Assembly (NCBI GenBank): GCA_002049455.2
Contig: KV918816.1
Span: forward strand, 186,001-250,000
Length of the DNA stretch: 64,000 bases
From: Porphyra umbilicalis
Lineage: Eukaryota > Rhodophyta > Bangiophyceae > Bangiales > Bangiaceae
Reading direction: 5' to 3'
Made by a program: the position numbers and the translations under genes. Under the pieces are notes generated by a model, which saw nothing but the letters and a program-made list of their open reading frames with translations, made no database searches and had not been told where the DNA came from. Positions 1-64,000 of this stretch are shown here, piece by piece (positions within the stretch are counted from its first letter, which is position 1; every line of letters begins with the position of its first letter).

Positions 1-19
1 TATGTCAAAACGTTATATA

Positions 20-150
20 CAGTGCGTTCTCGTTATAAGAGAATCGTTTACAAAAGAACATGGGTCGCGAGTCTTCCATTCCAGTCCGTGTGGGCCACGT
101 TTTCTTCATATTGAGCCGAATCAGCTGTCTCTTATAACGAGAACGCACTG
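20..150. mobile_element. Tc1/mariner-type MITE, 131 bp
   Basis: Perfect 23-bp terminal inverted repeats lie at 20-42 and 128-150. They begin CAGTGCGTTCTC on the outside, and each is flanked by TA (18-19 and 151-152). A CAGT start with TA target duplication is the usual signature of Tc1/mariner/pogo elements. The 85-bp interior has no coding capacity, so this is a non-autonomous MITE. Identical arms suggest recent mobility. No autonomous partner is visible in the window. Confidence 0.75.
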
Positions 151-363
151 TAACGTTACACAAGTTCGACTCTGTTTGCATTTGGTGAACCGATTGCATG
201 AGGAAATCTGTACTGGCGTCAGTTCAGGAGTCCGGTCGGACGATCCAATACCCGCCTTCGTCTGGCACGGACCTCACAACGCCATCACACCGCTGCTCGC
301 ATCGACCACCTAACCAAACCACCACCCCAATTGTTGCTGTGCCACACTCCCATCTGATCCAGC

Positions 364-591
364 ATGGCCTCTCGTGTCTCTTTTAAGCACCTCCAGGAGG
401 AGCTGCGGCGCCGAGGCCTGCCAATTCATGGCATCAAGAACGCGATGTTGGAGCGCTGTCGTGCAAACGGCGTCTCGCCACTGTCAATGTGGCTCCCGCC
501 GCCACACTATTGCAGCGCAATCGTGGTTCTCATATCGGGTGACACGCCGAGCCGAGAGAGGCGCGGCCGCAAAGCGTCAACGAGGTCATAA
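364..591 (+). CDS. SAP-domain protein, N-terminal stub
   Basis: The ATG has good context (cagcATGGcc). The first 30 or so residues read MASRVSFKHLQEELRRRGLP and continue through G-I-K-N-A-M-L-E-R, matching the SAP DNA-binding helix-extension-helix (L..EL.RRGL...G.K..L..R). After about residue 37 the frame runs antisense through the neighbouring transposase-like fragment and loses protein character before stopping. I infer a host or transposon SAP gene cut off by an insertion, or a first exon whose continuation I cannot locate. The SAP call is fairly good; the downstream part is probably not real protein. Confidence 0.45.
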   Translation: MASRVSFKHLQEELRRRGLPIHGIKNAMLERCRANGVSPLSMWLPPPHYCSAIVVLISGDTPSRERRGRKASTRS

Positions 592-854
592 AAAGCGCCA
601 AGGGGCATGCGCATAGCTTGGAGATAATTGCACCCGTACCTTTCTTGTACATCAGCAAAACAGACACGGGCTGGGGTGTGGTACCAGAGAGGGTAAAAAT
701 AGCCTCTCTGGGCATACACGGCGCCTCCTACTGTGGTGACAAACTGACCATGGCGCAGGATGGAGGCAGGGTCCATGGAGACAACCCGCCCCACGCGTGA
801 GAAATCTGTGAGGTAGGTGAGGAGCACGCGCGCTGGCCGAGAACGTGGCTTCAT
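507..854 (-). pseudogene. Transposase fragment, possibly PIF/Harbinger type
   Basis: A 115-residue frame ends in R-M-P-L-G-A-F-Y-D-L-V-D-A-L-R-P-R-L-S-R followed by R-T-T-I-A-L. This resembles the segment before the DDE domain of PIF/Harbinger transposases (RMs...F..L...L.P.L......R..IAL). The frame stops right there, so the catalytic domain is absent. A pyrimidine-rich acceptor-like tccccctgcag lies just upstream of the first Met, so an earlier exon may exist. It sits head-on against the SAP stub. The family assignment rests on a short motif only. Confidence 0.4.
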
Positions 855-1865
855 CTGCAGGGGGACGTCGACTGTGCGTTAAGGTAAGGCCGGTATATAA
901 TTTGGTATTTGATGGTGTCTTTGAAACGAACGCTGACCGAGCCCGCATGTCTCTTTCGCAGCGTTTCGGCACAGGAACTTCTAGGATCCGCCGGCACGCC
1001 CGGTGCAGTGGCATCTGGGCACAGCGTTGGACGCCCATGCGGCCTGGAAACGAACTTTGGCACGCGTTCCGCGGTGCCATTTTAACCGTGCCAGTCTTCT
1101 CTACCAATAGGAAGCCAGTACAGGCGCGAATGCAGCGCGTTGCTGGGCCCGATTGGGGCTTGGTTCTTTTGTGACGCTGCCTCTGTGGCCCCTTCCGGGC
1201 GACCCACCATCTGTGATGGGTCCAATCCAATATGTGGTAACAGATGGATGGCTGTCAATTGTTCCTCGTCGCCTGGTTGCTTGGCGTTGATTCGCTGAGT
1301 CAATAATATCTCCACTCGCTCACCGATTCCACGCCGTCAAATTTGCAAAACCTATTGCTCCACGGCTGGAGGAGCGCGCCACTTTTGGTTTACCGAGCTC
1401 GGCCGTCTGGTCGTGTCGCCTCGCAGCCAGGGTCTCGCGCGAGCCCGCGCTTTCGGGCTCGCTCACGGCCTGCCGTTCACACCATCCAACGCGGGCGTCG
1501 AACGCCACCGTGACCCGGCCATGGAGCACGCGTCCAGCCCATCACCGTCGGACCTGCCCGGTGCACGCATGCGCGGGGACGGGGGAGACCCGGTGACGTG
1601 GACCTCCCAGCTGTGATGACACGGTATCGGACATCACCCCCGGTTTGCCCCCATCCTGCCCCACTCTTGCGTTCTCGTGCCTTCGTTGCCGCTCCACCGC
1701 CCCCCCCTCTACACCCGCGAGCCTCGACTCGAGCCGTCAACACCAGCCCTTCCACTCCCCGACGTCGACCCGGCGCACGTGCGTGGAGAGTGGTGCCTCT
1801 CCTCACCTCCCTCTACCCCGGCCCCATCGTCGGTCTCCACCGCGCTGTCGCCACTTTCGGCCATC
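855..1865. other. No supportable gene
   Basis: Short overlapping frames occur on both strands, none with a recognisable motif. The last part (about 1,640-1,865) is pyrimidine-rich and is probably the leader of the gene that starts at 1,866. Confidence 0.4.
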
Positions 1866-4800
1866 ATGGCCAAACAGACGATCGGCCAACTCGCGGAGCG
1901 CATGGCGTTCAAGCTCAACCGCCGCGCCGGTAGGGAGAGGCCCCCGACGCCCGCCGCCATCCGTCTCATCGCGCAGTTCTTGGAGCTCGTGCACACCCTG
2001 ACGGGCGACTACCCCACGATGAACTTCCACGTCCACGTGTCGGGCTTCGACAAGAAGGGCCACATTTTCTGGACGCCGGTGTTTGAAGACAAGGCCGTGC
2101 TGGACAGCTCCGCCGGTGGGGTGCTCGGCATGGTCTACCGGTACGTCGAGGCGGCTGGCGCCATGTCCGCCGGCGCGGCGACACGCGTCCCCTCCTCACG
2201 CGCCACGCGGCGCGCGAGCATGGGATCGGGACGGGCGGGTGCCTGCTCCTTGAGTGGTGCGGACGACGCCGGCCAGTCGCGAGCACGGGCCAAAGGACGG
2301 CCTCTAGTGCCTGATGTGGGCTCGGCTCCATCCGCGGGCGAGAAGGAGGAGGCGAACAAGATTGACGACAACAACGAGGATGACCCCGAGGCCAGGGCCG
2401 CCGCTGCGGCCGCGGCCATCGTCGACGCTGGCATCGCTGAGGAGGATGACGGGGGAGACGAAGACGACAAGACGGCGGAAGCTAATATCCGTGCCGCCGT
2501 TGGCAGTCTTGGAGCCCGTGTTCTCGGCGGAGCGCGGTTGTCATCACCTGCCGCCACCGGCACGGGTGCCGCCAGCGGCTCCACCGCTGCTACAGCCCCC
2601 GGAGCGGTCACCGCCTTCACAGGCACCGGGGCTGTGGGCGGCACCAACGGCAGATGCGCCGACATCGGCAACAAGACGACCTCATTTGCGGCACGGTCGG
2701 CGACGATTGAAGACGGAGCTGCGTTGACCTCCGGTCGCAGCGCCGGCCCCCGCAACTGGAGGAACAACCCGGAGAAGGCGCCAATCGTCGAGCGCCCACC
2801 CGCCGCGATAGCGGCGTCGGCGGCGACTATCAAGCTTATTGATCGGCTGCTGGCCATTGGCAACGTACGCACGCATCTACGCACGCTGATGCCGTTGCTA
2901 GGGAACGCCATCGCCGAGACTATCGGCATGGGCGTCGCCGGCGCCAAGACTCGATTGGAGTGGTGGCCGCGCCAGGATGCCAAGGAGGTGTGGCCGCTCC
3001 ATGTCGAGCTGTCGTGCGATCTCCGAATGAAGATCGACAAGCGGACCCGCAAGGACGCGTTGTCCCGGCCGATGAAGGTGGTGCTGCCAAGCTTCTTCTG
3101 TTCCCGTAATCACGTGTCATCCGACATCCGACTCGCGCACCTCATCCTCATGCTGCAGATGGAGGAGGCGGCCCGCCTGGCATTTGACAGCTTCGTGAAA
3201 ATGCATTCTACGAAGGAGCTTGGCATGAGGAGGACCCCGCAGCAGCCACCCACTTTGGGGTCGTTGGCGATGCTGCGAGCCGCACCAAGGGCGACTCCCT
3301 CCGCGGCTCAGCACGCCGCCCTACAAGTGGTCCCTCTGCCGCCCGGTTCTACCTTTTCTAACACACCCGTACGACCACCCAACCACGTCTGTAAGGGGTC
3401 AAACCCGCCAACTCACCACACGCGTATCCCCCCACCCCCACTACTCGCGCCTCTACCGCCCCGGTCTCCCGCGCCGTCTTGTGCCGGTCTCTCCACGGCG
3501 CCTCCTAGCATGGCAAGAACGGCTGCACCTGCGGCATCAGGTGCAGCAGCGAAAACGATGGCAGGTACACCATCCACTCCAGCAGCGTCACCGAAGGCGA
3601 ACGCCAAGCGCCGGCCGAAGGCTGTCGCGCCGTCTCCACGATCCAAGTCAACAACCCGCGAGCCGCCGGCAAAGGTAACACAACAAAAGAAAACAACACC
3701 ACCTGCCGCAACTGCGGCGCGACCGCCCGTGCCACCACTACCAGCATCGGCGGCGCCACCGCCCCCGTCGCCGGCATCGGCGGAGCCACCACACCCGTCC
3801 CAGGCATCAGCGGCGCCACCACCCCCGCCGCCCGTGTTGGCGGCACCACCACCCTTGCCGCCTGCATCGGCGGCGCCACTGCCCCCGCCGCCGGCATTGG
3901 TGGTGTCACCGCGCCCACTGCCGGCAGCAGCAGCGCTATTGCCACCACCTCCAGCATCGGCGGCGCCACCGCCCCCGCCGCCGGCATCGACGGAGCCACC
4001 GCCCCCGTCCCAGGCATCGGCGGCGCCACCGCCCCCGCCGCCCGAGTTGGCGGCGCCACCACCCTCGCCGCCGGCAGCAGGAGCGCCACTGCCTTCACCC
4101 CCGGAAATGGCGGCGGCGCCGCCGCCGCCGCGGGCAGCAGCGGCGCTGCTGCCCCCGCCGCTGCGGGCGGCGGACGCGCTACCACCCCCGTCGTCCGCAT
4201 CGTCGCCGCCATCGCCCCCGCCGCCCGCGTTGGCGGCGCCGTCACTCTTGCCACCTGCGTCGGCGGTGCAACCGCCCGCGCAGCCCACGGCGGCGGCGGA
4301 TGCGGCTGGGATGACGGCAGCCGACACCGTGGAGACGATGTCGCCAAAGCTGCCGCGCCAACCGGTGCCAACAAGCAGCATCACATCGGACTTCCCCGCC
4401 GATCAGGCCATGCGCACTTGGTCGCTGCGGAAGAATCCGTTCGATCAAAGACGTGCGCAAGCGGCGGCCACGGGGTCATCCGAGACATCGCCCCAGTCTG
4501 ATGCGGCTTCACGCTCCCCGTCGCTGGCCGCCCGGCTGCAATCCGTCTCACCGGGCAGTCCACCGCCTTCCTCGGCCGACGATGCGGGCGCGGTGAGGCC
4601 ACCGGCTGCCGTCGAAGTGTCGAAGCTGGCCACCCACCAACTCCCTCACATGCCCCCAGCTGACACGCCGCCACTCGCCGACCTTTCGCCGGGACCGGTC
4701 ACTCCGGCTGACTCGTCCGCGGCAACGACGTCGACAAGGCGGAGCACGCGGAGCGGGCGGAGCGTGTCATTTTTTCGTCATTCCACAACCGGCGAGCCCG

Positions 4801-5342
4801 TCAAGGAGGAGATTGAGGCGTCGCCGGCGTCGGCGCCGCCGTCTGCCGATGACTCCTTTCCTGCTCGTGCACGGAAGCGGGCCCCGTCGCACCGACGCGA
4901 GGCAGCCGTCGAGGCAAGTGCGCCTGCCGTCGCGGCAGGCACGCCTGCCGTCATGGTCGACGCACCGCCTGCTTCCAAGCGTCCGCGCCGCTCCAGCGCA
5001 CGTTTGTTGCGGCGCGCCAACGACGAGGCCGCCGAAGTGGTCGAGGAGCCACAGTCGTCCGTCGCGGGGCTGCCCGACAATGTCTCATGTCAGCTGCTCG
5101 GGCCGGGCGGAAAGATGGTGGCCATGGCGAGGCTCGTCAAGAGCACCACCGACTTCCACGGCATACAGGTGGATCCCGATTGTGTCGTGGTTTGCGTGAG
5201 TACCGTGAAGGACCTCCTTTTCCGCTATCCTTTGCAGAGTCGCTATCGTTTGCCTGGTCACCGACGCAAAGTGTGGCGCATGGGGGACCTTGCTGGTGTG
5301 GAAGTTGTATGGTCGCTTTGCTCGTTGAAGGCTAGCTTGTAG
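1866..5342 (+). CDS. Long Pro/Ala-rich protein of unknown function
   Basis: I start at the ATG in catcATGGcc, not at the earlier in-frame Met at 1,677, because the upstream residues look like leader sequence. The read-through product is about 1,158 residues. Four parts are visible: an ordered N-terminus (about residues 1-95); an acidic/Ala linker; a second ordered block around DNA 2,760-3,240 (WWPRQDAKEVWPLHVEL onward); and a long Pro/Ala repeat (about 3,720-4,270), then a Ser/Arg-rich tail. Near the end, C-Q-L-L-G-P-G-G-K-M-V-A followed by H-G-I-Q-V-D-P-D-C-V-V-V-C resembles the C-terminal VA.G....HG....D.V.V motif of plant CACTA-associated ORFs. A strong donor GTGAGT at 5,196 and an acceptor ttgcag ending at 5,667 suggest exon 1 ends at 5,195 and a second exon runs 5,668-5,855, ending at another GTGAGT. 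Function is unrecognised; it may belong to a transposon. Confidence 0.5.
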   Translation: MAKQTIGQLAERMAFKLNRRAGRERPPTPAAIRLIAQFLELVHTLTGDYPTMNFHVHVSGFDKKGHIFWTPVFEDKAVLDSSAGGVLGMVYRYVEAAGAMSAGAATRVPSSRATRRASMGSGRAGACSLSGADDAGQSRARAKGRPLVPDVGSAPSAGEKEEANKIDDNNEDDPEARAAAAAAAIVDAGIAEEDDGGDEDDKTAEANIRAAVGSLGARVLGGARLSSPAATGTGAASGSTAATAPGAVTAFTGTGAVGGTNGRCADIGNKTTSFAARSATIEDGAALTSGRSAGPRNWRNNPEKAPIVERPPAAIAASAATIKLIDRLLAIGNVRTHLRTLMPLLGNAIAETIGMGVAGAKTRLEWWPRQDAKEVWPLHVELSCDLRMKIDKRTRKDALSRPMKVVLPSFFCSRNHVSSDIRLAHLILMLQMEEAARLAFDSFVKMHSTKELGMRRTPQQPPTLGSLAMLRAAPRATPSAAQHAALQVVPLPPGSTFSNTPVRPPNHVCKGSNPPTHHTRIPPPPLLAPLPPRSPAPSCAGLSTAPPSMARTAAPAASGAAAKTMAGTPSTPAASPKANAKRRPKAVAPSPRSKSTTREPPAKVTQQKKTTPPAATAARPPVPPLPASAAPPPPSPASAEPPHPSQASAAPPPPPPVLAAPPPLPPASAAPLPPPPALVVSPRPLPAAAALLPPPPASAAPPPPPPASTEPPPPSQASAAPPPPPPELAAPPPSPPAAGAPLPSPPEMAAAPPPPRAAAALLPPPLRAADALPPPSSASSPPSPPPPALAAPSLLPPASAVQPPAQPTAAADAAGMTAADTVETMSPKLPRQPVPTSSITSDFPADQAMRTWSLRKNPFDQRRAQAAATGSSETSPQSDAASRSPSLAARLQSVSPGSPPPSSADDAGAVRPPAAVEVSKLATHQLPHMPPADTPPLADLSPGPVTPADSSAATTSTRRSTRSGRSVSFFRHSTTGEPVKEEIEASPASAPPSADDSFPARARKRAPSHRREAAVEASAPAVAAGTPAVMVDAPPASKRPRRSSARLLRRANDEAAEVVEEPQSSVAGLPDNVSCQLLGPGGKMVAMARLVKSTTDFHGIQVDPDCVVVCVSTVKDLLFRYPLQSRYRLPGHRRKVWRMGDLAGVEVVWSLCSLKASL
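3715..4270 (+). repeat. Degenerate Pro/Ala-coding minisatellite
   Basis: Imperfect units of about 30-36 bp encode variants of P-P-P-P-A-S-A-A-P. They lie inside the long Pro/Ala-rich ORF. The opposite strand is also open here, giving a Gly/Ala repeat, but that is a consequence of composition. Confidence 0.8.
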
Positions 5343-5891
5343 AGATGTAGCGCACAAACATGATACCTTCTCTTCGGATATGATAGCGCGGATACACACG
5401 GTTCGTTTTTCCGCTCATGCGGGATCGTCAGTGCCTGAGGTGCCTGCACCTGAAGCTTCTTTTCTCTTGCTCTTCAACGTCCCAGTTCTGGACAGGAGCT
5501 CGCGCCCACTTCGAATCATTGGAGATTTCTGCTCATCACAGACAGGACGCCCAGATTTGGTTGTATTGCGGACTGGGAAATTTGTAGGAGGCATGGAAAG
5601 TTACATCAAACGGAAGTACCGTACTCTCATTTGAATGGCTGGATTAGATTGATATTTTAAGTTGCAGGTGTGCTCTCGCAATCGCGTATCTCTCACAGCT
5701 GTCGGCAGCCGGGCACAGAGCCCGCCTGCACAGAGCCTGCCCGTCCTGGAGTGGTGGCAGACAGTCGCCGGCACCTATTGCGAAGAAGCCCGCTTGATCT
5801 GTTTGTTGCAGAGTGCCCCGGCACCCCTCGCGTCCTTCATCACTGAGGACGCCACGTGAGTCTCCCTGCCTCTCTGGCGCCACCATTGGGC

Positions 5892-6536
5892 ATGGCGGAC
5901 ACCCCGGTCACTGTGGCGCCGCCGGAAGTGGCAGCACCCGCCGCCGCAGCTGAGGCCATGCCCTTGTCGTTTGAGCGTCTACCAGCGCTTCTGTCGGACG
6001 CGTCGTTAGTCGGCGCGCCCGCTTCCCCGTAGGCACCGGGGGCGGTCACGAGCGCGTCGACGGCTGGGGCGGCCACAAGCAAGACCACGAAGGGGGCGGT
6101 CACGGGCGCGTCGACGGCAGGGGCGGCCAAGAGCGCGTCGACGGAGGGGGTGACCACAAGCACGTCAACGGCGGGGGCAGCCAGGAGCGCGTCGGTGCCG
6201 AGGGCGGCCACGAGCGCGTCGACGGCAGGGGCGGCCACGAGCGCGTCGACGGAGGGGGCGGCCACAAGCGCGTCAACGGCGGGGGCAGCCAAGAGCGCGT
6301 CGGTGGCGGGGGCGGCCACGAGCGCGTCGACGGTGGGGGCCGCCACCAGACCGTGAACGGCGGGGGGGATCACCAGCCCGTCGGCTGCTGGGGCATCCGC
6401 TGATCCATTAGTGTCGGGTACGCTCAAGGGCTCGCCGGGGCTGAGCATTGACAACATCGACTACAATGAACGGTACGAAGCCATATGCAACTCGGCGCAA
6501 GACTTCGGCGATGTGTGGTCGCTGCGGTCTCGGTAG
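5892..6536 (+). pseudogene. Decayed Ala/Ser/Thr-repeat gene
   Basis: One frame begins at ATG 5,892 (MADTPVTVAPPEVAAPAAAA) and stays in register to the stop at 6,534-6,536. It is interrupted by in-frame stops at 6,030-6,032 and 6,354-6,356. The middle is a nine-residue repeat (A-A-T-S-A-S-T-A-G variants). The tail, G-L-S-I-D-N-I-D-Y-N-E-R-Y-E-A-I-C, looks like real protein. Both stops flank the repeat. It may be a dead gene, or a later exon of the gene ending near 5,855. The product is unknown. Confidence 0.45.
6036..6353 (+). repeat. 27-bp tandem minisatellite, about 11-12 units
   Basis: The unit is close to GCGGCCACGAGCGCGTCGAC plus seven bases, and substitutions keep the nine-codon phase. 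Preserved period with mainly point differences suggests growth while the sequence was still coding. Confidence 0.85.
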
Positions 6537-9403
6537 CGTTGCGGGGGATGGGAGGGGCGGGGGCCGGCGAGTGTTATGGCGACGGCGGCGGGTTGACCAG
6601 TGCTGGGGTGGCTGGGTTGGCGGCGGTCATGGAGCGTGTGGGTGGTGGCGGTAGTGTAGTCGACGGCGGACTGGGCGACGGCCCGTGACGAGGATTAGTG
6701 GCCATGAGACTGTCAGGACGGGTGGGATGAGCGTGTTCATTATCGCGGTGCGTGAGTGCTGATAACAGTAGAGGGTGGGTGGGATGACGCCGCCGGTGTG
6801 GTCGTTCGACGGTGGGTTGGTATGCAGTACGGAGAGGCGCCTTGGGTGTGGGAGGAGGCCGCGCTGAGGGCCGCTGCGGTCGCCACGCTGGTGTGTGACT
6901 GTGTGATTCTTTTTCCGGGGGTACAAGGAGGGGCGTAACGGCGGTCGGGAGGGAGACTGCTGCAACAACGCCCGGTACGTCTGTCACTGCAGTGGCTAGA
7001 CTCGTGGCGCCGCTAGCGCTAACAACCAACTCTCCGCTGCGACAACAAGCTTCTTGGCGTGGCAGAGGTCAGGAATCGGGGGCGCCCAGCGCAGTATTGC
7101 TGTAGCTATATCGACCTCGTTGCGATGGGGACAGAAGAGGGCTTACTGCAGGTTCTTTCCAAACAAGATAGAGCGCCTCGGTAAGCTCTGGAAAAAAAGA
7201 AAGGCCCTCTGCACGCGTCTGAAAGAAAGCACCCAGCTAAAAGGACCAGAGACGTCGCTGTCCCATGCGGCCGCCGGCCCCACAATTCCCGCCACTACCG
7301 CGATAGGCCGCGCGGCTGCCGCCACCCGCGGCCAAGCCGCCACTACCGACCTATCCGCGGCGGCCGCCCCGCCGGCCCCGCGCTAGCCGCGGATGCGACC
7401 GCCAGCCGCGCTCGTGTCGCCGCCGCCGCCGAAGGCCAAGCGCTCTCGCGAGCGGCTGCCGCCACCCGAGGCCGAGCCACCATGACCGGCCGACTCACCA
7501 CGGCTGCCGTCGCCCGCCTCGCGATTCCCCCCTTCATCGCTTTGGAAGGTCCTCGTGGGCCAACGACCCTCGTTGAACGCAAACGTCCGTTCAAGTGCCT
7601 GCTGGCGGTTCGCCGCAGAAGAGATGGCCCACAGAGGTCCGTCGGCAAAACTGGTGTCGCTGGCCTAACCGCTGGCGCCAGGAAAACCTCGCCAGGGCCT
7701 CTTGCTGCCGCGCAAAGGCGCAGACAGGTACGACCTCCGATGTCCGCGGAGCGACTACGATGAGGTCCCCAGGGACACGGCGGAACTCCTGAGCACGGGA
7801 ATCGGACCACGGGAAGTGCACTCGCTACATCATCCCGAGTGGCGCCCCCTCCGTTGTTCACACATTGGGCACACCGCCGACCGGCGGCTCCACGTCGCCC
7901 AGTCGGTTTTGAGGGGCAGAATCGCGACTGCCGCGGGGCGGGGGAAGGACAGTAGCTCGTCCGGGGTCAGCTGAGGCGAGGCTGGGGGCACCACATGGGG
8001 ATACCTTCATTGCGGATGGTCGGGGTGGAGGGGGGGGGGGACGATCGCGGTGCTCATAGGGCACAAAGGACAGCGAGGCGGACGCGTCGGTCAGCAGTCT
8101 CCACACGCATCATTCTGGGTCGTTGGCCACCCCCGTTTGAATATATTCAGATGTTGCTGTTACGACGGGGGCGGGCGGCATGGTTCCGTGGGCTCTGGAA
8201 AGCAGTTCCTGAAATTTCTTCAGACACGCGATAATTGGTGATCTTGAGTGGACTTCGGCCCGGCTCGTATCCAAGCAGAACCAACAACGATACCTGAATA
8301 CATCGCTGTATGGCAGCCAAGCAACTGACCTGAACGGGTGCCTCTCGGAGCTGGGAAAATAGAGGGGTTGACAGTCCCTCGACAACCGAAGCCATTGAAA
8401 CTCCGGCCGCCAGCCATCCACGTAATGCGCCTTTTGGGGGCCCCCCCAGCACTGTGCACGATGGAACTCCTGGCCCATTGACCCTTCCTTGACTCCGCCT
8501 CGACAGCCGAAGCGGCTGTCGCTGTGGCCGCCACTGTTGCCCGCGATTCGCCGTTCAGGAGGCCCCTGGCAATCTTCCCGATCGCGCTCCTGGCAGGACA
8601 TCAACCCCTCGCTGTCGGCGCCGCTGCGCGCCGGCAGGAGCCTGCAGGGTCTCTCTTCTGGGGGTCGCAGAGGCCCCTGACAAATGCATCCTGCGCTGCC
8701 CCGCATCGTTCTCTGGTGACGGTGCAGAACACATTTGTCCCGCTCCTGCCGTCACCACCACCGCCACCGAGCAGGCCACCATAAACGACGGGCGCTTGGA
8801 TAGTAGAGTCCCAGCCGTGTGGAGACTTGTCTTCGCGACCACTATTCGTCGAGGTCGCTCCCATGGGCGGTATGAGTGCACGCAGACCTGATGGAAACGT
8901 TGCTAAAAATGTGGCCATGACACTGCGTTCGTCTTGTTTAGTACGGAGATGAGAAATGAACAACCTGCATAGACACCGCGTACGGGTCTCCACGTCAGGC
9001 AATCGGCCAGAAGAAAGAGAACACGTGTGGTCGTCGCCCGCCGGGGGCTAGTCCCCGGGAGACACGCATACGTACCCCTCTGGTGGCTCGGCCTCCATCC
9101 GTGGCCCGACCCCCCACCCGGCCAACTTGCACCCGCAGCACGCGGTCGCCCGTACCCAGAATGCAGGGTGCGCCGTCAGACCTACCCAGTCGCCTGCCGT
9201 AGCTGCATCCCGTAAGCGGCTTCTTGCACGCCGCCAGCTCAACAGGAACGCACTCCTGCTTTTCAGCAGGACGCCCCCGGCTTGCTCCCCATCCCGCGCC
9301 GTCAAGGTCGGTATGGATGCAGCCGCCACTAGCTGCCCGCCGGTCAGTGCTACCACCCGCCCGTCCCGGTGGGTGCCGGCGCCGCGCACCTTGGCCTGCC
9401 CCG
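6537..9403. other. 2.9 kb with no gene I can support
   Basis: Frames on both strands are short, Arg/Pro-rich and mutually overlapping. A direct repeat of about 35 bp (gcggctgccgccacccg...) occurs near 7,310 and again near 7,453. I see no tRNA, rRNA or transposon ends. Confidence 0.35.
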
Positions 9404-10057
9404 TCAGTTGTAGAACGGGTGCGACTGCAGGAGCACGTCTCGTCCGTCGGTGCCATTGCCGTGCTCCCAGCAGAAACGCAGCTGCACGATGCGAGCTTCA
9501 TCCCACGTGCTCTCGACCAAACGCGCCAAGCCCGCCCTGGAATGGCACAGAATGGAGTCGGCCGGCTCGTCGACGGGCACCATGCCGTGCAGGAACGCGC
9601 GCACCAGCGAGCGGCGCGTCCAGCAGCCATCGCCGACACGATCAAAGTAGTCAAACAAGAGGAAGCGCCAACGTGCCAGCCCAGGCCACTTGTACAGCGC
9701 CTGCGCCAGCTTGACAAGAGCGAGGTTGGTCGCACGTGTAAGGTAGATTGAGGGCTCAAACTTCCGCCAACCACCGGGAACGATCGCAGTCGACGGCGGG
9801 TGCGTCGGGGGAGGAGGTGCTGGTCCGTGCGTCGGCCGCCAATCTGCAGTGGGTGTGGATGAGTCTGCGGTGTTGAACACTGCAACGCAGGCAGCTGCAG
9901 GAAGATGCTCTTGCATGGCGGTGCCCGGCGGTGCTCCCAGCGTGGGGGGTGGTTGCAGATCCGCTGCGTCCTTGGCCTCCAGCCGGCCGGCAAAGAAGGA
10001 GCGGGCGGAGTTCAAGACAGCCGCCGCGGCGGCCTGGGCAGAGTGGAGATGGTCCAT
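9404..10057 (-). CDS. Unknown 217-residue protein or exon
   Basis: The ATG at 10,057 opens a frame with an Ala-rich start, a Pro-rich linker and an ordered C-terminal half. That half contains S-I-Y-L-T-R-A-T-N-L-A-L-V-K-L-A and then W-R-F-L-L-F-D-Y-F-D-R-V-G-D-G-C-W. The mix of aromatic and charged residues is unlike the Arg/Pro noise around it, which is why I list it. I do not recognise a family. It could be a single-exon gene, a first exon or a transposon remnant. Confidence 0.35.
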   Translation of the reverse strand: MDHLHSAQAAAAAVLNSARSFFAGRLEAKDAADLQPPPTLGAPPGTAMQEHLPAAACVAVFNTADSSTPTADWRPTHGPAPPPPTHPPSTAIVPGGWRKFEPSIYLTRATNLALVKLAQALYKWPGLARWRFLLFDYFDRVGDGCWTRRSLVRAFLHGMVPVDEPADSILCHSRAGLARLVESTWDEARIVQLRFCWEHGNGTDGRDVLLQSHPFYN

Positions 10058-10989
10058 GCTCGGTGCGGGGGAGACAGCCGAGAAGACGTGGTGGGACGGC
10101 CGGGGTTGAAATTGAGTGCAGGAAGAGCAGCGGGTGGTGGCCGTCTTGATGGTGGAGGGTGGCCCTGAGGGAACCGGGTGAAGGATGACAGGGAGCCGGA
10201 CTGGCGACCCGACAGCAACGGCGAGTGGTGGAGACGTGGTAGATCGGGGGAGCAGAGAGGGTGGTCGGGGGGTGGCAGCCAGGCGAGTGGGCGGAGGGAA
10301 GGGTTGGCAGCACCCCGATGGTGGGCGTGAGGACTGTGGAGGTTAGAGCGGGGTATGGATTGACGGTCAAGTAACGCGACATTGCTTCTGAACAGACCGG
10401 GGGCGGCAGGGTAGATCGTCACGCGTGCGCACCCGCTGAGCTCTGGCAGGAATGTCACCGCCCCCTTCGCCAAGGAGAGAAAGTGTGGGGCGAGGAAGCG
10501 TGGGCTGATCGTCCAGCATCATTGTAGCCTGCCCGTTCGGAAGATGGTAACAGCCCAGGATGAATGGGACCTCGATTACTGGTGCTTACTTAGGGCGCGA
10601 GGCAGTAACTCTTGTAGGTCCTCGTTGTGAGGCTCCTCTCTTCTTCTCCTGAGAACTGTTTGGCTAGTCTAGTCCGGCGCCTTCCCGGTGCTGGTACTTT
10701 GACACATGTGGATGGCTGTCTGCACCCTTTTACTGGCGCATCTCATAGCTGCGTGAGGATGGCAGTCAGAACGCGGTAGCCGGTGAGCGGCCCTACCCGG
10801 ATTGGAACAAAGAGTGCGAGAGGCTGTGCGCAGGCAGTCTCCGAGCTTCGCTGGAAGGATAGCCCTACCTGAGTGCGCGACGCTCTCAAAGGCGTTGCAG
10901 TGCAGTTTTCCGTCAGGCCAAGCCTGACTTGAGAGTGTACGCAATGACGGGACCCAGCGTTGTTGTGCTGAATTCTGGCCAGTAGGTGC
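10058..10989. other. No supportable gene
   Basis: Only short frames without motifs. The part before 10,500 is GC-rich; after it the sequence is AT-richer and leads into the 317-bp tandem repeat. Confidence 0.35.
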
Positions 10990-11640
10990 TGGTGCTCTTC
11001 GTGGCCTGTGCATCCGGTATGACACCTTGTCCATGCAGAGGCATCCCATAGCTCAAGCGTGTATCCAACATGATACCACTCCATGAAGAGGCTGCCCACA
11101 CTTCAAGCGTGCCAGCGTTTCCACGCTGATGCGTCAAGGCTACAACGGCCAAAGGGATGACAACAGCGATAGGAATAGCGAAACAAGAGCATTGTATGTC
11201 TGCCGAGATGGGCATTGGCGGATACATTTGGGGACAGTGGCCGCACTTCTCCCCATTGAGTACTAGCCCAGTTGACGATGGACGCCGCACCGGAGGCAAT
11301 GCCACCCATGTTGGTGGCCTGTGTATCCAAGATGCTACTTTGTTCATGCAGTGGCTTCTCATATGTCAAGAATGTACCCGACATGATACCATGGCCATGC
11401 GGAGGCAGCCCACAATTCAAGCGTGCCAGCTTTTCCACGCTGACGCGTCAACGCTGCTACAACGGCCTAAGGGATGACAACAGCGATAGGAATAGCGAAA
11501 CCAGAGCACTGTATGTCCGCCAAGATGGGCATTGGCGGATACATATGGGGACAGTGGCCGCTCTTCACCCCTTTGAGTACCAGCCTTGTCGACGCTGGAC
11601 GACCCACCAGAAGCAGTGCCACCGATGTAGCAAGTCTCCA
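10990..11640. repeat. Two-copy tandem repeat, period about 317 bp
   Basis: The block starting gggatgacaacagcgatagg at about 11,154 recurs at about 11,471, and the surrounding sequence matches for most of the unit (for example tttccacgctga and gggacagtggccgc). Inside each unit a motif of about 50 bp (tatgacacc...catgcagaggc...caagcgtg and variants) is itself duplicated, so the structure is a repeat within a repeat. No convincing frame spans it. Confidence 0.75.
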
Positions 11641-11981
11641 GATAAGAATTTTCGACGAGGTAACATCTCCAGATAGGACTTTCAAATGAGATCTCGATCG
11701 AGATAGCAACTTACTCATCAGTAGCACCCATTCTGATTTGCACAGTAGCACCCATTCTGATGTGCACTGTCACCCCTCGTTCAGTTTCCAGGATCCCCGT
11801 GGTCACTCGCTTTGTCGCCTCTTCCGCCCTCGATCCAGCCCGCCAAACAGGACACCCACGCGATTCACTGACTGTCTCGTAGCTCGGTGCCCTGTGCCCG
11901 AGTGCCCGGCAGCTTCAATGGCAGAGCCCGGAGTCGGTGCGCGACCACCGTGGTCGCGGTCGTTGGTGACCGACGGCTGGG
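11641..11981. other. Left flank of the Copia insertion
   Basis: No gene. A 24-bp phrase (agtagcacccattctgatgtgca-type) is duplicated near 11,720-11,765. The sequence ends in the target site ATGGG. Confidence 0.4.
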
Positions 11982-11986
11982 ATGGG

Positions 11987-12359
11987 TGTTGAGCATGGCT
12001 CAGCAATTCCATTTGTCTGTATTTACCCGGTTGAGCATTGGGACTCAGTTTTGGGTATTTACCTATGCACTTGTTGTATGTTTTGTACTTGTGTGTACTT
12101 GATTTGTTGGTCTCGTAGTGGGCACTCTCTGCTGGGGTGAGCTCGGGGGGGGGGACTTGTGTGGGGAGGTGCATGCCCCGTTCTGGGAGGTGCGCCGCGG
12201 CCCGCGCGCACTGAGAACTGAGGCACGTGGGTGTGCTCCGAGAGCGGGCTGCCCGACGACCTGTCCTGGGGCCGCCTGGGGTACATTAGGTGGCTGGACA
12301 CGGCCCAGGACCTCTGCCATAGTAAAATAACGCACCCACTTGACCACACCGACTTCACA
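11987..12359 (+). repeat. 5' LTR of the Copia element
   Basis: 373 bp, TG...CA bounded, almost identical to 17,366-17,737. It presumably carries the promoter and the RNA start, but I could not identify a specific TATA box. Confidence 0.95.
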
Positions 12360-12373
12360 GGTTATGGGCCCAG
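12360..12373 (+). promoter_or_regulatory. Primer-binding site, internal initiator tRNA-Met
   Basis: GGTTATGGGCCCAG directly follows the 5' LTR. It is the reverse complement of CTGGGCCCATAACC, the anticodon stem-loop of eukaryotic initiator tRNA-Met, not of a tRNA 3' end. Drosophila copia is the known precedent for priming by a half tRNA of this kind. Confidence 0.85.
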
Positions 12374-12515
12374 TGTCGCTGGTGGTCATCGTCGTCTTCC
12401 GTGCCGTTGTTGGCGGGACGACCTTGGTTGGGTTGCCGTGTGTTCCGGCGTCGGGCAGGTGGGTATAGCCTCCCACGTCGTCAGTGCCGCGCCTGCTGGC
12501 GTGGTTGTCATCGTC

Positions 12516-15500
12516 ATGTCGGAGTACGGCCGCTACGCTGGCCCTCGCTTCGCGCAGCTGGACGACGACTACAAGGTCTGGGCTGTGTACTGCCGTGCAC
12601 AGATGATCAAGGAGAAGGTGTGGGCTGCGGTTGTGACGGACCGCCCCGCGTCTGGGAGCGGTGCCAAGAGCGACGTTGCAGCTGAGGCGTGGGACCTCAT
12701 GAACGAGTCGGCCCTGGCGACTATCCAGATGTCGGTCAAGCCGGTTCATCTTTATTCGGTGACGGCGGTCAGTACGGCCAAGGAGGCGTGGGATGCGCTC
12801 AAGGACATCTTTGAGGCGCGGGACAACGCACGCCTGCTGCAGCTCATGCATGAGCTAAGCAACCTCAAGAAGGGCAGCGACGAGAACATCATCAAGTACA
12901 CGTCGCGCGCCAAGGGCATCCGTCAAGAGCTCTCCATGCTGGGAAATCAGGTAGACGAGAACACGCTTGTCCTGCAGATCCTGTCGGGCCTTCCGGCCGA
13001 GTATGACATGATCAAGACCGTTCTGGAGAACATGGACGGGAAGCGCAACCTCGCTGACGTGAGCGCCAAGCTGCTCACTGTGGAGCAGCGGGGGAGCCAT
13101 GGGCGGTCGTCCTCGGCGACCGGCGTCAAGTCGCAAGCGTTTGCGGCAACGGCTTCTAAGAAGCCGTGGGACAAGCGCGCGGTCGTGTGCTACTACTGCG
13201 ACAAGAAGGGGCACATGAAGCGCGACTGTCTCAAGAAGAAGGCCGACGACGCCAAGGGCAACAAGAAGCCAAATGGCGGGCGTCGTGAGGGTGGCGGTGG
13301 AGGTGGTGCACCTCCCCGCGCCGCATTGGCCTACGCTGCGTCGGCAGGCCAGGCCGGGAAGCTCAACGCTTCCGGGAGCACCAGCGGGTCCTCGACCTGG
13401 GTGTTGGACTCGTGTGCGACCAACCATATGGCCGCCCAGGACGCGGGTTTCACCGTCAAGACGACGGGGAGCGGGGCCAAGGTCACTCTACCTGACGGCC
13501 ACAAAGTGCCCATCAAGGGGCACGGATACGCGTCCATGGACGTGGGGAAGGGAATCACCACGGCTCGCATGGTCCTCGATGAGGCCATGCTTGTGCCGGA
13601 TCTGACAGACAACCTTCTGTCGGTCCGAGCGGTCGACCGCTGTGGCGGTGCCGTGGTGTTCGTTGGCGACGCCTGCTATATCCTCAGTGATGGGGAAGCG
13701 GTGCTCGCGAGCGGAGTTTTGAGCAACGCGTCTGTCGTCGGCTCGGTCAACGAGTCGGAGAACTACGTGCTCAAGGTGACTCCGGTCACGGCGTCGGCCA
13801 GAGCCGCCTCCACGCACATGGACGGCGAGGCAGAGCTGTGGCACCGCCGGTTCAACCACTTGGGTTTCGAGAACCTCAAGCGTGTGGTTGGGATGGTCGA
13901 TGGGATTCCATCGACGGTAGCCGACGCCAAGCGCGTTCCTGGTACGGTATGCGTGCCTTGTGTCGACGGAAAGATGGCGCGTTCTCCGCATCATCGCTCG
14001 ACAACGACCACCACCAAGTGCGAGTTGGTTCACACGGACGTTGATGGGCCGTTGACGGCGTCGCTGGGCGGCTCTGTCTACTTCGTGACTCTGATGGAAG
14101 ACTCCACTGGGTTCATCACGGCGACGCCCATCAAGTCCAAGGGCATGGTTCCAGATGTCCTCAAGGCCCGCATCAAGCAGCTAGAGACCCTAACTGGGCT
14201 TAAGGTGAAGCGGGTTCGTCACGATGGCGCCAAGGAGTACGTGAGCCGCGACCTCCAAGCCTGGTATGAAGACAAAGGCATTACGTCTGAGAAGACGGCG
14301 CCGTACTCTTCGCAGCAGAACGGGAAGGCAGAGCGCGCCAACCGGTACATCATGGAGCGCGTCCGTGCGGCTCTTCTGGACGCCGGAGCGGAAGAGGAGC
14401 TGTGGGCGGAGGCTTTGTCATCCGTCATCCACGTGCTCAACCGATCCCCCAAGGCGGGTCAAGATGTGACTCCGCTGGAAGCCCTCACGGGGAGACGCCC
14501 CGACGTGAAGGGATTTCGGGTCTGGGGGAGCCGGGCATGGGCTCTGAAGCCCAAGCAGCAGCAGCGAAAGCTGGAACCCAGGACCGACGTCGGCCGTTTT
14601 GTCGGCTACACTGTTGGTGGCAAGGCCTACCGCATCCTAGAGGATGGCTCAAACAAGGTCTTTGAGCGCCGAGATGTGCTCATGGAGGAGACCTCAAGCA
14701 AGGCCATCAAGATGACCTCTATCCCTGGCCCTTCTTCCACCCCTTTCCTGACCAGTCAGACGGATGGTGACAAGGAGGACGGCGCCATGGACATGCTGGA
14801 AGCGGAAGCCGCCAGCGGGGACGAGTATGCCTCGCAGCAATCGTCAGAGAGCGACGTTGAGCCGGACGAGGCTTCCGGACTCGACGCAGAAGACGGAGAT
14901 GACAATGACGCCGGCGAGGACGCGGCGGATCATGATGGACACGACGTGCTGTCTGGATCCACCACAGAGAGTGGTGACGACGGGGTGCAAGCACTTCGGC
15001 GGTCGAAGCGCAAGCCGGCACCCAAGGTTACCTGGTGGGAGCGTAACCCAAAGGCATACGCTGCAGAAGGACCCAAGGGCGGAGATCCGTCGGGATGGGA
15101 CCTGACCAAGGCGCCAGCCAATGCAAAGGAGGCGCGTGCGCGATCGGACTGGCCGCGTTGGAAGGCGGCTGAGAAAGAAGAGTACCTCGCACACAAGAAG
15201 CTTGGTACCTGGTCCAATACCAGGAGCAGCAACAAGCGTAAGGCTGTCAAAACGCGGTACGTGTACGACATCAAGCACGATGCTGAGGGCAACATGACTC
15301 GGTACAAGGCGCGACTGGTGGCGCAGGGCTTCAACCAAGTGCCGGGGCGCGACTTTGATGAGACATGGGCACCAGTGCCGAGCTCGGCCACGACACGCGC
15401 GCTCTTCGCGGTGGCGGCGGCCAAGGACTGGGAAGCTCACCACGTGGATGTGAAGACGGCCTTCCTCAACGCAAAGATGGACAAGGAGATGTACATCAAG

Positions 15501-16700
15501 CTTCCGGTCGGAGCCGAGCCGGGGGAGGAAGGTGATGTCCGCCGTCTGAACCTGGCTCTCTATGGGACCAAACAGGCGGGACGATTGTGGGGCATCAAGC
15601 TTAACAAAGAGCTCAATGCCATCGGAGCGGTCCGGTCCAAGGTGGACCCGTGCCTCTACACGTGGAGCCACCCTGTGCACGGGCTTGTCTACATCCTCGT
15701 CTACGTGGACGATCTCATTGTGGCTGGAAAAAGCCTCGAAGGGGTCCAGATGGTCAAGGCCTCGGTGTCGGCGTCTTTCGACGTGCGCGACATGGGTGAG
15801 GTCAAGGACTTCATTGGCATGAAGGTCATGCGAGATCGGGCTGCCAAGGTGATCACCCTGAGCAATCCGGGGCATGTCAGTTCCCTGCTTGAGGCTTTCC
15901 AGATGGACAAGTCTGCGCCTAACAAGACGCCCATGGTGTCAGGTGCCAAGCTTTGCAAGACGGGGGAGAATCTACTGCCCGAGGGCAACCGGTACGCCGA
16001 GCTTGTTGGCTCGTTGCTGTACCTCTCCACGACGACGAGGCCGGACATTGCCTTTGCCGTGGGCGTGCTGTCCCGCTACATGTCATGCCCCGAGGAGGAC
16101 CACATGCGCGCGGCCAAGGGGGTGCTCCGATATCTTCGCGGGGCTACGCGACTAGGCGTCGTGTACGGCGACGACAAGCCTCTCCAAGGGTACGTTGACG
16201 CAGACTGGGCAGGCGATATTGACGCTCGTCGGTCCACGACGGGCTTTGTCTTCACCCTCAATGGCGGGCCGATATCGTGGACGAGCAAGCGCCAGTCGAC
16301 CGTGGCGACGTCAACGGCCGAGGCCGAGTACGTCGCCGCCGCTATGGCGACCAAGGAGGCGCTGTGGCTGCGCAAACTTCTGTCGGAGCTGGGCGTCGAC
16401 GGGGACGCCGTGCCCATGGGGGAGGACAACCAGGCGTGCCTCGCTTTGGTCAACAATCCCGAAGCCACCGGGCGTACCAAGCACGTAGATGTCGCGTACC
16501 ACATGGTGCGCGACTACGTCGCGCGTGGGGAGGTTGCCTTCTACTTTCTTCCCAGCGCCGACATGCCCGCAGATGGCATGACGAAGCCACTGCCGGCCCC
16601 GGCGTTCACCACATTCCGGGGCGTCATCGGCGTTGGCTCGGATCTGGGCACTTCGGGGAGTAGCGGCACGCGGGCCCTACGTCCTGCGCCGCAGTGCTGA
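12516..16700 (+). CDS. Copia Gag-Pol polyprotein
   Basis: Starting at MSEYGRYAGP, the product is about 1,394 residues in a single frame. Domains in order (approximate residues): Gag; CCHC zinc knuckle CYYCDKKGHMKRDC (about 225); aspartic protease around VLDSCATNHM (about 297); GAG-pre-integrase zinc segment (about 440-490); integrase with H-T-D, R-H-D-G and N-G-K-A-E-R (about 505-605); reverse transcriptase with LVYVDDL (about 1,063); RNase H with YVDADWAGD and TAEAEY (about 1,225-1,290). A single frame implies that Gag is not made by frameshifting; how Gag excess is achieved is not visible. An in-frame Met lies further upstream inside the LTR, but residues from there match no Gag, so I chose 12,516. 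Confidence 0.93.
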   Translation: MSEYGRYAGPRFAQLDDDYKVWAVYCRAQMIKEKVWAAVVTDRPASGSGAKSDVAAEAWDLMNESALATIQMSVKPVHLYSVTAVSTAKEAWDALKDIFEARDNARLLQLMHELSNLKKGSDENIIKYTSRAKGIRQELSMLGNQVDENTLVLQILSGLPAEYDMIKTVLENMDGKRNLADVSAKLLTVEQRGSHGRSSSATGVKSQAFAATASKKPWDKRAVVCYYCDKKGHMKRDCLKKKADDAKGNKKPNGGRREGGGGGGAPPRAALAYAASAGQAGKLNASGSTSGSSTWVLDSCATNHMAAQDAGFTVKTTGSGAKVTLPDGHKVPIKGHGYASMDVGKGITTARMVLDEAMLVPDLTDNLLSVRAVDRCGGAVVFVGDACYILSDGEAVLASGVLSNASVVGSVNESENYVLKVTPVTASARAASTHMDGEAELWHRRFNHLGFENLKRVVGMVDGIPSTVADAKRVPGTVCVPCVDGKMARSPHHRSTTTTTKCELVHTDVDGPLTASLGGSVYFVTLMEDSTGFITATPIKSKGMVPDVLKARIKQLETLTGLKVKRVRHDGAKEYVSRDLQAWYEDKGITSEKTAPYSSQQNGKAERANRYIMERVRAALLDAGAEEELWAEALSSVIHVLNRSPKAGQDVTPLEALTGRRPDVKGFRVWGSRAWALKPKQQQRKLEPRTDVGRFVGYTVGGKAYRILEDGSNKVFERRDVLMEETSSKAIKMTSIPGPSSTPFLTSQTDGDKEDGAMDMLEAEAASGDEYASQQSSESDVEPDEASGLDAEDGDDNDAGEDAADHDGHDVLSGSTTESGDDGVQALRRSKRKPAPKVTWWERNPKAYAAEGPKGGDPSGWDLTKAPANAKEARARSDWPRWKAAEKEEYLAHKKLGTWSNTRSSNKRKAVKTRYVYDIKHDAEGNMTRYKARLVAQGFNQVPGRDFDETWAPVPSSATTRALFAVAAAKDWEAHHVDVKTAFLNAKMDKEMYIKLPVGAEPGEEGDVRRLNLALYGTKQAGRLWGIKLNKELNAIGAVRSKVDPCLYTWSHPVHGLVYILVYVDDLIVAGKSLEGVQMVKASVSASFDVRDMGEVKDFIGMKVMRDRAAKVITLSNPGHVSSLLEAFQMDKSAPNKTPMVSGAKLCKTGENLLPEGNRYAELVGSLLYLSTTTRPDIAFAVGVLSRYMSCPEEDHMRAAKGVLRYLRGATRLGVVYGDDKPLQGYVDADWAGDIDARRSTTGFVFTLNGGPISWTSKRQSTVATSTAEAEYVAAAMATKEALWLRKLLSELGVDGDAVPMGEDNQACLALVNNPEATGRTKHVDVAYHMVRDYVARGEVAFYFLPSADMPADGMTKPLPAPAFTTFRGVIGVGSDLGTSGSSGTRALRPAPQC

Positions 16701-16817
16701 ACCCCCTCGGCGGGGGCGGCCGGTCGAATCGATGTCTACCGAACGTTTCGTCGGACGATCCGATCAACATTGGACGACCGCGTCAATTCGATTTTCGGCT
16801 GGGCGGTAGCCGTTACG

Positions 16818-17262
16818 GCTGTACTGATACAGCTCCAGGCCCTTGCATCGCTACGAAGGCAGCGGCTTGCGTCGCCTTTACGCCGACTGGGTGGCCTGCG
16901 GCGGTCGGGCGGTCGGCTAAGGGCTTCTCCGATGCTGTCCGCGTCGACCGAGGCGGACTTGGCGGACATCGTTTTTTTGTTTTAAGTGGCGGGGGGAGGG
17001 CTGTACTGATACAGCCCCGCTTCATGCGTCTCTACCAAGTCGGCGGTTTGCGTCGACTTTGCGGCGGTTGGGCGGCTTGCGGCGGCCTGGCGGTCGGCTG
17101 GCGGGTGCTCTGATGCTGTCCGAGTCGGCGGTTGTCGACTTGGCGGTGAGCGGTTTTTTGGCCCACATCGCGTTTTGCGGCCAAGTCGGGGAGGGGGGTT
17201 TCTGTATCAGTACAGCCCAAAACTGATATGGCTTCCCGAGGAGGGCTGTACTGCTACAGCCC
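16818..17262. repeat. Four palindromes GGGCTGTACTGATACAGCCC
   Basis: Near-perfect inverted repeats with core GCTGTACTGATACAGC occur at 16,818-16,833, 16,998-17,017, 17,202-17,215 and 17,243-17,262, in the noncoding stretch between the Copia frame and the 3' LTR. They could form hairpins in the element RNA. The function is not known to me. Confidence 0.75.
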
Positions 17263-17357
17263 GGGCCCGAGCAGCGGCGATCGGGAAGCCAAATCAAGCT
17301 GTAAGCCGGAAGCCGGGCTACCTTGCATCCGGACTCCGGAACAGTCACAATGTAATT

Positions 17358-17365
17358 GGGGGGAG
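17358..17365 (+). promoter_or_regulatory. Polypurine tract of the Copia element
   Basis: GGGGGGAG lies immediately before the 3' LTR, the expected position for second-strand priming. Confidence 0.85.
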
Positions 17366-17737
17366 TGTTGAGCATGGCTCAGCAATTCCATTTGTCTGTA
17401 TTTACCCGGTTGAGCATTGGGACTCAGTTTTGGGTATTTACCTATGCACTTGTTGTATGTTTTGTACTTGTGTGTACTTGATTTGTTGGTCTCGTAGTGG
17501 GCACTCTCTGCTGGGGTGAGCTCGGGGGGGGGACTTGTGTGGGGAGGTGCATGCCCCGTTCTGGGAGGTGCGCCGCGGCCCGCGCGCACTGAGAACTGAG
17601 GCACGTGGGTGTGCTCCGAGAGCGGGCTGCCCGACGACCTGTCCTGGGGCCGCCTGGGGTACATTTGGTGGCTGGACACGGCCCAGGACCTCTGCCATAG
17701 TAAAATAACGCACCCACTTGACCACACCGACTTCACA
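17366..17737 (+). repeat. 3' LTR of the Copia element
   Basis: 372 bp, TG...CA bounded, followed by the right copy of the target duplication ATGGG. Confidence 0.95.
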
Positions 17738-17742
17738 ATGGG

Positions 17743-18528
17743 TAGGCTACGACTGGCCCCATCTGCGTGAGGTGAGCGGGGAGGTCCTCCGTTGCGACAC
17801 CAAGGAGGAAGGCCACCACGTCGGGGGATTGTCACGGAGGGAGGTGGTTGATGACGTGCCCCAGCGGGACGGGATTGACGCGTTCCCATGTGACCGTCTT
17901 GACACGCCGGGGGTCCGCTGTGTTTGCCGTCTCTGTGTGTGTGTCTCCTTCGGGAGGCGTGTGGGGGCTTCGCCCTTCTTCTGTGTCGCGTCACATGCGC
18001 GTGGGGGCCTTAGAGGGGTGGGAGCGGCCTCGCTGGCGCTGTTCATGGGGCCAATGTTAGCTTACGTGGCATCCAGGCGGTTGGACGGTGGGTTGTTTAT
18101 CCCGACGGCCTGTTAGGCACCGGCGAAGAGCCCGCTCGCCCGTGGCGGTGGCGTTTGGGGCGGTGGAGAGGGGTTGACCTTGTTCGGCCAGGGGGAGGTG
18201 CGACGTGGTGGGGCGAGCGGTCGCGAGAGTGCGTCCCTACAAACGGCACGCACTGTTCCGACTCTGGTGCTTTGGAGGTCCGATGTGGCGAGGTAGGTGG
18301 CCTCCGTAGCTGCGGCGGTAGACCGTTTCTCTACCGCCGGGCCCCGAGACGCCACGTGGGCCAGCGCTCGTTTGGTCCACTTGCTCCCTGCGTGGGCTCG
18401 AAGCCGCTCGAGGCTCACCGGCATAACCTGCCTTTGGACACGCTTTGAACAAGAAAAAAGTAAAGAAGCACTTGCCCCTTCTCCGCCCTACATTCACAAA
18501 GCCTGCCGCACCACCCGAGTCCTTCACG
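17743..18528. other. Between the Copia element and the KDZ-type transposase
   Basis: No supportable gene. The far end of this stretch is probably the 3' flank or terminal region of the DNA transposon that follows, but I could not find its terminal inverted repeat by eye. Confidence 0.35.
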
Positions 18529-20331
18529 TCACACCTTCTGCATCAATCCAGGCGCCGGCCCAAGTGGCAGTGTCTCTCGGCACGTACAGCCGGGCACCTC
18601 GCAGTGGGCAACGATTGTCTTGTGGTAGTAGGCCTCCACTGGGAAGTGCTGGATCTCTTTCGACCTCTTCTTGACCCCTGCCGCCCGCACCTGCCCGCCG
18701 CTGAGCACAGCGTCCCGGCGCTGTGACACCCGCACGTTATTGTGCGCCGCAACGTAGCGGGAGCGCACGATGAAGCGCTTCTGGGTCATGTATGAAAGGG
18801 AGTTCTTGGACTTCTTCTTAATACTGTGCTGCCGCTCCGCCCCCGACGTGTGATGCCCCCGCGACAGCTCCGGGTACTGGTCCGCATCGAAGGTCGGGGA
18901 GCACTTGTGGTTGCAGCGATGGAAGCGGTCGATGAACCAGGCCGTGACCGCCTCATGAAGAAGCCAGGGCACACGGCGGATGGCGTTGCGCTGCGCCTGA
19001 CACGCGGTGTCAAAGTAGACAACCTTGGGGAAGACCTTGAACCGCTGCGCCAACGCCGCAACGACGTGTGCGGGGCTCTCCGTCTCCCGCAGGAGCTCGA
19101 AGCCAATGATGTAGCCGCAGGGGCACATGAAGGTCATGACGCCCGGTGCTCGCAAAACGTCTGGCGGGTAGTAGTGCCGGCAATCATCCTTCTCCCATGA
19201 CGGCTTGGGCTTTTTCTTCTTGTCCTTGGTTTTTGCCCGCTTGACGGCCGCCTTCTTGCGGTCTCGCTCACTTGTCTTGTCGTCCATGTAGGCGCGCACC
19301 GCCGCCCGCCCAGGCCAAACCTGTCCCGTCCGCTCCTCGTCCAGCTGCGTCACCACCCGGTCGACCGACTCGTCAACCGACGCCATGTCGGGCAGCGGCG
19401 GCGAAACCCCTTGCGCCAGCAGCCAGTCCTGGTACTTCTCAGGGGACGTCTCTTGCCACTGGTCCCGGTACGCCTTGGCATCATCCCCAGCCGCCGCCTC
19501 CCACTTGGCCAGTGCCACCTCCACTGAGTCGATGGAGAACAAGAGCAGCTCGCCAATGGCACGCGACAAATCCCGCGACTGGTCCATGGGGAGCCGCATG
19601 AGCAGCAAGAACTCCCAGATGAACACCACCTGCTGGATGCAGTCGATGTTGTTGATCCACGTTGAGCTCGGCGTGCCACCGATGAAGCTGTGCGCCAAGT
19701 CCACGACGCCGCCCACATTGCACCCAGCAAAAATGTTGAAGGCAGGCTCTGCGAGCAAGGCCGACAGGAACAAACGCACCTTGCGCCACCGATCCTTCTC
19801 CACGCGCTCGTTGGCCGTCGGAGGAAACGCGTCCACAATGGCGACGCACACGAGCGCGGCGCGATTGGCAGCAGCGGCAGGTGGGTCTCCGGCAGCCTCA
19901 GAGTCGGAAGAGGAAGAGCTCTCCTCGTCGCTGGAGGGGTCGGCCGGCGGCCGGGCGTCCGCTTCCGGAGGGGAGGGTGCATCGGAGAGAGGGACCGCTC
20001 GGAGCGGGCTGGCATCCGCGTCGACCTCCCCAGCTGGCGGCGGTGCACCACCGGTAGGATAAGGGGAGGTAGGCGCGGGAGGCGGCGTGCCAGCCGACAA
20101 AGGGGGGTAGGCGCTGGCGCTTGCAGCAGCAGTGGCACGGGTAGAGAGGAGCGAGGACGGCGTCCTCGCAACTGGCGGCGGCGGAGACACGGAGGATAGC
20201 GACGCGGCTTGTCCTGGCAAGAGAGCGAGCACGGGCGCACCAACCGCAGAAGAAACGGCGAATGGCGACAGTTGTTGGGGGGGCACGCCATCAGCGGCGG
20301 TAGACGCCGCCTCTGACAGAGGTCTCGCCAT
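18529..20331 (-). CDS. KDZ/HMGXB3-like transposase
   Basis: 600 residues from ATG 20,331. Residues 1 to about 150 are Pro/Ser/Ala-rich and acidic. The middle (about 160-330) is ordered and helical-looking. A Lys-rich stretch (K-A-K-T-K-D-K-K-K-K) precedes the catalytic part: C-R-H-Y-Y-P-P-D-V-L-R-A-P-G-V-M-T-F (about 385), V-V-Y-F-D-T-A-C-Q (about 438), F-I-D-R-F-H-R-C-N-H-K-C (about 472) and G-A-E-R-Q-H-S-I-K-K-K-S-K (about 497). The spacing and the D-x-A-C and H..NH motifs match the KDZ RNase-H-fold family and the related domain of vertebrate HMGXB3. Near the C-terminus a C-x4-C-x-C cluster (C-E-V-P-G-C-T-C) is present. The first catalytic Asp is not certain; the D in Y-P-P-D is a candidate. 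Unlike typical KDZ transposases, it has no N-terminal Cys clusters; these lie in the neighbouring gene. Confidence 0.7.
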   Translation of the reverse strand: MARPLSEAASTAADGVPPQQLSPFAVSSAVGAPVLALLPGQAASLSSVSPPPPVARTPSSLLSTRATAAASASAYPPLSAGTPPPAPTSPYPTGGAPPPAGEVDADASPLRAVPLSDAPSPPEADARPPADPSSDEESSSSSDSEAAGDPPAAAANRAALVCVAIVDAFPPTANERVEKDRWRKVRLFLSALLAEPAFNIFAGCNVGGVVDLAHSFIGGTPSSTWINNIDCIQQVVFIWEFLLLMRLPMDQSRDLSRAIGELLLFSIDSVEVALAKWEAAAGDDAKAYRDQWQETSPEKYQDWLLAQGVSPPLPDMASVDESVDRVVTQLDEERTGQVWPGRAAVRAYMDDKTSERDRKKAAVKRAKTKDKKKKPKPSWEKDDCRHYYPPDVLRAPGVMTFMCPCGYIIGFELLRETESPAHVVAALAQRFKVFPKVVYFDTACQAQRNAIRRVPWLLHEAVTAWFIDRFHRCNHKCSPTFDADQYPELSRGHHTSGAERQHSIKKKSKNSLSYMTQKRFIVRSRYVAAHNNVRVSQRRDAVLSGGQVRAAGVKKRSKEIQHFPVEAYYHKTIVAHCEVPGCTCRETLPLGPAPGLMQKV

Positions 20332-21550
20332 GTGGGAAAAAGCGGGGGATCGCTACCGGTAAGGGGGCGGGGATGGTGCGCCGTTGGAAGTGTAGGCGTT
20401 GGTACGTGCCGGTTTCCAGCTGCTTGCGGTGCGGGGGAGAGTTTGGAGCGCGCTTAAGCGGTAGATGCACTCGCGGCCGCGTGCCCCCAGTTGGGAGAGC
20501 TGCAAGCGGCCGCCATGACGGTCGCCACGGCACAAGACGGCCGTCGGCCAAGTTGCAGGAGAGGTGGTCGGATGCCCGGTCGACCGGCGCGCATCGAGGC
20601 TGTTGGGGGTGCGGGGGCGGCCTTCGGAGCGCGCTGAAGCGACAGCTGCAATGGCGGCCACGGGCGTCTAGGTCGGAGGGCTGAAAGCGGCCGCCATGTT
20701 GGTCTCCGCAGCGCAAGACGGTGGGGGGCCAGGCAGCAGGAGGGGTGGTCGGATGGCCGATCGCCCGGCAGATATCGAGGCTGTCGGCATCCCGTAGCGA
20801 GGGTAGATCGTCACCGGCAGCATCACACGTGACTGGCAGACAGTCGCAAGGTTGGTCGACCGGCGGACGCGGGTGCCATCTGGCATTCAGTGTCCTCCAC
20901 AGGGGGTAGGGGAACGGGGGCTCATTGGAAGAGGTGAATGCCACAGATGCGAGGTCCCCAACACAATCGCCCGTCAGCAACGCCAAGCCCATGCAGTGCG
21001 GCCCAGATGCATGCATTGGAGGATTGCGCGCGCGGCAAAACCGTCGGGCAACATGGCGCAACCGCCACCAACGTCGGGTGGGAAGAAGGGGAGGTCTGTG
21101 GCGTTCTTTCGGCCGGGGGGAGCCGGGGGTGAGGCGAGGTCTATGAGAGGGGAATAGGGGATTTATCAGGTCTGCACATGCGATGAACACTGATGCTGAG
21201 AGGAGTTGAAGTGTGAGTCCTTTTCAATTGAGAGTAGTGTGGGACTGCTATAGTTGATGGAGGAAATCTCCCCAGAACATGCGCACAGCCAGAGTGATGA
21301 CTCTTTCACAGCGCCCTCATGCAGGTGTTGTTGCAGCGACACCACAGGGGACGACACCCAGGGGACGACTTCCGCCTACCTCTTTCGATGAAAGCACCGG
21401 AGTGGCGTACGAGAGCAGATATGAGCAGGTTGGCATCGGTGGCGTAAGGGAGGTTGCCATGAGACGACCAGAACTGATTCAATACCATGGCAAAGGCACG
21501 CATGGGAACAGAGCGCAAGAGTGAAGGAAAACAAGAAGTCCGGTTTTACG
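20332..21550. other. Intergenic stretch inside the KDZ-type element
   Basis: 1.2 kb without a supportable gene, apart from the 181-bp repeat. An open minus-strand frame crosses most of it but is Arg/Pro/Cys-rich without motifs and reads through the repeat, so I do not call it. Confidence 0.4.
20421..20785. repeat. Two-copy direct repeat, period about 181 bp
   Basis: GCGGCCGCCATG followed by a conserved gcacaagacgg-type tail occurs at 20,506 and again at 20,687, with flanking similarity over most of the unit (both end near tcgaggctgt). It lies between the two genes of the KDZ-type element and could hold promoter elements for the downstream gene; that is inference. Confidence 0.65.
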
Positions 21551-24500
21551 TCACAAAAGAGTGCCTGCCAAGAGCTCGGCTGCCATGCGGCGCCTGTAGT
21601 AGTCCATGCTGCCCGTCATGCTGGCTTGTGGGAGGCCCTTGGACAAGTAGTCCATGGTCTTGACCGTAAACACCCCACAGTCGGTACCGCCCTCTTGCAA
21701 CCGGCACGGCACCCGCGACCAAGTCCACTTGCCGCGCTTGTGGCCGTGCACCGTCGCGTCATCCTTGCCCCACCGCACCAGGCACGCGGGTATCCAGGTA
21801 GGCACGAAGCCCAGAGAGTCATACGTGTCGACATGGCGCCGCTGTGGATAAACGACCCCAAAGACCCAGTGGATCTTGCCAAGGTTGACGGGTACGAACA
21901 CAGCGTCGTACGACTTAAAGTCCAAGCGCCGCGACCAGCGGTACACCGCCTCATAGCTGTACGCCAACTCATCGTTCCTGGTCATCGTGGAGAACATGAA
22001 CGTGTTGAAGAAGTGGAAGCGCGTCGGCCGTTTCTCCACCCCCGCCCAATTCTGCTCCCGTTGCGCCAGCAAATGGACGTACGCGTTGATGGCCTCGTCG
22101 TGAAGCATCACCGCCGGCGCCGTCCGTCGTAGGTCCCACAGCCGGAGTGGAATGTTGCCGATCGTAACGAGCGGCACTTCATGCTGCGGCGCCCGCTGGG
22201 CGGAACCGCGGTACGGCTTGATTGGTGCCGTGGCCAAGAGAGCTCTTGGCGTCAGCGGCGAGCGCGGGTCGGCGGGGTCGCACACCGTGGCCTTGTCAGC
22301 CCCCTCTGCCGACTCGACCCCCAGGTAGCAGAGCGGCGTCTTCCACGAGTCGTTCGAGCGCGGCCCGGCAGCGGCTCTCGTCTCTTGCTCGCCGTATGCA
22401 GCATTGACGACGGGAGATGATGCGACCTCGGCGACGGTGGGCCCATCCAGCGGAATTCGCTCGACGCCGAGCACTCCAGCCGTGAGGATCATGGCACGAT
22501 TGTTTGCCTTGAGAGGTCTGGCGGCGTGGACACGTCGGGCCGCGCGGGCACGTCGGGCGACGTCGGCACGTCGGGCGGCGTCGGTAGCCTCCTCGGTGTT
22601 GGCAGCCTCCTCGTCATCGGTAGCCTCCTCCGAGTCGGTGGACCCCATAGAGTCGGTGGACTCCTTGGCGGCGGTGGACTCCTTGGCGACGGTGGACCCC
22701 TCGCCGTCGGTTGACTCCTCTTCGTCGGTAGACACCTTGCTGTCGGTAGACTCCTCAGCGCCGTCGGCCTCCTCGGCGTCGGGCGCCTCCTCGGCGTGGG
22801 AAGATCTCGCGAGCGACAGTCTCTCAATCTCGCCCGTCACCTCCGCAGCGGCGCCGTTCACAGCTGCGGTGCTCCCGTCCGGCGATCCGCTAGCCGCCAC
22901 GAGGTCAACCATCGACCCTGCGGAGCTCGTGGCATCGCCATCCAGGTCATCACCGTCACTGGCGATCTCAGCTGCAGCGAACAAGTCAACAACTGCGCCC
23001 CCCGCCGGCTCTCTCGATACCACCGGCGCCTGCTGCCGCTCCCCGCCGCCAACCACGTCGTAAAATGTGCTAAAGAGGATGGAAGACGACCACAGAAGAG
23101 CCGCGGTCTTCTGGGTCGGGGTGCGGGCCGCGATGACGTCACGGCCCCCTGTTGGGGGAACGGCCAGCCGCGCGGCTGCAAAGACGCGCCATGCCGACGC
23201 CTCCGCCGTCGTGAGCGCCGTGTCGTCCGTGATGGGGGCGCGCACACGGTTGCGCACTAGCCGCCGCATCTTTGCGCTGCGAAGCGCACATGCAAAAATG
23301 AGGGAGAAGTCCACCCGGGGGGAGTTCATACCTGGCCGCAGCATGCTCACAACGTGCTGCTGCAGAACAGAAAGCACTTGCCCGTCGCAGATCACACAAC
23401 AAAAGCGCCCGCCCGACCGCTCCTCGGCACCACAGAGGTGACACCGGAAGGCGGCGTCAGGGATAATGAGCGTGTGGGAGAACTCCCCGCACGCGTTGGA
23501 GAGCAGCTGTCTTGCCTGACCGGGCTCACACTCCCCGTACGCAGGTGTGTTTCGCAGCAAGCTCGCCAAGTACTCGCTCGCAGCCGTCATCGTGCTGCGG
23601 GCGATGACGCAGAGCTCCAACATCGCGTCGAGGAAGGTGCGCGCGTAAACCGTGTCCCGCGTTGCCACGAAGAGCCCGTTGAGCGCCCCGTCATACTCCA
23701 CCAAGAGCTCACACGTGCTGCAGTACCACTTGCCGATGTGAATCTTGGCCCGCCCACGAATCGTGTACAGCATCGCCTCCTCTGGCTCCACCCTTGTCGA
23801 CTCGTCGCGCACCCTGTTGCACCGCAAGCAAACGGGCTCGGCGTGGGTGTCGCCCATGATCTTAGGCTCGCCCGCCTGCACGCAGGAGTCGATGAAGTCG
23901 GAGTCCTGGTTGCAGCGCTGCACCTCGACCGGGCAGGGAAACATGTTGCGCGACCGCCGTACTCGAAGCGGCAGCGGCGTCGGCGGGGCTACCTCTGCAG
24001 GTCCAGCGGGACTTCCCGGCTCGCCCCCGGGCTGGTCGTCGCCATCGTCGTTCTGGTCCTCGTCGCCGTCGTCAAGGTAGCCGGACGGACCAAACTTGAG
24101 CGATTCCTGCAACTCGGCGGCGGCCGCCGACGATGCCGCCGTCTCCAATCGGTTGTGCTCGTTCACCGCTTGTGCGTGGATGCAGCCCCAGGGGTGGCTC
24201 GCGCAAGATAGAAGGAAGCAGGTGGCCAGCTTGTGCTTGTTGCCTTGGCGCCGCACGATTGCGGGGCTCCAGATGCCTTCGTAAGACACGGCCAGGATGG
24301 GTACATTGGCCTTTTTCCCCGCAAGGAGGGCCAAGTGCACCGCCGTGTCCGCGTGGACGTCTGCCGCAAGGTCTTCGTCGTCGCCCGCCAGGGCTGGGAA
24401 GGCCTCAAGCAGCTCATCGAGGCTCGTCATCTCGTGCTCCGCTGCTAGCCCGTTGTAGGCCATCTGCAGCGCGCTGGCGTGACGACAGGTCGACGACTTT

Positions 24501-25225
24501 CTTCGCGCCACCTGCACGTTGACGTGCTCGATCTTTTCACCTGTGAAGGATCTCCGCCCGCTGCCAAGGACACCGCCGCACGAGCAATACGTGACAAGTA
24601 AGCCACGCTCCGACGCAGACCACACACACACCGGGTCAAAAAGCTCCACAAACACGAGCACACGAGCGCCGCTAACGCACTGGGGCTCGACGCTTGGCCG
24701 ATCATTGACGTTGTCCATGCGCGCCGTAACCATGAGCGCAACGCGCAGCTCGGCCGCAAAGTCGGCGTGCAGCTCCTCGACGGTTAGGGGCGTCGTGCCA
24801 ACAGCGGGCTGCCGACGCGTGCGGTTGTCCGCACTGGTGCTGTCGCTGGCGTACTTGGAGAGATCAACCCTCCGCCGGCGAAGACGCGGCTGCGAGCCAG
24901 CGCGGCGGGTAGGCGGGCGGGTTTGCGGGCGAGTTGTGGGTCCGTCACTTGTGTCGCCGTTCATTGCCTCCTGCAAGTCGGCCATGTCGTGGCCGTCCGC
25001 ATCGTCCACCGCCGCATCCGAGTCGCCGTCCCAATCTTGCCTGCTCATCTCGCCGCCCTCCACCGCCGTCACCCACGCGTCCCGCGCCGTCTCAAAAATG
25101 CCCGAGAGCGACCCGCCCATCGGCTCGTAAGCATCCTCCGCGCGATCAATGTAGTCGGGAGCATCCTCGATGAAGGAGCAGCGCAAACCACTCCTACGCT
25201 GCCCATCGTGGTGGGGCGCCGCCAT
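21551..25225 (-). CDS. SWIM-like/Cys-cluster protein with C-terminal Ulp1 protease
   Basis: I start at the Met in caccATGGCG (25,225); an upstream in-frame Met (25,327) adds 34 Arg-rich residues. Length about 1,224. A SWIM-like zinc motif C-S-C-G followed by C-R-H lies at about 210-247. Paired CxxC clusters at about 465-510 (C-L-R-C ... W-Y-C-S-T-C) and about 595-615 (C-H-L-C-G ... C-C-V-I-C) resemble the CxC5/CxC6 domains associated with KDZ transposases. A degenerate E-S-T-D repeat fills about 770-860. The C-terminal 130 residues are a C48 cysteine protease: H in I-H-W-V-F-G-V (about 1,119), D in V-D-T-Y-D-S-L-G (about 1,134) and C in G-G-T-D-C-G-V-F (about 1,183), with an upstream Gln, so the triad is complete. 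It would cleave SUMO-like or polyprotein substrates; the substrate is not known. Confidence 0.75.
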   Translation of the reverse strand: MAAPHHDGQRRSGLRCSFIEDAPDYIDRAEDAYEPMGGSLSGIFETARDAWVTAVEGGEMSRQDWDGDSDAAVDDADGHDMADLQEAMNGDTSDGPTTRPQTRPPTRRAGSQPRLRRRRVDLSKYASDSTSADNRTRRQPAVGTTPLTVEELHADFAAELRVALMVTARMDNVNDRPSVEPQCVSGARVLVFVELFDPVCVWSASERGLLVTYCSCGGVLGSGRRSFTGEKIEHVNVQVARRKSSTCRHASALQMAYNGLAAEHEMTSLDELLEAFPALAGDDEDLAADVHADTAVHLALLAGKKANVPILAVSYEGIWSPAIVRRQGNKHKLATCFLLSCASHPWGCIHAQAVNEHNRLETAASSAAAAELQESLKFGPSGYLDDGDEDQNDDGDDQPGGEPGSPAGPAEVAPPTPLPLRVRRSRNMFPCPVEVQRCNQDSDFIDSCVQAGEPKIMGDTHAEPVCLRCNRVRDESTRVEPEEAMLYTIRGRAKIHIGKWYCSTCELLVEYDGALNGLFVATRDTVYARTFLDAMLELCVIARSTMTAASEYLASLLRNTPAYGECEPGQARQLLSNACGEFSHTLIIPDAAFRCHLCGAEERSGGRFCCVICDGQVLSVLQQHVVSMLRPGMNSPRVDFSLIFACALRSAKMRRLVRNRVRAPITDDTALTTAEASAWRVFAAARLAVPPTGGRDVIAARTPTQKTAALLWSSSILFSTFYDVVGGGERQQAPVVSREPAGGAVVDLFAAAEIASDGDDLDGDATSSAGSMVDLVAASGSPDGSTAAVNGAAAEVTGEIERLSLARSSHAEEAPDAEEADGAEESTDSKVSTDEEESTDGEGSTVAKESTAAKESTDSMGSTDSEEATDDEEAANTEEATDAARRADVARRARAARRVHAARPLKANNRAMILTAGVLGVERIPLDGPTVAEVASSPVVNAAYGEQETRAAAGPRSNDSWKTPLCYLGVESAEGADKATVCDPADPRSPLTPRALLATAPIKPYRGSAQRAPQHEVPLVTIGNIPLRLWDLRRTAPAVMLHDEAINAYVHLLAQREQNWAGVEKRPTRFHFFNTFMFSTMTRNDELAYSYEAVYRWSRRLDFKSYDAVFVPVNLGKIHWVFGVVYPQRRHVDTYDSLGFVPTWIPACLVRWGKDDATVHGHKRGKWTWSRVPCRLQEGGTDCGVFTVKTMDYLSKGLPQASMTGSMDYYRRRMAAELLAGTLL

Positions 25226-25329
25226 GGTGTCACCCACACCAGTAGAGGCACGGCCGCGCCGGTGGCAGCGTAGGCTCGCCACTTGCAGGAGCAGCGTCGA
25301 GCGGCAGCCACGCCAGAGCCGCGGCACAC

Positions 25330-25760
25330 ACGACGGCGTCGGCGGTGGCGAGGTCGGGAGGAGCAGGGGGCGGAAACAGGGACCGAGGGCGGCGGACCCG
25401 GGGTGGCGGCGCTAGTGTCGGCGGTGGCAGCGGCGGCGGCCGCGGCGGCCGCGGGGGGCGGCCACGGCCGCCGCGGCCGCCGCGGCGGCCGCGGCTGGCA
25501 CCCACGGCCACGGCTGGCCGGGGGCGTCGGCGGGGGGTGGTAGCGGGGGGTGGGGGTGGGGGGGGGGCGGCGGCGGCGGCAGCGGCGGCCGGGGCGGGGG
25601 TGGCGGCGGCCGCGGTGGGGGGCGGGGGCGGCCCGGCCAGGGGTGGGTCCGCGCGGGCGGGGATGGGGGCGGCGCGGCCGGGGGTAGGAGCACGGGGCCG
25701 CGATCGGAGGCTGCGTGGCCTGGGGCGGGGTCGACGCGGCGGGGTGCGGCGGCGGCGTGA
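25330..25760. other. GC-only low-complexity tract
   Basis: Almost pure G/C with CGG/GGC runs. Frames on both strands are open only because stops are rare. No motif. It lies just upstream of the Ulp1 gene and may be its leader or the element end. Confidence 0.5.
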
Positions 25761-26697
25761 CCGGCGGCGAGCGGGCGCGCGCGCGCACGATTGTGGGACG
25801 CCGCGGTGTGCTGGTGGGTGCTGCGTGGAGGGCAGCCAGCGGCGCCTCAGCGATGTGCAATCTCGCTGGGGCCGCCAGGGTGGCGGATTGGCAGCATGAA
25901 TGAAGATTCACGTGGCGCAGACTCTTGCACTGATTCTAGCGTTGGCGCCCGAACGGATGGACAGGAAGGCGTGCCGGCACCGCACGCGATTGGAGGATGG
26001 GAGTGGTGGTACCGATCGTGCGGTTCTGGATGGGCTGGGGTCGGCAAAGTTCACAAGATGTGGTCCAATCAGCGCGGGCGGCGCGACCCGTGCGGGCCAC
26101 AAAAAGACGACCCTCGAATTGTGGGGTGTGGGACGCCAGAATGTGACCATCAAAGCATGAAAGGTGACCCAGAGCCGTCGATAACACCCCCCCAGATAAG
26201 CCGGAATGAGGTGTATTTCTGGCAGCTGATTGGTCCTCGTTCTGGCATGGCCACACTGGCACCGAATGGCCGGTGCCAAAGTGCGATTCCAGCGCGTAGA
26301 GGCCGACGATGCAGCGCCCAGAAGCCTGTGCACCGGACGTGCCAGTGAATTGGAGAAGTTCCTTTGTGGCGTTTCGGGCGTCATACCGGCGTTATGCGAG
26401 GCGATGATGGAGTCTGCGAACGGGCCTCAGAGGCCATCCCATGCGAGGTCCTTGCATATTTGTGTTCGCGAGAACAGGAATCGTTCCTCACTCCACACAT
26501 AGCGCCTGCTAGCAGGGCCATAGATGCTTCTCCATCTCTCTCTCTGGAAGGGTGAAGTGTATACGTCTTATGCTATGTCTCTCTTTTTACGAGTGGAGAG
26601 GCATCTATCCCGGCGAACAGATGATTTTTGCGCCCTTGCTGGAAAAAAAACAGCTTTGACAGAGCCGCAGGGTGGTTCGCAGATTATCTGTTCGCCT
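25761..26697. other. No supportable gene
   Basis: Short frames without motifs; composition falls toward AT after about 26,400. Confidence 0.35.
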
Positions 26698-27168
26698 CTA
26701 GACACGCAAAAGTAGACGTGCTGTTAACGACGGTTTTGGGCCCGCTGCGCAGGGATCTCGCCTTGCTGGCGCCTCTTTGATTCCACTGAGATATACTCCA
26801 TTGGAATAAACCACGAACGACCCAACGTCAATCGGGACTATTGGAAAGAAGGTAGCCCGCTCCCGATTAACTCTATTGCACATATCGTCCATTTCGGCCG
26901 CCCGCGATAGGTGACCTCTGCGAGGGCGCCACGTCGCATGCCCAATTAAGAATTTAAGAACATAGTCCCGACATTGGTGTCCTTGCTCTAAGGGCAAACC
27001 TAGAAATGATGGACTTACAAAACGTGTCTCGTTTATTTGTGCAACGTGTCTATATTCGGTTATTGGTCCACGATCCACGATCTCGTCAATGTAACGGTGC
27101 CCTAAGGAACGAGATTCACCACAAAGAATTTTGATAACTACATCTCGGTCCGATAGTCCGGGTGACAT
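26698..27168 (-). CDS. Unknown 156-residue frame from a repeated sequence
   Basis: A frame in AT-richer DNA begins M-S-P-G-L-S-D-R-D-V-V-I-K-I-L. It contains L-I-G-H-A-T-W-R-P-R-R-G-H-L-S-R-A and continues through D-V-G-S-F-V-V-Y-S-N-G-V. The central block recurs at 27,979-28,104 as S-I-G-L-V-T-W-R-P-L-T-G-R, where stops interrupt it. Similarity at the protein level suggests a multicopy coding element or gene family, one copy open and one decayed. The family is unrecognised. Confidence 0.35.
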   Translation of the reverse strand: MSPGLSDRDVVIKILCGESRSLGHRYIDEIVDRGPITEYRHVAQINETRFVSPSFLGLPLEQGHQCRDYVLKFLIGHATWRPRRGHLSRAAEMDDMCNRVNRERATFFPIVPIDVGSFVVYSNGVYLSGIKEAPARRDPCAAGPKPSLTARLLLRV

Positions 27169-28638
27169 AATAGAGGGCGCATGTTCTATTCGAAGGCAAA
27201 ATACGGCAGGCCCACCCTATTCTGGACAAGGACTATCCTGGAAGTCCGCTCATTGGCTGGACGTCGAAATGACATGCATCGACCACGTGTCCCACGACGA
27301 CCGAACACGTTGATCAACGACCGCAAACCGATCGCGGGCCACTCCGACGAGGCCCGACATACAGATCGCCGATTCCATCCTGTCTGAGGGGGGGGCCGGT
27401 GCAACTGCATCCACGACCTCTCTGAGAGCCCTACAAAACCGACTGGGTAGCGTAAACCGCTGTAGTAGAGACGCTGTGCTTCTCAAGACCAGAGGGGGCG
27501 ACCCTCAGCTTGTCTCGTGCAAAGTTGCAGGTAGATCACATGATGTACGCGAGAGCTGTAGACGGGCCAACATGGAAGAAAAAACCGCCTCCACGGCAGT
27601 TTCCAGCCATGAAATTCCCAGCCTTGTGCCAGCCCTCAACACCCGTGCAACACGTTTGGGTGCACACAATCCCGTCTGTGATTCTTGCATGTGTGATTGG
27701 CTGACAGGTCGTCATGGCCGTGCACGGTGGCAGCCTGTGGAGCTGCCATGTATCACTCAATCGACGTTTACGACGACGATCCCCCACTTTTTGCCATACT
27801 TGTGCTTCGTGTCTGCTTTTGAGTCAGTCGATCGCTGCCTTTCGTCGGCCTGTCGACGGCAATCTGCAGCGGATCTCGCGGATCACGCCTCGCTGGAGGC
27901 TCCGAGATTCTTCGGACGGTTTACTCCAAGGGATGGGCCACGAACCGCCCACCAACAAAGAGGACTATCGATGAAAAAGTAGCCCGGTCAGGAGTAACTC
28001 AATTGCGCATATCGCCCATTTTAGGAGCCTACAATAGGCGGCCTGTGAGGGGGCGCCACGTCACAAGCCCAATTGAGATTTCAAGGATAGTCCTCTGACA
28101 TTGCTAGGTCTGCTCTGACCGACCCTGCTTCTTGTTGTTGTGCTCAGACTGGGGCCCACGCGCGCAGCCGCGCTCCAAGCCGCTTGCTATTGTCGCGGTT
28201 CTCGGCGGCGCACTATACCGTCTTGGTGCCCCACGCTTCTGCTGCGCTTGACGCCAGTGTCGCACGTCATCCACGGCGGCAGGCAGCCGTGAGCGGCCAT
28301 GCGTGTGGCCGACCCTGCCTCGTTTGTGCGCGCGCAGCAGTACGAGGGGTGCGCCGCGGAGCGCGCGCCCAGCGTGACTAGCTTGGCGTATGCGGTCACT
28401 GCAATGAAAGGCACATTGTTTCTTGACAAGTCCCAGGCTCCCACTGGAGAGCGCCTGCAGAGGCGGTGGGAGGGCTGAAAGAAGAGATGTGTATGTGCGA
28501 CAAGACGGCGGCCGTCAAGTTGTACTGTGTGCAACATACAATCTCCTCACTCTCTCCTGACGTCTAATTTTCCTACTCATCATCGCTACCCCAACTTGAC
28601 GGTCCACACCTCTCCGCCCGCCGCAGTGTCCGCACGCT
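27169..28638. other. No other gene
   Basis: Apart from the decayed repeat copy at 27,979-28,104, only short frames without motifs. Confidence 0.35.
27979..28104 (-). pseudogene. Decayed copy of the 26,852-26,977 block
   Basis: About 125 bp match the segment at 26,852-26,977 in the same orientation (gtagcccg...attgc.catatcg.ccattt...gggcgccacgtc), with substitutions and stop codons. The two copies are 1.13 kb apart. Confidence 0.55.
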
Positions 28639-29366
28639 TCAAGCATCAGAGCTGCTCGACGAATGCGTCACCAGATAGTCGCTATGCCTGTCACGCGTGT
28701 GCTGGATGGTGGCCTCCACATCCGGCAGAAATAGCTGACAGGGGCCACACACCACAACAAGCCGCTCCTCGAGGCGATGGTCGCCGGCTTGGTGGTTGAC
28801 GAGGTGCGCCACAGGCGCCTCCGGTTCCGACGTCCAGTTGCACACGGGGCACCTCACACACGCACGACCGGCAGGCCGCGCCCCGATACCGCCGCGGCGG
28901 CGACAGCTACCGCCGGCAAGCGACGCGCGGTGCTGCGGACGCGCACAATGGCGTCGACCGCGCCGTCGGACGGTCCCAAGACGATGGTGTCGGGCATCCA
29001 CATGCGGTGCCAGTCAGGCTCGATGCGTGCCGACGGGGCGACAATCTCGGCAAGTTGGGCGGCGGCTTCGGGCGTTCCGTCACCAACAGCACCGTGCGGC
29101 ATCACAAAGGGGCGGAGACGCTCGACAAGCACCGCCGGCACCAGCTCCTCGGGAGCGGCGGGCGGGGGCGGGGGGGGGGTCGGGAGAGTGTTGTCGCTCC
29201 GACCGCTTTCGGACAGGACGCACACACAGCAAGCCAGGGGTCGAACGACGGTGCCGAGTGTGTGCACCACCGTGCGGGGAAAAGGGAAGCGAAAAGTGCG
29301 CCGCTCGACCGTGTCGGTAGGGGTGACGGCCCTGGGGCCAATGAAGCCAGGTGTTGGGGTTGCCAT
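28639..29366 (-). pseudogene. Zinc-finger paralogue with a frame break
   Basis: The frame from ATG 29,366 (M-A-T-P-T-P-G-F-I-G-P-R) runs to a stop at 28,854. The zinc-finger part R-C-P-V-C-N-W-T ... H-L-V-N-H and V-C-G-P-C ... H-T-R-D-R-H continues in another frame to 28,639. The junction is near 28,855-28,870, where the first frame ends within a few codons of R-C-P-V-C. It is a paralogue of the gene at 34,195-34,977, which reads through in one frame. I see no GT-AG intron at the junction, so a one- or two-base indel (real or a sequencing error) is likely. Two fingers are recognisable; the function is probably DNA or RNA binding by family analogy. Confidence 0.5.
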
Positions 29367-30306
29367 GGTCGACGAGGGGGAAAAGGCTGATAACCAAGGA
29401 TGAGAGCCCAGAGCGGTGGGGGGGAAGAGACAAGTGGCAGCCGCGCAGTGGATAAGGGAAAACGCCGAGGGAGAGTGGCCCATGCCGTTGGGGTGCGGGA
29501 GGACACGCGCCCACGTGAGCGAGCGGCAGCTGAGCGGGATTCCATCGCGCCAGCCGCCGCCGCTGGGAGAACTGCGAGCGCCATCAGCGGCGCCTTTCCC
29601 GCCAACTTCGCTGCCGCTTCTCTGCCGACGTCACTTGCCGCTATCATGGGCGCAGGTGTGAAGGGGGAGGTTGCGGCACCGAGGCCGGGTGCAAAACTCA
29701 GGGTGGGCGAGCCCAGGCGTGGGACCCGGCCAAAAGCCGATCCCGAGATCGTAGTCTGGGAAATGCGCCCGGTCGTCCGTGGAACGCCACAACGAAACGA
29801 CAGGCACGGTTTCAGTTTTCTGTCCAGCACCGCTGTAGTGCTGCCTCCGACGCAGTTAGAAACTGCTCCCGTGGCACAGAGCGAACCGGACTGCGCCTGG
29901 ATCGGAGAGCTTGGTGGCGCTGCCGACGCCTTGCCAGCGGCGGTGGGGTGCGTTCTTGATGTGACTCCGTCGTTAGTCGAAGCGGCCGATAGCTTGTAGC
30001 ACCATGCCGCTGCGAAAAGGCCTCGGATTCTATGTGGAATCCTGGAGCGGGTGGCTGTAGGGATGGCAGACCCGCCGTTTCTCGCTTCTCGCCTGGGATT
30101 CTCCATTGCAGCCCGCGTCTCCGGCAGCCTAACTCATATCCCAGCCTACAGCCGTTCTCCGAAAAATCCCGCACTCCAACAGTTGCAAAATAAATAGTTC
30201 CAAATCGGCCTCTACGACCCCGCACCGGGCCAGAAATCAAAGCATCAAGGGAGCGCGAGACGATGGGGAAACGCAAGGGACGCGTGGCGGGAAGCACGCC
30301 GGCTCT
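29367..30306. other. No supportable gene
   Basis: Presumed leader and upstream region of the minus-strand zinc-finger paralogue. Overlapping frames on both strands lack motifs. Confidence 0.35.
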
Positions 30307-30606
30307 GGTGTCTATTCTACCATGTGCATCATTTGATGCCCTGGGCATCATTTGATGCACTGTTTGGGCACCATTTTTTTCGTGCTTGCCGGCATCGCAC
30401 GCTCCTTTTTACAACAGAAACGGGCGCAGAGATTTCTTGTTACTTTGGGGGGAACTCGGAGCCATTGTGCTACGGATACGAACGGGGGGTGCTCCAGACG
30501 CCAGAAAAAAGGGGGTCGAACCGTCGTTGTCTGGCCCTGTGAGAGGGTGCATCATTTGATGCACCACCGGGCATCATTTGATGCCTTTTTGCGGTAGGAT
30601 AGACAC
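30307..30606. mobile_element. Foldback/MITE-like element, 300 bp
   Basis: The ends gtgtctattctacc (left) and its near-complement ggtaggatagacac (right) form inverted termini. Inside each end lies a doublet of gcatcatttgatgc separated by 4-8 bp (30,326-30,359 and 30,549-30,588). Together the arms extend about 50 bp and could fold back. The interior is noncoding. I could not define a target duplication, so the superfamily is open. Confidence 0.6.
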
Positions 30607-31220
30607 TGGGCGCTGTGATCACGCGGGTGCCAACTGCAAAAGTCAAACGGCTGCTTCCCGATCGTCGGGAATGTGTACCACCCTACTTGGGGGGTACAGT
30701 CATTGCGCATTTATATGTGTCCCGCTTATTTATAAGGTACCCTGCTTTATAACTGAGCACAACTCGATCGCTCCAGTGCGGGGCCCACCGCACTTGATGG
30801 CACTTGAAATGATGATTCACAGCTGATTTGTGATTGAGTAGTCTGTTGCCTCAAGTCTGTCAGAATTTTCCTGCCTACCCCCCCAGGAACACCTCGTGAA
30901 GAACGGGGCACCAGTCTTGCCACGCCTTTCCGTGTCTCATTGCACCATTTATGATTCAAATCCACGATTGAGCGTCATGAGCGCCTCGGGTGGTTGTCGT
31001 TTCGGAACCGATTGTCCAATCAGATATAAATTAACACGTGGGCTACAAAGTGCTCCACCCTGCTTTACAAGCGCACAATGACTGTACTGGGGCGTACTGG
31101 GGCCCGATTTCCGTACTGTGGGGCCAAAACGGAGGCCCGGAGCCCAAAATGGAGCCCGGCCGCAGCCCGGCCTGTGCCAGGCCGGCCGAAACGTGGGCTA
31201 CAAGTCTGCATGTCAGGTAC

Positions 31221-31250
31221 TCGAGACGGCTCGAGACGGCTCGAGACGGC
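31221..31250. repeat. Three tandem copies of TCGAGACGGC
   Basis: Three perfect 10-bp units in a row, between AT-richer flanks. Confidence 0.9.
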
Positions 31251-31265
31251 GACCGGATTTCGCGT

Positions 31266-31296
31266 CTTGTAGCCTACCTCTGAAGCAGGCTACAAG
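31266..31296. repeat. Hairpin, 10-bp perfect arms
   Basis: CTTGTAGCCT and AGGCTACAAG separated by 11 bp. The arm motif ggctacaag also occurs near 31,042, 31,193 and 31,411. Confidence 0.7.
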
Positions 31297-31390
31297 TCGA
31301 TCAAAACCCAGGAAAATCGAGGCCTCAGGGGCCATTTCATCGGCACTCTGCACACAATCGCCATTCCCAGACGGCTCCCAAGTTTTACGA

Positions 31391-31420
31391 CTTGTGGCCG
31401 GCCTGAAAGCAGGCTACAAG
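31391..31420. repeat. Second hairpin with the same arm motif
   Basis: CTTGTGGCC paired with GGCTACAAG across a short loop (ggcctgaaagca). Sequence and spacing resemble the hairpin 125 bp upstream, so the two are probably copies. Confidence 0.6.
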
Positions 31421-32964
31421 TGGAGCCATTCGGCCCACTTTCAGCAACCGCTAGGCAGCTAGGCGCGGGAAGGCGGCTCCGGGTCACAAGTCAGAGATGA
31501 TCAGCGTCGCTGGAATGCCCGGCGGCCTCTTCACTGAACACGAGCGCAGCTGACTGATTCGTGGCTGCCAAATGTCACACATCATGCCTGGTGTGCAGTG
31601 TGTGGTTCCTTTGTCAGCCGACTCAGATGCAGGAGCCAATAAGAAGACGTGCTGAAGCGCGAACGTCGTGCTGGGATGTGCCCAATGACACGGGCTCGCA
31701 CGCTGTCATCTGTGCTGGGCCGCGCCAATACGTATGTCATGCCATCTTTGTGCCTGGGTTGTTTTTCGGTGGCACGACACGGCCGCACGAAAACACCGCC
31801 TTGCAGACCTCGAACGAATCGCGTCCCGTTCAATCTCACGCGGAGACTCCTAGCCGCTGGGGGTGATCCCATAACAGTTACGTGGCAGTCCGACGCTGTG
31901 GATCGAGGCCACCGCAAGCGTGATCCACGGGCGCGACCTTCGCGAGCACGCGCCGACAACAAAGTCAGAACATGACGGCTCCCGTAGCATGCGACCTTGC
32001 AATCGCACCGACCGTCTTCCTCACCCCCGCCCCCTCCCGCCTCCCTCCTCGCCGACTCGCCCAGGGGCGCCCCGGCTGTTCTCTTACAGTTTCCAGGCAT
32101 GGGAACGCACGAGATCTCTTTTGAAGTGAACGATGCGGTGCACTGCGCGGGTCACGGTTGGCACTTGTACGTCCTAGGCATTGCGCCTCTTTTGCGTGCG
32201 TTTCTCTTCTTTGCGCGTAAGTGACATACGAGACTACCATCAACTGCCTGCGCTCATGTGGTTCACTTCCTTGGAAAACCGTGCGCTGCCGACAAAGAGA
32301 GTGCTGACCGATTCTCCGTTTCCCTGCTCCTTTCGTGCTTGCCTTGGACTTGGTGATCGCCTCTCGTCTGCTTGGCCTGTGTCACTGTGATCTGCTGCCT
32401 GGTGTCATGTTACTTCTCGCGTTGGTGGTGGCTTGGATTGCCTGCTTCTGATCGTGGTCGCGTTCCGCCTCTGCTCCCTGCCCTCTGCTCTGTTTTTTTC
32501 TTCTGTTTTCCTGCCTGTTGTCCTTTTTCTTGGCGTCCTCGGTGGTGCGCAGGTGTATGCCTGCCTTCAATAGTGGTAGTCTCGGCGTGTATGTGGTTGT
32601 GGGCAGTAGGGCTGATGGAGCGTAGTAAAAAACCGCCCAGAGGCAGTGTCAGTAATCCTCTAGAACAACTGCCGGCAGGCCCGAAGCGTAGCGCCCACAA
32701 AATCGGCAGGACGCATCTCTGCGAGACACGTACCGTTGTCGGCGCGCGATACGTTTCACTGGAATGGTCGGCTACGCTTCAAGTCTTGTGCATTTGCATT
32801 CCGTCCGGACAGGGCCTCCACAGAGCCCCTGAGGGGGGGGTGTATGAAAACCACCCCCCCTCCCAGAGACATCATTGGCCATTGTCACAGTACTTGCACG
32901 TCTTAAAACGCGAATAATCGCTGATGTACTAGTTTGGAAGAACACTGTGGGGAAACGAGGCAAG

Positions 32965-33593
32965 TATGGTGCGTGTCCCAAAAATGAGACATGCGCGTTT
33001 TCTGGAAGACTGACACATCACTGCACGGTGGCAGGCGGGGTGGGGTACGAGAAAACTCTCAACTGGCCTCCATGGAAAGTGCCTCTCCCGAGACGTTCTT
33101 GCCTGACAACTCCTTAGTACCTGCCTGTGGGCCCTGTTCTGTGGACCTCTCAGCTAACTCCGATCTTGGAGCCAATCTTTTTCAGGTTCTTGGGGTTACA
33201 GGTTTGCAACGCCTAAGTTCATGTGCTAACTGGAGCTTCGATGAGAGGTGTCCCAAATCGTGTTTTCTTCACAGGGGGCTACATGGCGGTCTTTTTCACG
33301 TTTTTATTGGTAAGGTGGTGCTCTTTTCTTCGTGCACAAACTGTCAGCACATGCCTGCCCTAGTATCCGTGCATTTGATTGGGGGGCGTGATCGTCACCT
33401 GTCGAAGCTGCAATGAATGATACTTCCCCCCATGACACGTGAGGATGTGCCGCCTCTGCTAATAGTGTCAGGGGCCGTTCTGGCAACGCAGAGGGTCCGA
33501 GTGGGTCACATTACATCATCGGACCGCTGCAGAAGGCCGGTGGGCCGAGAAAAAAAAAACCCGCGATGTCTCATTTTTGGGACACGCACCATA
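32965..33593. mobile_element. Non-autonomous element with 28-bp inverted ends
   Basis: A perfect 28-bp inverted repeat lies at 32,965-32,992 (starting TATGGTGCGTGTCCC) and 33,566-33,593. If the outer TA is the target duplication, the element is 32,967-33,591. The GTGTCCCAAAAAT-type end resembles those of Tc1/mariner elements. The 573-bp interior has only short, unrecognised frames. Identical arms suggest a recent insertion. Confidence 0.65.
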
Positions 33594-34194
33594 ACCCCGC
33601 GAATATGTGTACTGGGCCCATTTCACCTCAATCTGAAATGCGACGTGCTGTACTGGTCAGTACGCCCAAGTACAGTGGTACACTTTACCGACAATGCGCT
33701 TGCCATTGCCGTTGCAGATTTTAAGACATCTTGGGTTAGTTTGACTGGCACGCTGCTCGCGGGCGCGGGGAGGGATTGCTCCCCGCGCCTCCCCCGCCCC
33801 TCAATTTAGGCTGAGCCGTCGCGATCTCTGGGTACCCATGGATCGCAGAGGCGGGCATCCATCCGATGTGACGGGTTGGTGGACGCGCGCCTCGGCGTTC
33901 GCGCCAAACAATTGCCGTAGCAGCAGCACAGGCGGTGTGGCGCGAGTCTGCGGGGGTGGGGGCAGCAGGGGTTGATAGCCGAATCTGGGTCTCCACGAGC
34001 GGCCATGGGGGATGAATGGACTGGCAACGTAGTTCCACAGTTCCGCATTCCCGCCCGTGCCCTCCCGCTCTCTTGTTCGACGGCTTCTCCCCGCTCCCCG
34101 CCACTCGCTCCCCGCCGTTCCCTCGACTCGGGGTGGATCTCCCCTTTCAATGCTCGGTGCTTTTCCTCGCTAACTTCGTTCGTTGCTGGCCGTC
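33594..34194. other. Upstream of the zinc-finger gene
   Basis: No gene. The last 130 bp are pyrimidine-rich and are probably the leader of the zinc-finger gene. Confidence 0.35.
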
Positions 34195-34977
34195 ATGGCC
34201 TCTGCTGCTGGAGTCGTCGACGGGCCGCAGCCCAACGAAGGTGTCGGCATTGTCGACGCGCAAGCCGAGCGGCCACGCCCCGGAGCCACCCCCCCCCCAC
34301 GCCAAGTGACCGTCGTCGAGGTCACTCCGCCCTTTGTCGTGCCGCGCATGGGGCCGGCCGACACCGTCCTCGGTGGTCAGCGTGCGGAGTCGGTGGTGCC
34401 GGTGGTGGCCGTCGCACCACCCGCCCCACAACTCCCGTGGGCGGCCGCCGCCGTGACGCTCGTGACGCCGCGCGAGACGGTCATGTCGACGGGGCGGGAG
34501 CGGCGGCGCATCACCGAGCGGCCGGCCGCCGATGTGGACGCGACGGCCGCCGTAGCGGCCGTCGACGTGTCGTCGCCCTTTGTGATGAGGGTCGGAGGGG
34601 ACGGGGCAGCGGGACGGTTGTTGGCCGCCGCCCGTGGGGACCACCAGCTCCCCGAAGTGCCCGTGTGGAAGTGCCCCGTGTGCCCGTGGATGTCGCGCGC
34701 CGGCGCGCGGGTGTCGGCGCTGGCCGCCCACCTCGACGCCGTCCACGCGGCCGACGCGCCGCTGCTGACCCTCTGTGCGCACTGCGCCGTCCGTGAGCGG
34801 AGCGTGCGGGCCATGTTTGTCCACATTGCGTACCAGCACGCGGACCGGCCCGCCATGTTGCGGTGCGCGCTCTGTGAGACGGGGTATCCTGGGCCGTTTC
34901 GGGATTGCCCTTGGTGCGAGGCCGCGGCGGACAGCGATGGGAGTACGAGGGATCCACCGAGTGGTGGGAGCTCGTGA
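34195..34977 (+). CDS. C2H2-type zinc-finger protein, 260 residues
   Basis: ATG in gtcATGGcc; single exon. Residues 1 to about 150 are Ala/Pro/Val-rich without fold. The C-terminal third holds W-K-C-P-V-C-P-W ... H-L-D-A-V-H (C-x2-C-x15-H-x4-H), then L-C-A-H-C ... H-I-A-Y-Q-H (C-x2-C-x12-H-x4-H, classical spacing), then C-A-L-C ... C-P-W-C (four Cys). A paralogue lies 4.8 kb away, divergently oriented, with matching fingers. The role is probably nucleic-acid binding; the pair could be host genes or carried by a mobile unit. Confidence 0.65.
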   Translation: MASAAGVVDGPQPNEGVGIVDAQAERPRPGATPPPRQVTVVEVTPPFVVPRMGPADTVLGGQRAESVVPVVAVAPPAPQLPWAAAAVTLVTPRETVMSTGRERRRITERPAADVDATAAVAAVDVSSPFVMRVGGDGAAGRLLAAARGDHQLPEVPVWKCPVCPWMSRAGARVSALAAHLDAVHAADAPLLTLCAHCAVRERSVRAMFVHIAYQHADRPAMLRCALCETGYPGPFRDCPWCEAAADSDGSTRDPPSGGSS

Positions 34978-37741
34978 CGTGCCGGTAGCGGGGTATGGGA
35001 GGGTGAGCGAGTCTTTGACTGTCGCGCGGTGTGAAGGCCGCCGCTGGTGCGGGTACGACAACGATGTGGGGTGTGTTTTCGTCTGAAGAAGGTCGACTTT
35101 TTGTGTGACGGTACAACTGAAGAAGAAAAGAAAGGGAGCGCGACCTCAACCAACAGCATCAATCGACGTGCACGTCGACAGCAGGCACAAAGCGCAACAA
35201 GCCGCTTCCGAGCGTGCGACACCAGGCCGTCGGGCAAGCGGAGCGCGACGGAGCAACACGTGGGCACGGCGAGCAGCAAGACGGCCACGCGGCTGGCGGG
35301 CTGCAGCCACGATTGCTGGTTGCCCAGCGTCTGGTCTGTGCGCCGGCCGCCGTCGCGCGACGCCGCCCGCCGACCGCGCGACCGAGGCGGGACGCCGGGC
35401 CATCCGCACGAGTGGCAGCCGTGCACGCGTGCGTGCCGCGGCACCGCCGTGCCGTCACACGCAAAATGCGCCGCGGCCGCTTTGCGCCATCCCCCCGTTG
35501 GGGGGGGGTCCCCCGCAGCCGCCGCACGCGCCAGATCAGGGACACACGCGCGCGCGGGCGGTGGCCGCGGGCGGGGTGGCGGGCGCCCCGCCGCGGACCC
35601 CGACGCATGGCGGGGGGGGGGGGGGGGTGGGGCGGCGGCGCGAGGGGCCGCCCCGCAGCCCCTCTCCCCAGGCGCTGCGCGACGCGCGTGGGGCCCCCAC
35701 GGCGGCGACGGGCGTGGGTGCTCCCCGCCGCGCGCCGCCGCGGTGCCGCCGCCCGCCACCCCCTGCCACCGCCCGCCGCCGCCCGCGTCTGGCCGCGGAA
35801 CGCTGCCGGTGCGGGGGTGCCCCCCCCCCCCCCCCAGCCCCACCTCCCCATCCCCGCCCGCGTCGCACCAACCACCGGCACGCCCCCCACCCGCGCCTGC
35901 CCCAACCCCCCCCCTCCGCGCGTGGCACCCAATTTTCCGTCCCGCCCCGGGAAGCCCCCTCCCATCCCCCCCCCCCCCCCCCCTCCCCCCCCCCCCCTCC
36001 CCTCATGCCCCCGCCATGGCCCACTGCTGCGCCGCGCCCACCCGTTGGGCGGTTCCCCCCGCGTCGGCCACCATCACCCCCAGGAACCACCCTCAACGCA
36101 CCCCCGCCGCGACGGCGGCAGCCACCGCCGCCGTTGCGTCTGCGGCGGCGGGGGGGCGCGCGCGAGGCGCCCCCGCGGGGCGCCCGCGCCCGCCCCGCGC
36201 CCGCCGCCGCCGCCGCCGCCCGCGCCCGGGCGGGGGGCGCCCCCGCCGCACCGCCGCCGCCGCCGCCGCCGCCCGCGCGTGGCGCCCCCGTCGACGCGCC
36301 GTCGGCGGCGGCGGCGGCGGCGGCGGCAGCGGCGGCCGGCGGGGGGGGGGGGGCCGCGCCCGCCGCGGCGGACCGCCCCGCCCTCCCCGTACCGGCGTGC
36401 GCGCCAGACGTAGCGGGGGGGGCTGCTGCTGCCGCCCGCGGCGGCGGCGGGGGGGGGAGAGGGGACCCCGACGCCCCACCGGGGGGGGGCGGCGGACCCC
36501 CCCCCCACTCGCCCGCTCTTGGCGCCGTGCGCGCGGCGCGCGGACGGCGCGCGCGGGGTGGCGGCGGGCGCCCACGCAGGGGGCGGCGGCGGGGCGGACG
36601 GGCGCGTACACGCGTCGCCGTGACCGCGGGCGTGCGCGGCGCGGTGCGGGGGAGCGTCGCCGCTGGTGCTTTTGGCGCACGTTTGTGGCGAGGGGGGGGG
36701 GGGGGGGGGGGTGAGGAGAGCACACACCCGGTGGGGCGACGACGCGTGCGCGGGACGATGGCGGGTGGCGAGGGCGGCGGGGGAGGGGGAGGGCAGAGGG
36801 CGCGCGTGCGTGCCGACGGGTGGGGCGGCCGCGCGTCCGCGTCGCGTCTGCACCGCACCGCGGTCGGCTGCTGCGGCCGCCCGCGTCGGATGCCTGCGCG
36901 GCAATCCGCCGTGTGCCCGGCTGTGGCGCGCCCGCGGGTGGTGGCTGCCGTTGCGTGCGCGGCCACGGGGGGGCCGGCCGGCCCCCCCCTCGGCATGTCA
37001 CGAGGAGGGCCCGTGGCAGCGGCAGCGGCAAGGGGCCGTTGCCGCCGCCCCCACGCGCGCCCACCCGCCGCGCGCGCTCTGCGGACGCGGCACCGCCGCA
37101 CGCACGCCGAGCGCCGACGGTGTGGCGCGGGCGGCGCACCGGCCGGTACCCGTTGCCTGAAGCGACACGTCGAAACGACAAAAAAACAAGCCCGCCGTCG
37201 TCATTGCCGCTGCCGCCGCCGTCGGCGGTGCCGCCGCCGTCGCCGCGCGCCCGCTGCTGACGCAGCGCGGCGCCGCCGGCCGGGGGGCGCGCGGCGGCGG
37301 CGGGTGCGCGCGTCCGCCGGGCGGGGGGCGTCGGACGGGGGTCGCGCACGGGGGCGACCGGCGCACCCGTCGCCACGCTGCAAGGGGGGGGGACGGCCGG
37401 CGGCGGGACCGCGCGTGGGCGTCGTGGAACCCCCCGCGCGCGCGCGGCGTCGGCCGTCTGCGCAAGCCGCGGGGGCACGCCCCCACGGGCGGGGCGCCGC
37501 GGGCAAAGCGCGCGGCGGGGGGCGCCCACGAGCGCCACCCCGCGTCGCGCCGACGGCCACAAAAGCAAGGGGTGTGGAGAAAAAAAAGGCACGGCCGCTG
37601 GGCCTCGTGGCCCGTGTACGCGCGGCACACCTGCGGCGTTGACGAAAAAAAAAAAAGCGACGCGGACCCATCGGATGTGCACCCCGCCCTGCAATCAATC
37701 CCCCCCTCTCTCCCCTGCCAAGCACGCTGCTCACACGTCTC
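34978..37741. other. Extreme GC tract, no supportable gene
   Basis: Between about 35,560 and 37,560 the sequence is nearly all G/C with many runs of 8 or more. Frames up to 800 codons are open on several frames at once, giving only Arg/Pro/Ala/Gly polymers. I find no motif, no convincing start and no preferred frame. A gene broken by homopolymer errors could hide here, but nothing identifies it. Confidence 0.5.
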
Positions 37742-38500
37742 TCAAACGTCCTCAGCCATGGCCACCGGCTCGGCCTCGTGGGCTTCCGGGACGGCCGACG
37801 CGCGGTCCGACAAGGCCTTGTCGGTCTCGTCCTCATCCTCGACAGAGCCGCCGCCTTGGCCCGATAGCCAGCCCGCCTCGGCGGCAGACCCAACGGCGGC
37901 CGAGAGCGACGCCACAAACGCCAACCACACCGACGCCACGCCAATGTTGAGGAAGCCGTTGAGGTAGGTGCGGGGCGACGACGCCACGCCGGCGGTGATG
38001 CCCCACCACACGGCTAGCGCGGCACACAGGAAGGGCAGGGCGGGCTTGAGCGGCGCTACGGGCACGAGCAACGCGGCGAGCGCAACGGCGGTGATGACCG
38101 TGGAGATGACGCCGGCGGCGACGAGGTAGGCGATGCGCGACGGGCAAGAGCCCGCCATGTCGCAAAGCTCGGCGTTGAAGCCCCTGTGGCCACGCGCACG
38201 GCGGGAGGGGGGGGGGGCGGAGCGACGGGCACGGCGGCCAAGGGGGGCAAGGGCGAGGGGAGACCGAGAGACGCGTCAGTACCAGCCTTTGCACGGGGTG
38301 CCCGACGGCGTGGCGCGGGGAAAACAACGGGCACGCGCACGCGCACGGGCGGGGCGCGTGCCGCCGCACGGCGGCCGCAAAACAACCACCACAAAAGGAC
38401 CACACGAACGAGAAACGTACAGGCACGCGAGGCCGCCGACGGCGACAAGCGCCAGCGCCAGCACCTTCTTGCCCTTCATGGTGGCCACCGCCTGTGACAT
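37742..38500 (-). CDS. Four-helix membrane protein, two exons
   Basis: Exon 1 is 38,500-38,421 (ATG in gccatcATG). The intron 38,420-38,184 runs from GTACGT to an acceptor ending ccacag. Exon 2 is 38,183-37,742. The junction keeps the frame, giving 173 residues. Four hydrophobic helices are visible: K-V-L-A-L-A-L-V-A-V-G-G-L-A; A-Y-L-V-A-A-G-V-I-S-T-V-I-T; A-L-P-F-L-C-A-A-L-A-V-W-W-G; and I-G-V-A-S-V-W-L-A-F-V-A-S-L. Two Cys (F-N-A-E-L-C-D and S-C-P) sit in the first loop, and an acidic tail follows. The layout resembles MARVEL/tetraspan proteins with a short first loop; no family motif is decisive. The Met at 38,158 would drop helix 1, so I prefer the spliced model. Confidence 0.65.
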
Positions 38501-40253
38501 GATGGCAGCGGTGTCGGAACGGGGGCGGCGTCGGGGGGGGTGGACCGCGGCGAGGCGCGTGGGGTGGGGTGGCGGGCGGGTGGGGGAGCGGCTCGGGCAG
38601 GCGGGTGGCAGCAGCAGTGGCCACAGAGATCGACGGCAGGCGCGCGCGCGAGACGTGCGTCGTGGGTACGTCGCTGGGAACGACGACGACGGGCACAGCC
38701 GGCGTGGCTGAGAAAACGGCCGTGTGACTGGCGGCCGCCACCCGCGTGTTGTTGGCTGGAAACGCGGCCGCCAGGAGGACAAGAGTCGGTGACGTACGCG
38801 CGTTTTCTGCCGCCCTCGCGGCAGCCCAGGGGCACCTCCCCCGACACGTTTGGTGGGGGGTACCCCCTGACGCGTCCTCGCCGCGTAGACGTAGGCGACG
38901 CCACCGCCACCCTACACGAACGCTAGCGCGAGGCCCTTACGGTGCGTGCCAGCCAGGCGCCTACAGGTCAAGATTAGTCATTGGCCAAGCATCAAAACCC
39001 ACGCCACGCCCAGTTAAGGGGGGACATTAGGATCTGGACACGTTTCGTCATTACAGTGAACACGTATTGCTTCGTGGCTTTCCACCGACTTCTTGCGCCG
39101 TCTTCGCCTCGCCGGTGATCTCTGTCCATGAACCCCCCCCCCCCTCCTACCCTGACCACCCACCGTGACAGCGAGTCCAGGGGGCTTCTACAGAAGCATA
39201 TACATATACCTTATGGTCTGAGTCGGTTCTGCGGGGTCTGCTTGCCCCACAGCCATGGCGTCGACATCGTAGCTGCGTCGCCCACCACTGTGCTCCCTGT
39301 GGTACGTGCATGTATGGCAAAAAAGCAACAGAAAAGCATCATCCGTTTTCTTTGCTCTTGACGGCATATGCGAGAGTGACCCACAGGGTACATTTGCATG
39401 TGGAAAGATAACCGTCGATGACACCTACTTTTTTCGGTATGGTCGCTGGGACTTTCTGGTCGCATTGTATGCTATCTTGATGTCTGGCTTTGCACAGTGA
39501 ATCGGTTTCCACCACTCTGCGGTCTTTATTCCCTTAGAAGGACCATGCCTAAGTGTGCAAAGGGTGTCACCGACCCTGTTTGCTCCAGAACGGGACAGCA
39601 GAGGTATGGGCGGCGCGACGGGAGGACTGGCTCTTGAAAAACACTTTTTTTTTTTGCCCACAATTTCACTGGCTGGAGCAGGAGGCCTGTGCAACGCTGC
39701 TTTGATCTCATGGATTGCGCGGGCTCGTCAACGCGCGCAACACGCGCCAGTCTCCGCAACTTGGGGTCCTGATTTTGGGCTTGACTCTGGCACTTTCTGG
39801 CACTTTCGTGAGGGGTGACCCAGTCCCACACCCTGTGAGACGCCCTTGCGTGAGACAGCTGTTGACTGTTGAGACACGGCTGGCAAAAGTAAAGTATCTT
39901 CCGCACACGTATGCACGTAAATCGCGTTTGTCTGACACTGAGCCTGCAAGCCAATGGATCGCCGAGAATCCTAATGTCCGCTTTGTTGGGATCTTAACTG
40001 GGCGTGACGCATCGACTGGCGACCACGATGGGTAAATTACACCAGAAACAGCCGGGGTCCCCCAAATGGCAACGGCGCAGCAGCCGCAGCTGCAGCGACA
40101 ACGTGCCGCCGCTGCTTCCCGCACGGAGGAAGAAGCGTCAGGAGGGCGGTCACGGACGCGTGTGGGCGCGCCTTGGTCGCCACCACCAGCGCAGGATGCA
40201 ACCGAATACATGTATACACAGTCACGAGTTTGTATGACAAAAGCACAAGCGCA
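38501..40253. other. Intergenic
   Basis: No supportable gene. The middle (about 38,980-40,060) is AT-richer with short frames and a few poly-A/T and poly-C runs. Confidence 0.4.
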
Positions 40254-44853
<4,600 letters not shown>

Positions 44854-45742
44854 GGCGGCGGTCGGTTGGGGGGGGAGGGGGGGGGGGGGGGGGGGTTCAG
44901 AGGAGGGGGGGGGTAGAGGGCAGCGGCAGGGGGAATACGCGGGCGTGGGCGTCAGCGGGACAAGGGCGGGACCGAAAAAAAAACCACGGGGACAGCGGTA
45001 GATGTGGCAAAGACACGGGGGAGGGGAGGATGGTGTGACAGAGACAGCCAACGGCACGGACAGGGCAAGTGCTGATGGAGGATGTGGCCGGGTGACACGG
45101 GCAACCTCGATGACAGAGGCGGCCACGGGGGAAACGGTCGGGGCGCGGCCCCCAAGGAGGAAGAAAAAGGGGGTCTCACCAGCAGATGGGCGCGTGCCAA
45201 TGGCACGTGGCCTCGTACGCCGTGCAGGCTGTGCACGCGGGCGCCTGGGGTCAAAGCTAGTCAATGGGCACCCCCGCACCCCACACCCCCACAGCACCCG
45301 ACGGGCGCACGGGCGGACAGAGGGGAATGGGCAGCGCGCCGTCCGACGGGGGCCGCCACCGACCGCCGCACCGGCCGACCCGGGGGCCAGCCGCCTAACC
45401 CGTCGGGCGTGCCTCGTCAGCACCGTGCATCGCTGGAGTGTGGCCGTGCGCGCGTGCGGCGGGTGCCACGCACAGGGGCGGCCCGTCAGCGCAGGGGGCC
45501 CCGCTGTAATGGCGCTGGCGGGGAACACCGCAGGAAACGCGAGACACGGCGCGCCGCCCGCCCGCCGCGTGGAGCCGCTGCCAGCTGCAGCGCGGTGCTG
45601 GCGGCCACCCGGAACCACCCGGAATCACTCGTCTCGGTGACGAGGCGCGGCGGGAACTCCACCAATGACAGGCGACCACGCCTGCAGTCTGAGCACGGCG
45701 CCGCGTCTGCGGGCGCGTCCCCGATGGTACAGTACCGTACAG
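44854..45742. other. Intergenic, upstream of the pseudokinase-ARM gene
   Basis: No supportable gene; includes a poly-G run at about 44,876-44,895. A plus-strand frame is open but Arg/Pro-rich. Confidence 0.4.
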
Positions 45743-46396
45743 TCACCGTCGCCGCCCCACCTGTGGTTTCGGGACCGCCCGTCGACGCGCGGGCCGACGG
45801 CGCAACGCCTGCATCACAAAGAAGACGGTCGGGTGTACACCACATGCAGATGGGGGGACAGGGGCATCCGCAATGGCCGCCGCGTCCCGCCCACGGTCCG
45901 GACGTCCGCCGCGACGCGCGCCCGACCCGACGCGCTGCGGCGCGCTGGCAAGCCTGACACTGCGGGCGCCGCGTGCGCCGCCGTCCACAGAGATGGACGA
46001 GTCGCCTGTGGGGCGAGCCGCCGGCACCGCCGCCTCGTGCTCCCCCCATCCATACAAACGCCAGGCAGTGACTTCGACCCGCCCCCCACGGGCCAACGCA
46101 AGGACCGTGACGCCGTCCATGGCGGACGGCGTCCGCAAGAGGGAGGCGGTTTTATCCACCGAGACCGCGCTCCACGACCGCGTGCACGGTGCGAGAGGGG
46201 CCGTGCCCCCGCCGCTGCCACGGGGACGCGTGCCGGCACGCCGACCGCAGGCGGCGGCACAGCCGCTCGTACGAGCGACACCCACAACGTCTGCAGCGCG
46301 CACCCCGCCGCCGACGCGGATGGGCTGCGGCGGCGCCCGTCCCACCACCGGCCGTTTGTCGGCGGCAGCCGCGCAGGAAGACGGCACACCCGACAT
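45743..46396 (-). CDS. Unknown 217-residue frame
   Basis: ATG 46,396 in a reasonable context. The central part (S-V-D-K-T-A-S-L-L-R-T-P-S-A-M-D-G-V and W-R-L-Y-G-W-G-E-H-E) looks like folded protein, in contrast to the Arg-rich other frames. No family recognised. It lies 138 bp downstream of the thioredoxin-fold gene on the same strand, so it could also be a continuation or trailer of that gene. Confidence 0.3.
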   Translation of the reverse strand: MSGVPSSCAAAADKRPVVGRAPPQPIRVGGGVRAADVVGVARTSGCAAACGRRAGTRPRGSGGGTAPLAPCTRSWSAVSVDKTASLLRTPSAMDGVTVLALARGGRVEVTAWRLYGWGEHEAAVPAARPTGDSSISVDGGARGARSVRLASAPQRVGSGARRGGRPDRGRDAAAIADAPVPPSACGVHPTVFFVMQALRRRPARRRAVPKPQVGRRR

Positions 46397-46533
46397 GGCG
46401 GGCGCCGCCCGTGCCGCCAGCTGCCCGCGCCTGACGAGCCGCCCACGAGGAGCCGCCCCCGCCCGCCCGGCGCACTCGACGCGCTGCACCAACGCTCCTG
46501 CCCCCCCCCCCCCCCCACCTACGCCTTCACCCC

Positions 46534-46838
46534 CTACGCCGCCCCCACCGCCAGCCGCAGGTCCTCCACGGTGTGGGGTCCGCCAAACTCGGTCACCCCC
46601 CCCCCCCCCCCCACAAACAGCACGGTCGGAAAGCCGTCGACGACGACCCCCCCCCACCCGCCCCCCCCCCCGCGCGCCAACGCCGGCCGCCCCCCCCGGC
46701 ACGCCCGCCGCCGTGGAGCCGTCCAACTCGTAGACGGCCCCTCCCCCCCACCCCCCGCAAACGCACGGTACGTGGCCATGACGCGCTGGGAGAAGCCGCA
46801 CCACGGCGCGTGCACGAGCACCACCGACAGGGGCGGCC

Positions 46839-46878
<40 letters not shown>

Positions 46879-47304
46879 GTCCGCCGCGTCCGCCGCGTCC
46901 GCCGCCCCCGCCGCCGACCCGTTGGCGGCGCCGGTGGCCTCGTCGGCAAGCCGCCCCAACCCCGCCGCCGGGAGCGTCAGCAGCGGCGGGTAGGCCGCCG
47001 ACGGCCACGCAAACGGCCCCGCCGGGCCGCGCGGGGGTGGCGTCCAGCCCCCCCCCCCCCCCCCGCCGCAAACGCGGCCACGACCGCCGCCGCGGCGGCC
47101 GCCGACGGCAGCGCCGCCGCCGCGGCCGCCGCCGGCAGCCGCACCAGCCGGTCGGTCGGCGCGTGCACGAGGGCCACCGACCCGCCGGCGGGGGGCGGCG
47201 GGGGCGCGGGCGGCGGCGCGTCGGCCGCCGCCAGGCGGTCGACCCACACCGCGTAGCGGGACGCGTCGACCCACCCGTAGAGCACGGGGCTCGGTGCCGA
47301 CGCC

Positions 47305-47356
<52 letters not shown>

Positions 47357-47801
47357 GGGGGGTGCCCCCGCCGCCCCCCCCCGCCGAGGGGCGGGGGGCT
47401 CCGCCGCCGCCGCCGCGCGGCGGCGGCGCCGTCATTGGCCGCCGCGTCGGCGGCCGCCTCGGCGGCGCCCGCGAGCGCGGCGGCCACCCCCGCCGACCGC
47501 CCGTCGACGCCCGCGCGCGAGTCGAGGAGCAGCGCCGCCGCGGGCCCCGACGCGGGGACCCCCTCCCCCCCCCGGCGGGTCGGCCGGGCGGCCCGCCGCC
47601 CCCGCCAGCCGCTCGCTGCCGTCGGCCCCAAAGAGGGCGGCGGTGTAGACGGCGGGGGAGACCTCGGCGAGCCGCCGGGAGGGCGCGAGCAGCGACGCCC
47701 GCGCCCAGCCGCCGACCGACCGCGCGTCGCTGGCGTTGCCGGCATAGGCCAGGGGGGGGGCCCCGGACGCGCCCACGCCCGTGATGGACGGACCGGGCGG
47801 C

Positions 47802-47838
<37 letters not shown>

Positions 47839-48324
47839 TGGTGGCGGCCGCCGCGGCGGCGGCCCAGGGGGCGACGCTCCCCCAATCGCCCCCCTCGCCC
47901 CCCTCCACCACAAACGCCGCCGCCGGCAGCGCCGCGGCGGCACGGCGAAAGGCGGCGAGCACCCCCCGCCCCCGACGGGCCGGCGGCGCCCCACCCCCCG
48001 CGGGGGAGGGTTAGTACCACCACCGCCGGGGCGGGGGCGTCCTCCCCCCCCCCCCTCCCCCCCTCGCGCCGCCGCGTCCCCGCCGGCAGCGGGGGCCACA
48101 AGCCCCGCGGCGCGGGGACGCCGACCCCCCCCCCCCCCCGGGCAGCGGCGCGTACACGCCGGCGGGCCACCCGCCGACGCTTTCCCCCGCCGGCGACCGG
48201 CGCCACGGCAACGCGCCGGCGGCGGCGGCCGCCGCCGCCCGCGCCGGCGGCGCGGCCGCCGACGCGGGCGGCGCCGGCGGCGCCGGCGGCGCCACGGCCA
48301 CCGCGTCGGCGCCGCGGACGTCAC

Positions 48325-48358
<34 letters not shown>

Positions 48359-48626
48359 GTGCACCGCCGCGGGCGGGTGCGCGCGCACCGCCGCAACGGC
48401 GGCGTCGGCAATGGCCGTGGGGCTCGCGTCGAGGGGCAGCGGGAGGGCGGTCCACCCCCCCCGTCCCCCCCCCCCCCCCCCCGACGGGGCGGGGGCGCCA
48501 AAGAGCACCAACGCCGGCAGCAGCGGGGCGGACCGCACCGCCTTGACCGCCTCCGCCGCCGCGTCGGCGTGGCGCCGCCGCGCGGCGGGGAAGAGGAAGC
48601 GGCGGCGGCCGCCGTGTCGCGACGCT

Positions 48627-48662
<36 letters not shown>

Positions 48663-48909
48663 CCCTCCCCGTACAAGTCCGTGGCGTTGACCCCCACGGC
48701 GGTGCACGTGAGGAAGGGGGGCGCGTAGCCGGCGGCGGCGAGCGCCGACGCAACGGCGGGGAGCGTCACGGCCGCCGCCGCGTCGCCGTCGGCCGACCAG
48801 GCGGCGACAAAGAGCGCGAGCGTGAAGGGGGCGAGGGGGAGGAGGGCGGCGAGGCCGCCGAGGGTGGGGGGGGGGGGGGGAGGGGGAGGGGGGTGCACAT
48901 CCCATCCAT
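46534..48909 (-). CDS. PDI-like protein with thioredoxin-fold domains
   Basis: Start at ccaccATGGATGG (48,909). A hydrophobic segment follows (L-A-A-L-L-P-L-A-P-F-T-L-A-L-F-V-A-A-W-S-A-D-G), likely a signal peptide or anchor and the first strand of a thioredoxin fold. At least two inactive thioredoxin-like segments follow (for example V-L-Y-G-W-V-D-A-S-R-Y). The last domain has S-V-V-L-V-H-A-P-W-C-G-F-S-Q-R-V (Cys near 46,800), then V-D-G-F-P-T-V-L-F-V with the cis-Pro, ending V-E-D-L-R-L-A-V-G-A-A. The active site is CGFS, with Ser in place of the second Cys, so it may trap or hold thiols rather than oxidise them. The frame shifts at several C runs (near 48,880, 48,130, 47,570 and 46,600-46,680), which I attribute to homopolymer errors. 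Total about 780 residues, secretory pathway by inference. Confidence 0.6.
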
Positions 48910-49548
48910 GGTGGGGGGGGGGGGGGGGGGAGGGCGCGCGGGGGGGGGGGGGGGGGGCGGCGGGACGGGACGGGACGGGACGGGCGCGCGCGGCAAGCGC
49001 GCGCTGTGCCCGTCGCGCCACTCGCCGCGCCGGCCAAGGGCCCGCGGGGCAGGGGTCGGTGTCGGCAGCGGTGCCCCCCGGATGGGCGGATGCCGCCCAG
49101 TGGCGGGGGCGCGCCGACCGCCCCCACCCGATCGCCACGATCGTCGGGTTGCTGCCGACCGGCCCCGGACCGCGCCATCCAGTCGCGCTTTTTTCCGCTT
49201 GCGGGTGCTCTGCTCGTGCCCGCCACCGCAAAGCGCCGTGACTGGTGAGCCGCTGCAGCGCGGTGGCGCGACCAGGGCGGGGCTGGCGACGCGGAGCGCG
49301 GGGCCGCGCGGGGCCCGCGCGGCGGCCGTCGGCGGCGGCGGCCGTGCCGGCGCTGGCCACCCACCGTCCACGGCAAGCGGCACCTCCATTCCGCCGTAAG
49401 CGTCGAGTCTTTTCCCCCCGACGCAGCAACCACACCCTCTGTCACCTCCACAGCCGCAGGCAGTTGCCCTTTTATCCACGTCTGCCGGCCCCGCCGCCTC
49501 GACCGCCGGGCGCGGCTACCTACACGCCGTCCCCCCCCGTCACCCCGT
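48910..49548. other. Between kinase and PDI-like genes
   Basis: No gene supported. It contains several G runs and a short GGGAC tandem run near 48,962-48,980. Probably the promoter of the PDI-like gene plus the trailer of the kinase gene. Confidence 0.4.
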
Positions 49549-52500
49549 TCACCCCCCCCGCCCTTTGTGCGCGCGGACCCACGGGTGCGCCAGCAGCTCC
49601 TTCAACGGCATGCGCTCCCGCGGGTCGACGCGCAGCAGCCGGCGGATGACGTCCTCGGCGCCCGCCGACAGGGCCCAGCCGTGGGTGGCTTTGGTCGGCA
49701 GGGGCACCCCCCCCCCCCCCACCATGGAATCCCAATCCCGGAACGGGGACAGCTCCCCCGTGCCCGCCTCGTAGAGCAAAATGCCGAGCGACCACAAGTC
49801 CGCCGCGTGCCCGTGCAGCGGCGACGTGCGGGGGGCGGCGCTCGTCGACGGCACCCCCGACGGGCCGAGCTGCTCGGGCGCCGCGCAGCCGACGGTGCCG
49901 AGAAAGGTCGTGCGGCGGAGCGTCGTTGCGGGCGCGCCGGGGCTCGCCGCCGCCGCCGCCGCCGCCGCGGCGGCGGCGGGGGTGCCCACCCCCGCGCCCT
50001 GCAGGCGCGCCCACCGGCGGCCGTGCACGGGCGCCGCCGCCCCAAAGTCCCCAATGCAAAACCGCTCGTCGGGCATCCACAAAACGTTTTCGGGTTTGAG
50101 GTCGCGGTGCATGACGCCGTTGGCGTGGAGGTAGGCGAGGCCCGCCCCGACTTGGCGCGCGAGCTTGGCCAGCAGCGCGTCGTCGAGGCGCCCCGCGGGC
50201 GTCTGTTTGAGGATCTCCCACACGTCCAACGACGCGACGGGCATGAAGAGGAAGGTGTGGTTGCGCGACGACGCCACCCCGTAGAGCGGCAGCACGTTGG
50301 GGTGCGCCAAGCACCCGTGGATGGCCACCTCCCGCTCGATCAGCGCCGCGTCGGCGGGCCGCGTGCGGGGGGTGGGGATGATCTTGACCGCCACCTGCGT
50401 GCCCGTCGCGCGGTGCGTCCACAAGACGACCGTGTGGCAGCCGCGCCCGAGCGTTTGTTTGTTGTCTTGAAAGTCCCCCGACGACCACGTGGTCGTGTAG
50501 GTGCCCTCCAGCGTCGAACCGCCGGGCACGTAGGGGGGCGCCGCCGCCGGCCGACGCGGCGGCAGGACGAGGCGCGGGACGGGGCGCTTGGGCGTTTTGC
50601 CCAACGCCTCCAGGCGCGTCCTCGGGGGGGGGGGGGGGCGAGGATGGGCGACGCCGCGGACCACGTGGGCGGCGTGCCGGCGCGGGGGGCTTCGGCGGCG
50701 ACGAGCGCCGCTTTGGCCTCCCGCAGCGCCTCAAGGGTGACGGGCGCCGTGACGGGGATGGGGGCGGGCGGGAGGGTGGCCCAGACGCCCGCAGCCGGCG
50801 GGTGCACCGTCGCAAAGGTGGCCGCTAGCGCGGCGGCGGTCGTTCCCGGGGCGGCCGTGGCGCCGACCGCCGTGCGGGGTGCAGCGGCGCTCCCCAACGC
50901 AGACGCAAACGCGGCGGTCGTGTCGTCGAGCGTGAGCGGGGAGCCCCCGGTCGGCGGCGCCCCGCCCGACGGCAGGCCCGCCGCAAAGAGGGCGGCCAAC
51001 AGCGCGGGCGTCGTTTGCGCGGCCGCGGCGGCGGCAGCGGCCTTGCGCTTGGCGACCCGCGCCGCGCCGATTGCGTGCAGCGCCGCCTGGTCCTTGGCCG
51101 TCGCTGCCGCTGCGGCCGCAGCGGCCGCCGCCGCCTCTGCCGCCTCCGCCTCGTCTTGCGCCGCAAACACCTCGGGCGCGAGCGGCGAAAAGTCCCCCGC
51201 CACCGCCCGCGCGGTGCGGTGGCGGGAAATCGCCACCGCGGTGCGGCCCGCACGGACGTACGCCCCGGTGCGGGCGGCCGCATCTTGGGCGACGCACGAC
51301 GGCAGGGGGCCCCGAGTGTGGCCGGTATCCCCGTCACCGCCGCATCGGATGGCGCCCCAGCGACCACAGCGGCCGCCTCGTCGGGTAGAGATACGGTGGC
51401 CGCCTTTTTCGCCACCGCCGCTACAGCTGCCGCCTCGCCACTGCCGCCCGTGGCTTGGGATTGCGACACGGAGCGGGGGCTGCCGCCCGGTGGGCTACTA
51501 CCCGCCCCACTCCCCGCTACGGGCCGCAACTCCTTGACGTCGGCAATGCCGTCCCCGGCCATGGCCCCCAACAGCGCCCCGTCGCCGCCCCGACGGCGGC
51601 GGCGACCGCCATTGGCAATCGCCAGTGACGCGCCAATGAGCGCCACGCCGAGCCGCGCCGCCGCCGAGGTCAGCCACGCCACCTCGGCGGCGGTCGGCTC
51701 ATCCGCATCGCCCGCCACGGCGGGCGTTGCGCGACGCGCCGCGCGCACCGCAGACGCCACGCGCGTCGCGGTGCCCCGCCCCGCCCCGCTATCGTCGGTG
51801 ACAGCCCCAGCGGCGGTGCCGCCGCCCCCCACCGCCGCTGCCGTGGAGTGGTCCCACGCGTGGCCACCAGCGTCTGGAGGCGGCGCAGGGAAGCCCGCCG
51901 GCGGGTTGCCGCCGCGCACGCGGGTGGCAGCGGCCGAAACGGCCGGTGCGGCGGCGCGCAAGACCGCGGGTGGGGACACGGCCGCCGTGGCCACGGTTGG
52001 CGGGGGCACGGCCTTGGTGGCCGCCACCTGGGGGGACACGCCCTTGGCGGCCGTCCCTGGAGGGGAGGCAGCCTTGGCGGCTGTGACCGGTCGGGGCACG
52101 ACATTGGCGGGCATGGCCGGCAGGGGCGTAGCCTGTGTAGTCGCCACGGGCGGGGACACGGCCTTGGCAGCCGCCAGGGGCGGCAAAGCAGACTTGGCAG
52201 TCGCCACGGACGGAAACACGACCGCCGGAGGGAACGCAATCGGCGGGAGCATGGACGGCGGGGATGCAGCCTTGACGGCAGCCGCCGGCAGAGGGGTGGC
52301 GTTGGCGGCCCCACCCTGTGGGGACACGGCCTTGGCAGGCACCACCGGCGGGGAGCCCGCCTTGGCCGCCGTCACCGCCGGGAAGACGACGGGCGGAAAC
52401 AGGAGCAGCGAGGAATCGGCATTGGCGACCGCGGCCGGCGGACGCGCCGACGGTGCGGTCGCCAACGGCGGGGACGCACCCGCCGCCGTCGTCACGGATG

Positions 52501-53680
52501 GATACGGGGCCGTGGCCGGCGCCACGGGCGGAAACGGGACTGGCGGGAACAGGGACGGCGGGGGCACGGTCTTGGCGTCCCCGCCCGGCGGCGGCCGGGC
52601 CACGGCAGAGGCGCCCCGCATCGTCATGGCCGCAGCCGGTGCCGCCGGCACCACCGGCGCACCCGGCGTCGGCACACGGCTGCGCGACGCCGTCGGCGCG
52701 GCCGCCTCCCCCCCCGGCGACGACGACAAGGACGATGCCGACGCGGGCGGTGGGCGGAGCGCCGCCCGCGGCAGCCGCTGCCCCTTGCCGCTGCGCGGCG
52801 CGGCCGCCGGCGGCATGGCCGCCGACGGCACGGCCGGCGGCGGCACCAACGGGGAGGGGCTCGACGAGAGGAAGCCCCCGTCGGCAGACCCGTCGACAAA
52901 CCACGACCCGTAGCCGACGCTCGACGCGCCGTCGGTCGGGGCGGGCGAGGCGCCTCCGCCGCCGCCACCGCCCGGCGGTGCCACCCCCCCGCCCCACGCG
53001 GCTGAGGCGGCGGCGGCGGCGCGGCGGCGCCGCGGGCGCCGACGCCGCCCGCGGGCGGCACCCCCCCCGCGTCCCCCCCCCCCGCCACCGGCGCCGACGC
53101 GGCCGCGACGCGGTGGGCGGCGCCACGCACCCCCCCCCCCCCCGGCGTCGGGGCCGCCCCCCCCCCCCCCCCCCCCCACGTCAGCGGCTCGCGGTCGACG
53201 ACGCCCATGGCGACGCCCGCCGCCACGGCCGCCGCCGCCGCCGAGGCGGGCGACGCCGCCTCCCGCACCAGCCGCAGCGGCGGGGTGGCAACGTTGCCGC
53301 CGTGACGCGCCGCCGCCGCCGCCGCCGCCGCGTCGCGTCGCGGCGGGGTGGCCACCGCGTCGCGTCGCGTCGGCGGGGTGGCCGCACCGCGTCGCGGCCG
53401 CGGCGCGTCGCCCCCCGCCGCCGCCGCCACCGCCGCCGCCGCCGTCACCGCCCCGCCCGCCACGCCGCCGCCGCCGCCGCTGCCGCCGCCGCCGCCGAGG
53501 CGCAGCCGCCGGGGGGGGGGAGGGAGGGCGCCCCCGCCCCCGCGGCGGCCGCCCGTGACGGCGAGGCGGCGCGGCGGGGGGGTGCCCGCCGCCGCCGCCG
53601 CGCGCGCGGCGGCGGCGGCGGCGCCACCACCGCCACGCCCGACGGCGGCCAACCGCCGCGGCCGCACCGCCGACGGCGCG

Positions 53681-53718
<38 letters not shown>

Positions 53719-53775
53719 GGGGGGGCGCGTCGACGCGTCGAGGGAGGCGTCGGCGCCGCGCTTGCGGCCGCCCAT
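49549..53775 (-). CDS. Ser/Thr protein kinase with giant low-complexity N-terminus
   Basis: The kinase domain (about 50,510-49,549) is complete: G-R-G-C-H-T-V-V, V-A-V-K-I-I, H-P-N-V-L-P-L-Y-G, V-M-H-R-D-L-K-P-E-N, I-G-D-F-G-A-A-A, G-C-A-A-P-E-Q-L, A-D-L-W-S-L-G and the final L-L-A-H-P-W-V. All catalytic residues are present. HPNVLPLYG and the C-terminal HPWV recall Aurora/CAMK-like kinases, but I cannot place the family. Upstream on the same strand is about 1,000 residues of Ala/Pro repeat, starting at the strong Kozak ccaccATGGGC (53,775; M-G-G-R-K-R-G-A-D-A-S-L). The parts join only across frame changes near 51,270-51,290 and at the G run at 50,625-50,640. Whether the low-complexity part is one gene with the kinase is inference; the kinase itself is certain. 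Confidence 0.7.
51990..52500 (-). repeat. Degenerate 27-36-bp Ala/Pro-coding repeats
   Basis: The minus frame shows variants of T-A-A-K-A-V-S-P-P repeated about 15 times in the N-terminal extension of the kinase. Unit boundaries drift, so the array is old. Confidence 0.7.
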
Positions 53776-55190
53776 GGTGGTGGGGGGGGGGGGTGGGGGG
53801 GCACCGCCGTCGGCGGCGGCAGGCGGCGGCGGCGTCACGGGGGGGGGAGGAGCGCGCCCGCCGTGGGCGGGGGAACCACTCGCGTCGGGCGGCCTCGCCC
53901 GTCGTCCACGGGGCCAAGTCGGCAACCGCGACGCGGTGCGGGGCGGCCGACGCGGCGGCGGCGACGGCGGTCGCCGTCGGCGGGCGGCGCAAGGCCGCGC
54001 CGCGCGCACGGCGCCCAGACCCGTCGGCGGTCGGGAAAGCGCCGCCGACGCAGCGGCGCCGACGCGCCCGCCGTGACGGGTGTGGGGGGGGGGGGCGCCG
54101 CGCCGCCGCCGCCGCCGCCGCCGCCGGGGCGCCGCCCAAACGCGCCGCGCGCGCGGCGGCGCGGGGGGCGCCAGCCGGCGGTCCCCTGCGGCCGCGCGCG
54201 CGGCGCCCGCGCGCACGGGCGGGGGGCGGGGGCGCCATGGCGGCCCCGGGGCGGGGCTCGCGGCGTCGGCGGCGGCACGGCGGGCCGCGCGTCGGCGCCC
54301 CGCCGCGGGCGGCGGCGGCCGCCGCCCGCACCCGACGCACCCGCCGCGGCGGCCGCGACGGGGGCGGCGCGCGCAACGGGCGCGGGCACCGCCGCGGGAG
54401 GGGCGCCGGCGGGCGCGCCCCCGCCGGGACGGGTCGTGGTCGTGCCGCGGCGGGGGCGGGGGCGGGCGCGGGCGCCGCTGCCGCCGCCGCAGCGGTCGCC
54501 ATTACGATACCATGATGAGCGCGGCGTTTGCCGCCTGGGGGCCGGATGCAAGGGGACCGACGGTGCGCTGGTGGCCTGCGCGTGGTGCAGCAGCCCAGGG
54601 TGCACTGCACTATAATACAGTGGTTGCAGTCGTCAGCCGAAACCATGGACCGCTTTTCGGGGGAGGGATGTGAAAGTGGCACCTGTATGAATCCGCATGG
54701 CGCCAGCCAACCGCAGCTCCGCATCACAGGTGCGGATTAGCCGAGGTATTGTGTTGGATTGCACAGATCAATTCGACTGGCTGAGGGCCACGACCATTCG
54801 CACAGTGTCGGCCGTGGAACTTGGAGGAGTAGCCTGCGTGGCCGCCACGGATCCTCGATGTGCCCGAGGCACGGCTCTCGCGGCCCCGCCCCCCCACGCC
54901 AGAACCCTCTGTGCCTGCGGTCGCGGCGGGCGCATCCAGCCGGTGGCTCCACTACAACACCCCGCGAGGCCGCGCCCCCAATCCCCATCGGCTGCCAGTC
55001 AAGAGCCCCATTCGCGCTCGTCCACCGTTGCCGCTGCTGCCCGTCGCCGCACCACCCAGACGTCCACCGCGACCTTGCACCTCCCCCATCCTGCCTCCCG
55101 CCGTCGTCCATCGCCGCTGATCCCGCTGACTGTCTGCCGGTCTTGGCCGTCGTCCCCCGCCTCCCCCTCGTCCGCCGCCGCGGTTCCACC
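53776..55190. other. Divergent intergenic region, kinase and SHMT
   Basis: 1.4 kb between divergent starts. The first 700 bp are GC-only low-complexity with an open minus frame (a short ordered piece V-A-V-A-D-L-A-P-W-T-T-G near 53,890-53,930). The last 600 bp are more balanced and hold the SHMT promoter and pyrimidine-rich leader. Confidence 0.4.
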
Positions 55191-56834
55191 ATGGCCGAGT
55201 GCTACGTCAACGGGGACTTTGTGGAGGAGTTTTCCGGCTTTGCAGGCAACCGCCCGCTGTCGGAGGTCGACCCAGAGATTGCCGAGCTGATCCGCCGGGA
55301 GAAGCAGCGCCAGTTTGAGGGCATTGAACTGATTGCGTCGGAGAACTTTACGTCGCGGGCCGTGGAGGAGGTACGTTGCAGTACTGCTACACGGGTGCTG
55401 CGTGGTAGGGCAGTGCTTGGACTGGTTGTGACTTCTCTGGTCTCCTGGTAGTCTTTGTGCTTAGTGCTTGTGGCATCCGCCGTGCTTTTTTGTCTCGGAC
55501 ACTTGCTGACTTGCTTTGACTTGCTCGTGGACATCTCTGTGTCCTGTGTGGTGGGTGCATGTCTGTGCCTTGCTACGTTTCTGGATGTACTACTCATGTG
55601 CTCTTCACTCACACAGACGCTCGGCTCGTGCTTCACCAACAAGTACTCGGAGGGCGCGGTCGGCAACCGCTACTATGGCGGCAACGAGGTCATTGACGAC
55701 ATGGAGGCGCTGGTGCAGAAGCGCGCCCTCGAGTGCTTTGGCCTTGACCCCGCCGAGTGGGGCATCAACGTGCAGCCCTACTCGGGGTCCACCGCCAACT
55801 TTGCGCTGTACACGGGCATCCTCCAGCCGCACGACCGCATCATGGGCCTCGACTTGCCGTCTGGTGGCCATTTGACGCACGGTTTTTACACGGCCAAGAA
55901 GAAGATCTCGGCCACGTCGGTCTACTTTGAGTCGCTCCCCTACCAGGTGGACCGCGACACGGGCCTGATTGATTACGAGAAGCTGCGGGCGACGGCCGTC
56001 GTGTTCCGCCCTAAGCTCCTCATTTGTGGCGCGTCGGCCTACGCGCGGGACTGGGACTTTAAGACGCTTCGGTCGATTGCCGACGAGTGCGGCGCGATGC
56101 TCATGTGCGATATGGCGCACATTTCGGGGCTGGTGGCCACGCAGGAGGCGGCCAACCCCTTTGAGCTGTGCGATGTGGTCACGTCGACGACGCACAAGTC
56201 GCTGCGCGGCCCCCGCCAGGGCTTGATCTTTTACCGTGTCGGCGGGAAGCGGTGCCTCGGCTTGGCCGACTCGATCAACCAGGCGGTCTTCCCCGGCTGC
56301 CAGGGCGGCCCGCACAACAACACCATTGCGGCGCTGGGTGTGGCGCTCAAGGAGGTCATGACCCCCGAGTTCAAGGCGTACATTGTGCAAGTGCGGGCCA
56401 ACGCGCGGGCGCTCGCCGCCGCGCTCATCGAAGCGGGCTACTCGCTTGTCACGGGCGGGACGGACAACCACCTGGTGCTGTGGGACCTCCGGCCTGAGGG
56501 CGTGACCGGCTCCAAGATGGAGAAGGTCTGCGACCTTGCGCACATTACGCTCAACAAGAATGCCGTGTCCGGTGACACGTCGGCGCTGACGCCCGGCGGC
56601 GTGCGTGTCGGCACGCCCGCCATGACCAGCCGGGGTCTCAAGGAGGAGCACTTTGTGGCGGTGGCGGGCTTCCTCGACCGCGCCGTCAAGATCTGCTTGG
56701 ACGTCCAGAAGGATACGGGCAAGAAGATGAAGGACTTTGTGCCCGTGGTCGAGAAGGACCCGCGGGTGGCGGCGCTGAGGGACGACGTGCATGTCTTCTC
56801 CAAGCGCTTCCCGATGCCTGGTGGTTTGTTGTAA
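55191..56834 (+). CDS. SHMT: Serine hydroxymethyltransferase, two exons
   Basis: PLP enzyme interconverting serine and glycine with tetrahydrofolate, feeding one-carbon metabolism. Exon 1 is 55,191-55,370 (ccaccATGGCC). The intron 55,371-55,616 runs from GTACGT to cacacag. Exon 2 is 55,617-56,834; 465 residues in all, normal for the family. Signatures: [10 protein letters not shown], then across the junction [12 protein letters not shown]; the substrate loop [14 protein letters not shown]; and the PLP-lysine motif [13 protein letters not shown] (Lys at about 254). The protein starts close to the conserved core with no obvious transit peptide, so a cytosolic form is most likely. Confidence 0.97.
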
Positions 56835-57524
56835 GCCGGTTACGGCCGCAACGTGATGGGAAGAGATGCCCGCGTGCGTCCGGGCTGGTACCGGCTCGAA
56901 CTCGGTAGATCGTGTGTATGTGCATGAGAGAGGACGTGCCGTGGAACGTGTGAATAGTGCATGGTCGCAGACTCCTGGACTGCAACAAAACACGTTCACG
57001 CGCGCGTCACCCGCGGCCAACCAACCCCGCCGCTGTGGCGGCGCCAGACGGCGCCGTGTGGCTCTGTGGCTCTGTGTGGCTCTGTGTGGCGCTGTGTGGC
57101 GCTGTGTGGCGCTGTGTGGCTCTGTGTGGCGCCGTGTGCGTCGGACGCCTCCGCGGCGACGCTATGCGTCGCCAGAAGGCGTTTGGTGGTCGGATGTACG
57201 CGGGCGTATCTCCAGTCTCATGGGTGTACAAACGGCACCTCGAGTGGTCAAACGCGGTCGTCCTGGTGCATGCAATGGTGCTATTGGGGCACGCCTACCA
57301 CTGGCATGGCCGGCGCGGTCCACCAGGCCATCCATCGCCGCCGCGTGTGCTCCACTCATCTTGGATCTCCGTACCGCCTCAGAAGCGCAAATGCAGTCTC
57401 GGTAACGTCAGTCAGTTGGGCGGTTCCAGGCGACACATGACAGTGTACATAAGGAGGCACGAGGCCATGCATTTCTTACATGCTATTCTTACTGCAGCCC
57501 CCCCCCCTCCCCTCACCTGTCCCC
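56835..57524. other. Convergent spacer between SHMT and the MPP6-like gene
   Basis: No gene supported; holds the 10-bp repeat listed separately and both trailers. Confidence 0.4.
57055..57133. repeat. 10-bp tandem repeat, KCTGTGTGGC
   Basis: Seven or so units of (g/t)ctgtgtggc in a row in the 3' spacer between SHMT and the MPP6-like gene; perfect or one mismatch each. Confidence 0.9.
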
Positions 57525-58247
57525 TCATGACTTATCTCTCCTCTTGTCCTGGTTCTTCCCTTTGCCCTTCCCTCCCCGGACCTTGGCGATGGCCTTGTGG
57601 GCGGCCAAGCGCACCCCCCCCCCATCAACACCCCCACCACCACCACCAGACCGCCCGCCGCGCCGGTCCTTGGCCTTCTTGGCCTTCTTGCCCGCCGCCG
57701 CGCCACCGGCCGCGCCGACCGGTCTGCGTAGGGGCACGACTTTCCCCGGTCCACGGTCGACCGTCAGCAAGTCCTCCTCATCCTCTGGCGGCGGTGGTGG
57801 CGGCGGCGGCTCCTTCTCTTGGACGGCCGCCCCAAACGTCCGCCGCGCGCGGACCGACAGGCGGCCACTACGGCGGCCGCCGTCCGCCATACCATCCCCG
57901 CCCACGTCGTCCTCGTCTTCGTCGTCATTCCAGTACGAGCTACTGGAAACCACCAGGGGGCCGGCCGCGGCTGGAGCCACAATTGGCGGGGCGGGCCACC
58001 AAGCGTCGTCGGTCGCCGAGGCCGCCGGCCCAACCCCCGCGGCGGGGGCGGGAGCCACGTCTGCGCTCGCTCCAGGCGCTGGCGCCGGAGCAGACGGTGC
58101 AGCCGCCGCACCCGCAGCAGGAGCAGCCGCTGAACCTGCCACCGACGCAGAGTCGCCATCACCGGGGGGAGGGGGTGGCGCCGTCGGGGCCGGCGGCCGG
58201 GACCGCTTCATGAAGTTCATGGCCGCGAGGCGCGAGCTGAGCGCCAT
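57525..58247 (-). CDS. MPP6-like nuclear exosome cofactor
   Basis: 240 residues from gtcATGGCG (58,247), single exon. The N-terminus M-A-L-S-S-R-L-A-A-M-N-F-M-K-R-S matches the MPP6/M-phase phosphoprotein 6 start (L-S-x-x-L-L-x-M-K-F-M-Q-R), the region that docks the nuclear exosome subunit RRP40 in known structures. An Ala/Pro linker follows, then an acidic patch (W-N-D-D-E-D-E-D-D), G-R-L-S-V-R-A-R-R-T-F-G, and a Lys/Arg/Gly tail with K-K-A-K-K-A-K-D-R-R suited to RNA binding and nuclear import. It is longer than the human protein (about 160 residues) because of the linkers. The identification rests mainly on the N-terminal motif. Confidence 0.55.
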   Translation of the reverse strand: MALSSRLAAMNFMKRSRPPAPTAPPPPPGDGDSASVAGSAAAPAAGAAAAPSAPAPAPGASADVAPAPAAGVGPAASATDDAWWPAPPIVAPAAAGPLVVSSSSYWNDDEDEDDVGGDGMADGGRRSGRLSVRARRTFGAAVQEKEPPPPPPPPEDEEDLLTVDRGPGKVVPLRRPVGAAGGAAAGKKAKKAKDRRGGRSGGGGGGVDGGGVRLAAHKAIAKVRGGKGKGKNQDKRRDKS

Positions 58248-59088
58248 GACGACGGCAAAGGTGCCGGGCCCACAGCAGGACGAGCACACAAAAAAAAGAA
58301 GGAGAGAAGAAAAATGAAGAACAATGCAAACGTGCGGGCGACGTGAACAACGCGCGTCGGCAGCTCCGGTCACGGGAACAAAGAAGCCGCTGGTGCGGGG
58401 AGCAAGCTTTAAGTTCGCGCCACCGGTCGACGGCCACGGCCAAGACGACGACGCAAGGCCCGGAAAGCGTGCAGCCGATTTGTAATGGATGTATTTACGT
58501 TGTCACACAACTTACCTGCGCATGGGGACTCTCACCATGTATCCCACAAGTCACCATATTGGCGCGAAGCACGGCTGGCACCATCGTTCGGTCAACCAGC
58601 CCGCCCTCCAAAATTAGACCCCCCTGCCTCAACGGCCATGCAGGGCCGTCCCCCTTTGGAGCGCCCGCGCGAATGCCCGCCCCTGTGCCACCCGGCGCCG
58701 TTCGCGGTGGCGCGGACGCGCTTGCGGCTGCCAGACGCCCGTGGCGCGGCCGACGACGTCGATGCCCATGCGCTCCACGGGGGTCGCCGTGTTCCACTCT
58801 ACTGCGGCCGTGGTCCTCCTTGCGCGGAGGAGGCTGTTGCATCGTCCGCCGCGGCAGTGCCGTGCGGTTGTGGGTGCCGTCCGCTGCGGGGCGGTATTGG
58901 TCGCGGCTGGGCGGGCGGGGAGGGCTCGGTCCGGCCGGCCGTGACCGGTAGGTAGGTTTGTATGCTTTTGCCTTGGCGTGGACGCCCTCGACACCTTTAC
59001 CGCCCCTCCCCCCCCCTTCTTCGCCCCAAGCACCCCTGCCGCGAATCACTTCCCTCCTTCCCTGTCAGCTCGCGCCAAGCCGTTCGAA
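58248..59088. other. Divergent promoter region, MPP6-like gene and CAF-1
   Basis: 840 bp between two divergent starts, probably a shared bidirectional promoter. Near 58,470-58,560 the sequence is AT-richer. The 59,000-59,088 leader is pyrimidine-rich. I see no clear TATA box. Confidence 0.45.
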
Positions 59089-61616
59089 ATGGCGCCTCCC
59101 ACAGCAGCCGGCAAGGCGGCGACGGCCTCCTCCCCGTCACCCCCTCCCCCATCACTCCTCTCTTCTGCTGATGGCGAGCGCCTAATTTATTGGCTCCGCC
59201 TCGCCAGTGAGGCCGTCGGCGCGTACCCCATGTCCCTCACCGCGCCGCTTCCGGGGACCCCCGACGGTCCCCCCATCCCCGACGGTCCCGAGGCGGCGGC
59301 GGCGGCCGCCGCTGCCGCTGCCGCCGCCGCCTCCCCCGCTTCGGCATCGTCCAAGAAGGGCCCCCCCCGGCGCCCGCGGGCGTCGACCAAGGCCCCCGTC
59401 GGCGCCGCCGGCGGCCGCACCGGCGGCGTGCAAACGCGGCTGTTTGCGCCGACGCCCGCCAAGGCGGCGGCCGACACTCGGGCGGCGGCGGGGGCGGCCG
59501 CGGAGGATCCGCGGGCGGCGGCAGCGTCGTTTTTGCAAGGCCGACCGGGGGGGGTGGCGGCGGCGGCAGCGGCGCTAGCGGCCAAGTTTGGCGAGACGGC
59601 GGCGGCGTGGGCGCGTCGCCTCGCCGACGCGGAAGCGGTGGCGGGTGACGGGGGGGGGTGGCGGGCACGACCGCTGCGGCCAGCGGGACGGGCACGTCGG
59701 CCACGCCCACGGCTGGGTCTGCGTCGGGTGAGGCCCCCGCAGCGTCGCCTTTGAGCAAGGCGGTCAAGGATGAGGGCAAGGCCAGCGCGGCTGCAGGCGT
59801 GGCTGGCAGTACCGCCGCTAGAACGGGCATCAAGACCGTGGGGGGTGAGGGCGCCGCCATCTCTCCCGGGGCCGCTGCAACAGGGACACCTGGAGATGCC
59901 ACCAGCGCCGCGTCTTCTCACGCGGCGGCCGGCCCCCCTGCGGGTGACGCCGCCCCTCCTGCCGCTAGCGCGTGGCCCGACCGCATCCTCGCTTCCCGCG
60001 TCAACTATGGGGTTTCCGGCAAGACGCTCGCGTCACTCACCGCCCTCACGGGGCCGACGCTTGGTGGTACCCCCGCCGCCTTGCGAGTCTGGGATGTTGA
60101 CGCGTCGGTGCTGCCCCTCCCCACCGCCGAGGCCCTCCTCGCCGCGCGGCGCCACGCCAAGGCCCTCTCCGCCGCTGCGATGGCGGCGGCGCGGGTGGCC
60201 CTCATGGCGCACGGTGTTGCGGCGGCCGCGTCGGTCGCCGCGCGAGCATTCGCCGCCGCTGGGGGGGCGGTGCCGGCGCGCACGCCGGCGCCCAAGACGG
60301 CGGCCCTCGAAAAGGTGCGGGTGGCGCTCAAGCGCGTTGAAGCGGCCGCCGAGAAGGAGATCAAAAAGTGGGAGCTGCGCGTGGCGGCAGACGCGGGCAA
60401 GCGCTCGGGGACGGCGATGGCAGCGTCGCAGACGGCGCGCTCGGCCCGCTTCATGAGCTCCTTTGTGCGCAAGGCCCCGCCCGCGGCGGTGGCGGCCAAG
60501 GCGGCGCGCCCGCCCCCGTCAACGGCCACGCCGGCGGCCAAGCTCATTGCGTCGGGGGGCTTCCTCTCCGCGGGGGATATTGACCGGCAGCTCGGACGCG
60601 GGGCGGAGCTGGTCATTGACGTGGACGCGCTCGACGCGGGTGCCGTCAAAGCCGGCAGCACTCTGCCCTCGTCGCCCGCCACGTCGGCCGACGCGGGTGC
60701 GGGGCCGTCTGTCGCGGCTGCGCTCCTTGCCGCTGCAGACGCGGACGCGTCCAACGCGTCGACCGAGCCGGCGGCGGCGGCGGCGCCCTCCCCGCGGCTG
60801 CCGCCCGACACGCTTCGGGCGCTGTTGGCCGACGCGCGTCGGCGGCGGCGCAGCGCCGGTGCTGGCGCCGTGCGGCGGATGGGGGTTGGCGCGACGGCGG
60901 CGGGGGACCGCCTGTGTTTCATCCAACTCGACAAGACCAACCGGCCGCCGTGGTTTGGCGTGTACCCCGGTCGTGGGGGCGGCCGCGGCGGGCAGGGCTC
61001 GGGCGCGCCCCCCCCGCGCCGCGTCGGCCGCCGCCCGACCGGCCGCCGCGCCGGCGTCGATTACGAAGTCGACTCGGACGATGAGTGGGAGGAGGAGGAG
61101 CCGGGCGAGAGCGTCTCGGCCGACGAGGGGGAGGAGGAGGAAGCGGCGGCGGGTTCCGACTGGGACTCGTCGGACGGCGAGGAGTTTATCGCTGAAGACG
61201 ACCCGGAGGAGGGGGAGGACGACGACGATGAGGGCGAGCCAGAGGGCGCCGCCGATGCCGACGCGCCGGCCGCCGCGGACGCGGAGAGGCCGCCGCGGCT
61301 GTCGCCCGACGATGTGATGGACGTGGACGCGGCCGACGGGGCGGCGGCGGTGCCGCCCCCCGCCGTTGGCGCCAAGCGCAAAAAGGCGGCGGACGCGTCG
61401 GCCGGCGGCCGGGAGCGCAAGCGGCGGCGCCGCCGCCGCCGCGCGGCAGCGGCGCCGCTACCCGCGCGGGTGGTCGTGGCCGTCGGCGCCTTTGACGCGG
61501 CGGGCGGGTGGACGCCGCCGGCCGACGCGGCGGCGGCCGCGTTGCTGGCGGCGACGCGGTTTGTGGCCAGCCCGTACGCGCGGGTGGAGGGGGGGGCCCC
61601 GGTGGCCGTCATGTAG
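59089..61616 (+). CDS. CHAF1A: Chromatin assembly factor 1 large subunit (p150/FAS1)
   Basis: The largest CAF-1 subunit deposits H3-H4 behind replication forks. ATG at 59,089 (M-A-P-P-T-A-A-G-K). The first part is Ala-rich. The frame changes at the G run at about 59,650-59,658, which I take as a homopolymer error, and then stays open to 61,616. Landmarks: charged helices A-L-E-K-V-R-V-A-L-K-R-V-E-A-A-A-E-K-E-I-K (about 60,305-60,370) with R-F-M-S-S-F-V-R-K-A-P; the family core F-I-Q-L-D-K-T-N-R-P-P-W-F-G-V (about 60,917); and the hallmark D-Y-E-V-D-S-D-D-E-W-E-E-E-E-P-G-E-S (about 61,060-61,113) with an acidic tract. A basic K-R-K-K and R-K-R-R-R-R-R stretch and a short folded tail follow. 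Total about 840 residues. Confidence 0.9.
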
Positions 61617-62351
61617 GTGCGTGTGCGTGGACCGTTGGCGCGCGGGGGTGGGCGTGGGGGCGTGGGGGGACGCGAGGGAGGGGCGGGACGGGCGTTGGCC
61701 GTTTGCTTGTTGGGAGGGACCGCATCGCCGTTCGAGTCGCGCCCCCTGTACGGCGTCGGTCTCTGTAGGTGTGTCCTGGACAGCGTGTGCCTCTGTACAG
61801 AGGCAGGCCCACCGTAGCAGTTGCCCGGCGCGAGGTCCACATGGCGGCGGTACCGTCGAGCAAGCAAGCCAGTTGGGTATTCTCAGGGTCGTGGCGGTGT
61901 CCCCGCCGCCCCTCGGCACGCGCGCTCACCCAACCCTCTTGCACGGGCGGCGCGCACGCAGAGACCGCGACGCGACGCAGCCCGCCCGCGCGCGCCACCG
62001 GCACGACCACCCACCCCGCACCTCTATGGGTGCGGCGCCCCCCCCCCCCCCCTTCCACGCGTCCGCCCGCAGGCGCGTCGGGGGCCACCCCCCCCTCCCC
62101 GTCGGCCGCGGCGGGTCCCCCGCCGCGCCCGCCGCACCGCGACCGCCGCCACCGCACGGCCCGCCGCCGCCGACGGGCGGGGCGCGCGTTTGAGCGTTCC
62201 CCCCCCCCCACGCGCGCCGCCGCCCACCGGCGGCCGCGTGACGCACAGGGGGCGGGCGGGCGGCGCACCCACACGGGCGCCTTCCCCCCCCCCCGTCACG
62301 TACGGCGCACCCCCCCCCCCCCCCGTCACGTGCGGCGTCCCCCCCCCCCTG
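61617..62351. other. Convergent spacer, CAF-1 and YbeY-like gene
   Basis: No gene supported. Palindrome cctctgtacagagg near 61,790; several C runs from 62,040 on. Confidence 0.4.
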
Positions 62352-63329
62352 TTACGTGCGCCCCCCCCCCCCCCCCCGCCCGCGGGGACAAACCCGTCGG
62401 GCCCCCCCGGGTGGTGAAAGGACCCCCCATAGGCGGCGCGGAGCCCCCCCCACATGGCCCCCAACGCCGCCTCCTCCGCCGCCGCCATCGCCGCCGCCGC
62501 CGCAGCCGCCCCGTGGTCGTGGCCGCCCAGGTGACACAAGCCGTGCGCGAGCACCCGCGGCAGGTGGGTGGAGAGCGTCAAGTCGGGGCGCCGCGCCGCG
62601 GCGCGCGCAACGTACGGCACGCTCACAACGAGGTCGCCGAGGTCCACGCCGGCCCCGTCGGCCGCGTCGGCGGCGGCGGCAACGGCGGCGGCGGCGGCGG
62701 CGGCGTCGCCGCCGTCGGGGGGGAAGGGGGGGAAGGGGGGAACGGCCCCGCGTCAGTGGGGGCGCCGGCGGCGGCGGCGGCAAAGTCCCCACCGACGCGC
62801 GGGGGGGGGGAGGCGTCCCAGACTCGGGGGGGGGGGGGGGAAGCCAAACAATGGCGGCGGCGGCGCCTGCCCGCGGCGGCGGCGACCGCCGCCGCCGCTG
62901 TGGCCGCCCGCCGCCGCCGCCCCCGCCCATCCGTGCAGCCGCGCCGCCGCCGCCGCCGGCGACGCCCACACGGCCGCCGCCTCGACGCCGACGGCCTCCC
63001 CTCCCGGCCCCCCCGGCAGCAGCAATTCTGAGAGTTCCCCCCCCCCCCCCCCCCCCCCGCCCCCCCCCCGCCGCCGCCGCCGCCGCCGCCACCGCCGCCA
63101 CCTCGGCGGGCGAAAACGCCGCCTCGGTCGCCCGAAACGACAGCACGTCGGTCGACGCGCGGATGCCCCGGTAGGCCCCGTTGAGCGCCCGCACCGACGC
63201 GTCAGAGGTGCACCACACGGACGCGGTCGCGGCGGGGCCGCCGACGGCAGCGACGAGGAGCCGCAGCTGCGCGGTGAGCAGCGGGAGGGAGAGGGGGATG
63301 GTGCGTTGGGTGTTGCGGAGGGTAATCAT
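62352..63329 (-). CDS. ybeY: YbeY-like endoribonuclease, likely organellar
   Basis: YbeY is a zinc-dependent RNase of rRNA maturation, in eukaryotes usually in plastids or mitochondria. From Met 63,329 (M-I-T-L-R-N-T-Q-R-T-I-P-L-S-L-P) the frame shows V-R-A-L-N-G-A-Y-R-G-I-R-A-S-T-D-V-L-S-F (family L-N-x-x-Y-R-x-x-x-x-x-T-D-V-L-S-F). In a second frame V-D-L-G-D-L-V-V-S-V and the metal site L-A-H-G-L-C-H-L-G-G-H-D-H (about 62,511-62,551) follow, then A-A-E-E-A-A-L. About 150 residues of Ala/Gly/Pro low complexity separate the two parts, where bacterial YbeY has about 15-20; this is an insertion or partly an intron. Frame changes occur at G/C runs near 63,040-63,070 and 62,820-62,840. The frame is also open upstream to 63,593 with an Arg/Pro-rich sequence that might be a transit peptide. 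The 3' end is uncertain. Confidence 0.75.
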   Translation of the reverse strand: MITLRNTQRTIPLSLPLLTAQLRLLVAAVGGPAATASVWCTSDASVRALNGAYRGIRASTDVLSFRATEAAFSPAEVAAVAAAAAAAGGGRGGGGGGGTLRIAAAGGAGRGGRRRRGGGRVGVAGGGGGAAARMGGGGGGGRPQRRRRSPPPRAGAAAAIVWLPPPPPESGTPPPPRASVGTLPPPPPAPPLTRGRSPLPPLPPRRRRRRRRRRRRCRRRRRGRRGRRGPRRPRCERAVRCARRGAAPRLDALHPPAAGARARLVSPGRPRPRGGCGGGGDGGGGGGGVGGHVGGAPRRLWGVLSPPGGARRVCPRGRGGGGGRT

Positions 63330-64000
63330 GGGGGGCAAGGGGGGGGGGGGGGGGGGGGGGGGGGCAAGATTGCGAGGCAGGGGGGGAGGGAGGGGGGAGG
63401 GGGGGGGGGGGGGGGGGGACGAAACCACCGAGCGCGGGCGGGCGGGCGCGGGCGCGACGGGTGGGGGGCGCGTGAGCGGCACCGGGCGGCGATCGCGGCG
63501 GCGGGATTGCGAGGCGGGCGGGCCGGGTTTGGGTTGTTGTGCGTCGCGTGTCGGCCCGCGCCGGATTTGCGCGTTGCTGCCGCGAGGCTGCACAGCGAGT
63601 GGGCGCTATGTCTATGTGCTGTACGGTACTGTACTGTACGTATCAGATCGGGAGTGGTTGTGGGCCAAGCCATTGCAGCTCGACGTCCTGTCCCGTAGGA
63701 GCGCACGCAACAGCCGATACCGAGTCAAACTGTGGCCCAGATAACCACGGCGTTCCACCGGGCGGTCGGCACTCCAGCACAAGCGCGGCCTCGCGCGGCG
63801 GCACGTTGGTGCCAACGGTATCGCCGACGCAGCCGCCATTCCCGCCCGGGGCCGCCGTGCACCCTCCCCCCGCGTGGGTGGGGGCTTTTGCAAGCCCGCT
63901 GCAACGGCGGCGGCGTTGCTCGGCCCGCCGTCGCGCCCGTGGCGGCGGCGGCGGCTCCACGGGCGGCCGCCGCACGCCGCGCCTGCGCGCGCGCGCGCGC
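63330..64000. other. Right edge of the window
   Basis: Poly-G runs at 63,341-63,363 and 63,400-63,418. A minus-strand frame (63,975-63,643) remains open near the edge, but I see no motif and do not call it. The last 15 bases are alternating GC. Confidence 0.4.

Follow-up and report, generated by a model that had tools for sequence, protein, structure and literature searches.

Zisupton, an element of fish and others, reportedly has a KDZ-type core, zinc/Cys modules, and an Ulp1 protease in one gene, together with inverted repeats. To our knowledge, the acidic triad of DDE transposases, retroviral integrases, and RAG1 is taken to sit in one chain. The available part of one source gives target site duplications of 8 bp for Zisupton and for Dileera of fungi, and CA..TG ends, a 7 bp duplication, and no inverted repeats for Kyakuja of fungi (PMC12730594). 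In Cryptococcus, KDZ1 has a CxC1 cluster, inverted repeats of 241 bp, and an 8 bp duplication (available part of PMC12810828). Kyakuja, Dileera, and KDZ1 resemble the element described below in being KDZ transposases with short target duplications, as does Kyakuja in its CA..TG ends and KDZ1 in its inverted repeats, but the accessible portions of these two sources do not describe a split catalytic core for them, and the fungal families differ from it in carrying TET/JBP genes (PMC12730594, same portion). Among algae, a 31.7 kb giant KDZ element is given for Chlamydomonas, and the giant KDZ elements of Ectocarpus also have extra genes and nested insertions, as does the element described below; a two-gene split of the transposase is not described for either in the part of that source at hand (PMC12477816). 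The literature searched, with little reach into subscription journals, did not describe any DDE core divided between proteins.

The window analyzed here, a 64,000-nucleotide stretch of the genome of the red alga Porphyra umbilicalis, had been suggested by a sequence-only reading to hold a two-gene KDZ transposon with Cys clusters and an Ulp1 protease encoded apart from the transposase. Its element is like Zisupton in combining a KDZ-type core, candidate zinc/Cys modules, an Ulp1 protease domain, inverted repeats, and a target duplication. In Zisupton, however, one gene reportedly encodes a protein with Ulp1 C-terminal to the core, whereas in the window the D1 half and Ulp1 are in one gene (A), and the core with the D2/E half lies downstream in a second (B).

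Domain architecture of genes A and B

The two genes and their parts are as follows:

18529..20331, minus strand: gene B, 600 aa, with a variable Ser/acidic N-terminus, a helical insert, and the KDZ core with D2 and E (open frame, KDZ homology)
18835..18837, minus strand: Glu499 codon of B, within AERQ; candidate for the catalytic E
19009..19011, minus strand: codon of B Asp441 (YFDTAC), proposed D2
20332..21550, minus strand: A-B interval, apparently non-coding (codon-position bias absent; 9 of 26 indels multiples of three, in three pairs)
21551..25225, minus strand: gene A, starting with a SWIM-like motif and continuing through a CxC4-like Cys cluster, the conserved Asp proposed as D1, and a variable linker to the Ulp1/C48 domain (open frame, Pfam, codon-position bias)
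21575..22105, minus strand: Ulp1/C48 protease domain of A
23384..23386, minus strand: Asp676 codon of A, within the DGQ motif; D1 candidate
23585..23845, minus strand: CxC4-like Cys cluster of A
24479..24586, minus strand: SWIM-like motif of A, recognized by eye

The frame of gene A is open from stop to stop over 21551-25411 (minus strand), with the first ATG at 25225; its residues are numbered here from 25411, and numbering from the ATG is lower by 62. Its C-terminal region matches Pfam Peptidase_C48 (E 3.5e-22, 79.8 bits against a cut-off of 20.7, residues 1103-1279), and the residues H1181, D1198, Q1239, and C1245 are present in all ten alignment rows covering them; the protease looks intact at the sequence level, in agreement with the complete C48 motif proposed earlier. 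Of the Cys clusters, what is seen is a CxC4-like one (E 3.9e-5, 24.0 bits, below the cut-off of 26.9, residues 523-609). With E values up to 10 allowed, gene A has no Pfam match to CxC5, CxC6, or SWIM, and the SWIM assignment persists as a pattern seen by eye (C276-x-C...C309-x-H, residues 276-311), with the CxC kept in 9/11 and the CxH in 10/11 aligned copies of A. SWIM-like motif, Cys cluster, and protease are thus encoded apart from the KDZ core, as had been claimed. Outside the linker, substitutions in gene A are in excess at third codon positions, and its D1 half is under codon-position constraint.

Gene B taken alone has no Pfam match at E up to 10, not even to the KDZ profile, an absence that the sequence-only reading had named as one that would refute it; among other B proteins, that of L022 reaches 22.3 bits with Pfam KDZ (E 1.2e-4; cut-off 26.6 bits, not attained) and that of L019 has no match. 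Gene B of the window nevertheless matches ten loci passing the Pfam KDZ (PF18758) cut-off (L009-L018) at E 2e-24 to 4e-33, and judged by this homology gene B is a KDZ homolog despite lacking a Pfam match of its own. Codon-position constraint in B extends from residue 151 onward. Outside the P. umbilicalis genome, relatives of B were absent from the viral contigs, genome contigs, and phage collections searched, which hold few eukaryotes, and sequence searches of the PDB, two in number, yielded nothing informative. Two AlphaFold models were poor (mean pLDDT 54.9 and 51.2; for the most part under 50 in the RNase-H region) and do not confirm D1, and a Foldseek search of the PDB with the first model recovered no match at E 0.001.

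Proposed catalytic residues and the one-protein relatives

The one-protein KDZ transposases of the same genome (C162, C145, C172, C342, C24, C222, and others) have D1 and D2/E in one frame; their Ulp1 is either missing, placed after the core, or encoded on the other strand. They are colinear with the N-terminal half of A plus B, their ORFs aligning to A 553-793, then to B 161-600, and then, where Ulp1 is present, to A 1071-1286; their identity to B is 26-44%. C222, the closest such form examined and the sole member of its group examined, is a single 1287-aa ORF corresponding to A 246-805 (E 2e-43) followed directly by B 177-587 (37% identity, E 1e-88), and carries D1 as VVADGQTIG. The alignment rows of 10 two-gene and 9 one-protein transposases have A Asp676, B Asp441, and B Glu499 in common, with Glu499 lying 58 residues past D2, a spacing identical in the one-protein ORFs where both were located. 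By eye, a hydrophobic strand-like stretch ends at the DGQ Asp in the one-protein forms (FVVIDG), and A Asp676 is most likely the catalytic D1.

This colinearity places the split of the gene between the conserved Asp of A and the D2/E of B, and, as the N-terminal half of A holds the probable D1, the break would lie inside the catalytic domain; as read from the alignments, its position is the long insert between D1 and D2. The canonical KDZ form has D-D-E in one polypeptide, and because the D1 candidate is here in the A ORF and D2 and E are in the B ORF, we file the element as a KDZ variant. Gene A is consequently probably not the separate accessory protein that the sequence-only reading took it for: by homology, its N-terminal half, which contains the conserved DGQ Asp, is that of the transposase. 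A branch with a support of 100/100 separates the B proteins of split copies from the other rows (12 versus 13 rows).

Element ends, copies, and genomic distribution

The element as a whole is delimited by the following features:

961..969, plus strand: target site duplication GCGTTTCGG, 8 or 9 bp
970..26368, minus strand, the one encoding genes A and B: the entire 25.4 kb transposon of KDZ type (delimited by its inverted repeats, its target duplication, and five paralogous empty sites)
970..1094, plus strand: terminal inverted repeat, element 3' end, starting CACAGGAACTTCT, complementary to 26242-26366
1677..5342, plus strand: gene C, third long ORF of the element, mostly low-complexity, with no Pfam match
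11987..17737, plus strand: nested copia LTR retrotransposon (LTR pair; Pfam RVT_2, gag, rve; ends)
26242..26368, minus strand: terminal inverted repeat, element 5' end, starting on the minus strand with CACAAAGGAAC
26369..26377, plus strand: second copy of the target site duplication GCGTTTCGG

If the duplication is 8 bp, the element may start at 969 rather than 970. Its inverted repeats are imperfect (125 bp, 70% match), and five paralogous empty sites (L042-L045, L050) carry the target sequence once. The 5' boundary is sharp in seven copies, viz., the window, L026, L028, L029, L030, L032, and L037 (the last with CACAAATGTAC), and the 3' end recurs in C10 (L041) and, as CCCAGGAAC, in C257 (L047), where the target duplication is exactly 8 bp. 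The defined ends and 7-8 bp target duplication of KDZ elements are thus seen in the window element and in C257. No 3' end flanked by a target duplication turned up for C32 or C158, or in the examined stretches of L019, L021, and L027; the inverted pair at C352 is not one clean insertion, since its two outer 5' ends have different flanks. With the two ORFs, the KDZ homology of B, the inverted repeats, the duplication, and the empty sites, the earlier proposal of a two-gene KDZ transposon with ends shared among copies is borne out. That proposal did not include the 25.4 kb extent, the third conserved ORF, or the nested copia. The region of gene C has DNA matches at C10, C32, C158, C257, C152, C565, and C109. 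The copia has its own target duplication (ATGGG) and is no part of the transposon mechanism.

For a genome-wide census, at least 116 D1-segment matches were merged by hand into 104 loci, at least 101 B matches were merged likewise, and at least 114 C48 matches, minus the 12 weakest, were used; all of these lists are lower bounds. The split order, with Ulp1 between D1 and the core, occurs at no fewer than 32 of the 104 D1 loci, which supplies the further two-gene copies anticipated earlier. D1 and the core are contiguous at at least 43, namely 30 that lack a downstream Ulp1, 3 whose Ulp1 is on the opposite strand, and 10 with Ulp1 after the core. A further 16 have Ulp1 1.9-3.6 kb on and no B among the matches listed, eight of which look one-protein, as a Pfam KDZ match lies in between. 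The other D1 loci include three with Ulp1 near and no B listed (among them C106, which holds B remnants), three with B 1.3-6.6 kb on and without Ulp1, and seven that stand alone; 11 B loci lack a D1 segment among the matches listed. Inspection of 20 genome stretches found A and B in the same order in 17 (some as remnants) and not in three.

The copy at C60, with A and B intact, is 98.0% identical over 9.0 kb to that at C11, and that at C181, also with both intact, is 97.7-98.6% identical to that at C88; in both pairs the 5' flanks are unrelated. Such near-identity (about 98%) of split copies in different flanks shows recent movement. Of the younger relatives, C11 is damaged by stops in B and C88 by a frame break in A, and stops are present in many copies. 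The pair C475/C60 (99.5% over 9.0 kb, A and B open in both) was set aside as evidence for movement, since only 4 bases of the C475 contig remain past the element and the two may be one insertion assembled twice.

Probable separate translation, rival readings, and the proposed mechanism

Chance ORFs are ruled out by the joint conservation of A and B in many copies with codon-position bias, and one gene interrupted by a stop is ruled out by the 1.2 kb of unconstrained DNA between A and B, in the same order at all those split loci. B is probably read from a start of its own: upstream of B160, its frame stays open over a median of 195 codons in the 18 copies compared, versus 23 and 62 in the other frames, and has an in-frame ATG in 16 (absent in L031 and L032). 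In the window, L032, L028, and L031 another frame is open further there than the coding one. An acidic/Ser block ahead of the KDZ core recurs among copies. Codon-position bias is absent from B 1-150 and the A linker in close pairs, so that the case for these parts being translated comes from their open frames and the small number of indels.

The open frame, in-frame ATG, and acidic/Ser block ahead of the core speak against an apparent split, in which alternative splicing would join A up to about residue 800 with B, removing the Ulp1 cassette to give a one-protein transposase, with the unspliced message encoding SWIM-CxC-Ulp1. The spliced product would match the layout of the C222 protein, and other KDZ genes of this genome seem to have introns, as L051 and L052 have SWIM and KDZ parts in different ORFs. 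The Ulp1 domain of fish Zisupton is also said to sit in a splice isoform. In the 11-row alignments of A and of B (11 of the 18 copies each, picked for long open frames), every copy has a GT dinucleotide at A682 and another at A786 (11/11). A splice donor for a fusing intron is, however, not conserved, a strong match within the 360 nt after A786 occurring in 2/11 copies against means of 1.1-2.1 per control window, and the AG dinucleotides conserved across B (at least 10/11 rows) fall within the conserved core (B179-222), with none before it. We regard this reading as unlikely.

It is still harder to see B alone as a complete transposase, with Asp383 or another residue as its first Asp and A as an accessory DNA-binding SUMO protease, and we hold this to be quite improbable. 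Other eukaryotic DNA transposons do have accessory proteins, and Asp383 (D-x-C) is as conserved as the proposed catalytic residues in both two-gene and one-protein rows. Yet, by eye, it sits in loop-like sequence, about 15 residues ahead of the strand-like GVMTFMC, unlike the DGQ Asp at the end of its hydrophobic strand-like stretch in the one-protein forms; the Asp676 segment belongs to the nine aligned one-protein transposases and C222, preceding D2 as a D1 should, and the D1 half of A is constrained. Decay, with dead copies mobilized in trans by intact one-protein relatives, is a highly improbable source of the split. In its favor, many copies have stops, and for the giant elements of Ectocarpus, KDZ ones among them, frequent transposase pseudogenes and mobilization in trans are reported (PMC12477816, available part). 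Against this stand the shared order, single branch, and codon-position constraint of A and B, the intact C60 and C181 with their close relatives in other flanks, and the strong divergence of the one-protein forms.

We therefore consider it likely that the element is a giant cut-and-paste transposon of the KDZ (Kyakuja-Dileera-Zisupton) superfamily in which one transposase gene was split within the catalytic domain, with the halves acting together; A and B most likely reassemble the D-D-E active site in trans. We also lean towards a transposon lineage with its RNase-H domain spread over two proteins, an active site formed in trans, and both genes needed, i.e., a naturally split DDE recombinase. 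Under this proposal, the one-protein form would be ancestral, fission would have occurred in the long D1-D2 insert, and the Ulp1 protease would have joined the D1 half. The separately translated A and B would then assemble, with A supplying the first RNase-H strand (D1) and the SWIM and Cys-cluster modules, and B the remainder of the fold with D2 and E, such that the D-D-E site would exist only in the heteromer. Ulp1 might act on the transposase, the transpososome, or chromatin proteins nearby, stripping them of SUMO or a similar tag, and the two-protein requirement would tie cutting to co-expression.

With one-protein, Ulp1-tailed, and split forms in one genome, the path of the fission should be traceable. 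If the proposal is true, a recently mobile family drawing its triad from two genes would represent an RNase-H fold assembled from two chains in nature, with DNA cutting physically linked to a SUMO protease and a built-in two-key control of that cutting, which might be of use for split-transposase tools.

Genes A and B and the proposed break in the catalytic core

25411-21551, minus strand: open frame of gene A (first ATG at 25225)
20331-18529, minus strand: gene B, on the same strand as A and 1.2 kb downstream

The Pfam profile search recovered in gene A the Ulp1/C48 protease that the sequence-only reading had placed in the upstream gene (Peptidase_C48, E 3.5e-22), along with a CxC4 match (E 3.9e-5, below the family cut-off). 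The same reading had put a KDZ core in the second gene; its homology to KDZ loci held, whereas a Pfam match for B itself did not appear, the search returning none for the window's gene B and no KDZ match for the B gene of the copy L019. Because B matches loci of the same genome that pass the Pfam KDZ cut-off, and the B gene of the copy L022 has its own sub-threshold KDZ match, B is by homology a KDZ member despite the null profile result.

The one-protein ORFs of this genome, with D1 segment and core in a single frame, show a match to A 553-793, followed by B 161-600 and, if present, A's Ulp1 domain. When 10 two-gene and 9 one-protein rows were aligned together, the proposed D1, A Asp676 in the DGQ motif, fell opposite the aspartate in IVIDGQALG; the proposed D2 (B Asp441) and E (B Glu499) fell opposite YD.AC and AE. 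Among the one-protein ORFs, E lies 58 residues after D2 wherever the two could be located, and D1 precedes D2 by 431-473 residues, across a long insert. The closest one-protein relative examined, on contig C222 (the sole member examined of a group 35-44% identical to B), runs without a change of frame from A 246-805 into B 177-587. Since these ORFs are colinear with a part of A followed by B, with D1 falling in A and D2 and E in B, the comparison places the fission within the D1-D2 insert, with Ulp1 carried by the D1 half. The position and conservation of the DGQ Asp point to its being catalytic; an alternative, likewise conserved, is B Asp383, and the predicted structures were of too poor a quality to choose between the two.

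Genomic spread and coding status of the split form

Further copies with the two-gene order, which the sequence-only reading proposed to look for, are present: in 17 of 20 stretches taken around C48 matches, B follows A in the same orientation, in part as remnants. Genome-wide, order was counted in the 83.8 Mb assembly, whose contig 56 contains the window (186001-250000) and whose copia and KDZ elements point to a eukaryote, using a D1-segment query, a B-core query, and the C48 family matches minus the 12 weakest. The split order (D1 segment, Ulp1, B core) occurs in at least 32 of the 104 listed D1-segment loci, with Ulp1 0.5-1.0 kb and the B core 2.4-5.3 kb beyond the D1 segment. In at least 43 of the 104 the core follows within 1 kb; 30 of these contiguous loci are without a downstream Ulp1, 3 have it on the opposite strand, and 10 after the core. 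In a B tree of 25 rows the split copies are separated from the one-protein forms by a branch with 100/100 support; the tree program flags a meeting of long branches at this point. Judged from sequence, the split arrangement is a lineage and not an accident. Contigs C28, C187, and C419 display a third mode of Ulp1-KDZ pairing, in which the C48 protease is encoded on the opposite strand, about 3 kb from a one-protein KDZ gene.

Two pairs of contigs bear on the timing of movement. C60, with A and B open, and C11, which has stops in B, share 98.0% identity across 9.0 kb; C181, also with both open, is 97.7-98.6% identical to C88, which has a frame break in A. As the 5' flanks are unrelated in each pair, this near-identity indicates that the two-gene family moved fairly recently, and we infer that the split transposase itself powered the movement.

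Splicing may alternatively join A and B into one protein, as introns seem to be present in other KDZ genes of this genome. However, strong splice-donor matches lie downstream of A786 in 2 of 11 copies. In 18 copies, the coding frame 5' of B160 has a median open length of 195 codons, compared with 23 and 62 for the two other frames, and 16 of these copies have an ATG in that frame; in 4, the window included, a non-coding frame is open further. When the window was paired with the copies L029, L030, and L032 (B 381-600 being mostly deleted in L030), an excess of third-position changes was seen in A 1-800, the Ulp1 domain, and B 151-600, and little or none in the intergenic stretch, the A linker, and B 1-150. 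Indels are multiples of three in 3 of 3 cases in B 1-150 (all from the L032 pair) and in 9 of 26 in the intergenic stretch across the three pairs. Taken together, the codon-position, indel, open-frame, and splice-donor data favour A and B being separate proteins.

B has a variable N-terminus apart from an acidic/Ser block just before the core, which recurs in the window and in L026, L028, L029, L030, L035, and L037; this block is possibly a phosphorylation or SUMO-interaction site.

Ends, contents, and surroundings of the element

1677-5342, plus strand: third conserved ORF of the KDZ element, encoding 1221 aa with a proline-rich central part and without a Pfam match
11987-17737: copia LTR retrotransposon nested in the KDZ element (5.75 kb, own 5-bp duplication ATGGG)

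The A/B element, 25.4 kb in total, is a real transposon. At 970-1094 and 26242-26366 it has 125-bp inverted repeats with 70% identity, and GCGTTTCGG is present on each flank as a target duplication. The surrounding DNA is another repeat; in all five copies of it examined (L042-L045 and L050), the sequences of the two flanks run on into each other with few differences, which makes these copies paralogous empty sites. The shared ends and target duplications sought by the sequence-only reading thus exist: the 5' end CACAAAGGAAC forms a sharp boundary in seven copies (L037 with two differences), three distant copies have related ends, and the C257 element has ACTTTGAG at either end. As the ninth base differs in C257, the duplication is probably 8 bp, like the 8-bp duplication given for Zisupton in PMC12730594.

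The third ORF has DNA matches in several other contigs. The nested copia element has a single long ORF (RVT_2, E 2e-55) and LTRs about 98.7% identical; its final 740 bases recur in about 30 genomic copies at 96-99% identity. Also inside the transposon, an ORF at 5843-6457 (minus strand) has a 27-residue Se-cys_synth_N match (E 1.1e-8), too short for a gene name.

The segments 900-969 and 26378-26477 show that the element lies within a short repeat whose family is found many times in the genome, and a 227-bp direct repeat (26753-26976 and 27880-28103; 72% identity) lies just beyond it. The region 34001-64000 is very GC-rich (GC exceeds 70% in 25 of its 30 one-kb bins and reaches 89%), and as a result several frames have long ORFs that overlap one another; most of these are probably not genes. 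On contig C352 (42685-62356), a rearranged pair of oppositely oriented KDZ 5' halves faces outward, with differing outer flanks.

Proposed mechanism and place within KDZ

We propose that A and B would be produced from adjacent genes and then assemble. A would contribute the SWIM and Cys-cluster modules, with presumed DNA or protein binding, and the D1 strand; B would contribute the insert along with D2 and E. This heteromer would cut at the CACA..TGTG ends, leaving 8-bp duplications. The Ulp1 module of A keeps its catalytic residues, and is predicted to strip SUMO or a similar tag off transpososome or chromatin proteins.

Comparison was made with PMC12730594, PMC12477816, PMC12810828, and PMC8226300; in the literature searched, no account of a DDE core spread over two genes was recognisable from title and abstract. 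Canonical KDZ elements have a one-polypeptide layout, from which this element departs in that A and B are separate. Because it belongs to KDZ, as assigned by core homology and ends, and yet lacks that layout, the two-gene form is a new arrangement within KDZ.
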